Assembly (NCBI GenBank): GCA_949152475.1 | Contig: OX424568.1 | Coordinates: forward strand, 4,501,667-4,565,666 | From: Terebella lapidaria | Lineage: Eukaryota > Annelida > Polychaeta > Terebellida > Terebellidae | DNA: 64,000 nucleotides | Direction of reading: 5' to 3' | Part shown: one piece after another, positions 1-64,000 of the stretch | How the letters are laid out: each line of letters begins with the position of its first letter | Position numbering within the stretch: the first letter of the stretch is position 1 | Made by a program: the position numbers and the translations under genes | Notes under the pieces: model-generated | Database searches by the model: none | The model's input: the letters and a program-made list of their open reading frames with translations, nothing else | What the model was told of the DNA's origin: nothing

Positions 1-1150
1 GTTTCCAATAAAATTTCAATACCCTATTTCTAAACGTCAACAAATTGACAGCATAAATATGTTGTGTTTGTTACACAACCTATTTCAAAGCTTGCCGTAG
101 ATAAGAGGACTTTGATCACCAAAGCGCCCAGCTGTTTCCAACTGGTGTGAAAATAATACATGTTTCACCAAGACTAATAACTACCTCAAAGAGATTATAT
201 GTACGTCATCAAGATCTCGTAGATAAATTCACTTTCACCAAAATCGTACAATGCTGAGCTTTTATCCTGTAAAATACGAAATAACTATCGCATCGACTTT
301 GCAACGTTAGCGCACAAAAACACGCGAGAGTGATCAAAGTACATGGCGAAAATTGAGCCAAGTAATTATTGTGACACAATATTTAGGGCTGCACACACAA
401 ATTCAATTTCACGATGATGATTTTCATAATTAGATTGTCGTGTCTGTGCTTGTACTACAATTGTTGAATGGTCGGCAGCATAATATCTGCCAGACGACCC
501 AGAAATCAAATTCATGACGGGTGCCACTAGTGGGGCAGGTAATGCTCACTCTTTCCGGAACACATGATTTCACCTCCTAATGGCCATTTTGGGTGGTTCA
601 TGAGTTTCCCTATCATTTTTGTTTTCTCTCACTTCGTAGGCCTGATATGACTTTCTGTCCCCGGACTATGAGATTGGATAACGGACCCTGTTTTGTTTGC
701 TCGAAATACTTAAAACTGGGTATTGATTCCACGTCTATCTCTCTGCAAATAGATTCATAGTGTTATCCTCGCGGCGAAAAGCTGACCCTTTGTCATGTTT
801 GTGTGGTTGACTATGCGAACATTGTTATCAGTATCATTGTTCGTGGAAATGTTAATTAGGCTCTTTCATTTACTCGATCTATTCCGATAAAAGAATGATA
901 CTTATATACAGGAAATAGTACTTGATTTTAAATATGACTAGTCATATGGCCGTAAATAGCGCCACAGTTGATTACGGACACTACAATGTCAAAATAGGAT
1001 AGTTGAAGCTGACGTTCGAAAAGTATGATTTTTTGTGATAGAATATTGGCAACCTGTCATAAATTGATTTCTTGTCAACCAGCGACTCATTGTTAACCAG
1101 CGACTCTAACTTGTTTACAAAGTTCTGTACCGATATTTTTGCGATGCTAA
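1..1150. repeat. Diverged repeat, copy alpha (interrupted)
   Basis: Two parts of this stretch recur further on. Bases about 1-440 align, with many differences, to about 3685-4150; shared landmarks are the fatty 'aatttcaat...ctaaac(g/a)tcaaca' start and the 'accaaaatcgtaca' run. Bases about 759-960 align more closely to about 2800-2985, sharing 'gaccctttgt', 'catttactcgatctatt' and 'acaggaaat'. The match is broken at 512-758 by another repeat that copy beta lacks. No coding region is convincing here. I infer an old dispersed or tandem repeat of unknown class. Confidence 0.6.
512..750 (+). repeat. Dispersed repeat family A, copy 1
   Basis: The sequence from 'atgacgggtgccactagtgg' to 'gattccacgtctat' recurs at 57218-57447 (+) and, reversed, at about 44895-45120. 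Copy beta of the surrounding repeat (near 2780) lacks it, so it arrived as an insertion. It contains a short open frame seen in all three copies (around 57297), but nothing in it is recognisable as a protein domain. Its class is unknown. Confidence 0.65.
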
Positions 1151-1379
1151 ATGTCGCCGTTCTATAACTTGGCATACTTCAAAAATGGAAGAAGTTGGCT
1201 ATCTACCCGAATACTGAATTTCAGCCCAAAACGGAATCTCGAGAATCTGAGCATATTCGAGGATTTGGTCCTGTTTACACCCATCGTGATTCGAAGTATT
1301 ATTGTAATTATTGACCAGAAGACCCATTGGGGTATTATTATTACTCCGATTCTTATACAGCGCATATCCAATCATTGTT

Positions 1380-2488
1380 CTATTTTTTTTTTTATTTTTA
1401 TTTATTTCATTCAACCCCCATGATTGGGGAAGTACATAAAAATACAATAAAACCATTCATACAAAACACACATTCATCAGGATAGTGTATACATGCAGAC
1501 AGTCTAAGGAGACGGCAGACCCCTAAAAATTAGGCACTTTAGTACAACATTCACATCAATATGACTTGGTTAAAAGTTTTGCAAGGTGGTATTCTTCCGA
1601 GTAGGGTTTCATAAAATTTTCACTGAGAAGGACAGTACGTAGTGAGTCCACTAATCCAATGTTTACATCATGATGTGGGATATATTTGGTTCTACGGAGA
1701 GCACACTCTGAAGGCGAGTGCCCAGACAGAACAACTTTACTCAGTAAAGTGCCAGGAATGACAACACCTTGTAGGTATAAGGAATAAAAATATGAGCAGA
1801 GAGTTCTAGTTGGTGACTTTACACTAAACAATCTATTCCACAATGATAACACATTATGTGATATGACATCTGTAATTTTCTTTATACCCAAGGCATGTAA
1901 TAAGCTAGTTGATCTGGCTGACTTACTTAGGCCTAGGCTTTGTTTAATAATATTACCCTGACATGTTTCCATTTTCTTAATTTCGTTTACACCAACATGA
2001 ATAGACTCAGATCCATATGTTAATACCGGTAGGCACAATGATTTCCACATGTATGACTTCACATCACAGTCTAGACCTGGGTAGGAAAATCCACAGTCTC
2101 GCAAGGAATGAAAGGCTCTGTAACATTTTTGAATGCGATTACTAACATGAGAGTTAAATTTACAATTACTATTAAATGTTACACCTAGAATATCCACAGA
2201 TGAAACATTATCTATAACATGACATCCAAGGTTCCAATGTGGTTCCTCCTTGAATAAATTATTTCCAACTACCATACATTTAGTTTTTTTGATGCCAAAG
2301 TTAAAACGCCACTTTCTTGCATAATCTACACATCTATCAATTAAAACCTGAAGATCGGGGACTGTAGCACTGAATACCGTAATGTCATCGGCATAGGCAA
2401 AAGATGTATATAAAGATGAATCTATGCGCTGTACACAAAATAAAAAGTAATTACAGGGGTATATCCTACGGAAGCCCAGATAGGACAT
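1380..2488 (-). mobile_element. Non-LTR retrotransposon (LINE), 5'-truncated 3' part
   Basis: On the minus strand, 1556-2488 encodes 310 residues from the C-terminal half of a LINE reverse transcriptase. The catalytic FAYADDITVF motif lies near residue 30. It is followed by the thumb region (DYARKWRFNFGIKKTKCMVVG-type segment) and the long conserved tail typical of CR1/Jockey-group ORF2. The endonuclease and the N-terminal palm motifs are absent. Downstream on the same strand there is a 3' UTR ending in an A-rich tail at about 1380-1415. The open frame is uninterrupted over 310 codons, so the insertion is fairly young. Its 5' end stops inside the 25-bp inverted repeat that borders the minisatellite. 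Clade assignment needs a tree; CR1/Jockey-like is my best reading. Confidence 0.85.
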
Positions 2489-2691
2489 TTGCCCCTAAAT
2501 GACAACCACAGTTCGCCGAGGCGAGTTAGCAGTTCGCCGAGGCGAGATAACAGTTCGCCGAGGCGAGATAACAGTTCGCCGAGGCGAGTTAGGAGTTCGC
2601 CGAGGCGAGATAACAGTTCGCCGAGGCAAGTTAGCAGCTCGCCGAGGCGAGATAAACTATCGGCGCAAATGTCCTATCTGGGCTTCCGTAA
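2466..2691. repeat. 21-bp minisatellite inside a 25-bp inverted repeat
   Basis: Seven copies of a 21-bp unit (consensus cagttcgccgaggcgagata plus one base) fill about 2509-2655. They are flanked by an inverted repeat: acggaagcccagataggaca and its extension at about 2466-2491, with the exact reverse complement at about 2665-2690. Because 21 is a multiple of 3, the array is open in several frames and makes artefactual Ser-Pro-Arg repeats; I do not regard it as a gene. The left arm belongs to the neighbouring LINE. Confidence 0.9.
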
Positions 2692-2699
2692 TATCCTAT

Positions 2700-4260
<1,561 letters not shown>

Positions 4261-4967
4261 TATTAGCATCCTCGTTTACAGTTGATTCCTTGATGATTGG
4301 CTTCTTCCAGCAAACCGAAGATTAACCAGGATCAAAGCCAAATATATGTATGATAAATATAACACCAAGATATGAAAAGTAATCACAATTTTGTCGTAAC
4401 CGTATCTTGAACTTTTTATTTTGATGAAGTTTATATCCCGCAGTGCATCCAAATCTCATTCCAAATTCATGATCGCCATTAACGTTTGAAAAAGGAATCC
4501 ATAATAAATGACATTGTGATGTCCCATTGCAAGGCGCAATAGTCAGTGATTATTCATTGGATATGTCATCAATGGAACGAACTACATATTTCATGGATAT
4601 TTATCTGGCAAAAAAGTCCCACATAATGAACCAAGCAGGATACGGTTGTTGCTCTCGTAAAAAAACAATAAACAACTGAACTGACATCAGTCATTTCTCT
4701 GAAAAAAAAAACTGTCTGTGTTTGTTTTACATGTGATATTTACAGACGATGTGAAGAGGTTTATGGGTTGGAATGATCTATCTCCAGTTCTCCACCAAAC
4801 ATTGCAGATTGAATTGCTTTTGGATATTTATTGATGTGAATATATTTCTCAAAGGGAAGAGCATATTCATACTGAGAGAGAGCATTAGGCCCTATGATGT
4901 TGCAGGTCGTGTTTCTACAAATGCAACTCGAATCAAAGACTCAATGCTATATGAATCTACATAAAGA

Positions 4968-5771
4968 TACATAAAGACGTAAGTGACCGACACGAGTATC
5001 AAACAGCATGCCAAGCAAACCAATTATATCATCACATCACAATTTGTCATGACTATCACTTCTTTCAGATGGAATATTAGCATCCTCGTTTACAGTTGAT
5101 TCCTTGATGATTGGCTTCTTCCAGCAAACCGAAGATTAACCAGGATCAAAGCCAAATATATGTATGATAAATATAACACCAAGATATGAAAAGTAATCAC
5201 AATTTTGTCGTAACCGTATCTTGAACTTTTTATTTTGATGAAGTTTATATCCCGCAGTGCATCCAAATCTCATTCCAAATTCATGATCGCCATTAACGTT
5301 TGAAAAAGGAATCCATAATAAATGACATTGTGATGTCCCATTGCAAGGCGCAATAGTCAGTGATTATTCATTGGATATGTCATCAATGGAACGAACTACA
5401 TATTTCATGGATATTTATCTGGCAAAAAAGTCCCACATAATGAACCAAGCAGGATACGGTTGTTGCTCTCGTAAAAAACAATAAACAACTGAACTGACAT
5501 CAGTCATTTCTCTGAAAAAAAAAACTGTCTGTGTTTGTTTTACATGTGATATTTACAGACGATGTGAAGAGGTTTATGGGTTGGAATGATCTATCTCCAG
5601 TTCTCCACCAAACATTGCAGATTGAATTGCTTTTGGATATTTATTGATGTGAATATATTTCTCAAAGGGAAGAGCATATTCATACTGAGAGAGAGCATTA
5701 GGCCCTATGATGTTGCAGGTCGTGTTTCTACAAATGCAACTCGAATCAAAGACTCAATGCTATATGAATCT
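4968..5771 (+). repeat. Direct tandem duplication, copy 2
   Basis: This is the second copy of the unit at 4155-4967. Identity ends after 'atatgaatct' at about 5771, beyond which the unique flank begins. The near-perfect match points to a very recent event or an assembly duplication. Confidence 0.95.
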
Positions 5772-5929
5772 TCTTATCTTGGAATAGGAACATTGGTCGA
5801 TTTTCCATAAAATGGACATGTACATAGAAACCTGTTTGCGGAGCTGATCCAGTAGGGAACAGTAATTTTCCTTGGACATGTACAACCGTCCAATAACTAG
5901 GCAAAGAACGTGCCTGAAAGCTCCATAAT

Positions 5930-6290
5930 GTGCGAGGTATTGGCTTTCAGTGCGAGGTCGGCGCCGCTTTATTTCCTCCCTACGCCCAAATGGAAGGCTT
6001 CAAAATAGCTTGCCAGGGCAATCGTCGATCGCGGAGACACGAGGGGAAAAACGCCGCTTCGCTCTTGCCCCCACAGCTAGACTGTGTGTGTCCCCAGAGC
6101 CAGCGCTCCCCCGCGGTATCAGACGTCCCTCACATGCGACGGATGTGCTCGGAGCCACAAAGCTGCTGCCCGCTTTCCTCTACAGCAGTAACTAGGGACG
6201 ACTGGTCGGGCTGATGGCTGGGGTCTGCCCCGTGTCCTGTGCGTCTGGCTTCTAGCAGTGTTACCGCCCTAGACTTCACCCTAGGGACGA
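5930..6290. other. GC- and CpG-rich block, no gene recognised
   Basis: Base composition rises sharply here (gtcggcgccgc, gatcgcggagac, cccccgcggta) against AT-rich flanks. Overlapping open frames of 94 and 81 codons exist on the plus strand, but neither has a recognisable domain. It could be a CpG-island-like promoter, a repeat fragment or an old 5' UTR. It lies 1.9 kb upstream of the GPCR and points nowhere clear. Confidence 0.4.
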
Positions 6291-7678
6291 ACATGGTCCA
6301 GAGATGTTATCTTACCTCAGATGACATTGGTTGTAAGCGAAGCACAGACGACACCAGGGCCTGTCAAGTGGAATGATGCTCGTCTATGTCTGCAAAAAAG
6401 GTTTAAACCCTCTATGAACGGAGTTCAATCAATTGCCATATGGAAGTTGATTGTAATAAGTGGATATATATAGTTGGGCGAGTAATCCTGTCACTTGGAC
6501 TATGCCTTCAAATTGGGTGAGTATTCTTATGGTGGTTGCATAACTATTTTTCTTGTACTCAATTTCGATTTCTTCTGGAGTAACGGAGTCAAATATATTC
6601 ATATATCCAATCCTGTAAATGACACATCTCAGGTTCGTCAGAATGTCACAGACGCGCCTAACGAACGGTACTTAAAATAAACATATGCCACGCGATTTTA
6701 AATGAAACAATGCTCGGATTATTATTTCATTCTTCTATTGTGATTCATTATGCTGCATGGGCATGGTACAGTATTAAATACACCATAAAAGTATACATGC
6801 GTGGGTGAGCAGTCAATGAATGGTCTGTATGTACACTGATTGACGTTCGATAGATGCTTCCTCTCTAAACAAAGTGCTTTAACTATTGTTTTCTGTTGGG
6901 GCATTGCACGCTGCATGCAAACATTTGATATAAAATCATGGAACTGACATACTTGTTCATGTCGTAAATTTACGACGGCAAACGACAATAGTTCCCTGGA
7001 ATTGAGGAAAACAATATTGAGGTAGAAGTTCCTTCTGCTCCAGCGAGAACTCCGCCACAGTGAGCAGGTTCACGTGTCGTTGAAATGTCACTGACGATTT
7101 ACGAAGTCTGGTCTCTTAGAATTCTGCGGGTGATCCAAGGTGTGAAGAGTCTGCATCCCTGATATTTTCCGTTCCAATTACAACACTTCAGGGTTGATAT
7201 TTCCTGCTGGGCTATCGACGTTGCAATACTTTTCTAACATATCAATGGAATATATGTTGTGTGAATTAGGACATTGGATAAATTTTCTATTCATACTAGA
7301 TATTTATTTTTCGGACTAAGCCCAAACCGTACGGTCATTTCGAGATATTTTCTGTCCAATTACTGGTACAGTAAATATTCCATGCGGTCTAATATCCAAG
7401 TTGGTTCCAGCGTGTTTTGGGTTCCTTTTGTCGGAGAAAATAAGGTTTTTTTCATGACGTTACAATATATAGAAACTTTATTTCAATACCTTTTGGTGGA
7501 GAGTTCTAAGGTTCGAAAGTGTATCTTGAAGTGATCGCATTGCAGTCTTCTCCTGGTGATACAAATTAGCCCATGACAGGGTAGGGGGGATTATTCGTAA
7601 TACTCACCTTTAACTTAAGATAAGGACCTGTTTAAATTCTGTTGATTCATTTCTATTTCTGAAAAAAATTGTCATTCG
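6291..7678. other. No gene seen
   Basis: This is AT-rich sequence with only short, unconvincing open frames (up to 88 codons). It could hold the upstream exon or intron of the GPCR, but I cannot place one. Confidence 0.4.
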
Positions 7679-7815
7679 GGGAATATTCAATTATGTGATG
7701 GAATTATTCCGAATCTTGTGATTCAGGGAATATTCAATTATATCTGATGGAAATATTACATTTGTTCCGATTTGGAGGGGAATATTAATTTCCTGTTAAT
7801 TGAATATTACTTTGC
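7679..7815 (+). repeat. Degenerate tandem repeat, about 49-bp unit
   Basis: Three degenerate copies begin with 'gggaatatt(c/a)a' at about 7679, 7727 and 7781. The first two continue with 'attat...tgatgga'. The repeat is AT-rich and has no coding sense. Confidence 0.6.
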
Positions 7816-8068
7816 TCGAGAACCTGATAACCATGTAATAGATACATGAATAATAATGACGAATATGACGTTTACGGGTATGTGTGCATCAATCATATAT
7901 GCCAGCTGGTTGTAATCTCAAGTATCGGCATCGCGTCTGAAATGAATGTATAGATTCATGATCTGTCTGGAAATAAGCAATAGATTTGCGTCAATATTGT
8001 CTAAACACAAGGTCACGACAATATCTCGTCTATGGCTGGCATCTGCTTATCAATAATAACCATAATGA

Positions 8069-8090
8069 TTTTTTTCTGATTCATCCCCAG
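8069..8090 (+). promoter_or_regulatory. Splice acceptor before the GPCR exon
   Basis: A pyrimidine-rich tract ends in 'cag' at 8090, directly followed by 'atggctcaagg'. An ATG at 8091 opens a 9-codon reading frame in a different frame from the receptor. The receptor frame itself is open from 8069 to 8141. This is therefore the likely 5' edge of the main coding exon. Confidence 0.6.
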
Positions 8091-8140
8091 ATGGCTCAAG
8101 GACTGACAGGAATACGTTAGGAAAACACCACGGTATTCCG

Positions 8141-9871
8141 ATGGGGGAAGTTGCCCCTTACGCGACGGAAGAACAGTTTGGCTTGGGCTCAGATTTTGCA
8201 GACTTCAACGATAGCGATGTCCACCTGACGAGACTATTCGCCAACTGGACGGGATCGTCGAATGAAAACGACTTGTTTCGTCGAACGATAGTCTGGCTAA
8301 ATATCTACTTCACGCCGTTGATAATTATAATCGGACTGATCGGGAACATGCTCTCTTGCCTCGTGTTTTCTGTCACACACCTTCGACGCCAATCCTCGAG
8401 TCTATATTTAACCGCACTTGCGCTGGCGGACATTGGATATTTAGGTGCCTTGTTTTTCATATGGATGGAACGTATCGGGGTAAATATTTTCCACAGAGAA
8501 GGATGGTGCCAGAGTGTGCTATACGTGACGAAAGTGAGCGGATTTTTAGCCATTTGGAATGTCGTCAGCTTCACATCGGAACGTTACATAATTGTTTATA
8601 ACCCGCTAAGGAAGGATATGTTATGTACTAAGAAAAAGGCTAAAGTTGTAATATTCTCACTGTTGTCGTTCTCTGTGGTTATCTACGCTTATATATTCTG
8701 GCTGTATGATGTCGTGAGGATTGGTCACATGTCCGCCTGCTCCCCAGTGCCGCACCATTATGACGTCATAACAATAATGTCCACAGTCGATACGATTCTG
8801 GCCTGTGTGATACCGTCCTTCGTGATAATTGTGCTTAACATACGGATAATCGTGAAAATCCACCATTACCAATTACGATGGAAGGAAATTTATCGATCTC
8901 CACTCCCATCATGTGATGGACGTTATGGTGAAAATGCACCGGTCTTCGGTGGGCAACAGAACTGTGCACCACTCGACCCAGGTAGCTTGAATTTCGATGA
9001 CCGAGATCAGTCGTCAAAAGTCTGCGAAAAGACTAAATTTAACATCGTTAAAGCAGAGTTGGAGAGAAGCTACCCTCCATCCTTCAGCGATAAGGACTGT
9101 CCACGGATGACATCTTTCATTGACAAACGTGAACGCTCTAAAACACCATCAGTCGATAAACAACGCAGATCCATGACGTCATCATCGGGAAAATACGAAG
9201 ATTCCCGAACGTCATTGCACGAAAAACATCGAGGTTCCATAACGTCATTATCAGCGAAAGTAGTTCATTCCTCGTCATCATCAAACGACAGAAATGGGCC
9301 GTCCTACGTCACATGCACGAGTGCACACTGTGTGGATCGGGCAATGACCGGTCACGAATCTCAAGACAGACAACCAAAGACGTCAATAGGTCACAGTCGA
9401 CCTGTTCTTCACGCTTCGCTTTCCACTGCCGGGACAATGCACATCAAATTCAGCCCTCGCGAGAAACACCCGGATGCCAATTCTATACCCGTGACGTCAT
9501 TACTGGGAACGAGGATCAATCGTCACAAGACCGCGCGACTGCTAAAAGTACAATCACAGTTCCGGACTGCGCGCATGCTATTGATTTTGTCCAGCGTGTT
9601 CGTACTTCTGAATCTACCCAGCTATGTGCTTCAGATCTTATCGTTCCTTCATCACTTACTGGGGAAAAGCGCAAAACAGTCAAAAGAACATGGGAAATGG
9701 CAGGAATTGTTTCATCTCATATACTTCGTGAATTTTGCCATCAACTTTTTCATATATAGCGCTTGTGGACGTCAATTTCGCACTGGGCTTATGAGATTGT
9801 GCCACCGCTGGAAGTATAGTTTGAATAAGTTCGCTCAGATTGTGCGCCATTGTGGGCGAAGTGTTGTTTGA
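8141..9871 (+). CDS. Rhodopsin-family (class A) G-protein-coupled receptor, peptide-receptor type
   Basis: 576 residues in one uninterrupted frame. Seven hydrophobic segments lie at about 52-78 (with G68-N69), 88-108 (LALAD), 123-147, 168-190, 210-240 (P225), 478-503 (LNLPSY, P493) and 522-544. The DRY motif is ERY at 147-149, and the NPxxY motif is replaced by NFFIY at 535-539. C123 and C200 are the expected extracellular disulphide pair. N35 is a glycosylation sequon, and C554 could be palmitoylated. The motifs fit invertebrate neuropeptide receptors (FMRFamide/TRH-like groups); the ligand cannot be told. Loop 3 is unusually long (about 241-470), rich in Ser, Lys and Arg, and holds an 11-residue repeat. 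The product would act at the plasma membrane through G proteins. The ATG at 8141 is the first in this exon, but the frame is open upstream to the acceptor at 8090, so translation may start in an earlier exon. Confidence 0.93.
   Translation: MGEVAPYATEEQFGLGSDFADFNDSDVHLTRLFANWTGSSNENDLFRRTIVWLNIYFTPLIIIIGLIGNMLSCLVFSVTHLRRQSSSLYLTALALADIGYLGALFFIWMERIGVNIFHREGWCQSVLYVTKVSGFLAIWNVVSFTSERYIIVYNPLRKDMLCTKKKAKVVIFSLLSFSVVIYAYIFWLYDVVRIGHMSACSPVPHHYDVITIMSTVDTILACVIPSFVIIVLNIRIIVKIHHYQLRWKEIYRSPLPSCDGRYGENAPVFGGQQNCAPLDPGSLNFDDRDQSSKVCEKTKFNIVKAELERSYPPSFSDKDCPRMTSFIDKRERSKTPSVDKQRRSMTSSSGKYEDSRTSLHEKHRGSITSLSAKVVHSSSSSNDRNGPSYVTCTSAHCVDRAMTGHESQDRQPKTSIGHSRPVLHASLSTAGTMHIKFSPREKHPDANSIPVTSLLGTRINRHKTARLLKVQSQFRTARMLLILSSVFVLLNLPSYVLQILSFLHHLLGKSAKQSKEHGKWQELFHLIYFVNFAINFFIYSACGRQFRTGLMRLCHRWKYSLNKFAQIVRHCGRSVV
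9101..9265 (+). repeat. Five in-frame 33-bp repeats within the GPCR
   Basis: Residues 321-375 of the receptor fall into five 11-residue blocks with the pattern x-S/R-x-T-S/P-x-x-x-K-x-x: PRMTSFIDKRE, RSKTPSVDKQR, RSMTSSSGKYE, DSRTSLHEKHR and GSITSLSAKVV. They lie in the third intracellular loop, where Ser/Thr residues next to basic ones are candidate kinase sites. Confidence 0.75.
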
Positions 9872-10134
9872 AAGTATCCTCTTTATTTATATCGGATACC
9901 AAGTGTCAATTACTCATGTATATTCTGTGACCGTCAGTTGCTATCTGCTGGACCGCCGTCGTGTTTGTGGTATGAAAACACCTATCTTAGATGTAATAAC
10001 CAGTGCCTGGAACTTGCCGTTTTTATGTCGTGAGAAGCTTGGAATTATATCCTTGCAAATGAGATTTTGTGACAGTGCTGTTTCTATAACGTGCCTATAA
10101 AACACGCTGATATCGTGTCGTAAATTCGGCTAAC

Positions 10135-10140
10135 AATAAA
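10135..10140 (+). terminator. Candidate poly(A) signal of the GPCR
   Basis: AATAAA lies about 264 bases after the GPCR stop codon and is followed by AT-rich sequence. It is the first canonical signal downstream of the stop. Confidence 0.55.
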
Positions 10141-13100
10141 TATTTTTGCTCAAATGTTATCGACTAACCTTGAACATTGCAGGCCTACATTTCATGATTT
10201 ATCGTATGTGTCTTAAACGATGAATTGACCTCGCACTTCATTCCCGACAATACGACAACAGTGGCTGTTGTCGACAGTCCTGTTTACGTTGGAAATTTAA
10301 TCATAGAATTGTAATATGCATGCTCGGATGGAAAATCGTTCATATGCGACTTGAAAACAACAATATTTTTCGATAGGTTAATCCGTAGAAATTCAGATGA
10401 CTAAATTAAAAGTAAACTCTTAATTTAGTCATTTCGATATTTATGCTTTATATTTACGTAACATATCTGTGGTTCATATGTGCGAAATAAAAAATATATT
10501 TGACAAGTTATATAATCGATTGCATTTAACAATAATTTAAATTTTCTAAAACTTTTTGTTATGCTGCAAATCAGATCAAGCCTAACCCCTGTTTCTTTTG
10601 ATTTTTCTTTTTTTTTTCTCATTGTAATTAAACTACAAATCTGGCGAGGGACAATGATAAATAATACCCAGTACTGACATTAATGTATCTCCTTTCTTGG
10701 CTGCATATTCCCGAGGAGATAGGAATAATTGCGGTATTGATCGTGTTGATTGATTGTTCTATGGGAAGAAAAAATAAATTTCCTTTCTGGTCCATAAATA
10801 CCCCATAGGAACTGGGTAAAGATGTGTCTAGCATTCATTGAGTCTGCCATCAATTTTGCAAGCTTCGACGGTTCATTTTTAACTCCCGAGTGTTTTATGT
10901 CTGCTCGACGCATGATTGGCAAGGGTTCAATGGCGACACATTATCACGACAACATACTGTACGTAACAAAAAGGAGTACCGCCCAATATCATTTTATTTA
11001 ATTTTTTTGCAGTAGCTATATATATCTGGCCCTGTGTTGAAAGATATGATTCATAGCTTTATGATACGTTACGTTACTGCTTGCAGTAAGTTTCATGCAC
11101 TTAAGCAAATATCGTGATTCACATTGATACCTCAAATCATGAAATGGACATTATACAAATTATTCACTAATGGCACTTAGAATCAAAACTCCACCAAAAT
11201 TCAAATCGAAATGTATGTATCGAAATATCATGTAGAAGAACGAGATCCGGTCAAACATATAAAATGAATAGTCTCGGAAATAGAAACCGAAAACAGCTAT
11301 ATATGGTGTAGTATTGCGATGAAACCCAAAACATTCAATTTCAGTGTTTTGTGTTGAAGATACTGTTTATGAAGACTACAACTAAGACTCGCTGGCCTGA
11401 TCGGGGTGTAAAATGTAGTTGTTTCCGTTGTACACCTAATGAAATTTACAACTGCACACACAACCTAATTTAGACATCCGAAACAAACCTCATGGATTAT
11501 GTGTATGACTTCAATGCCATCAGTAATCAGTACCTAACCAAAAGCCAAAAGGTTATTTATAATATATCAGCCCGGATGTAAACAAGTCCTCCACATCATG
11601 GTTATTTTCGGCATGTTTAAATTTAACTAAATGGTTCAGAAGGCTTATTTTAGAGGATGTATCGGTTCTATATCATCGAATACCAGGCAACTTATTCGTA
11701 TCGAGTATCACAAACAAATTGTGCTATTTCAATTCCCACTATAATGATAGTGTACTAGACTTGAAAGATCATTGAGAAAATTGTTTTGTTTACCTCTGAC
11801 CTGACCTAGTGTATGCTCAATCTTATACGGAAAAGCTGAAATCGTGTTGCACCATGGGATACAAAACACCGATAGATATGTTATGGGACAGGATATCTCA
11901 ATAAATTATACCGAAACTTATTCTGGCTAATTGGTTTGTCGTGATATTGAGGCCATACTTGCTCAATCTGTAAAACAAAAGTGGCATGTAATAAGGCTCA
12001 AGGAAGAGGGCTGTCAAAATTATGGAATGGAGTGACAAGTGTGTGCGTATACCAACCAGTATAACGTTATCGTGTGCTGTTCAGTGACCGTGTTCATGGT
12101 TAAAATTAATCATAATTTATAATTAAGCTTTTATTCATGCGTACATATACGGTTGATGCACTCTGGAAATGTTTTGTAAAAAATAAACTAATCGCTTGAT
12201 CTCTAATTATTTTCAGTGTGTCAATAGTTGGGGTTATGTGGGTCGAAGGTAGATATGTTCAATATAATAACGAGATAACATAATTCACACAATCTTCAAA
12301 TGTGAGGGGTATATTGTTGATCAGATGTATAAGTATGCGGGATTCAATTTTGCCTGTTTTCAAATTTGATCGATCAGCAACTTTCTTTAGAATACATGTA
12401 AATTCATTTGAGGACGATTTCGATGCATTTGAGGACGAAGATACGATAAAACAATAGGGATCGAAAGAGTGTGTCAAAATTTACCGACGTATTATTCAAA
12501 TATCATTAATAAGTCAATAATATGATGTACATGATGATACATTAATTGGAAAAAATGAATTACAGTTTTAGTTCATTGTACTTGCGACTTTTTTTGGTGT
12601 ATTTTTTATTTTATTTTCGTGAATACAATGAAGTATACATCAACATAATAATTGTCAATGATTCTCTTGTACTATCGGTAGTAGAACGCGTGTTGAATAA
12701 CTGTACATTAATGTACATGTATATGTGCACAGTGGGAAGTGAAAGAAAACAACACCATCCCATAATAGGGCTCAGATAATATGTGATGAAAGGCAAACAA
12801 AACATGTTTATGTCGCTATGCCTGGATCTGGATATAAATATTGCCTGATTTCGGCCATGCTGCTCGAACGAAACCACATACCATATGAACAATAAAATCC
12901 AACTGTCCGCCATGTGAACCCCTTTGGATGTTTTGTGTCTTCTATTTCATGATCGGACATAACATTTTAGATAATGGTCGAACGAAACCCATTATTTTGT
13001 CAAATCTGCATGATTACTCTGGCAAAAAATGAACATACACAACTTTTCTGGTGAATGGTTCACACAACCATTTCTGTGGTATCCCACAAATGGGACGATG

Positions 13101-15600
13101 GGCTATATGTCACTCTAATAAGCGGCTTGATCTCTCACGGTTATGGAACACAGAGAATTCGAAGGTCGATTGATTCAGGCTGTGGTCGGAATATAACGGA
13201 ACAAACAACAACCAGCAACTCTATATGCATGAGTGTGACCTGAATTACTTGACCCACCGGACACTAGTTCAGTTCATTCTATGTGGTGTATCGAAGTTTT
13301 GGTTCCTTTCACGAAATACAAATCACGCTCGCAATATGGGATAGTACAGTTGAGCAGCTTTTTGAAAATGGACGACGATTTTTCAGTAGATAATTTTTTT
13401 TCGATTGCAGCTATATAATTCATCTCACGTTCAACCAACTACTGAGGTATATATGAGCGACCATTTTACTCGAAGTGATAAGAATGTGGTCATCGCGTGC
13501 AATATTCTCCGTTCGATTATTTTGTGTAAGTTCCAGGAGAAAAATGGTGGATTGGTAGCACAACGCCCTACAATGGTTGGACAAATGGATGATGAACAGT
13601 ATTTTTCCGATGAAAACGAAGTAAGTTGATCTGCTATGCCGTGCCTTGTACCTTTGTTTTAGCATGCATAAAACCGAATAACAAAGGAATAAGTGAACTG
13701 TTTGGAGGCCACAATGGATAAGACCCGGCAGTTTTACTTTTTGTGTTATTCTCGAAATCATATATGTACCAGGTATACTATGCAAAATGTCTATTTTGAT
13801 ATACTTATCTGGTTTTATTGGTGGTAATAGGTTGATGTACTTCATACTTTCTATGTTCAGTATGTACAAAATTTATTTCAAAACAAATCGATAGAAAAGA
13901 TCCAGCGTATCCAGCGTAAAAGCTGAAGCATACAATATCACCCTGCCAAAACGGACACAACCTTTGTAAGCCAAGGCCTCAGGGGCAGGTCATCGACTCA
14001 TCACCCACGCAATATTGTGTACCATTAACACAAAGGGTCGGGGCACTACTGGTGGTCAACCATGAGAGGTACATCAATGTGGGAATCCCCATGGATTCAC
14101 CATGGGCACATTAGTGAGAATAATACAAATATGTGATTTTTTCCTGGATGAGTCAGTTTCCTGATTCTAGCCACAATCAGTCACAGACGGGAGTAATATT
14201 ATGATAGCCATATTTCTAAATATAACAATTTATTTAATAATGTTAAAAACGTTGGACATAGTGTTTTGAACCAAGCAAATCCGAATGTTGAGCAATGATG
14301 CAAATTTGTACACCAGAGCTTGTCTTATGTTATGGATTTATAAAAAACCTGACATAATATCGTGATGGCTAAGACTTGGTTTGTTTTGTGTAATTCAGAT
14401 GTGAACTGAATAATGTTGTCTTTGTATTTGTTTTGTGTTCATATGTTTTGAAATAATACTGCTGTTAACTTGACTAGTGTTAAAAGATATGATCCTGAAA
14501 ATAGCATGTGTGAATCGAACTACAGGTTTTACCACAACATGTAGGTGTACCTCGAGATCATGATGATGACAATACAAGACATAAAATGAATATCAGCAAT
14601 AGTGTATAGTTTTCATTTATTATTGATAAATGATGCAGTTTTTATCTATTGATTGAAGTCTATTGGGTATTGAGAGAGTATTTTTGAGTATTATCATGTT
14701 AGCAGATCAGTAAATCAGACAAAACTTCCAAACTTTCTCTATTCATTTTAATGAATTTGATCTATGTGAGCAACATTACATGATACTGACATTGTGTTTT
14801 GCTATCGAAAACGGCTGATTACAATTCTCCCACTACAAAAACGGGTCACGGAGATAACAAGGAGATCATTTCTTCATTCACGGTCGACTTGTGGAGGTTG
14901 ATTCTAGTCTATGGGGCCACAGTTGACGACCACTTTACAGAATAGGGAGGTGATATAGAGTTATAAAGTATCAATATAATGTTAATAAATAAAATAGAAT
15001 ATCAAAATCATGTTGAAAGGTAAAACTTTGAAAAAATCGATCGATTTAGGGGAGAGGTCGATTAAGGGATGGGTTGATTGGGAGTTTTTCCTGTATATGA
15101 AGCATAGAGAGAAGTATAGGGCAGAATAACCAATACTTATCACGTTGGGTGTTCAGATATTATCAGTATTATAGGAAGTCCAAGTAGGCATTCTGGAGCG
15201 GTGCGTAAAACGTCATGTGAGCATGTTCTCAAAACGAACAGCGTGCTGTTAATGCCGAGACTTGGCATTGAGAGAGCAGTGTTCAACGGCGATCAATTGT
15301 TCGAATAGCCAGCCGTCGGGACATAAGAAGACAGATATGCATCTACATCTACTTTCTGTAAACGTTACAGTAATGCAGTAAAAAACTGGTAAACACATGT
15401 CTGTTCTGTAGCATTATGTCAATCAGCGAGAGTTCCAGGATCAAACGTATTGACATTCCATCTAATCTTTACCATGGAATATCCGAACTCATCTAGGCGA
15501 ACATCTAGAATACAGTGCGCGATTTTTGAGACCCATATGCACTGACCACTTTAAACGAGGCATGTTCGTTAACGCTGACAGAACAGTTTGACAAGACCAA
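10141..15600. other. No gene seen; one old retroposon relic
   Basis: This is AT-rich sequence with short open frames only (up to 149 codons on the minus strand at 13420-13869, with no recognised domain). A degraded reverse-strand piece of the fixed-3'-end retroposon family lies at 11406-11450. Confidence 0.45.
11406..11450 (-). mobile_element. Old fragment of the fixed-3'-end retroposon
   Basis: The reverse complement reads 'aggtgtaca..ggaaacaact' plus 'acattt', matching the middle of the 46749-47159 copy. Both ends are lost. Confidence 0.5.
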
Positions 15601-15989
15601 CAAGATCTATTAAACGAAGGAGAGGCCTCATCCATGGCAAAAACCAATGAATATCTACCCCTGGCCATGGAGCCCAGGCCAGAACTGCCATAAGATACAT
15701 CAGTACACCAGGAGGTGGTTCGTATCAAGTCCACATGTCTATTCATATCAAGCCCAATATCCTGAATTAGAAACAATTATTCATGTGGAAATGGACACCT
15801 GATATTCCATATTATGTATATTGCATGTATGCTGGTAAATAGCTGGTGGCTGCAATTTCCTTTTCCATCATACAATCAGAACAAAATGCAAAACTGTGTG
15901 ACCCAGACAATATATCCTGGTAAAATTTGTTGTCAACCAACGTGACAATAAAACACCAATCTAGCGAATCAACTGATGAAGTGTGAACC

Positions 15990-16510
15990 GCAGTGCTGGC
16001 GCTGTTGTGTTATCTAAAACCCTTGGGCAAGGTGTGTATCACGGTATTTTATGTAAGAATCAATCTATTACCACCAAGACAGCCAAATATTGATGATTCC
16101 AATAACAAACGTAAAACACAATATTTTGCAATAGAAACAAAACCCGACCAAATACTTTATCGAAAGACATACTGGCGTCACCAGGGGCAGACAGTGTGGT
16201 AAATGTAGTTGTTGAATCTCGGTTTACTCAGTCGTAAGTGAGTACCCGATTGGCAGCGTTGTTGATCGTATGTGTGCCTAGTTAGCTTGCGCAAAATACA
16301 AGGCGAGTGTGTATGGACTCCTAATGAGTCGAAAAGTGGTGTTCCAGGCCGTAATATTGTGATTTTATTTTTTATACAGAACTTATAGGAGCACTTTATA
16401 TATTAGAACACCCTAAAGCGATAAAAGAATAAATAAATGAGAAACGCTTTCAGCATGCCATGCATGGAAAAGCGCTACATAAAAACCACAATTATTATAA
16501 TAATTATAAT
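15990..16510 (+). mobile_element. tRNA-type SINE remains, interrupted by a retroposon
   Basis: Only unit 1 has this insert. The outer part reads as a molluscan-style SINE: 'acccttgggcaaggtgtgta' near 16018, 'cagtcgtaagtgagtaccc' near 16230, and a tail 'aagcgctacataaaa' followed by an AT-rich run ending near 16510. It is split by the reverse-strand retroposon at 16053-16213. The family was judged from this pattern and no database was searched. Confidence 0.55.
16053..16213 (-). mobile_element. Fixed-3'-end retroposon copy (reverse)
   Basis: The reverse complement runs from 'aacaactacatttaccacac' through 'ctgtctgcccctgg' to 'ggtggtaatagattgattct' and 'tac'. It has the same 3' end as copies at 39311, 46749 and 60919. 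It is truncated at its 5' end and nested in the SINE. Confidence 0.8.
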
Positions 16511-19500
16511 TATTTTACATTTGTGCCGAAATACATGTAATGAAATCATGCAGAACTTCAGTCACCTGAACGATCCCCAGAAGATCAAAATATTCTAAAC
16601 GATCATTCGAGCAGAAGTGATTCGTTTTCAGATCGTCCAATCGTGTATGCTCCATTCAAAGTTCTTTTTCTCGAATGACAGCGTGTGTTACATGTAAATA
16701 TTTTTAAACTGTCTCATAAATTCAAACTAACGGTTTGATCAGTAATCGTTTTAGGATGAAGGATTTTAGGATAACATATGATGGATGTAACCATGTGTGA
16801 TCTCCAGCAGTAGACCTTCAATTGAGGGAATGTTCTTGAAACTAGATCAACGTAATATATACTGATCTTGATATTTTTTACTCGGTCAATGATTCTCCAC
16901 TGAACCTTGCTTCAAACTTGTTGTCAATCATGTTTGGTTATCCAATGTCGAGTGACCTGCACCATGCTGCCATGTACAGCCACCACAATAGAATGTAGAC
17001 CTGTCGATGAGCACTGTATCTTCCCAGTTGAATGGAACAATGAACCGCTTTCAAATATTAGGCCAGTCGATCTCTGAGTGGTGCAGACAGAGAAACCACA
17101 CACATGAAATCGATTGACGCAGGGGAAAGACTCTCCAGGAATGATATAGCAGTTCTCTGTTGGCACTTGTGGTGACCTGAATACACGATACCGTACAAAA
17201 AAAAGCTAGTGGCATATTCCGGACATTTAGTCTAGTTACTTGCATGGGGTGTTTGATTTCCGCAGTCTATCATGCAAAAAGTGTACTTTCGATAACCGTG
17301 TGCCACTCTAGCGGAAAGGTTTAAATCAACAGATAATACTACCACTGAATATGTGTGAGATAATACACTGATACAGGAGGAGTGATATCAATGTCTGTTC
17401 GATGCATGACCGTGAACAGATGATGATATCACTTCAAGTGCCATCAGTGACACAGTGTTTTATCTCCCATAAATCCCGAGATCATGATAGCAAATTTACA
17501 AGTGATATCAACGTCGATTAGGTAAGATATCACACCCCCAGATGTGTATGGAAAAATAATGTTTTTTGCGAACTGAACCAACACTAGGTGTTGTCGGGAT
17601 CATAGAATATGCAAGACTGTGTTAGCTGTTAACTATTGTCACACATTTATTACGACGGCAGTCCCAGTGGATATGCAAATAATTCATACGTCTCAGTTTA
17701 CCTGGATAACATATTGATTACAGTGCCACGCTTTTGCAGCTGTTTTCACAAAACCTGCCATCAGCAATACAGTGAAGGAAGTGTAGTGCTTCCTTCTTTT
17801 CGATCCTCAAGATTCTAGATGGAATTTCGCGTATGATATAGATAACTAGTTATGTCTCTAGATGTGGATCCATTGTGTGAGGATTCCACCACCAGGTATA
17901 TGTAATGTGGGAAAGTAGAGGGAAAACAACACCAACCAATACATGTATGTAGGACATGCACATGTTCTCTGTTTTTCAGATATTTTTGCCATGTTGGTGG
18001 AGCTGAAAATTAACAACAGCTGTCAACAATCACAAGCAGCCTCATTACTTATTACCAAGATTGACACACTCTATATTAAAAAAGTAGAAATGGATAATAG
18101 TACTGACAGACAAATTCATATTCCAAGACAGAATCCATAGACGAATTATACCAACCACTACATCCCCGTCCCCGTGAGTAACAGGACACCTTTTCATAGG
18201 CGACGTCTCAGCCCTTGTGGAATCGTTATTGCGACATTCCATAATTTGTAAGTAGAATGAGAATAGAACAGTATGTGTCTGGAATGCTTAGGTGGTACTT
18301 AATTGGTAGTCATGGTTAATTGGCTCATGGACGGAACATTTTTGTTTGCAAAATCTGAATATTTCCGTTCATTCTTGGGATATGTTCGATTTTGTGACAA
18401 ATATCAGTTTTTGAAGCTCATCAACCATTATGATTCGTATTCATGATGTCACAAATGAATATTACCTCAGGTGCATTCTAACTCATATTCTGATTTTCCC
18501 GTGATATCAGTTCTAACACAGAATGAAAATAGAATTCAATGAATTCATTTTAGTCCACATGTCTAATTACACATGGCTCATGTGCACACATTTGGAAAAA
18601 AAAAGTGTTCAGTCATCCTCACATCCACACACTTAGCAAAACCAGCAGTGCAGACAATAAGCGTGGGGAGTTGTTGTCGTGTATCCTGCTAACGATTTCA
18701 TTAGGATGGCCAAGGCAACTATCCTTTTTAGTTTTTTCGTCATGTGCTAATTGACTTGACGTTTGACATTTCTGTGACATTTTGTGCTGAACATTCGTGG
18801 CAAGAGGTGAATGGCTGTAACAGAAATGTTCGTAGATATATCATACCACTCCCAAAAGCAAATAAGAGTGTTATACTTTATATACAAACAATCACTGATG
18901 ATACGACAGGCCCTACTTCTATGCAGTTTTCATTATATATAACTCCTCACATGCACTCTTGTGATATGTATAGGTTTCATTGCTCTCAAGATGTTGGTTT
19001 TCGTTTCGTGGCCATTTGGATTTTGCGTTAGGTCGGTAAAACACATTTGGGTATACCAGTATGTTTTGAGTCGTATTCAACAAAAAAAAACCATTACCTA
19101 TATTTTTGCATTGAGAGACTTTGGGCATAATGTTTTAGCCACATTTTTTTTATAACAAGTACTGTCCACTGGGACATAAAGCTTAGATATTAAGCATATC
19201 AACTTGGGTATTAATCTTTACCATTTTACTTTAAACGAAACGATAATACCAGGCATTCGAGCCTTTTGGTTATTTTGTTTCTGTTAACTTGTATATGAAA
19301 ATCAATACGCGTTCCAACCATGGCAAAGCATATCAGCTGCTGGCTGTCATTTGAAGGAGGTCATCACGATCTGTGGGTTTACACAACTAAATATAGGTTT
19401 TTGCATGAGAACTTATTTACCGATTAAAATTCATCCATTCAAAATTCGTTCAATTGACATTGGTTTTGTGTTACGCAGGATGTGTCATCATAAACATTAT

Positions 19501-20156
19501 ATTACGTGAATTTGTAAATAATAAGCAACCGTAGGTCCACTTTCCATTAGACAATTGCATTACTATTCAATGTATTTATTGGATATTATTTTCTCAGTAC
19601 GTTATTCACACAATGTATATATTTGTTCAGCTAAATCCTAAAAGCGTATTCCACTTTAAATATTTATGTACATGTTCATTCCCGGGGTGGATCACGTGGT
19701 GTCGTCAAACAGATGGTGGGTCCATAATTATGACACTGATACTGACTGAATTTTACCTGAATGTCATCACGACATTTGGCTGGTGTCTGTCAGTGTCAGA
19801 TGACAGTCAAGATGGACACGAAAGAGGAAACAACATTTCCAACAAACAACACCTCAGAATTCTGGTCGATGAGGAACTGATGGTACTTGCTGACAACAAA
19901 CACAATGTGAACTGTTCTAAGGTATATGAGAACATATTTCACGAAATGTACCTTTAAACAATAAGAAGACTCGTATCATCACTTGATCAATAATTATTAA
20001 TCCTTTCATCTTAACGACAAAACCACATAGTAATAAGACACACCCCATGTAACATCAGTATAACACCAATATATCTCAATATAAACAAGAACACGTGTTT
20101 ATGTTGGTACTCCGACAACTCGTCTGTTTCCATACCATGATTTATTCATTCGTTTT

Positions 20157-20748
20157 ATCTGCGAAACAGGCAGATTTGAAAATTTTAAAGACATGGATAC
20201 TAATAAATACAGGAAATTGTTACCAATAGAAAGAATTTGTAAAATCTAAATCTGAAAATATTGAGGATGAATTTCATTTTCTTTTTGAATGCCCAGTTTA
20301 TGAGAAAGTTTTTTTGACAAATGTTACTAAGTAGTGATGCATGTATGATATTGTAATGAACATCAACTGGAAATCGTGCTTGAATTTTACTGCACATATA
20401 TGGGAAATCCGGAAAAGAATGGTGTATATGTTGATGTATACGTCTATGTAGCTATATATTATACGTGCTATATATTCCACGTCTATGTAGCTATATATTA
20501 AGTAACTCCAGCATAGTCTCAGTATACGGTCATCAAACTCTCAAATAGTTTGACTGCTACCATTTTTCTTTTGTATTGTTACATGTATACTTTACATCTA
20601 CACCGGCCACCTGTAAATACATTCGTGTTCAGTCACTTGTAAGCCCGTGAGGGCTGGGTATACTATTTATGATGTTTTCTATTTACTGTCAGGAATTCCC
20701 GATGTACATGTGACTCAAATAAATAATTTTTCATTCATTCATTCATAC
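20157..20748 (+). mobile_element. LINE 3' end in unit 1
   Basis: This is a 5'-truncated non-LTR retrotransposon. It encodes the C-terminal end of ORF2: YRKLLPIERICK, then, shifted by one base, ENIEDEFHFLFECPVYEK. The EDE-HFLF-CP-Y pattern is characteristic of many LINE ORF2 tails. A 3' UTR with 'cccgtgagggctgggtat' and a (cattcatt) tail at 20731-20746 follow. Copies sit at the same place in units 2-4. Unit 1 alone has an extra stretch of about 58 bp of 'gtctatgtagctatatatta' repeats. Confidence 0.85.
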
Positions 20749-20776
20749 ACGCTTTAGCTTCTGATTTCACACAAAA

Positions 20777-21000
20777 ATGGTTGAACGATGTCAATACAAA
20801 GCGTGTGGATCAGATTCACGATATACAGGTCGTTTAGATAACACTAGAGCTTTTGCGCCATTTCCAAAGCCGAAGGGATACCCGGAGAAATGTCTGAGGG
20901 TGGATTCAGGCATGTGGCAAGTCAGAACTCGAAGGGAAGACTCCATCATTAGCAGAGACCAATCTCTACCCCTGGCCATGGAGCCCAGGCCAGAATTGTA
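20777..21000 (+). pseudogene. THAP-type zinc-finger exon, unit 1
   Basis: The frame opens MVERCQYKACGSDSRY and continues to FPKPKGYPEKCLR, which matches the start of a widespread invertebrate THAP-like domain (C-x4-C, SDSRY, PFPKPK, EKCLRW). After CLR one extra G shifts the frame. In the other frame WIQACGKSELE continues the family pattern. The remaining Cys/His of the C2CH finger is not found downstream. The same lesion occurs in units 2-4, so it is older than the amplification. I infer a dead exon of a THAP gene or a THAP-bearing DNA transposon. Confidence 0.6.
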
Positions 21001-22241
21001 TCAAGATACATCAGTACGTCAATGCTCCAATCAACAGAATCAAATGATGTGCATGTTTTAGGTGTACTATCAAGCGTGATTTGGGGAAAAGGTAGAGCAT
21101 CCGGAAATTAACCCCAAAGGAGTGTCGAGTATATTCTTATCAAGTCCAATATCACGAAAGAGAAACAATTATTCATTAGGAAATAGATAATTTATATCCC
21201 ATTTTTTGCACATTGCAAATGTGCTGATAAACAGCTGGCGGCTGCAATTTCCTGGCCCACCATACAATCAAAAATTATGCAAAACTGTGTAAATGAGCAT
21301 GAAACGCTAATATAGCGGGGCAACTGCTGAATGTCTGCCAGCATTTTGTAATGAAGATTTCACATTTGTGCTACAACTCATGTCATGAAATCATATAGAA
21401 CTGCAATCATTCCAACGATCCCCAGAAGATCAAAACATTCTGAACGATCACTCGAACAGAAGTGATTCATTTTCAGATCATCCGATCGTGTATGCTCTAT
21501 TAAAAGTCATTTTTGCTCGAATGACAGGGAGCGTTAAAGATTTTAAGACTGTCTTATAAATTCAAACTAATGGTTTGATAATAATCGTTTTACGATTTTA
21601 GGATGAACGATTTCACGATAAATGATGATGAACATAACCAAGTGTGATCTCTAGCAGTAGGAATATATATTTTATACATGTTTGTGTTGCAAACTATTTC
21701 TTGAAAGTACCCACCATGGTGTTTACACATTCCATAGATAGGTCCACGTAATGTAGTGGTATTGATATTTTTATTCGGTCAATGATTCTCTATTGAACCT
21801 TGCTTCAAACTTGTTGTAAATCATGTTTGGTTGTGCAATGTCCAGTGACCTGCACCATGCTGCCATGTATCGCCACCACAATAGAAAGTACCGTACGCCT
21901 GTCGAGGAGCACTGTATCTTACCCGTTAAATGGAACAATGAACCGCTTTCAAATATTAGGTCAGTCGATCTCTGAGTGGTGCAGAGAGTGGAAAGATATA
22001 GCAGTTCTCTGTTGTCACTTGTGGGGACCTGAATACACGATACCGTATATACCTAAAAACAGGTGGCATATTCTGGACATTTAGTGTAGTTACTTGAATG
22101 TAGTGTTTGATTTCCGCAGTCTATCATGCAAAAAGTGTACTTTCGATAACCGTGTGCCACTCTAGCGAAAAAGTTTAAATCAATGATAAATATTGATACT
22201 GCCACTGAATATGTGTGAGATAATACACTGATACAGGAGGA

Positions 22242-22292
22242 GTGATATCACTGTCTGTTCGATGCATAGCCGTGAACAGATGATGATATCAC
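22242..22292. repeat. GATATCAC hairpin (unit 2 example)
   Basis: The left arm gtgatatcactgtctgttc (22242-22260) pairs with gaacagatgatgatatcac (22274-22292), with two or three mismatches and a 13-base loop. Two further gatatc sites follow within 120 bases. It recurs in every unit. Confidence 0.7.
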
Positions 22293-25012
22293 TTCAAGTG
22301 CCATCAGTGACACAGTGTTTTATCTTCCATAAATCCCGAGATCATGATAGCAAATTAACTAGTGATATCGACGTCGTTTAGATCAGATATCACACCCCCT
22401 AGATGTGTATAGAAACATAATGTTGTTTTGCGAACTGAACCAACACTAGGTGTTGTCGGGATCATAGAATATGCAAGACTGTGTTAGCTGTTAACTATTT
22501 TCACACATTTATTACGACGGCAGTCCCAGTGGATATGCAAATAATTCATACGTCTCAGTTTATCTGGATAACATATTGATTACAGTGCCACGCTTTTGCA
22601 GCTGTTTTCACAAAACCTGCCATCAGCAATACAGTGAAGGGAGTGTAGTGCTTCCTTCTTTTCGATCCTCAAGATTCTAGGTGGAATTTCGCGTAGATAA
22701 CTAGTTATGTCTCAGTGGATGTGGATCCATTGTGTGAGGATTCCACCACCAGGGATATGTAATGTGGGAAAGTAGAGGGAAAACAACACCAACCAATACA
22801 TGTATGTAGGACATGCACATGTTCTCTGTTTTTCAGATATTTTTGCCATGTCGGTGGAGCTGAAAATTAACAACAGCTGTCAACAATCACAAGCAGCCTC
22901 ATTACTTATTACCAAGATTGACACACTCTATATTAAAAAAGTAGAAATGGATAATAGTACTGACAGACAAATTCATATTCCAAGACAGAATCCATAGACG
23001 AATTATACCAACCACTACATCCCCGTCCCCGTGAGTAACAGGAGACCTTTTCCTAGGCGACGTCTCAGCCCTTGTGGAATCGTTATTGCGACATTCCATA
23101 ATTTGTAAGTAGAATGAGAATAGAACAGTATGTGTCTGGAATGCTTAGGTGGTACTTAATTGGTAGTCATGGTTAATTGGCTCATGGACGGAACATTTTT
23201 GTTTGCAAAATCTGAATATTTCCGTTCATTCTTGGGATATGTTCGATTTTGTGACAAATATCAGTTTTTGAAGCTCATCAACCATTATGATTCCTATTCA
23301 TGATGTCACAAATGAATATTACCTCAGGTGCATTCTAACTCATATTCTGATTTTCCCGTGATATCAGTTCTAACACAGAATGAAAATAGAATTCAATGAA
23401 TTCATTTTAGTCCACATGTCTAATTACACATGGCTCATGTGCACACATTTGGAAAAAAAAGTGTTCAGTCATCCTCACATCCACACACTTAGCAAAACCA
23501 GCAGTGCAGACAATAAGCGTGGGGAGTTGTCGTCGTGTATCCTGCTAACGATTTCATTAGGATGGCCAAGGCAACTATCCTTTTTAGTTTTTTCGTCATG
23601 TGCTAATTGACTTGACGTTTGACATTTCTGTGACATTTTGTGCTGAACATTCGTGGCAAGAGGTGAATGGCTGTAACAGAAATGTTCGTAGATATATCAT
23701 ACCACTCCCAAAAGCAAATAAGAGTGTTATACTTTATATACAAACAATCACTGATGATACGACAGGCCCTACTTCTATGCAGTTTTCATTATATATAACT
23801 CCTCACATGCACTCTTGTGATATGTATAGGTTTCATTGCTCTCAAGATGTTGGTTTTCGTTTCGTGGCCATTTGGATTTTGCGTTAGGTCGGTAAAACAC
23901 ATTTGGGTATACCGGTATGTTTTGAGTCGTATTCAACAAAAAAAAACCATTACCTATATTTTTGCATTGAGAGACTTTGGGCATAATGTTTTAGCCACAT
24001 TTTCTTTTATAACAAGTACTGTCCACTGGGACATAAAGCTTAGATATTAAGCATATCAACTTGGGTATTAATCTTTACCATTTTACTTTAAACGAAACGA
24101 TAATACCAGGCATTCGAGCCTTTTGGTTATTTTGTTTCTGTTAACTTGTATATGAAAATCAATACGCGTTCCAACCATGGCAAAGCATATCAGCTGCTGG
24201 CTGTCATTTGAAGGAGGTCATCACGATCTGTGGGTTTACACAACTAAATATAGGTTTTTGCATGAGAACTAATTTACCGATTAAAATTCATCCATTCAAA
24301 ATTCGTTCAATTGACATTGGTTTTGTGTTATGCAGGATGTGTCATCATAAACATTATATTACGTGAATTTGTAAATAATAAGCAACCGTAGGTCCACTTT
24401 CCATTAGACAATTGCATTACTATTCAATGTATTTATTGGATATTATTTTCTCAGTACGTTATTCACACAATGTATATATTTGTTCAGCTAAATCCTAAAA
24501 GCGTATTCCACTTTAAATATTTATGTACATGTTCATTCCCGGGGTGGATCACGTGGTGTCGTCAAACAGATGGTGGGTCCTTAATTATGACACTGATACT
24601 GACTGAATTTTACCTGAATGTCTTCACGACATTTGGCTGGTGTCTGTCAGTGTCAGATGACAGTCAAGATGGACACGAAAGAGGAAACAACATTTCCAAC
24701 AAACAACACCTCAGAATTCTGGTCGATGAGGAACTGATGGTACTTGCTGACAACAAACACAATGTGAACTGTTCTAAGGTATATGAGAACATATTTCACG
24801 AAATGTACCTTTAAACAATAAGAAGACTCGTATCATCACTTGATCAATAATTATTAATCCTTTCATCTTAACGACAAAACCACATAGTAATAAGACACAC
24901 CCCATGTAACATCAGTATAACACCAATATATCTCAATATAAACAAGAACACGTGTTTATGTTGGTACTCCGACAACTCGTCTGTTTCCATACCATGATTT
25001 ATTCATTCGTTT

Positions 25013-25556
25013 TATCTGCGAAACAGGCAGATTTGAAAATATTAAAGACATGGATACTAATAAATACAGGAAATTGTTACCAATAGAAAGAATTTGTAAA
25101 ATCTAAATCTGAAAATATTGAGGATGAATTTCATTTTCTTTTTGAATGCCCAGTTTATGAGAAACTAAGGAGAAGTTTTTTTGACAAATGTTACTAAGTA
25201 GTGATGCATGTATGATATTGTAATGAACATCAACTGGAAATCGTGCTTGAATTTTACTGCACATATATGGGAAATCCGGAAAAGAATGGTGTATATGTAG
25301 CTATATATTAAGTAACTCCAGCATAGTCTCAGTATACGGTCATCAAACTCTCAAATAGTTTGACTGCTACCATTTTTCTTTTGTATTGTTACATGTATAC
25401 TTTACATCTACACCGGCCACCTGTAAATACATTCGTGTTCAGTCACTTGTAAGCCCGTGAGGGCTGGGTATACTATGTATGATGTTTTCTATTTACTGTC
25501 AGGAATTCCCGATGTACATGTGACTCAAATAAATAATTTTTCATTCATTCATTCAT
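25013..25556 (+). mobile_element. LINE 3' end in unit 2
   Basis: This is the same insertion as in unit 1, without the 58-bp internal expansion and with the segment 'aaactaaggagaag' retained. Confidence 0.85.
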
Positions 25557-25586
25557 ACACGCTTTAGCTTCTGATTTCACACAAAA

Positions 25587-25810
25587 ATGGTTGAACGATG
25601 TCAATACAAAGCGTGTGGATCAGATTCACGATATACAGGTCGTTTAGATAACACTAGAGCTTTGGCGCCATTTCCAAAGCCGAAGGGATACCCGGAGAAA
25701 TGTCTGAGGGTGGATTCAGGCATGTGGCAAGTCAGAACTCGAAGGGAAGACTCCATCATTAGCAGAGACCAATCTCTACCCCTGGCCATGGAGCCCAGGC
25801 CAGAATTGTA
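25587..25810 (+). pseudogene. THAP-type exon, unit 2
   Basis: This is a near-identical copy of the unit 1 exon with the same single-base shift after CLR. Confidence 0.6.
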
Positions 25811-28800
25811 TCAAGATACATCAGTACGTCAATGCTCCAATCAACAGAATCAAATGATGTGCATGTTTTAGGTGTACTATCAAGCGTGATATGGGGAAAA
25901 GGTAGAGCATCCGGAAATTAACCCCAAAGGAGTGTCGAGTATATTCTTATCAAGTCCAATATCACGAAAGAGAAACAATTATTCATTAGGAAATAGATAA
26001 TTTATATCCCATTTTTTGCACATTGCAAATGTGCTGATAAACAGCTGGCGGCTGCAATTTCCTGGCCCACCATACAATCAAAAATTATGCAAAACTGTGT
26101 AAATGAGCATGAAACGCTAATATAGCGGGGCAACTGCTGAATGTCTGCCAGCATTTTGTAATGAAGATTTCACATTTGTGCTACAACTCATGTCATGAAA
26201 TCATATAGAACTGCAATCATTCCAACGATCCCCAGAAGATCAAAACATTCTGAACGATCACTCGAACAGAAGTGATTCATTTTCAGATCATCCGATCGTG
26301 TATGCTCTATTAAAAGTCATTTTTGCTTGAATGACAGGGAGCGTTAAAGATGTTAAGACTGTCTTATAAATTCAAACTAATGGTTTGATAATAATCGTTT
26401 TACGATTTTAGGATGAATGATTTCACGATAAATGATGATGAACATAACCAAGTGTGATCTCTAGCAGTAGGAATATATATTTTATACATGTTTGTGTTGC
26501 AAACTATTTCTTGAAAGTACCCACCATGGTGTTTACACATTCCATAGATAGGTCCACGTAATGTAGTGGTATTGATATTTTTATTCGGTCAATGATTCTC
26601 TATTGAACCTTGCTTCAAACTTGTTGTAAATCATGTTTGGTTGTGCAATGTCCAGTGACCTGCACCATGCTGCCATGTATCGCCACCACAATAGAAAGTA
26701 CCGTACGCCTGTCGAGGAGCACTGTATCTTACCCGTTGAATGGAACAATGAACCGCTTTCAAATATTAGGTCAGTCGATCTCTGAGTGGTGCAGACAGTC
26801 CAAACCACACACATGAAATCGATTGAAGCTGTGGAAAGACTCTCCAGGAATGATATAGCAGTTCTCTGTTGTCACTTGTGGGGACCTGAATACACGATAC
26901 CGTATATACCTAAAAACAGGTGGCATATTCTGGACATTTAGTCTAGTTACTTGAATGTAGTGTTTGATTTCCGCAGTCTATCATGCAAAAAGTGTACTTT
27001 CGATAACCGTGTGCCACTCTAGCGAAAAAGTTTAAATCAATGGAAAATATTGATACTGCCACTGAATATGTGTGAGATAATACACTGATACAGGAGGAGT
27101 GATATCACTGTCTGTTCGATGCATAGCCGTGAACAGATGATGATATCACTTCAAGTGCCATCAGTGACACAGTGTTTTATCTTCCATAAATCCCGAGATC
27201 ATGATAACAAATTAACTAGTGATATCGACGTCGTTTAGATCAGATATCACACCCCCTAGAAGTGTATAGAAACATAATGTTGTTTTGCGAACTGAACCAA
27301 CACTAGGTGTTGTCGGGATCATAGAATATGCAAGACTGTGTTAGCTGTTAACTATTTTCACACATTTATTACGACGGCAGTCCCAGTGGATATGCAAATA
27401 ATTCATACGTCTCAGTTTACCTGGATAACATATTGATTACAGTGCCATGCTTTTGCAGCTGTTTTCACAAAACCTGCCATCAGCAATACAGTGAAGGGAG
27501 TGTAGTGCTTCCTTCTTTTCGATCCTCAAGATTCTAGGTGTAATTTCGCGTAGATAACTAGTTATGTCTCAGTGGATGTGGATCCATTGTGTGAGGATTC
27601 CACCACCAGGGATATGTAATGTGGGGAAGTAGAGGGAAAACAACACCAACCAATATATGTATGTAGGACATGCACATGTTCTCTGTTTTTCAGATATTTT
27701 TGCCATGTCAGTGGAGCTGAAAATTAACAACAGCTGTCAACAATCACAAGCAGCCTCATTACTTATTACCAAGATTGACACACTCTATATTAAAAAAGTA
27801 GAAATGGATAATAGTACTGACAGACAAATTCATATTCCAAGACAGAATCCATAGACGAATTATACCAACCACTACATCCCCGTCCCCGTGAGTAACAGGA
27901 CACCTTTTCATAGGCGACGTCTCAGCCCTTGTGGAATCGTTATTGCGACATTCCATAATTTGTAAGTAGAATGAGAATAGAACAGTATGTGTCTGGAATG
28001 CTTAGGTGGTACTTAATTGGTAGTCATGGTTAATTGGCTCATGGACGGAACATTTTTGTTTGCAAAATCTGAATATTTCCGTTCATTCTTGGGATATGTT
28101 CGATTTTGTGACAAATATCAGTTTTTGAAGCTCATCAACCATTATGATTCGTATTCATGATGTCACAAATGAATATTACCTCAGGTGCATTCTAACTCAT
28201 ATTCTGATTTTCCCGTGATATCAGTTCTAACACAGAATGAAAATAGAATTCATATGTATAGGTTTCATTGCTCTCAAGATGTTGGTTTTCGTTTCGTGGC
28301 CATTTGGATTTTGCGTTAGGTCGGTAAAACACATTTGGGTATACCGGTATGTTTTGAGTCGTATTCAACAAAAAAAAACCATTACCTATATTTTTGCATT
28401 GAGAGACTTTGGGCATAATGTTTTAGCCACATTTTCTTTTATAACAAGTACTGTCCACTGGGACATAGAGCTTAGATATTAAGCATATCAACTTGGGTAT
28501 TAATCTTTACCATTTTACTTTAAACGAAACGATAATACCAGGCATTCGAGCCTTTTGGTTATTTTGTTTCTGTTAACTTGTATATGAAAATCAATACGCG
28601 TTCCAACCATGGCAAAGCATATCAGCTGCTGGCTGTCATTTGAAGGAGGTCATCACGATCTGTGGGTTTACACAACTAAATATAGGTTTTTGCATGAGAA
28701 CTAATTTACCGATTAAAATTCATCCATTCAAAATTCGTTCAATTGACATTGGTTTTGTGTTATGCAGGATGTGTCATCATAAACATTATATTACGTGAAT

Positions 28801-30213
28801 TTGTAAATAATAAGCAACCGTAGGTCCACTTTCCATTAGACAATTGCATTACTATTCAATGTATTTATTGGATATTATTTTCTCAGTACGTTATTCACAC
28901 AATGTATATATTTGTTCAGCTAAATCCTAAAAGCGTATTCCACTTTAAATATTTATGTACATGTTCATTCCCGGGGTGGATCACGTGGTGTCGTCAAACA
29001 GATGGTGGGTCCTTAATTATGACACTGATACTGACTGAATTTTACCTGAATGTCTTCACGACATTTGGCTGGTGTCTGTCAGTGTCAGATGACAGTCAAG
29101 ATGGACACGAAAGAGGAAACAACATTTCCAACAAACAACACCTCAGAATTCTGGTCGATGAGGAACTGATGGTACTTGCTGACAACGAACACAATGTGAA
29201 CTGTTCTAAGGTATATGAGAACATATTTCACGAAATGTACCTTTAAACAATAAGAAGACTCGTATCATCACTTGATCAATAATTATTAATCCTTTCATCT
29301 TAACGACAAAACCACATAGTAATAAGACACACCCCATGTAACATCAGTATAACACCAATATATCTCAATATAAACAAGAACACGTGTTTATGTTGGTACT
29401 CCGACAACTCGTCTGTTTCCATACCATGATTTATTCATTCGTTTTATCTGCGAAACAGGCAGATTTGAAAATATTAAAGACATGGATACTAATAAATACA
29501 GGAAATTGTTACCAATAGAAAGAATTTGTAAAATCTAAATCTGAAAATATTGAGGATGAATTTCATTTTCTTTTTGAATGCCCAGTTTATGAGAAACTAA
29601 GGAGAAGTTTTTTTGACAAATGTTACTAAGTAGTGATGCATGTATGATATTGTAATGAACATCAACTGGAAATCGTGCTTGAATTTTACTGCACATATAT
29701 GGGAAATCCGGAAAAGAATGGTGTATATGTAGCTATATATTAAGTAACTCCAGCATAGTCTCAGTATACGGTCATCAAACTCTCAAATAGTTTGACTGCT
29801 ACCATTTTTCTTTTGCATTGTTACATGTATACTTTACATCTACACCGGCCACCTGTAAATACATTCGTGTTCAGTCACTTGTAAGCCCGTGAGGGCTGGG
29901 TATACTATGTATGATGTTTTCTATTTACTGTCAGGAATTCCCGATGTACATGTGACTCAAATAAATAATTTTTCATTCATTCATTCATACACGCTTTAGC
30001 TTCTGATTTCACACAAAAATGGTTGAACGATGTCAATACAAAGCGTGTGGATCAGATTCACGATATACAGGTCGTTTAGATAACACTAGAGCTTTGGCGC
30101 CATTTCCAAAGCCGAAGGGATACCCGGAGAAATGTCTGAGGGTGGATTCAGGCATGTGGCAAGTCAGAACTCGAAGGGAAGACTCCATCATTAGCAGAGA
30201 CCAATCTCTACCC
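25782..30213 (+). repeat. Large tandem array, unit 3 (4432 bp)
   Basis: Nearly identical to unit 2, except for a private deletion of about 423 bp at 28251, where 'aatagaattca' joins directly to 'tatgtataggtttc'. Single-base variants at 27899, 27909 and 28152 match unit 1 and not units 2 or 4. Confidence 0.93.
29443..29988 (+). mobile_element. LINE 3' end in unit 3
   Basis: Same insertion site and structure as in unit 2. Confidence 0.85.
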
Positions 30214-30242
30214 CTGGCCATGGAGCCCAGGCCAGAATTGTA
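30019..30242 (+). pseudogene. THAP-type exon, unit 3
   Basis: This is a near-identical copy with the same shift. Confidence 0.6.
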
Positions 30243-33200
30243 TCAAGATACATCAGTACGTCAATGCTCCAATCAACAGAATCAAATGATGTGCATGTTT
30301 TAGGTGTACTATCAAGCGTGATATGGGGAAAAGGTAGAGCATCCGGAAATTAACCCCAAAGGAGTGTCGAGTATATTCTTATCAAGTCCAATATCACGAA
30401 AGAGAAACAATTATTCATTAGGAAATAGATGATTTATATCCCATTTTTTGCACATTGCAAATGTGCTGATAAACAGCTGGCGGCTGCAATTTCCTGTCCC
30501 ACCATACAATCAAAAATTATGCAAAACTGTGTAAATGAGCATGAAACGCTAATATAGCGGGGCAACTGCTGAATGTCTGCCAGCATTTTGTAATGAAGAT
30601 TTCACATTTGTGCTACAACTCATGTCATGAAATCATATAGAACAGAAGTGATTCATTTTCAGATCATCCGATCGTGTATGCTCTATTAAAAGTCATTTTT
30701 GCTTGAATGACAGGGAGCGTTAAAGATTTTAAGACTGTCTTATAAATTCAAACTAATGGTTTGATAATAATCGTTTTACGATTTTAGGATGAATGATTTC
30801 ACGATAAATGATGATGAACATAACCAAGTGTGATCTCTAGCAGTAGGAATATATATTTTATACATGTTTGTGTTGCAAACTATTTCTTGAAAGTACCCAC
30901 CATGGTGTTTACACATTCCATAGATAGGTCCACGTAATGTAGTGGTATTGATATTTTTATTCGGTCAATGATTCTCTATTGAACCTTGCTTCAAACTTGT
31001 TGTAAATCATGTTTGGTTGTGCAATGTCCAGTGACCTGCACCATGCTGCCATGTATCGCCACCACAATAGAAAGTACCGTACGCCTGTCGAGGAGCACTG
31101 TATCTTACCCGTTGAATGGAACAATGAACCGCTTTCAAATATTAGGTCAGTCGATCTCTGAGTGGTGCAGACAGTCCAAACCACACACATGAAATCGATT
31201 GAAGCTGTGGAAAGACTCTCCAGGAATGATATAGCAGTTCTCTGTTGTCACTTGTGGGGACCTGAATACACGATACCGTATATACCTAAAAACAGGTGGC
31301 ATATTCTGGACATTTAGTCTAGTTACTTGAATGTAGTGTTTGATTTCCGCAGTCTATCATGCAAAAAGTGTACTTTCGATAACCGTGTGCCACTCTAGCG
31401 AAAAAGTTTAAATCAATGGAAAATATTGATACTGCCACTGAATATGTGTGAGATAATACACTGATACAGGAGGAGTGATATCACTGTCTGTTCGATGCAT
31501 AGCCGTGAACAGATGATGATATCACTTCAAGTGCCATCAGTGACACAGTGTTTTATCTCCCATAAATCCCGAGATCATGATAGCAAATTTACAAGTGATA
31601 TCAACGTCGATTAGGTAAGATATCACACCCCCAGATGTGTATGGAAAAATAATGTTTTTTGCGAACTGAACCAACACTAGGTGTTGTCGGGATCATAGAA
31701 TATGCAAGACTGTGTTAGCTGTTAACTATTTTCACACATTTATTACGACGGCAGTCCCAGTGGATATGCAAATAATTCATACGTCTCAGTTTATCTGGAT
31801 AACATATTGATTACAGTGCCATGCTTTTGCAGCTGTTTTCACAAAACCTGCCATCAGCAATACAGTGAAGGGAGTGTAGTGCTTCCTTCTTTTCGATCCT
31901 CAAGATTCTAGGTGTAATTTCGCGTAGATAACTAGTTATGTCTCAGTGGATGTGGATCCATTGTGTGAAGTTTCCATCGCCAGGGATATGTGATGTGGGA
32001 AAGTAGAGGGAAAACAACACCAACCAATACATGTATGTAGGACATGCACATGTTCTCTGTTTTTCAGATATTTTTGCATGTCGGTGAAGCTGAAAATTAA
32101 CAACAGCTGTCAACAATCACAAGCAGCCTCATTACTTATTACCAAGATTGACACACTCCATATTAGAACAGTACAAATGGATAATAGTACTGACAGACAA
32201 ATTCATATTCCAAGACAGAATCCATAGACGAATTATACCAACCACTACATCCCCGTCCCCGTGAGTAACAGGAGACCTTTTCCTAGGCGACGTCTCAGCC
32301 CTTGTGGAATCGTTATTGCGACATTCCATAATTTGTAAGTAGAATGAGAATAGAACAGTATGTGTCTGGAATGCTTAGGTGGTACTTAATTGGTAGTCAT
32401 GGTTAATTGGCTCATGGACGGAACATTTTTGTTTGCAAAATCTGAATATTTCCGTTCATTCTTGGGATATGTTCGATTTTGTGACAAATATCAGTTTTTG
32501 AAGCTCATCAACCATTATGATTCCTATTCATGATGTCACAAATGAATATTACCTCAGGTGCATTCTAACTCATATTCTGATTTTCCCGTGATATCAGTTC
32601 TAACACAGAATGAAAATAGAATTCAATGAATTCATTTTAGTCCACATGTCTAATTACACATGGCTCATGTGCACACATTTGGAAAAAAAAGTGTTCAGTC
32701 ATCCTCACATCCACACACTTAGCAAAACCAGCAGTGCAGACAATAAGCGTGGGGAGTTGTCGTCGTGTATCCTGCTAACGATTTCATTAGGATGGCCAAG
32801 GCAACTATCCTTTTTAGTTTTTTCGTCATGTGCTAATTGACTTGACGTTTGACATTTCTGTGACATTTTGTGCTGAACATTCGTGGCAAGAGGTGAATGG
32901 CTGTAACAGAAATGTTCGTAGATATATCATACCACTCCCAAAAGCAAATAAGAGTGTTATACTTTATATACAAACAATCACTGATGATACGACAGGCCCT
33001 ACTTCTATGCAGTTTTCATTATATATAACTCCTCACATGCACTCTTGTGATATGTATAGGTTTCATTGCTCTCAAGATGTTGGTTTTCGTTTCGTGGCCA
33101 TTTGGATTTTGCGTTAGGTCGGTAAAACACATTTGGGTATACCGGTATGTTTTGAGTCGTATTCAACAAAAAAAAACCATTACCTATATTTTTGCATTGA

Positions 33201-35002
33201 GAGACTTTGGGCATAATGTTTTAGCCACATTTTCTTTTATAACAAGTACTGTCCACTGGGACATAAAGCTTAGATATTAAGCATATCAACTTGGGTATTA
33301 ATCTTTACCATTTTACTTTAAACGAAACGATAATTCGAGCCTTTTGGTTATTTTGTTTCTGTTAACTTGTATATGAAAATCAATACGCGTTCCAACCATG
33401 GCAAAGCATATCAGCTGCTGGCTGTCATTTGAAGGAGGTCATCACGATCTGTGGGTTTACACAACTAAATATAGGTTTTTGCATGAGAACTAATTTACCG
33501 ATTAAAATTCATCCATTCAAAATTCGTTCAATTGACATTGGTTTTGTGTTATGCAGGATGTGTCATCATAAACATTATATTACGTGAATTTGTAAATAAT
33601 AAGCAACCGTAGGTCCACTTTCCATTAGACAATTGCATTACTATTCAATGTATTTATTGGATATTATTTTCTCAGTACGTTATTCACACAATGTATATAT
33701 TTGTTCAGCTAAATCCTAAAAGCGTATTCCACTTTAAATATTTATGTACATGTTCATTCCCGGGGTGGATCACGTGGTGTCGTCAAACAGATGGTGGGTC
33801 CTTAATTATGACACTGATACTGACTGAATTTTACCTGAATGTCTTCACGACATTTGGCTGGTGTCTGTCAGTGTCAGATGACAGTCAAGATGGACACGAA
33901 AGAGGAAACAACATTTCCAACAAACAACACCTCAGAATTCTGGTCGATGAGGAACTGATGGTACTTGCTGACAACAAACACAATGTGAACTGTTCTAAGG
34001 TATATGAGAACATATTTCACGAAATGTACCTTTAAACAATAAGAAGACTCGTATCATCACTTGATCAATAATTATTAATCCTTTCATCTTAACGACAAAA
34101 CCACATAGTAATAAGACACACCCCATGTAACATCAGTATAACACCAATATATCTCAATATAAACAAGAACACGTGTTTATGTTGGTACTCCGACAACTCG
34201 TCTGTTTCCATACCATGATTTATTCATTCGTTTTATCTGCGAAACAGGCAGATTTGAAAATATTAAAGACATGGATACTAATAAATACAGGAAATTGTTA
34301 CCAATAGAAAGAATTTGTAAAATTTAAATCTGAAAATATTGAGGATGAATTTCATTTTCTTTTTGAATGCCCAGTTTATGAGAAACTAAGGAGAAGTTTT
34401 TTTGACAAATGTTACTAAGTAGTGATGCATGTATGATATTGTAATGAACATCAACTGGAAATCGTGCTTGAATTTTACTGCACATATATGGGAAATCCGG
34501 AAAAGAATGGTGTATATGTAGCTATATATTAAGTAACTCCAGCATAGTCTCAGTATACGGTCATCAAACTCTCAAATAGTTTGACTGCTACCATTTTTCT
34601 TTTGTATTGTTACATGTATACTTTACATCTACACCGGCCACCTGTAAATACATTCGTGTTCAGTCACTTGTAAGCCCGTGAGGGCTGGGTATACTATGTA
34701 TGATGTTTTCTATTTACTGTCAGGAATTCCCGATGTACATGTGACTCAAATAAATAATTTTTCATTCATTCATTCATACACGCTTTAGCTTCTGATTTCA
34801 CACAAAAATGGTTGAACGATGTCAATACAAAGCGTGTGGATCAGATTCACGATATACAGGTCGTTTAGATAACACTAGAGCTTTGGCGCCATTTCCAAAG
34901 CCGAAGGGATACCCGGAGAAATGTCTGAGGGTGGATTCAGGCATGTGGCAAGTCAGAACTCGAAGGGAAGACTCCATCATTAGCAGAGACCAATCTCTAC
35001 CC
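30214..35002 (+). repeat. Large tandem array, unit 4 (4789 bp)
   Basis: It has a private deletion of about 54 bp at 30640, where 'catatagaac' joins 'agaagtgattc'. A patch at about 31555-31670 is identical to unit 1 rather than to units 2, 3 and 5. A second patch at about 31970-32180 shares variants with unit 5 ('ggtgaagctg', 'attagaacag'). Confidence 0.93.
34237..34777 (+). mobile_element. LINE 3' end in unit 4
   Basis: Same insertion as in units 1-3. Confidence 0.85.
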
Positions 35003-35031
35003 CTGGCCATGGAGCCCAGGCCAGAATTGTA
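34808..35031 (+). pseudogene. THAP-type exon, unit 4
   Basis: This is a near-identical copy with the same shift. Confidence 0.6.
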
Positions 35032-38000
35032 TCAAGATACATCAGTACGTCAATGCTCCAATCAACAGAATCAAATGATGTGCATGTTTTAGGTGTACTA
35101 TCAAGCGTGATATGGGGAAAAGGTAGAGCATCCGGAAATTAACCCCAAAGGAGTGTCGAGTATATTCTTATCAAGTCCAATATCACGAAAGAGAAACAAT
35201 TATTCATTAGGAAATAGATAATTTATATCCCATTTTTTGCACATTGCAAATGTGCTGATAAACAGCTGGCGGCTGCAATTTCCTGGCCCACCATACAATA
35301 AAAAATTATGCAAAACTGTGTAAATGAGCATGAAACGCTAATATAGCGGGGCAACTGCTGAATGTCTGCCAGCATTTTGTAATGAAGATTTCACATTTGT
35401 GCTACAACTCATGTCATGAAATCATATAGAACTGCAATCATTCCAACGATCCCCAGAAGATCAAAACATTCTGAACGATCACTCGAACAGAAGTGATTCA
35501 TTTTCAGATCATCCGATCGTGTATGCTCTATTAAAAGTCATTTTTGCTTGAATGACAGGGAGCGTTAAAGATTTTAAGACTGTCTTATAAATTCAAACTA
35601 ATGGTTTGATAATAATCGTTTTACGATTTTAGGATGAATGATTTCACGATAAATGATGATGAACATAACCAAGTGTGATCTCTAGCAGTAGGAATATATA
35701 TTTTATCCATGTTTGTGTTGCAAACTATTTCTTGAAAGTACCCACCATGGTGTTTACACATTCCATAGATAGGTCCACGTAATGTAGTGGTATTGATATT
35801 TTTATTCGGTCAATGATTCTCTATTGAACCTTGCTTCAAACTTGTTGTAAATCATGTTTGGTTGTGCAATGTCCAGTGACCTGCACCATGCTGCCATGTA
35901 TCGCCACCACAATAGAAAGTACCGTACGCCTGTCGAGGAGCACTGTATCTTACCCGTTGAATGGAACAATGAACCGCTTTCAAATATTAGGTCAGTCGAT
36001 CTCTGAGTGGTGCAGACAGTCCAAACCACACACATGAAATCGATTGAAGCTGTGGAAAGACTCTCCAGGAATGATATAGCAGTTCTCTGTTGTCACTTGT
36101 GGGGACCTGAATACACGATACCGTATATACCTAAAAACAGGTGGCATATTCTGGACATTTAGTCTAGTTACTTGAATGTAGTGTTTGATTTCCGCAGTCT
36201 ATCATGCAAAAAGTGTACTTTCGATAACCGTGTGCCACTCTAGCGAAAAAGTTTAAATCAATGGAAAATATTGATACTGCCACTGAATATGTGTGAGATA
36301 ATACACTGATACAGGAGGAGTGATATCACTGTCTGTTCGATGCATAGCCGTGAACAGATGATGATATCACTTCAAGTGCCATCAGTGACACAGTGTTTTA
36401 TCTTCCATAAATCCCGAGATCATGATAACAAATTAACTAGTGATATCGACGTCGTTTAGATCAGATATCACACCCCCTAGATGTGTATAGAAACATAATG
36501 TTGTTTTGCGAACTGAACCAACACTAGGTGTTGTCGGGATCATAGAATATGCAAGACTGTGTTAGCTGTTAACTATTGTCACACATTTATTACGACGGCA
36601 GTCCCAGTGGATATGCAAATAATTCATACGTCTCAGTTTACCTGGATAACATATTGATTACAGTGCCATGCTTTTGCAGCTGTTTTCACAAAACCTGCCA
36701 TCAGCAATACAGTGAAGGAAGTGTAGTGCTTCCTTCTTTTCGATCCTCAAGATTCTAGGTGTAATTTCGCGTAGATAACTAGCTATGTCTCTAGATGTGG
36801 ATCCATTGTGTGAGGATTCCACCACCAGGGATATGTAATGTGGGAAAGTAGAGGGAAAACAACACCAACCAATACATGTATGTAGGACATGCACATGTTC
36901 TCTGTTTTTCAGATATTTTTGCCATGTCGGTGAAGCTGAAAATCAACAACAGCTGTCAACAATCACAAGCAGCCTCATTACTTTTACCAAGACCGACACA
37001 CTCCATATTAGAACAGCAGAAATGGATAATAGTACTGACAAACAGACAAATTCATATGACAAAATCCATAGACGAATTATACCAACCGCTACATCCCCGT
37101 CCCCGCGAGTAACAGGAGACCTTTTGATAGGCGACATCTCAGCCATTATGGAATCGTTATTGCGACATTTTAAAATTTATAGGTAGAATGAGGATAGAAC
37201 AGTGTGTCCGAAAGGTGGTAATCGGTAGTCATGGTAATTGTGCTCATGGAGCAAATTCTGAATACTTTCGTTCATTCTCGGGATATATTTGATTCTGTGA
37301 CATTAAACATGGAAACAATACCCAAGTATATAGTATCCGAGTAAACAAAACCACATCCATTATCCAATCTCAAAGTCCGGTGTCAGGCAAAATCGAGAAA
37401 ATTTTATTTATACAAATATCACTGTTTTTTTAACTGTAAATTTAAAGCTCATCAACTATTATGACTTGTATTCATGATGTCACAAAGGATACCTCAGGTG
37501 CCTTTCGCACCTGAAACCAGTTCTTACACAGAATGAAAATAAAATTTAATGAATTCATTTTATTCCACAGGTCGAATTACACATGGTTCATGTGCACACA
37601 TTTGGATAAATAGGTGTCCAATCATTTTCACGTCCACATACTTAGCAAAACCAGCAGTGCAGACAATAAGCGTGGGGGGTAGTCGTGGTGTATCCTGCTA
37701 ACGATTTCATCGGGATGGCCAAGGCAACTATCCTTTTCAGTTTTTTCGTCATGTGCTAATTGACTTGACGTTTGACATTTCTGTGACATTTTGTGCTGCA
37801 CATTCGTGGCAAGAGGTAAATGTCTGTAACAGAAATGTCCGTAGATATACCACACCACTCCCATAAGCAAAAAAGAGTGTTATACTTTATATACAAACAA
37901 TCACTGATGATACGACAGGCCCTACTTCTATGCAGTTTTCATTATATAGAACTCCTCACATGCACTCTTGTGATATGTATAGGTTTCGTTGCTCTCAAAA

Positions 38001-39220
38001 TGTTGGTTTTCGTTTCGTGGCCATTTGGATTTTGCGGTAGGTCGGTAAAACACATTTGGGTATACCGGTATGTTTTGAGTCCTTTCCAACAAAAACAAAC
38101 ATTACCTATATTTTTGCATTGAGAGACTTTGGGCAAAATGTTTTAGCCACTTTTTCTTTTATAATAAGTACTGTACGCTCGGACATAAAGCTTAGATATT
38201 AAGCATATAAACTTGGGTATTAATCTTTACCGTTTTAGTTGAAACGAAACGATAATATCAGGCTTTCTAGCCTCTTGGATATTTTGTTTCTATTAACTTG
38301 TATATGAAAATTAATACGCGTTCCAACATGGCAAAGCATATCAGCTGCTGGCTGTCATTTGAAGGAGATCATCACGATTTGTGGGTTTACACAATTAAAT
38401 ATAGGCTTTTGCATGGCAACTAATTTACCCATTAAAATTCATCCATTCAAAATTCGTTCAATTGACATTGGCTTGGTGCGACGCAGGATTAATCATCATG
38501 AACATTATATTACGTGAAATTGTAAATAATAAGCAACCGTAGGTCCACTTTCCATTAGACAATTGCATTATTATTTAATGTATTTATTAGATATTATTTT
38601 CTCAGTAGGTTATTTGCACAATGTATATATTTGTTCAGCTAAACCCTAACAAAGAGCGTATTCCACTTTAAATATTTATGTACATGTTCATTCCTGGGAT
38701 GAATCACGTGGTGTCGTCAAACAGATGGTGGGTCCATATGACACTGATACTGACTGAATATTACCTGAATGTCATCATGGCATTTGGCTGATGTCTGACA
38801 GTGTCAGATGTGACAGATGACAGTCAAGATGGACACGGGAGAGGAAACAACAATTCCAACAAACAACACCTCAGAATTCTAGTCGATGAGGAACTGATGG
38901 TACATGTTGACAACGAACACAACGTGAACTCTTTTAAGGTATATGATAACATATTTCACGTAATGTACCTTTAAACAATAAGTAGACTTTCGTATCATCA
39001 CTTGATCAATAACTACTCATCCTTTCATCTTAACGACAAAACCACATAGTAGTATGACATACCCCTTTGTAATGTAACATCGGTATAGTACCAATATATA
39101 GCTCAATATAAACATGAACACGTGTTCATGATGGTACTCTGACAAGTTGTCTGTCTCCTTACCATGATTTATGTCTGTTCATTCGTTTCAGACGCTTTAG
39201 CTTCTGATACCACACAAAAA

Positions 39221-39540
39221 TGGTTGAACGATGTCAATAAACAGCATGTAGATCGGATTCACGATATTCAGATCGTTTAGACAACAGTAGAGCTTTTGCG
39301 CCATTTCCAACAACTACGTTTACCACACTGTCTGCCCCTGATGACGCCAGTGTGTTTTTTGATGAAGTGTTTGGTCGGGCTTTGTTTCTATTGCAAAATG
39401 TTGTATTTAACGTTTGTTATTGGAATCATCAAAATTTGGATGTATCGGTGGTAATAGATTGATACTTACATTCCAAAGCCGAAGGGATACCTGGAGAAAG
39501 TCTGAGGTGTGTGGCCAGTCAGAACTCCAGCCGGAACAAA
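39221..39540 (+). pseudogene. THAP-type exon, unit 5, split by a retroposon
   Basis: The frame reads MVERCQ, a stop, then TACRSDSRYSDRLDN up to APFP. There it is interrupted by the 159-bp retroposon and resumes with 'ccaaagccgaagggatacc'. It is more decayed than the other copies. A clean acceptor-like 'cattcgtttcag' lies 33 bases before the ATG. Confidence 0.6.
39311..39469 (+). mobile_element. Fixed-3'-end retroposon in the unit 5 THAP exon
   Basis: Starts 'caactacgtttaccacactg', ends 'gtaatagattgatacttac'. The flanks are atttccaa (39303-39310) and attccaa (39470-39476). Other units give the empty site 'gcgccatttccaaagccg', so this is a target-site duplication of about 7-8 bp. Confidence 0.88.
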
Positions 39541-39639
39541 TTACCAGGCACTACTATGGGTGCTCTTTGGTGACGATAAACAAACATATTTAAGAGTATA
39601 TAGCTAAATGTGAAATTGACTAATTAGGTCCACAGATCT

Positions 39640-40200
39640 GCAGCGATAGCATCGTAAAATCATCGTAAGCTTCGAATTTATACATTTGCGATTTATACAT
39701 TTTACGATGCTTCGTAAAATATTGGTGTACAGAATTAAGGGAGGACTTCCTCTCAAATTCGAATGCAATTTGGTAACGAATTAGTTCCACACACATGAAG
39801 TATGCATTCAGATGACTTCAAAATCGAAGAAATCATATTTTTACAACTACTGCCGAATGTAAAATCAAAGAAACTAAACTTAGCGGGCCACGCAACCGAT
39901 GACGTCATTGTTTTGATGATGCCTCGGGCAACGGAGCAATTGCAGCATCTCTGGTTCCAGTGAAAAGAGCCGCCTGTTGAGGCTTCTGTCAAAACAATGA
40001 CGTCACAAAAATTTACGTCATGTTTGACGTTTCTGTCAGCCATGCACTGCCGTGTTGAAAAAACTTGCAGATTTTCAGTGTTTTTGATGTTATATCCTCC
40101 ATACGATCTGTTTGTACTCAACAAATATATACATAATTCATATGTGAACGAAGCTTAGAGTCTTCTCCATTCGAATGCATTTAAATATATTTGCTATATG
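39640..40200. repeat. Region with CRE-bearing inverted repeat
   Basis: Arms tgacgtcattgttttga (39900-39916) and tcaaaacaatgacgtca (39989-40005) are perfect complements, each holding the palindrome TGACGTCA. A 123-codon minus-strand frame (39753-40124) runs through but shows no known domain. It is possibly a transposon relic. Confidence 0.5.
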
Positions 40201-41040
40201 GAAGTTTTAACCGTAAAATCCTGGGTCGAAGCCAATACACATTGATAGGAAGTCCTCTAAAATAGGCGAATGTGTGCATTTTCCGAGGAGACGTGGGATA
40301 ATGCTGGTGGTTTTTGAACTTGCTGGCCGTTCAGTGGTTGGCCTCGACGATCGATAACCTAAGTATGCCTGGGTCACATTTGCACAGGTCGCCGGCCGAT
40401 GTGGGGACATCCGATCGATGGTATTTGCCGATGTTCCGGCCGCCGGTGATAGTTTGTCAGGCATGTTTCCCATATATTTCGAGTGGTCATGAAACCACCA
40501 GGCATTGTCCGCCGGTGACCGCTATAGTCACCTACGATCGTGTGTCTTCACCATGTCCGTCCTAATTCTAAAAGTTCCAAGAAAGTCCAACCAACGATGC
40601 TTTACCGGAGACCACACGATACCCTACTGGTACCTGCTCGGTGACCGTCTGATATGTACAAATCGGCCGATTTTCTGAAGAGCACCTTCCGGAAATTCTT
40701 CAGCGCCCGGCAGGATACCCTGCGGTGATCACCTGGTGAGCTGCCCACATTGGTAGGCCGAAAAATTTGGTCAATTCCCTCGGCACCTGATGGGCATCTG
40801 AAGGGACGTGCAAGCGATTCACTACCGATATCACTTTTTCCACCGGTCACCGCAAGAAAATAACTCTGCGTTATTTTATTCCGATGCTTCTAACGACGTG
40901 TCTACGATGTCCGATTGTTGCCAGGTGTCACGGTTGATCCTCAGGCGCTCGGTAGGTGACCAGCGGAAATGGCCAAATTTTAGTCCTTTCGGGCATCGTA
41001 TCCTCATCGGCAAAGACATCGGTGCGAATGTGACTTAGGC
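40200..41040. other. GC-rich block, no gene recognised
   Basis: GC content rises clearly between AT-rich flanks. GGTGACC/GGTCACC and CCGG-rich motifs recur (40516, 40639, 40726, 40842, 40953). Overlapping open frames of 76-88 codons occur on both strands without recognisable domains. The origin is unknown; it may be a degenerate repeat or a foreign segment. Confidence 0.4.
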
Positions 41041-44000
41041 ATTATATAATATATGGGTGACAGTGTGACGGTCAATAGTAGATGATGGCTTGTGGCATTC
41101 CTTTATCATTTTGTTTATCAGCTGGCTTGATTTGAATAATTAATCATGAGATTGAATAAGTACTGAGGTACTTAGAGACAAGGAAACTAAGTTTTAAACA
41201 AATATCACATATCCAATTGCAAAAATATTTTGGAAAATACATGCATTAGTATTACACGTCCAGTGTTTTCTTAAAAAAGTTATATTGAAATCAGTTAGTG
41301 GTGAAATATTGTAATTCAATCATCAGCACTTCATTGAGGGCAATGGACCTAGTAGTGAACACTAGACCCGAGAGACTCATCACGAACCGACACCAACCAA
41401 AACCGCAAACAAAATTTAAAAAAACACCTTTGATCTGCTACTAGCTACAAATGTATATGTTGTGGAGTGAATATTTCTGAATTCTTGTTAATTTGTTTGG
41501 GAAAAAAATGGAGTTATATATTTAGTTGTGAATTTTCTAAACATTATACTAAAACAGATCAAGTTCAATCATTTGTGTAAGCTTCACTATTGTGTTATTA
41601 TGATGCTGTAAACTAAAGTGTTGCCATTACTGAATGTATATAGGTATGTTCATGGAATTGAAGTGCAATCGAATGATCGAATGATATACATTATCAATCT
41701 AAATATGACTTCATATGGTAAATGTAATGAATATGATCCTCTAACATTGAGAAGGAAAAACTGACATTGATATTGTGGATCACCTGTCTGCTGTGATATC
41801 AGCTGTCCGTCTGCGATTGGAGGTGGTACGTATTGCTTGTTCTGAATTATGTTTGCAGCTTATATACGTCAGTAATATATCTTTAGCCGATGGGAGCAGT
41901 TTTTAAACACATTGTTATCGTGTTCCCTCGCAATATTATTGTATAAATTGAATTTGTCACCATCCCTAAAAATCTATAAGGGTTAATGTAATCAATAATT
42001 CCTTAAGAAATCCAATCCATCTGGTCAATACCGTAATTATAGTGCGGAATGCAACCTCGATCTGTCGAATCTATAGCCCATGCTTAATGAAAGGTACAGC
42101 TATTCTACCACGAAAAATACCTAAATTAAATAAAATGTACTAGCCTGATCAGACTGATACAATGATGGGACAATTCGAGGCAAGCGAGGCATCAACTTCA
42201 ATACAGGTTTGCGATTGGACTTTTACGGAGATAATAAACCAGAATGAAACGAGTTGGAAGTATGGCATTGGTTTTCAGACTTCCAGCACACAAACTTCAT
42301 ATTAACGCCGACGGAACGATCTGAGGCTGCATGTGATCCATCTCAGTTGTTCAGACACAGACCCGACACACCCCTAACGTTAGCATTTTGTTGCGAGTCG
42401 TGTCAGTGACACTCCCTCATCATTTGGCGACCTTTCGAAGCATATTCGTGATATGTACATTATTATGATAATGCTGACACCAACGATTGGATCCACTATA
42501 ATTTTCTTGGCAATCACTGCCAAGTATGGAACCGAAAATACCCATAGATAACAAATGATGTCTCCTAAGCTTCATTACTAGCTTGTTAGCTTGGTTCACT
42601 AATGTACGTTACGTGACAACTAGCAATATAGCGAAACTACATAAAATCAAAAGGAGTAGGCGAATGGCAGTGTAGCACCAACACAGTGTAGCATCATTCA
42701 GTATCGAATGATATTACATTACAACGACTAATTTTGTAAATCGAGGTGGCAGTTTAGCACATGTAAATTAAATTGAATCGAATATTATCTACATCAGTGA
42801 CAAACATTATTCAATTTAAGTGTGATTAGTATCACCATAAATTTGTTTTATTCATTAAAACATCTGTTTGCCATGAAGCTTGGAAAGGAAGGTCTCAGAA
42901 GCCTCAAAGATGGCACTGATATATCGTTGCAAATACCTGATAGATGGCCTTGGATATTAACAGTTGTGATACCAATTTTGAGTACATTTGTAATGCCATG
43001 TTTTTTGTTGTTTTTTTTTTGCAAAGTACCATCCAGGCAGGTAAAAACAAACAAACAATCACAGAAAAAAACCCACAAGACGTTTATTATCACAATAATC
43101 TTTATTCACAAAGTATAAACTCATGCCAAAAAATTAAAAAGTAATTGATCCTTTGCTAGTTCGATAAGTACTTTATTGATAAAAACAGAGGGGAAAACAG
43201 CAAAATTGTAACAATTCACGATCGTTATCGATGTACCGAAAAAACACTCTTTTTGGGAAAATCGGCCAAAAATATTGTGTTGCTCTCGAAAAATAATTGC
43301 TATTTTCACCCTACCGCTGACAACATGGCCTAATAAGAAATCAAAAATTATTGCAGTAAGTACATAAATTTGTGGTTTTGAATTTACACATTGAAGTTGT
43401 GTATAAAATAAAAACTGGCAATTGACCAGCAACCTATCAAACGTTAGTTCAAAACAAGAGAAACGTAGATTTATCGATCATTGTAATATATAAGGTAACA
43501 GATATGCATCATGGAGAAACCGCATATGTTAATAGTATTTCCGGACTCGTGCTCCTAGACAAACATTCTTAAAGTTTGAAATTGAGAAGGATCAATTGAC
43601 TGACATACTTTCGATAATATAGCACCGATACATCATCCAACACGGGTGCCATAGTACTACAGAACGTGCACTGCAAGACCATGTGAAAACGGGGGAAAAT
43701 GATTCAGTGGGTGAATCTGACATGATCTGGCTGAATAATCTGGTCATTGACATCATACCTTTGTCGAATCAGTGCGATTTTCTGGCTAAATAGTCAGGTT
43801 TGTTCATAAATAGTGGTCACAAGCAAATACCTACCGGTGATATCGTAATTTGGTCCCGCGTGAGCATATAACAGATACTCCAATAGGCTAACAAGCTAGT
43901 AGTCGGGGGGGGGGGGGGGAGGAGGGGGTTATATAAGTTGATCTCAGTTCCAATCTGATAGTAATTATAGTCAGCGAAAGAATCGCCCACAAACGCCCAC

Positions 44001-44880
44001 GAACCGAAATAGTTGGCACAAAACAACCTAGCGAATCTTTCCATTTCCCCAAATTTCATAAAATTATCAAAAGGCGCGCCAATATTTTTCGCTTCACAGT
44101 GGTTTGCAATGAGAGCACACGCTCGTGCCCACTAGTCTTTTTTTCTAGAATAGTAGTTCATATTGCCTCGTCTACGCCACATTCAAAACAAATTGTAAAC
44201 AAAACGAATTCATCTCCGCAGATGATCTGTGTAAAGAACGATACACTGGGAGTTTATTTCTTGAAACTTTTTTTCCAGAAATATATTTTTTTCTCAGACT
44301 TGCAACCATTTCTGTTGTAAACATTTGTTTATAGTCATGACTTTCAACCCCCTTCTAAGGTCGACCGAATTATCAGGTTGTTTTGGCATGCTGATGATGT
44401 TCCATGCCGAACAAAAATCTGAATAAAAGGTGGTTATTTCTCACTGCATGGTATATATATATGGTTTGGTATATATACTTAGTAAATACAACGATACATA
44501 ATTTACATTAAATTTGATACGATCCATGTTTCAATTTAATAAAAAATATTATTGGAAACTACAGTGCTGTGGTTATACCACACCTTACTGTGAACATAGA
44601 TATATCATTATATGACTCTATCCTTTCCTTTATATGACTCTATCCTTTCCTTTATTGATACTTACATCTATATCAGATTTTAAGCTATATTTTCATACTG
44701 TAAAATGTCAGAATAACTTGTAAACTTAACAGTTTACTGCAGTCTTCCTTGATCGTTTGATGTGACAGTGGACTTATCAGTGACGGGTTTTATAAAGTCT
44801 CAAAACTATTGTACGGTGGCTCAAAAGTGTCAAAGCAAGTGAACGGAGGCACTTGTCCGATCAAAGGACGTGCTACGCCA
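41041..44880. other. No gene seen
   Basis: AT-rich sequence. Notable only for a G homopolymer with an adjoining G-rich run at about 43905-43928 and a 23-bp direct repeat (tatatgactctatcctttcc...) at 44611-44656. The 98-codon frame at 42822 and its minus-strand partner at 42848 have no known domain. Confidence 0.45.
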
Positions 44881-45189
44881 CATCTTTGGTTTATAGACGT
44901 GGAATCACTACCCAGTATTAAGTATTCCGTGCAAACGAAACAGGGTCCGTTATCTAATATCATAGTCCGGGGACAGATAGTCATATCAGGCATACGAAGT
45001 GAGAGAAAACAAAAATGACAGGGAAACTCATGAACCCTCAAAAATGGCCATTAGGAGGTGAAATCAGGTGTTCCGGAAAGAGTGAGCATTTACTGCCCCA
45101 CTAGTGGCACCCGTCATGAATTCCCCAAAATTAACATGAAAATAAATCTAGTTCCATGGCAGACATGGATTTGGTGTATTATCAACCAG
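44860..45189 (-). repeat. Dispersed repeat family A, copy 2 (split)
   Basis: This is the reverse complement of 57131-57447. It is interrupted at 45190 by the Harbinger element and resumes at 48353-48385 ('cagatcatgatgacgtccat'). Confidence 0.85.
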
Positions 45190-45345
45190 GGGACCATTTC
45201 ACGAACATGACTTAGACTTATGTAAGTATACTTAACCAGCTAAGTTGTCTAAGCTAAGTACGCTTAAATTTAAGTATACTTGGCTGTTCCACGAAAGGAA
45301 AAGCTAATAAACTTAAGGTAGTCGACTTACGTAAGTATACTTAAA

Positions 45346-45693
45346 TTGGAGCATGCGCAGATCACCGAAAGCAATGGAATTCCCAGAATAGCAGACGATA
45401 CACTGGACAGCGCTCTAACTACATGTAAAACAATGTCGGAAAGTGAGATTGAGAATGATTCCCAAAAGAGGGATAGAAAGCCGAACTTTACTAAAAGAGA
45501 GGAGTTTGAGATTGTTGAGGAGTTCGCTAAACGGAAAGCCGTCCTGGAGGGCAAATTTAGCAACACTCTAACTAACAAAACAAAAAAGAGAGCATGGGAG
45601 GAAATTGCGGGGGTCCTCAACAGGTGCAGACTAATAGATCTATATAGACATAGCACCGCGCTCAAACATTTTAGGCATTTAACCGTGGAATAA
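45346..45693 (+). CDS. Harbinger Myb/SANT-like DNA-binding protein
   Basis: 115 residues. About residues 40-88 (PNFTKREEFEIVEEFAKRKA, then GKFSNTLTNKTK and AWEEIAGVLNR) match the Myb/SANT-like DNA-binding domain found in Harbinger accessory proteins, which help the transposase reach the nucleus and bind the element ends. The domain core looks complete up to LNR. The C-terminal 25 residues look like junk and coincide with the start of sequence shared with the second Harbinger copy, so the end of the protein has probably been lost by internal deletion. The ATG at 45346 lies 156 bp inside the left terminus, overlapping a subterminal 'aagtatactt' repeat. Confidence 0.75.
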   Translation: MEHAQITESNGIPRIADDTLDSALTTCKTMSESEIENDSQKRDRKPNFTKREEFEIVEEFAKRKAVLEGKFSNTLTNKTKKRAWEEIAGVLNRCRLIDLYRHSTALKHFRHLTVE

Positions 45694-45941
45694 ACTTCAA
45701 TTTAGCTGTACGTTACATAAAAACATCGGCAAATGCATCATTATGTAAATATGTTGCTTCGGTATAACCGCCGGTAGGCCTATCATAACACTGGGTTATA
45801 TTTTGCCCAGCACGAGTCTCTAAATACAGGCCGAGCCTTTAGGCGAGGCCGGGATGGCGACGCAATTAATCACATCGTATCTAGCTATTTTCAAAAATAT
45901 ACATGAAATACAATCCTACTTTGTTCGAATCGTATTCCAAA

Positions 45942-46047
45942 TGCGAACTCTGAATATTCGCGAGTCATGCACGGAACCAGGCCATTTGATGACAACATTC
46001 ATGAAATTGTTCCGTGCATCGCATACAGCCTGTGACAATCGGATACA
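45942..46047 (-). pseudogene. Harbinger transposase, second exon fragment
   Basis: Downstream of a minus-strand acceptor ('gattgtcacag') the frame reads [20 protein letters not shown] and then HDSRIFR. This is the HARBI1 (DDE_Tnp_4) block carrying the WPGS-HDSR motif and the second catalytic Asp. It then runs into a stop. The expected last block (GD-GY-L...ERxFG) was not found between here and the Myb gene. Confidence 0.8.
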
Positions 46048-46702
46048 AACAACGTTCCATTAAGGACAAGTTGTAGTAGTGGACCGGCTCGGAGCACCTA
46101 ACATGTGAAATTCCTTGAAAAAAAAACATATGAGGGTCACCGAATTTATATTAGTCCTATGAGTTGTCAAATTTGTGAAAGACGGTTAACTTTTCTGACC
46201 TCTAGTTAGACAATTAGCACACAAGTCCTTTCAATAATAAACAAAATTTCCTAAAAAAAAAAACTCTCTCTCTCCACGTTTCCGTTTAAAACTTTAATAT
46301 TTAAGTGAAAATTGCCATAAATTACCCATTTTGGAGGTATTTTTGGGTTAAAACTACCCATAACTCCACATTGTAGAACATATTCCATCCAAATTTTGTT
46401 GTTGTCAAATGAATAATGTCATATTTAGGATTGTTTGAAAGTCCTAACACAATGAAGGGAGTTTCACATTCTAGCACCTCTCAGCAGTTCCAACAAATAT
46501 ATATCAAGCAACATGGCATCACTCAAGCCAGTAGTAGTAGTGACAGTAGTTTCATACTAATTCTACCTACTAATTCTATTAGGAGAGTCATTATCATTGT
46601 TTTAGGCCTATTTATGCTGCTTAAAGATATAATTCATTACATACAGATACATATAATACTCACACATTATTTTCGATGATACTATATTAATCATAGTACC
46701 TG

Positions 46703-47232
46703 TATATTCAAGCTGTGGACTCCCTTCCTGTTAATGAAGTCGGATTCATTAATTATGAATATTGTGATTAGGTACTTATTATTGTGATTAGGTACTTACT
46801 ATTGTGATTAGGTACTTATGTACTAATGATTAGTAATTATTTGTACTAATGATTAGTAATGATTAGTACTTACTATTGTGATTAGGTACTTATGTACTTG
46901 TAACATATATCTGTTCCATGGGGTTTGTTTCGGATATCTAAATTGTTTTCATAGGTTGTTGGGCAGTTGTATACTGGTTCCATCAGGTGTACAGTGGAAA
47001 CAACTACATTTAACACACTGTCTGCCCCTGATGACGCCAGTGTGTCTTTGGATAAACTATTTGGTCGGGCTTTGTTTCTATTGCAAAATATTGTATTTTT
47101 CGTTTCTTATTGGCATCATCAAAATCTCACTGTATTGGTGGTAATAGATTGATACTTACATTCACGATCTCCGGAGGGCGCCAAAATGGGTACGTGTGTG
47201 CAATCAATTGCGCCAATAAAATTCGGAAAACC
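46703..47232 (-). pseudogene. Harbinger transposase, first catalytic exon, split by a retroposon
   Basis: From 47232 down, after a 'tattacag' acceptor, it reads [20 protein letters not shown] and GDRE, including the first catalytic Asp. A 411-bp retroposon (46749-47159) follows, and then the remainder [14 protein letters not shown] up to a donor at 46702. The second copy at 52494-52610 shows the same exon uninterrupted. Confidence 0.85.
46749..47159 (+). mobile_element. Fixed-3'-end retroposon, longest copy (411 bp)
   Basis: The insertion is flanked by ATTCA (46744-46748 and 47160-47164). The uninterrupted site is 'gtcgggttcacgatctcc' in the second Harbinger copy. The 5' part holds four to five copies of a 20-bp repeat (tattgtgattaggtacttat, 46758-46900). 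The 3' part is the family core: 'ggttccatcaggtgtacagt', 'tgtctgcccctgatgacgcc', ending 'gtaatagattgatacttac'. It has no poly(A), no terminal inverted repeats and no open frame of note. Confidence 0.88.
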
Positions 47233-48503
47233 TGTAATATTGAATATATCCATTCCAACATTTCCTCGTTATGACCTACAAAAAAAATTAGAGTATTTTT
47301 CTTTTATTTTGTTATGTATAGTTTTTATAAAGGGTAACTGTTTGCACTTTTCACGGAATCAGAGTTCACATATGTAAGTCTAATTCGAATAAGCACCGAG
47401 ATAAATCCATGTCAACATGCATAACTTGTATATATTTACTAACTATGAAAGCCATATGTATGTAAATCAATAACTTTGGTGGGAGGCCTTTGTTTTATGT
47501 AGCATAAACCATTCTACCATGGATGGAGAACAAATAAATATACCAATAATGTGATTTGGTAAGGGCGTATTTATCATTTAAGCATGGTCAGAGTTCCTTT
47601 ATGCCCGAGCGAAGCAAAAAATGGAAAAACTGCGTTCAATGGCGCATATTGATAGCCATCGACCACCAGTCATCAACGTTAGGGATCTCGCTTTTGTCAT
47701 ATGGGCAGAATGGTTTCAGATTCTTTAGGATATTAACAAATCGTAATGTTCATGTCCATCCAGATTCCAAGTCTGTCGTCATAGTGAAGGAGGACCGACA
47801 TGTTGAACATTTCGTTTGCGGGTTTGTCGTTTTGCGCATTATCAAGATTACTATTAGCTTCTGACAAATGCATTTGCACAACTTTCGTTAATAGTGAATA
47901 TCAGTTTCTCCTGTATGTTTGCCTCGAACATCTATAGCAAGTACCTGATCCATAGTTTTTAGGTGTTATCCAAAAGCATAATTATTTCAAAACCAGATAA
48001 AAGTGATTCCAGACTTTTGGTAATAGGTATATGTAGGCCTGCATTATTCTTTAAACACATTACAAAATAATCGGAGTATCAAACTTTGCGTTATTTTCGC
48101 GTGCGATTCCGGGGGGGGGGGGGGGCTTAGTGTTTTCTTTTTATCATGAGAAATAGCGTACATGGGCACTAATGTGTATGCCCATATCAATATGTTTGCC
48201 TTTGTAATATACACATATTGTACTATACTTACGTCATCAATTTTTCAAGTTCGCTTTGTGAAACAGACATTTTTTACTTCGTACTTAGCAAAGTATGCTT
48301 TTGGCCATAAGTACACTTACTTAAGTCTAAGTCATGTACGTGAAATGGTCCCCAGATCATGATGACGTCCATAGAATTTCTTAAACGCTTTTTCTTATAT
48401 GCCCTTCAAGCTTCCTGTTGCCATGACGTTGTTGGTGTAGGTTACGGTTATGGGCTTCTATATGTACGTTGCTATGGTTATTGCATCTTTTCAATTGTAT
48501 AGG

Positions 48504-48532
48504 CTTGTATACTGATCCCATCAAGTGTACAG
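48504..48532 (+). mobile_element. Relic of the fixed-3'-end retroposon
   Basis: 'ttgtatactgatcccatcaa' followed by 'gtgtacag' matches the 46973 region of the long copy. Nothing downstream is preserved. Confidence 0.5.
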
Positions 48533-49050
48533 CAATGATCAGTAAAGGTGAAGATATCAGCAAGATATCAGCAAGTTGCTGTTTTTCTCTATGCCTCTAA
48601 ATTTGTAAGTGTGAACGGTTTCTAGTGTTGATGTGAGTGTGTTTGCTGTTCAGTGTCTTCATATTTGTATTGTACGTCTTATATCCGTTTTTAATATGTA
48701 GACATATGCTTGTCTTGGATCGTGTATATGGGCTGGTTAGCCTTACATACCAAATAAATATATTCATTGCTATATATTCATTTTCATTGCTGTAGAATGG
48801 TTGTAGCAGACCGACTGAATATGTAGACTTGTTGTAGACTTGTTTATGAACTCAATTAACTTAATTTCCTCTGTCCAGACTCCAATAGATTGCACATGGG
48901 AAGGAGGTCCATAATATTCCAGTCTGGTCCTGGAAAACGTCAGTAAGCTTATTGGTTTATATTTGGGTCAGTCTTCCAATATCACGTGGCATGGTCGTTT
49001 ACATTCACATGGACATGTGCTCTTGATCAGTACGCCATTCAACAGCCAAC

Positions 49051-49203
49051 ATGGAGGAATCCTTTGAAAAGGCTTTGGACAGTGTTATCCAAGAGATTGG
49101 AATTGATTACCAGTTAAAAAAGGAACAGAAAGAGGGTATCTGGGCGGTAGCAGTTAGTACAGAAGATACCTTTTGTTTGCTGCCGACGGTAAACGTTGTT
49201 TGA
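49051..49203 (+). pseudogene. RecQ-like helicase, N-terminal exon or fragment
   Basis: The 50-codon frame from ATG 49051 reads MEESFEKALDSVIQEIGIDY, then QLKKEQKEGIWAVAV and TEDTFCLLPT. This is the start of the RecQ-family helicase core, where an F/L-KxxQ-xxAI motif precedes the Walker A segment LPTG-GKS. The sequence leaves the family exactly at LPT, at 'acg|gtaaac', which could be a splice donor. No Walker A exon is visible in the next kilobase, so this is either exon 1 of a disrupted gene or a truncated copy. Related helicase copies are often multiplied in mollusc genomes, which is general knowledge and not tested here. Confidence 0.6.
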
Positions 49204-50089
49204 CCGTTTAATAAAGATGAGAATACACGTTGTACTCAATATTGATTGTTTCCCATTTTAAAGGGTTGATAAATTCTGATGAGGCATGACTATACAGTTA
49301 AGGGCCAGATAAAGCGTAAAAGTTACATGCTGGACAGTTACCCCATCTCGCCAAAAGTAAATATTTAAAGATGTCAAACTCACCCAATTGTATAAGGATA
49401 GTCTTGAAACTTTGATCAAATGAAGATCTATATGAATATTCCAGACAAGGGGCCTTAGTTTTCAATGCTCGGTGAAATAATTGAGATACTGACGATCTAA
49501 ATTTCGAATACACACAAATACACAGGTTTGCAAGACTCTATCGTTGATATCTCAAAAATTTTGACGAATATCGAAAAAATGAGGTCCCTTGTCTCGGGTA
49601 TACATATGTGGCTAAAATTTCAAATCGATCCGCATATAATTGGGTGAGCTTGACATCTTTGAAGATTTAACATTGGCGAGATAGGAAAAATGCCCAAGTC
49701 CAGGCCGTACGCTGTCGCTTAGTGCCTCAAGGTTTAAATTTAATGAAAGCGCAGTCGTGGACTTCATTTTAAAAGTATTTTTTTGCACAATTCAACACAA
49801 TATCGTCATTCAAAATATACGAATGTGTGTATTTATGTGTATTTTGATCAATTTTAGCTGATATTACAAGAAGAATATGATAATATAAAAAAAATCTCTT
49901 GTTTGAGCTGTATACAATGTACATAGGACATTCTATGAACAAAATTAAGAAGAATGTTTGCTGATTGTCCGAGTCTGACTTTTTTCTACAGAAGCCAACA
50001 TTGCAGTAGTCCAAGGCGCTGCGCTGTTGCCAGATGATCTAAACAGTTATGAAGTTTCTCCTAATGTTGGCATATTTATCAGCCTGCAC

Positions 50090-50856
50090 ATATTTTGAAA
50101 ACGTCTTGGTGTACGTATAACCACTGAACAGCATTTAATCGTTTTGAAGGCTTTTTGAGGACGTTCTCAATCCACTGCCAAACCCCCTGCAAACGTTTTG
50201 AAGACGTCTAGGGGTAGTCTTGAAGATCATCACTTTGAAGACGTTTTGAAGATGTTTTCAAAACACTGTTCTGATGGGTCAACAAGACGCTTTTAAGACG
50301 CTTTAAATGCCGTGTTGAAACCACCTGAACAACTGGCATTTCAACGTTTTGAAGGCTTTTTGAAGACGTTCTCAATCCACTGTCAAACCCCCCTGCAATT
50401 GTTTTGAAGACGTCTAGGGGTAGTCTTGAAGATCATCACATTGAAGACGTTTTGAAGATGTTTTCAAAACACTGTTCTGATGGGTCAACAAGACGCTTTT
50501 AAGACGCTTTAAATGCCGTTTTGAAACCACCTGAACAGCTGGCATTTCAACGTTTTGAAGGCTTTTTGAAGACGTTCTCAATCAACGGCCAAACACCCCT
50601 GCAAGCGTTTTGAAGACGTCTAGGGGTAGTCTTGAAGATCATCACATTGAAGACGTTTTGAAGATGTTTTCAAAACACTGTGATGACGCGTCAGCAAGAC
50701 GCCTGTATGGGTCTTAAGGACGCTTTAAATGCCGTCTTGAACACGCCTGGTGTGTTAACGTTTTTAGGGCTTCACAGGGTCCCCAAGTCGTCTTCTACAA
50801 GACTTTTTCAAAGACTTCATGAAGACGACTTCATGTATCACTTGTGCCCACTGGGA
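50090..50856. repeat. Tandem repeat, about 205-bp unit
   Basis: The marker 'gttttgaaggctttttga' lies at 50141, 50346 and 50552. Each unit holds several ttttgaagacgt-like words and 'gtctaggggtagtcttgaag'. The last, partial unit is diverged and ends in 'cttgtgcccactggga' at 50855, a typical transposon-end motif, so the array may be the inside of a MITE whose other end I could not find. Confidence 0.85.
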
Positions 50857-51470
50857 TATAGACATAGCACCGCACTCAAACATTTTAGGCATTTAACCGT
50901 GGAAGAAACTTCAATTTAGCTGTATGTTACATAAAAACACCGGCAAATGCATCATTATGTAAATATGTTGCTTCGGTATAACCGCCGGTAGGCCTATCAT
51001 AACACTGGGTAATGTTTTGCCCAGCACGAGTCTCTAAATACAGGCCGAGCCTTTAGGCGAGGCCGGGATGGCGACACAATTACTAGTAATTACATCGTAT
51101 CTAGCTATTTTCAAAAATATACATGAAATACAAGTCATGCACGGAACCAGGCCATTTGATGACAACATTCATGAAATTGTTCCGTGCATCGCATACAGCT
51201 TGTGACAATCAGATACAAACAACGTTCCATTAAGGACAAGTTGTAGTAGTGGACCGGCTCGGAGCACCTAACATGTGAAATTCTTTGAAAAAAAACATAT
51301 GAGGGTCACCGAATTTATATTAGTCCTATGAGTTGTCAAATTTTTCTGACCTTTAATCTATGGATGCCTCTAGATAGACAATTAGCACACAAGTCCTTTC
51401 AATAATAAACAAAATTTCATTAAAAAAAACTCTCTCTCTCCACGTTTCCGTTTAAAACTTTAATATTTAA

Positions 51471-51887
51471 GGTAGTCCGCTCCAAACAGTGAGGGGAGAG
51501 GGTGAAAGAGTTTTTCAAAATAAATAACTGTGTCAACATTATCTAGAGCTTCAAAATGATATATGTTATAGAGTAACTGTTCAGCATCCTAAAACCGAAA
51601 AGAAAATAGGGGGTCACCGTATCCGTTCTCATGGAAAACAAGATGCAAGATGTGAATATGGACGAAAAAATGTGCAAAAATGCCAGAATTTATGTCATTT
51701 TAGGTGAATAGGTGTGATTTTGATCGAATATGTAGAAGAAACGAGCATGGTGACCCCCTATTTTCTTTTCAGTGTTAGGATGCTGATCATTTACTCTATA
51801 AAATAATGTCATTTTGAAGAGATAATATTCAAGAAATGACTTTTAAATTTTGACTCTCCGTTACCTCCATGTTTGTAGCGGACTACG
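51471..51887. mobile_element. Foldback MITE, 417 bp, TTAA target
   Basis: The ends are ggtagtccgctccaaaca and tgtttgtagcggactacg. TTAA stands on both sides (51467-51470 and 51888-51891), and the first Harbinger copy has the single site 'aatatttaagtgaaaatt'. The two halves are long imperfect inverted repeats: 'agcatcctaa', 'gaaaatagggggtcaccgta' on the left and their complements on the right. It has no coding capacity. TTAA duplication suggests piggyBac-type mobilisation, which is inference. Confidence 0.88.
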
Positions 51888-52272
51888 TTAAGTGAAAATT
51901 GCCATAAAATTACCCATTTTGGAGGTATTTTTGGGTTAAAACTACCCATAACTCCACATTGTAGAACATATTCCATCCAAATTTTGTTGTTGTCAAATGA
52001 ATAATGTCATATTTAGGATTGTTTGAAAGTCCTAACACAATGAAGGGAGTTTCACATTTTAGCACCTCTCAGCAGTTCCAACAAATATATATCAAGCAAC
52101 ATGGCATCACTCAAGCCAGTAGTAGTAGTGACAGTAGTTTCATACTAATTCTACCTACTAATTCTATCAGGAGAGTCATTATCATTGTTTTAGGCCTATT
52201 TATACTGCTTAAAGATATAATTCATTACATACAGATACATATAATACTCACACATTATTTTCGATGATACTA

Positions 52273-52476
52273 CTGTAAAACGACTAAGTTTGGCTATTAA
52301 AATTTGGCGGTTGTGAGCCCCACATTATTTGGCTGAGATTTAATTTGGCGGTTTCAGAACCACATATATATCTCAACATATAGCTAGTTAATTTGGCGGA
52401 CGATTTAATTTGGCGGTTTTTCCCCTACCGCCAAATCCGCCAAATAAATCGTCCGCCAAAATTAGTCGTTTTACAG
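52273..52476. mobile_element. MITE, 204 bp, TA target
   Basis: Perfect 15-bp ends ctgtaaaacgactaa, extending imperfectly through tttggc. TA lies on both sides (52271-52272 and 52477-52478), and the empty site is 'gatactatattaatc' in copy 1. The right half contains a strong hairpin built from ttggcgg/ccgccaa words. The TA duplication fits Tc1/mariner-type mobilisation. Confidence 0.88.
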
Positions 52477-52493
52477 TATATTAATCATAGTAC

Positions 52494-52610
52494 CTGTATA
52501 TTCAAGCTGTGGACTCCCTTCCTGTTAATGAAGTCGGGTTCACGATCTCCAGAGGGCGCCAAAATGGGTACGTGTGTGCAATCAATTGTGCCAATAACAT
52601 TCGGAAAACC
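52494..52610 (-). pseudogene. Harbinger transposase first catalytic exon, uninterrupted
   Basis: 39 codons from acceptor 'tattacag' to donor 'cag|gtac': [39 protein letters not shown]. This is the most conserved HARBI1 block, containing the first catalytic Asp. The exon itself is intact, but the element around it is truncated. Confidence 0.85.
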
Positions 52611-52998
52611 TGTAATATTGAATATATCCATTCCAACATTTCCTCGTTATGACCTACAAAATTTTTTTGAGTATTTTTCTTTTATTTTGTTATGTATAGT
52701 TTTTATAAGGGGTAACTGTTTGCACTTTTCACGGAATCAGAGTTCACATATGTAAGTCTAATTCGAATAAGCACCGAGATAATTCCATGTCAACATGTAT
52801 AACTTATATATATATTTACTAACTATGAAAGCCATATGTATGTAAATCAATAACTTTGGTGGGAGGCCTTTGTTTTATGTAGCATAAACCATTTTACCAT
52901 GGATGGAGAACAAATAAATATACCAATAATGTGATTCGGTAAGGGCGTATTTATCATTTAAGCATGGTCAGAGTTCATTTATGTCCGAGCGAAGCGAT

Positions 52999-55060
52999 GC
53001 TTGAATGATCAATAGGCCCGAACCACATCACATTATTACCATTTCTGTCAATACTAAGTATGTCAGTCCCAATGATCAAAGTAGGATACTAGTAACCAAC
53101 AACCAGTTTCACCTCAATGAATTTATCTTTTTATTCACATTCCTTGTGTTCTATAAAAATTCTCGGTTTGAACTGTCGAATTTCAAGTTTCCTCGTGCCA
53201 GTACGACCGACGCACATGAGCAAATTCAGAGCTGTAATTTAATCACGCAAAACAAAATTTGCGGGCCTAAATGAGATATTTGTACACGGCGCGTCATTGC
53301 TTATTTTCCACAGTCCCGTCGTTCATTCATTGTCAATATTCAACAAATGTTCCACAAAATGGCTAGCCGTTACTTATTTATGTTCAATATAGCACGATAG
53401 ATATGATTTGCATGACCCAAATTGCCTCTTATTTACATAGTGTTTTGAAGTGTGATTTTCGCCCCTTAAATTGCTGATTGAATTTAACTGGTGATGTTAT
53501 GATATAAATGGTGCCAAAAATACACGACAACACATGCGACCCACTAAACTGTTGATGAGTAGATCTAGTAAACTACTACAGATTGTCACAATTAATATCA
53601 CCTTTTCTCTATAAAAGATATTGTGTCTATAATATACGAACACAGCATATGCACGCTCTGTATTTAGCAGGAAATATTCGATGAAATACTAAATAGACCA
53701 GCTCATGCCAACTAGTATCTATTGAAATTTGTGAAGTGGGTCTACAAGGAGCGTCGTGCGATCTTTGCACATCCTAGTCTTATCTACTAGTATGTCACCC
53801 TCCTCAAGAGCTGTGGACACCGAATCCCATTATCTTGTGTGGAATGGGTTTTAGGAAACAACTTCTTTCAACAACGCATTGTATATCCAGCAACTGAATG
53901 CATGCATGCATATTAGGATTACCTGCATGCATATTAGGATTACCTGTCCACATCAGAGCCAACAAGAAACACGCATCACCTCTTACTTGCTTGAAGCAGC
54001 AGACCTCTGTTACTATTCATCGCCAAAGAAATCCAGTCATTTGTGCACTCTTATGCAAAACTTTTGGATATGTAGACACCAGAATCATGGCGACAAAACA
54101 ACATGGCAGGGACTGAATGATTCAGCGATTTCGCGAACTCTCAATAAGGAAACCCCAGGCGAACAGTTTAACAAGAGTAATAAGCTTCAATGAAACCAAC
54201 CTGAACGAATTTTTTGATAACTCAGCTTACGTGACACACGCGTCACATTAGCTCCAACTTATCGATACGAACGTGTTTGGCCCTTTCAAGAAAGGTGTCA
54301 GGTCAGCATGCGATGCATAGATTCTGAGTAACCCACCATATATCACTCATGACATCCCTGGAAGATAGTAGGCGCTTCTTGGCCGTCAGCCATGACCCCC
54401 AGAACACTGGTAATAAAGTTTACACTGGTAATAATAGTCTGTTAGCACCGTAGACTCATGTAGAGTGACTTAGAAATCAGACACGGAGATCTCACAGTTC
54501 ACACGTCTAATTTCCGAACTGACAACCTGACAATACACAACAAACACCATGGCAGGTTTTGCTTGCACCGGAATCATGCCCCACGGCTGGAATATATTCC
54601 ACGCTGACTTAACACCATCGAACATGATGAGTCGTTCAGAACCCAATAACTAATATCAACCTGGAAAGACGTCCGGTATTACACTCCCTCTAGACGTGAA
54701 AGCGACCGGAACGAACAAAGACTAGTCTACAGGAGAGTCTCACACAGAAACACACACAAATACGTCTCTACACACTATTCAACGTCGTTCTTCGTATAGT
54801 CTGCTATAAAACACGCCACTTCGGTCAGAACAAGCACACCATGCAACATATCTTAAGGCGGCGACTGACCCTAGTTCTTTTGTCTAGGGGTCAGGTCATA
54901 TTATTGTCACCGACTTGTGCTCAGATTTTTTGGAAGAAAGGTCAACACAAGGTAAGAGAAATGCAATTTCTGCAACATAACGCATATATATAATAACTGA
55001 GGTGGATGATACGATGTCCGAGATACTACTACAAATGTATGTACTTCACAAATATTTGTA
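52999..55060. other. No clear gene
   Basis: Open frames of 104 and 72 codons at about 53879-54193 overlap and include a 21-bp direct repeat (ctgcatgcatattaggatta...). The 72-codon frame (HIRANKKHASPLTCLKQQ...) has a protein-like look, but I do not recognise it. Nothing else is seen. Confidence 0.35.
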
Positions 55061-55234
55061 GGGGCTGAAATTCCCCAGAAAAAAGGTTTCTTCCATCAAT
55101 ATTTACCCCAATTTTGACACCGTGATCACGTTCATGGTCATTTTCAATAAATTCTGCACATTGTATTTCGATATTGTATGGAATGTTGTATATTGTATGG
55201 AAGAAACCTTATTTCTGGGGGAATTTCAGCCCCC
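55061..55234. mobile_element. Hairpin MITE, 174 bp
   Basis: The left end ggggctgaaattccccagaa, continuing through aaggtttcttccat, pairs with the right end atggaagaaacctt...ggggaatttcagcccc. GTA flanks both sides (55058-55060 and 55235-55237). The 3-bp duplication and G-rich ends fit a Harbinger-type MITE. Confidence 0.8.
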
Positions 55235-55545
55235 GTATACCGAACTTTACATTAATTCAACTCGCATTCAATATATGACGGATGCTTCTTTTAGTGTCAC
55301 ATATAGTATGCATGTCATAGGACGTGGTAGCCAACACTTCAGGCTACGACGAATATATTCCTGAATGATATATGTTGTCATGACTCCAACCCGACTGCCA
55401 TTGAATTCCATTTATGTTTACATACATTTACTAGTAGTTACCAGCACATTGGCTGTAAGAATATAGATACGAATATATCACAGAAGGCACATACGCCCAG
55501 TGTATTTGTACTTGTCCAGCTTGGGCATAGATACATGGTTGCCAA

Positions 55546-55579
55546 CAAGGCCACCATCCCTGAAAAGATGGTGGCCTTG
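55546..55579. repeat. Perfect 13-bp hairpin
   Basis: caaggccaccatc (55546-55558) and gatggtggccttg (55567-55579) are exact complements around an 8-base loop. Its role is unknown. Confidence 0.7.
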
Positions 55580-55912
55580 ACCAAAACTTAGTGGCCTGGA
55601 AATAGTAAATAGATTTTCGATTTTTTACTTACTAGTAATTGCGAGTTTGTGAGGTTCCGACATTTGTGACGTCGTTTACTGACACTGATCAATCGACAAT
55701 AAAATTTTTAATGAAGTAAATGTAGGCAGCCTTACATCATTACATGAAGATACAAACCCAAACACGAAACCTGTTCACATAATTCGTCCTTTATTTCAAA
55801 CCTCAACCTGAGTTACATGACATTCAAACTTGAATCATCAAAACAGACACATGTTTCTGCACGATTGAATGACTTCATGACTATCAGTGAATGACCTACA
55901 ACAAAAACTTAC

Positions 55913-56168
55913 AGTGGCATCGGCACTAGTAGAAGGGCTGGATTCAGAACTGACAGGACCAGAAGCAGAACTTGAAGCAGGACGAGATCTGAAATCCAAC
56001 CGAGGACGTCCTACTTCCCACTGTTCCAGGAACACTCGCTGCCTGGTTCTGTCATAAGCACGCTGGTCTTCAAGAATTCTATCTATGAAGACCAGTCTTT
56101 TTCTGTCCCTTGGGTGGTGGTGGCTTAAGACCAGTCTTTTTCTGTCCCTTTGGTGGTGGTGGCTTAAG
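55913..56168 (-). CDS. Possible minus-strand exon, unknown product
   Basis: On the minus strand one frame reads RDRKRLVFIDRILEDQRAYD, RTRQRVFLEQWEVGRPRLDF and a Ser-rich tail. It ends at an excellent donor (act|gtaagt, exon end at 55913). The upstream part is a 39-bp direct repeat (56090-56128 and 56129-56167), which in the neighbouring frame encodes KPPPPKGQKKTGL twice. The upstream acceptor is weak, so the exon start is uncertain. I do not recognise the protein. The charged helical part and Ser tail suggest a linker rather than an enzyme core. It may belong to a host gene or a transposon. Confidence 0.35.
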
Positions 56169-57111
56169 GCCGGCAGAATGTCGCCACATTGTTGTGAATC
56201 TGGTCTGATGTGACGATCACAGAACAGTGGTACTGGCAGGCGCCAGTGCTTAACATGTGGATTACATAATGAATATTTGTCTGATTCGAGTCAGTGACCA
56301 TTGAGCATTGATTAGTTTGTGAGTACACATTGAACAGTTCAGTAGTCATTACAACGAGTACACGTTTGGCTGCATATTTGCTGAGTTACTAAGTACACAT
56401 TAGCACATCAGGGCGTACAGGGAAAACTTTGTGAAAAATAAAACATTTTTAGAAAAATTGGCATACCTAATTCCATGTTACTCACATCCTGCAATGCTGC
56501 AAATACTGTTTTCATCCGGACACGTGTACTCAGTCATGCTGGTGATCTTGCTCACATGCGATTTTACGCTTTTTATCCACATGCCCGATTTTCGCCCTCT
56601 TCGTCTATATCGATAGCGTCCATTCTGCTTGACAGTTTTTAGCTTACCGGTACCATCGGTCATGCTACAATTTAACATACCGAGAAAAATCACACTAATG
56701 TGCACAAATACTTACACAAGAATTTAATACAATAAAATTCATCTCGCAACAAAATTAACAAACTAAGGTCTATTCCGAGGGTGTAGTAGTATTGTTATCT
56801 ATCCATGGAGCCGTGAACATGTCAGATGTTTCCTTGAGATGGCTAATTGACACAAACTCGAAGTTCGTCGAATTGGAGTTTTATCAAACTGAGCCAAATT
56901 TCACATAACCCTCCAATATGGTGGCATATCTCGATTATTCATACTTTCTTCATTATTGTGCATTTCACCATAGCAGAACGGTACACAACAATAAGATCAA
57001 ATATGCTGACCATGCACACCAAATCTCGTTTCACTCTAAATGCCATTTTGGCCGGAAAAAAGTAGGTGGAAACGGACGGTGACACGGTCCCCCCCCCCCA
57101 CAAAATACGAT

Positions 57112-57447
57112 ATTATGTGACAGAAAATTCTATGGACGTCATCTAATCTGGTTGATAAATACACCAAATACATGTCTGCCATGCAACTAGATCTATTTTC
57201 ATGTTAATTCTGGGGAAATCATGACGGGTGCCACTAGTGGGGCAGGAAATGCTCACTCTTTCCGGAACACCTGATTTCACCTCTTAATGGCCATTTTTGA
57301 GGGTTCGTGAGTTTCCCTGTCATTTTTGTTTTCTCTCACTTCGTATGCCTGATATGACTTTCTGTCCCCGGACTATGAGATTGGATAACGGACCCTGTTT
57401 TGTTTGCTCGGAATACTTAATACTGGGTATTGATTCCACGTCTATTA
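57112..57447 (+). repeat. Dispersed repeat family A, copy 3
   Basis: This matches 512-750 and the reverse complement of 44895-45189 plus 48353-48385. It is the copy that shows the Harbinger target unfilled. A run of ten C residues at 57091-57100 lies just upstream. Confidence 0.85.
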
Positions 57448-59352
57448 GAAACCTTCATGACATTCCTCATATTTTGAGGATGTCTTAGTGTAGTAGTTGG
57501 ATAGGTATAGTGCAAAACTATTTATCAATATACACCCTTACTACAGGAATGACTTGCGAGTCATGTAGAGTCATGTAGAACAGTTTATGAGTGTGTACCA
57601 TACGATCTTATCAAGAGACATGATATGCCGTGTGATTCTATCAAAACGTATAATTCGATCTCAGTTATAGACACATACAAAATACACGCTGGTAAAGTAA
57701 TGTATCCGTCAAGACTATGTCCAAATTTTTACAGATAATAGAACAGGGTCCAAAGGCCCCGACTGTCTACTTGCTCATGAGAGGAGAATGGATGCACAAA
57801 TATATACTGATGGTCAGAAACATTCACAACTGATTCCAAGTACGAATTTTCCAGGATCAGTATAGGTGAGGCATATCTGAGAGATACTCAGTCATATGAA
57901 TATCACTGGCCAGGTGTTCCGGAAGAGTGGACTCTCCTGCCAAGCATGGGACAGCCACTGATATCCGCACTGGCAAATCGACATGCGAGCTTATGCGCAC
58001 AACCAATTATCATGTATAACGAAACAGGTCGAGACATTCATAACAATTGTATTTTGAGTGGAGAGAGGAGATTCTAACTACTGGGGTATACTAGGTCGAG
58101 TTACAGATCTCGGTGTTCGTAACCTAGAATATCCAAACCCGACTTCCCCCAGTTAAACGATTCGCAATGGGGGAAAACGACGGGAAATTAAACAACCTGT
58201 TCGAGTGACTTGGGTACAATTCCAAGAACAACCCGATTAGACCATGTATTTATTTCCGCCGCCCTGCAACCCATGTGAGATTAATGTTCTCGCAGTCATG
58301 ATAATTTCAAACATGTACTGCAAGAAACTGTAAAAGGAGGTCAGCAATTTGTAGAATCAGTACATGTGGGGTATCATTGGAAAGGAAGTCAAGGAAGTCC
58401 AAAATGAAGTCAAGTCAAAGTCTGAGTTAAGATTATTACATATTATTACCCATTAATTACACTACAGAGTATCTTATTGGCTATTATTGATTTCACAGCC
58501 TGTAAAATATATTGATTAGTTATATTGATATGACAGTTTATGGAAAATTTTATGATAATTTCAAAACATAATCAACAAAAAATCGCTGCACGAACTCAAG
58601 TGGATTAGACCGTTCACAAAGCACCATTTCGACTCGCATTGAAGTCTTGGGAGTGAAACTCGCCTGTCTTTTTATGTGCAATTCACATGTGGTACGAATA
58701 TAATATGTTTCCTGTGTGCGTTAATATATTCAGAATGACCCAATCACCAAAGACGACTTCTGTAAGAGATCGTCTACTGCATCGTTGATACCGTATTACT
58801 CTTCTACTCGTGGGAACTGTGTGGCATGCATTTTATGTTCCCTTGGTAAATATCATGTACTACTGATAGGCGCAATGTTTGCAAGACTCATGAGGTGTTG
58901 CTAATTCAGGTCATTTCTTGACCTTGTCTAGACAGGACACCAGACACCCGGCGAGCATTGACGTCATACACACCGAGAAAATTATGGTTTCAAAGGGTGT
59001 CTAAGCCACGAGAAACCGTTCAGCCTTACCCAGTCATGTTTTGCGAATCGGCTGACGATCAAAGATTTACTTGACAGATAATGATTCCGCAACTCGTATA
59101 ATATGAATGACCATCATTCTGTGAGATGACACTAAGATGTGTCTAAGTCAGGCACAGTCAGGAAAAGAAATGCCACAAAACATTAACTACAGATAAAAGT
59201 GACGAAGGTGTTTGCATGTGTGTCTGAGTGTATCAATTCGGAATGTTTGCTTTCTCTGATAACAATGTAAACTCATGTGCTGTTTGTTTCACAGAATATC
59301 TTGTTCTCGAACCACCATCGATTTTCCGTCACTTTATACTTCTATTTTGAGG
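57448..59352. other. No gene seen
   Basis: AT-rich sequence without an open frame of note on either strand. Confidence 0.45.
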
Positions 59353-60330
59353 CTAAAGTACACTTCCCTTGAATCTTCGGATTTTGTAGATGGTTTTGAT
59401 ATTGATTAATATGTTACCTAATGTCAGAAATTTATTTCTGACATCTGATATTGTTCGTAAAATATGTGAATTGGTGTTAGGGTATCTCCGAGTCGATTTG
59501 ACAGTATAAGCCTTATCATCATCACACGCGACTATTCGAACCACTTCAAAAAACGTCAAGCCCATTTACAATTGACCTACCCCAAATCCAGTTTGTCCGA
59601 GTCTTTTTACGTCATTTCCGACGTTTTCTGCAAAACGATGATATTGGTCAAAGAGAATTTTCGGACGTATTTTGTGAAACTCGGATAATTTTTGGGAGCA
59701 TTTGGAATAGGTCAAACTACTGACGTGCGGGAATTTTTGGTTACCGAAGATTCGGTCCATTAAAAACCTGGCATGGCGTTGCGTCCGTCCTCATGATCGA
59801 AACTTTCTGAATTTTGCACAAAAATACATAGAATACACAGAAATATATTCAGACAGGCTTTTTTAAAAATTTTATTATTTCCGCAATTCTTTCAAAATCG
59901 TTGCCATTTTCGACGATAATGGACAATATCAGAAATCGTATATGGAACAAATAATGATGACCTTGAGCTTGACCTCGGATGACCCTGAGTGCCAAATGTC
60001 TGACGTGGAAGGTATAAATCGGCCTCTGATGCATAAAAGTTAGCAGCTAGAAATTAGGATTGTGTTATCAGCTCATACGAAATCAAATATATGGCACATC
60101 TTTTGGTGACCTTAAACGTGACGTTAGGCGACTTTGAAGGTTAAATCACGCCTGAGCTGAAGTGCATTAATTGGTTGTTATATACTTGTTGATAGAGCTG
60201 ATATGTTTGTATTATAGAGCTGATGTGTTCGTATTGTGGACATGTAGAAAGTCATTATTTATGCAGCACTTCTAATGATGACATTGAAGTTCACAAAATG
60301 ACCTTCATGGTAAATCTCAAGATCTTATTT
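59353..60330. repeat. Probable old repeat with TGACCT half-sites
   Basis: Two adjacent minus-strand frames (64 and 70 codons, 59353-59760) have no recognised domain. From about 59950 to 60330, blocks containing 'tgacctt' or 'gaccttga' recur roughly every 155-165 bases (59957, 60107, 60299), pointing to a degenerate tandem repeat. A palindrome atgtcagaaat/atttctgacat lies at 59421-59444. Confidence 0.35.
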
Positions 60331-60918
60331 CACCAGCAATGCTTGACATCAAAAGTGTCCGGTAACCCATATTAGACCTTGGACTAATTTAAAAATGGAT
60401 GAAAAAATACAACATATTTATATATTATATGCTAATCCATTTCAACGATTACTTGCAAATATATGGGGTTTGGGGTCGGTTGCGGTTCAAATCACTGTAA
60501 TTATAAAATTTATAATTATATGACATAATAAACACCTAGGCATCATATCAAAGGGTGAAATACCTTGCAATTAGTGAAAGTGGTCGGGAAAAGGTCTCGT
60601 TTTAGTGATCCGAGAAAGTAGCGTGGGAAGAAAGAGAACAATGTTCAACGTTGAAGTAACCTTTGCTGTTAATGCGTTTACCCAAGTATGTTGAGTCAGA
60701 ATCTCTCCGTGTCCTTGTCATCTTTGTTTCATGTGCATAACACGGAACCAACCAGTAATTTCCCATCTAAGATACTGTGTGTGAGTGTGTGTGTGTTTAG
60801 TGGGTAGTGCATGTACAGATAGGTTGTTGAAAAGTATCACGTACAAGAATACCAAGAGACAACAATTTTGAAAAGAGGGCAAAACATTTTCCGTTATAAT
60901 TTTTTGCTATAATTTAAT

Positions 60919-61054
60919 TGGCGTTATGACGCAAATGTGTCTTTGGATAAACTATTTGGTCGGGCTTTGTTTCTATTGCAAAATGTTGTATTTTATGTTT
61001 GTTACTGGCATCCTCAAAATCTGATTGTATTGGTGGTAATAGATTGATACTTAC
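60919..61054 (+). mobile_element. Fixed-3'-end retroposon, 136-bp truncated copy
   Basis: Ends 'gtaatagattgatacttac' like the other copies. A perfect 7-bp duplication ATTTAAT stands at 60912-60918 and 61055-61061. The 5' end is truncated at 'tggcgttatgacgc'. Confidence 0.88.
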
Positions 61055-61342
61055 ATTTAATGAGAAAAACAAATTATTTAGGGCAGAATGTGTAGAGCAT
61101 GCTCCAAAAGAGCTGCTTTCGGTGGTGTGATATCAATAACCATTTTTTCTACGATATATATCACCTTCTCTTTTTTGTTCGGTTTGCTCCCGTCTTCCAG
61201 GTTTCATTATACAGTCACCAACTCCAATGTGATTATCAACCTATTGACATCAGTACAACCAAATATTCAATCAGTACAACCAAATATTCATCTGAAAAGC
61301 AATGAAGTCATCAGGGACATATAGTGTGTAGAATGTACTTGT

Positions 61343-61437
61343 CTATACTGTTGTTTCTGCAAAATCAACAGTATAGATTGTGCGAGTTTTGGTCTTATCA
61401 CTGCAAACCTCTCCCATCTTACCAAAACTCGCACAAT
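61343..61437. repeat. Two abutting perfect hairpins
   Basis: Hairpin 1: ctatactgttg (61343-61353) with caacagtatag (61366-61376), loop 12. Hairpin 2: attgtgcgagttttggt (61377-61393) with accaaaactcgcacaat (61421-61437), loop 27. The first ends on the base before the second begins. Confidence 0.8.
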
Positions 61438-63450
61438 TTATTCAAGGTCTCCAAGAATATCAGCGATTAACGGCATTACTTACAGTACAATATGTACAGT
61501 CAGCGACTCTGCATTATATACATAATCTTCATTTGTTAATCTCCTTAGAGGATTTTTTTCTGAGTTTTCCTTAGTTGCAGAATGTGGATTGATACAATGT
61601 TATATCGGATATTATGAAGTATATTACCTGATTTACTACGTATGGATCTTCGGCTCGGCTGTTCAAACATTTTATGTTGGAATAAGCTCAGATTGCACGA
61701 GAAAATTCGCTTCAGATAGACAGATAGCGGTGTACATCGATGTGATACAACTGATGTGATATTAATCATCAAAATCTTGAAGGTTAGATGACATTAGGTT
61801 GCTACATACATACACCCAGCCAATTTTTTTTCTAAACAAAACCGCTGTGCATGTTTTCGACACAAAAATATGGAGAGGGGGGGGGGGGGGGGGGCACCAT
61901 GTTAATTTTCCTGCTACAGATACCAATCGTTTCCAGAATGAAAAGTCACCTAAATTTACTAAAAATGTCTGCACTCAATTTAGTTCGTCTATTTTGTGTT
62001 CTCTCAATCTCAGATAAACTATGATGATGTCAAAGTCCTTATTCGCCGCTTTTTATAAACAGTCATATCAGTAAAATTACAGATGGAACACGACATAATC
62101 TCTCCAGATTTGGTCCAGACCCGAAAAACGAGTTAATATTGAAATATACTGAAATTTTAAATATTAAAATAGCGCTAATATATTTGGTCAAACCTTGTTT
62201 TTTTGGCGCTAAATATGTAAACGCCGCATCCATCCTGAAAATGGTTCGGCAACTGCAGTTACCGATTCATGTCTCCCCCAGAGAGGTTGGACTGCCAGTC
62301 TAAATTTTTAATAATATGTTGTATACTAATTCCACCAGGAGTGCAGTAGAAACAACGATATTGTACACACTGTCTGTCCCTGATGACCTCAGTGTGCCTC
62401 CTGATGAAACATGAGGCCAGGCTATGTTTGAAATTGTTTCTATTCAAAATGTTATATTTGAGGTTTCCTATTGTCATCATTAATCTACTGATCTATTGAT
62501 CGTAAATTGGTTTTGTATCAAAAGCTTAACAGCGAAATAATATATATGTATAAATATTCTCATGTACAAAATTCAAATCAGATAATCTGTTCGGTCTTTC
62601 GTGTGTGTGAATATTACGAGTTACTGAATTATTTAAAAGTGAGGGCTGAGTAAAATACAATATCTTGATGAAGTACAAACCCTGTAGTATGGACAGAGTA
62701 ACCTTGGACACACTGGTCTCATGGATGGTGGCCCAGCCCCGTGTCCCACATTCTGGACAACGATCCTTGACTCCATATTGAATCAAGCACCACCAAGATG
62801 ACCAATCTTGCTGACACGGCAGGAAAATTATGGTTTCCAAACGCGAGAGGCATTTGTCAAATATTTATAGCAGACGCATATATCCATGTCGTATGAGAAC
62901 CAGGTATTTTTCCATACATTGATATTTTTTGCAGATTGTCAGTGTTCAGGATCGTCCGTACAGCATTGGCCTTCTTTTCCTCTCTTCCACACCAATAGTT
63001 GCAATCTTGACAATGTCACGGGTTTCATGTATGGGTCGAAGTTTACATCATCCAAAATACTAATCGTAATCCTATTTCCCTGTCATTTCCTTGTTATGTG
63101 TCCGCGTTTAAAATATACACTTTATGTGTTCAGATTGAGAAGTTCCGCTTCAGTTTTCGAAATAGTTGATTCAGAATATTTATTCAATGATCATAGGGAA
63201 TTCTATATCCATACATATGCCTATCAAGATCCTGTATATCGGAAGCATTTGTCCCACTAACACGCATTCTAGAGCATGGTTTGCATTACCTTTTACAGAA
63301 AGGAAATTTACAAGCTTGTGTATCCACGAAAGTGAGCTTGTAGTCGCGATGTTTCCTCATCAAATCGTATAGAAACTCCAAGTGAAACTGAAATCACCAG
63401 ATACTAAATACACCACTTCCTGGAATCAATTATCTCTATGTTTAATACAC
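61438..63450. other. No clear gene; one retroposon relic
   Basis: A G run of about 18 bases lies at 61877-61894. The 124-codon plus-strand frame 62886-63260 follows an acceptor-like 'tattttttgcag' at 62934 but has no known domain. A 104-codon minus frame (62526-62840) has a CPEC motif only. Confidence 0.35.
62319..62505 (+). mobile_element. Old copy of the fixed-3'-end retroposon
   Basis: 'gttgtatactaattccacca', 'cacactgtctgtccctgatg' and 'tgtttctattcaaaatgtta' follow the order of the long copy with many substitutions. The 3' end is degraded. Confidence 0.65.
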
Positions 63451-64000
63451 TGTGGCGATTTTGCCCTAAGCACGCGGCAGGTGATTGTAAACATAAATGC
63501 CATTCATGTGGCCTTTTCGTACTTGGCCTTGTTTTGACACGCTCCGTTCGAGCGTGCGTTGCCACGGCGACGCATTGTAATTTACGCTCCAGTAAACTAT
63601 AACAATGGATCGATTAGACCTCGCGTGCGCCCTACAGCTTGTGGTGTATTATATATACACTGGAAGCGACTCGATCGAGGAGATTGTCCCGTAGTTACCG
63701 TGTCCGCAGCGACCTCCGGTGAGCGGCCCCGCCGCAAGGATCCGGAATAGCGGATGCGCGTCCGCAAGGACTCGGATGAGAGAGGACTATCCTCGAGGAT
63801 CCCGAAGAGCGGACGGTAGTCAATAACTTTACATTGGTGCCGTGACCAGGATCAGTCCGACAGTGTTCCATCGCAGCCAACCGTCACAGTGTTGTAGCCT
63901 CCTTCGTCCCTGGGGATCGCTCGCTCCTCACGGACAACTCAAACAAAATGAGTGAGAAAGATAATGGGAGGGAAAGGGAGGAAACGTTGCGGACCGGACC
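63451..64000 (+). mobile_element. LTR retrotransposon, 5' end (cut by the window edge)
   Basis: A putative 5' LTR of about 383 bp (63451-63833) starts TG and ends CA, with a TATA-like 'attatatatac' near 63649. It is followed at once by a primer-binding-site-like sequence (tggtgccgtgaccaggat, from 63835), as in BEL/Pao and some Gypsy elements. A leader and the first codons of a gag-like frame (ATG at 63948) then run off the window. The visible part looks whole. Family and age cannot be fixed without the 3' LTR and pol. Confidence 0.7.

Follow-up and report, generated by a model that had tools for sequence, protein, structure and literature searches.

A tandem array of five long units in Terebella lapidaria, probably a local segmental duplication of a diverged pair

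Long units repeated head to tail at one place in a genome raise the question of what was multiplied and how. We addressed this question for an array within a window of 64,000 nucleotides, the whole stretch of DNA analysed, which is part of contig C15 of Terebella lapidaria; the genome searched comprises 761.6 Mb in 438 contigs. A sequence-only reading of the window had described a marker sequence recurring five times, units of 4.4-5.3 kb in one orientation, and a head-to-tail array with no living gene.

Layout of the array

The marker is indeed present on the + strand at 15661, 20972, 25782, 30214 and 35003, with 0 mismatches in all five (5/5). No further site exists within the window when up to 3 mismatches are permitted, and none of 100 shuffles reached five copies. 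Marker-to-marker spacings are 5311, 4810, 4432 and 4789 bp. Self-BLAST and a five-unit alignment demonstrated same-strand, adjacent, head-to-tail units of about 4.4-5.3 kb, in agreement with the size and orientation first described. The array extends over about 24 kb and comprises five units, followed by a truncated sixth copy (Table 1).

The left part of unit 1 is unlike all other units, and the BLAST alignment of this unit starts only at 15650. At the opposite end, the piece 39178-39310 of the sixth unit shows 88% identity to 20738-20867 of unit 2; a 163-bp dispersed repeat then interrupts it (about 39309-39472), and the match to the unit resumes at 39471-39527. This fragment is, judged from its sequence, the apparent survivor of a third old unit, termed C. 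The 163-bp repeat also lies at 46999-47163 and has many dispersed copies in the genome. A partly palindromic repeat at about 22204-22412 has dispersed matches too.

Table 1. Coordinates of the array units and of the features within and beside them
Feature	Position	Strand	Remarks
Unit 1	15650..20480	+	A-head from 15650 to ~17370; first A-tail from ~18124
Unit 2	20481..25290	+	hybrid, B-head then A-tail; private 46-bp deletion at 21989
Unit 3	25291..29722	+	hybrid, B-head then A-tail; private ~425 bp deletion at 28251
Unit 4	29723..34511	+	hybrid, B-head then A-tail; private 56-bp deletion at 30642
Unit 5	34512..39188	+	B-head then B-tail; tail ~91-92% identical to A-tails
Truncated sixth unit (C-head)	39178..39572	+	pieces 39178-39310 and 39471-39572
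Pattern-switch zone	22231..22980 (unit 2 coordinates)	+	41 variable sites, mixed; putative crossover zone
LINE-like 3'-end insertion	25016..25553	+	~540 bp; terminal CATT repeats; A-tail/B-head boundary
163-bp dispersed repeat	16051..16213		within insertion unique to unit 1
THAP-like relic, unit 2	20746..20930	+	frame matching relatives stops at 20899; likeness continues in another frame
Same THAP-like relic, units 3-5	from 25556, 29988, 34777	+	as in unit 2
THAP-like relic, sixth unit	39220..39572	+	stop codon, 163-bp insertion, last exon part
Possible second-exon relic of THAP-like gene	41324..41362	+	weak; 4/100 shuffles score equally

Searches of the genome with parts of the unit returned mainly dispersed repeats. 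The query 21990-25290 gave 46 matches, with the best 40 of 894 candidates scored: 7 are long and all local, and the remaining 39 are to two short parts of the query that occur dispersed. For 20481-21989, all 39 of 39 candidates were scored, and the matches elsewhere lie in the LINE-like part, plus three in a THAP-like relic discussed below. For 15600-16600, matches elsewhere are confined to the 163-bp repeat; this query missed its known copies in units 2-5, and so the lack of a match says little about uniqueness. The body of unit 2 thus appears confined to one locus, as far as the best 40 of 894 candidates for 21990-25290 reach.

Two unit types and their probable history

In the five-unit alignment, whose figures take in end stretches aligning by chance alone, units 2-4 are 99.2-99.4% identical to one another, while the identity to other units is 86-91.5% for unit 1 and 86-95% for unit 5. 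We counted variable ungapped columns in 20961-25012 (unit 2 coordinates, as below), where the units truly align. Within 20961-22230, unit 1 alone deviates at 159 of 171 variable sites; within 22981-25012, unit 5 alone deviates at 127 of 137. The corresponding 2x2 table (159/1/2/127) gives a Fisher p of 1.9e-79, which serves as a yardstick only, the sites being linked. Two groups of sites are not in this count: to the left of 20961 there are 190, in a part that unit 1 matches by chance only, and to the right of 25012 there are 49, in a part where unit 5 is paired with an insertion or by chance. The split between the unit 1 and unit 5 patterns is unchanged when these sites are put back. Therefore, units 2-4 combine the head type of unit 5 with the tail type of unit 1.

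Pairwise differences are in keeping with two types. The B-type heads of units 2-5 differ at 3-11 positions per 1,214-1,317 sites and the A-type tails of units 1-4 at 0-9 per 1,605-2,038, whereas between A and B the heads show 166-177 differences per 1,108-1,164 sites and the tails 138-167 per 1,556-1,981. Overall, A and B are about 84-92% identical. The junction zone of unit 4 holds a mosaic patch. From the mosaic visible in its sequence, the array appears to be an A-head, four (A-tail B-head) segments and a B-tail, so that the five copies of one unit described at first are better read as an A-B pair with its middle present four times, plus the sixth remnant. The unequal patterns of the units therefore point to amplification of the middle (A-tail with B-head) of an old A-B pair. 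Hybrid inner copies lie between the outer ones, as expected of a local tandem segmental duplication.

We consider it very probable that the array is such a duplication, without a recognised working gene, and that it arose stepwise. The A/B pattern is best explained by unequal crossing-over; we infer both this mechanism and the order of the steps. The first step would be an old duplication producing A and B head to tail, along with C or part of it; the copies then diverged. Next, a dispersed LINE-like element would have entered the junction of A-tail and B-head. The four (A-tail B-head) segments could then have come from misaligned recombination, first of A with B and later among the copies, after which the copies would have acquired private deletions and point changes and swapped short patches.

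The place of the LINE-like element in this order comes from its distribution. Further copies lie, by offset, at about 20159-20743, 29448-29985 and 34237-34774, and the repeat at 25016-25553 has matches on many contigs. It is missing after the tail of unit 5, which runs straight into the sixth head, and from the two relatives on contig C5 (see below), and we regard it as an insertion because of these absences. It is common to the four inner boundaries and was therefore, most likely, present before the amplification. The CATT repeats at its end, together with a peptide motif known from such elements, suggest what is presumably the 3' end of a non-LTR retrotransposon.

Coding content and a decayed THAP-like exon

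Could each unit nevertheless be a live gene, spliced from short exons and multiplied in tandem for dose? Six-frame scans of 15000-19999 and unit 2 (20481-25297) found no Pfam match, and those of the flanks (10100-15099 and 39200-44199) none over the cut-off; one match in these scans of array and flanks fell under the cut-off, with E 0.39. An intact domain-bearing gene in or beside the array was rejected on these four intervals. Left of the array, a frame at 8069-9871 encodes a rhodopsin-family receptor (Pfam 7tm_1, 86.9 bits).

In unit 2 the longest frame has 140 aa; units 1-4 keep it open and unit 5 does not, so the earlier statement that no long open frame survives in all units stands. When unit 2 was shuffled 200 times with a first-order Markov model, 13 shuffles had a frame of this length or longer, which makes it a chance length. 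Several units share frames of 73-140 aa, for which their close similarity would be a sufficient explanation. Of the A/B gaps, 4 of 22 in the heads and 6 of 22 in the tails have lengths divisible by three, showing no bias to multiples of three, which argues against a gene.

Two windows of 40 codons with a low nonsynonymous/synonymous ratio speak for one. At 16553-16670 (+, unit 1 versus unit 2), 9 synonymous and 8 nonsynonymous changes give a ratio of 0.24; at 38353-38470 (unit 5 versus unit 2), 5 and 3 give 0.14. These are the lowest among 32 and 53 overlapping filter-passing windows, respectively, and they are not proof of selection, because the counts are small and the windows many. Moreover, the private deletion of unit 4, 56 bp and thus not a multiple of three, removes 56 of the 118 bases of 16553-16670, about half of the best such window. 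The other units retain it and could still hold a gene. Selection on the units is not evident.

Traces of coding sequence come from a THAP-like relic, which indicates that a coding exon was once present. The relic part of unit 2 (266-444 of the query 20481-21989) has two matches on C5, at 80% and 77%, and one short match on C3. One C5 copy (42948774-42948971) is an open, THAP-like stretch of 66 aa that scores 19.3 bits against Pfam THAP, under the cut-off of 23.9. Aligned with this copy, units 2-5 match 59.5-61.9% of 42 residues (E 1e-11 to 7e-11); the match of the sixth unit falls into two pieces, with a stop in the first. The relic scores 50.8 bits in unit 2 and 39.7 and 28.9 bits in the sixth-unit pieces, and 100 shuffles of the window reached at most 26.2. 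Yet no relic has kept its frame: units 2-5 carry a frameshift relative to the relatives, and the sixth unit carries a stop codon together with an insertion. In unit 1, nothing matched at a threshold of E 1. Pfam returned no hit for the relic peptides of unit 2, and a 42-aa relic peptide matched no solved structure. We therefore judge a living, dose-amplified gene to be unlikely, although the array may give a transcript or hold a gene of short lineage-specific exons.

THAP exons are abundant in this genome (at least 150 matches, with the best 150 of 624 candidates scored), and the source of the relic could be either a transposon or a host gene with the same domain. A weak match to the second exon of such a transposon lies at 41324-41362, along with a CAG that resembles a splice acceptor. 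It would suit a decayed gene beginning at the sixth unit, but 4 of 100 shuffles score equally.

The transposon in question belongs to near-identical dispersed elements on C1, C3 and C16, within which relatives of the C5 copy lie (55-56% identity). The C1 relative (locus L069) matches HTH_Tnp_4 (38.1 bits), DDE_Tnp_4 (141 bits) and YqaJ (54.6 bits), all over the cut-off; its 75-aa first exon has no Pfam match and resembles the C5 copy (E 3.4e-18). ISL2EU DNA transposons are placed in the PHIS superfamily in PMC4482050, which gives most autonomous members a THAP, HTH and DDE transposase and YqaJ exonuclease genes. According to the same paper, ISL2EU elements have an AT target duplication and terminal repeats that usually begin with GG. 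Two copies of the present transposon, spanning about 5.8 and 5.1 kb, both end in ATTCATAGTTCCGA / TCGGAACTATGAAT, compatible with an AT duplication. The C1 element is termed ISL2EU-like because its ends lack the usual GG start.

These elements invite the reading that the unit is itself an old ISL2EU-like mobile element that arose as a head-to-tail multimer. The array relic resembles the first exon of the ISL2EU-like element of this genome (window match E 1.2e-9), and the two transposon copies are close to the unit in length. However, protein queries found in the array only the relic, with a best DDE match of E 0.82 and no YqaJ match at E 1; with no HTH, DDE or YqaJ part detected, the array is not an ISL2EU element. 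Comparison of the array with the transposon copies by blastn and tblastx (E 1e-3) returned nothing, an insensitive result because even the relic was missed. Among the best 40 of 894 candidates, the body of the unit occurred at a single locus, and the A/B mosaic indicates recombination between copies rather than insertion. We regard a multimeric element as very unlikely.

Other readings and relation to known systems

Equally improbable is that the array is retained for a noncoding role, its units carrying a promoter or an RNA. Candidates would be a precursor of long noncoding or small RNA, or the first part of a lineage-specific transcript, with copy number raised through repeated unequal exchange. 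An RNA gene array was ruled out, since Rfam at gathering scores matched nothing in the window and ARAGORN, with the bacterial code, found no tRNA there.

False multiplication of copies in the assembly, which the near identity of units 2-4 (99.2-99.4%) might suggest, has the slightest chance of all, since each of these units has a private deletion, the differences of the outer half-units follow a pattern and no N bases occur in the window. The copy number as assembled could be off by one.

Satellite or macrosatellite DNA likewise forms head-to-tail arrays, with units of several kilobases. The array differs in having five units and a fragment, with a body not found elsewhere among the best 40 of 894 candidates, and satellite DNA was ruled out on these grounds.

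Tandem segmental duplication is a general mechanism, and its copies, once diverged, can undergo unequal crossing-over. The array resembles it in its few long head-to-tail units at one locus, its near-identical inner copies, and its hybrid inner units flanked by diverged outer half-units, and shows no departure from it; its units contain no recognised intact gene. Of the original description, the long head-to-tail units and the lack of a recognised intact gene hold. The units are not featureless, containing the relic of a THAP-like exon as well as the dispersed LINE-like insertion.

Taken together, the array is real yet unsurprising, an ordinary local duplication that involves no new mechanism. 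It offers a clean example of a diverged tandem pair expanding through misaligned recombination, in which the putative crossover zone is narrowed to about 750 bp and the LINE-like insertion fixes part of the order of events. In practice, it may serve as a locus of possibly variable copy number, or as an assembly check.

THAP-like exons and repeats

Both segments of the C5 pair (each ~377 bp, n = 2), which are 93% identical and separated by 3.66 kb, contain the THAP-like exon, which is frameshifted in copy 1 and open in copy 2. The dispersed 163-bp repeat also occurs elsewhere in the genome as a short array with a regular spacing of 363 bp, for example on contig C17.

Coordinates of features (window positions unless a contig is named)
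Feature	Position	Strand
C5 pair, copy 1	C5:42940001-42950000, 4920-5296	
C5 pair, copy 2	same locus, 8581-8952	
163-bp repeat array	C17:21924605-21925856	
Reverse-transcriptase frame	1556-2494	-
Tandem pair	4145-5771	
Receptor frame	8069-9871	+
Myb/SANT-like domain	45475-45630	+
DDE_Tnp_4 fragment	~45949-46032	-
Repeated segment	45642-47615	
Its piecewise repeat	50856-52995	
206-bp tandem repeat	50131-50702	

Possible transposon-type protein traces

A 312-aa open frame contains the end of a reverse-transcriptase domain, with an RVT_1 score (28.6 bits) slightly below the cut-off of 29.6. Next to the Myb/SANT-like DNA-binding domain (44.8 bits) is a fragment that matches DDE_Tnp_4 weakly, its 19.8 bits falling short of the cut-off; together we take the two to be, perhaps, a Harbinger-like element. 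Window self-comparison revealed the piecewise-repeated segment.

Flanks of the array

Right of the array lies the 206-bp tandem repeat, which comprises 2.8 copies. To the left, a 600-aa open frame encodes a rhodopsin-family receptor domain in full, matching 7tm_1 at E 2.1e-24. The two ~814-bp copies, side by side and 99.6% identical by self-comparison, are a tandem duplication of very recent date.
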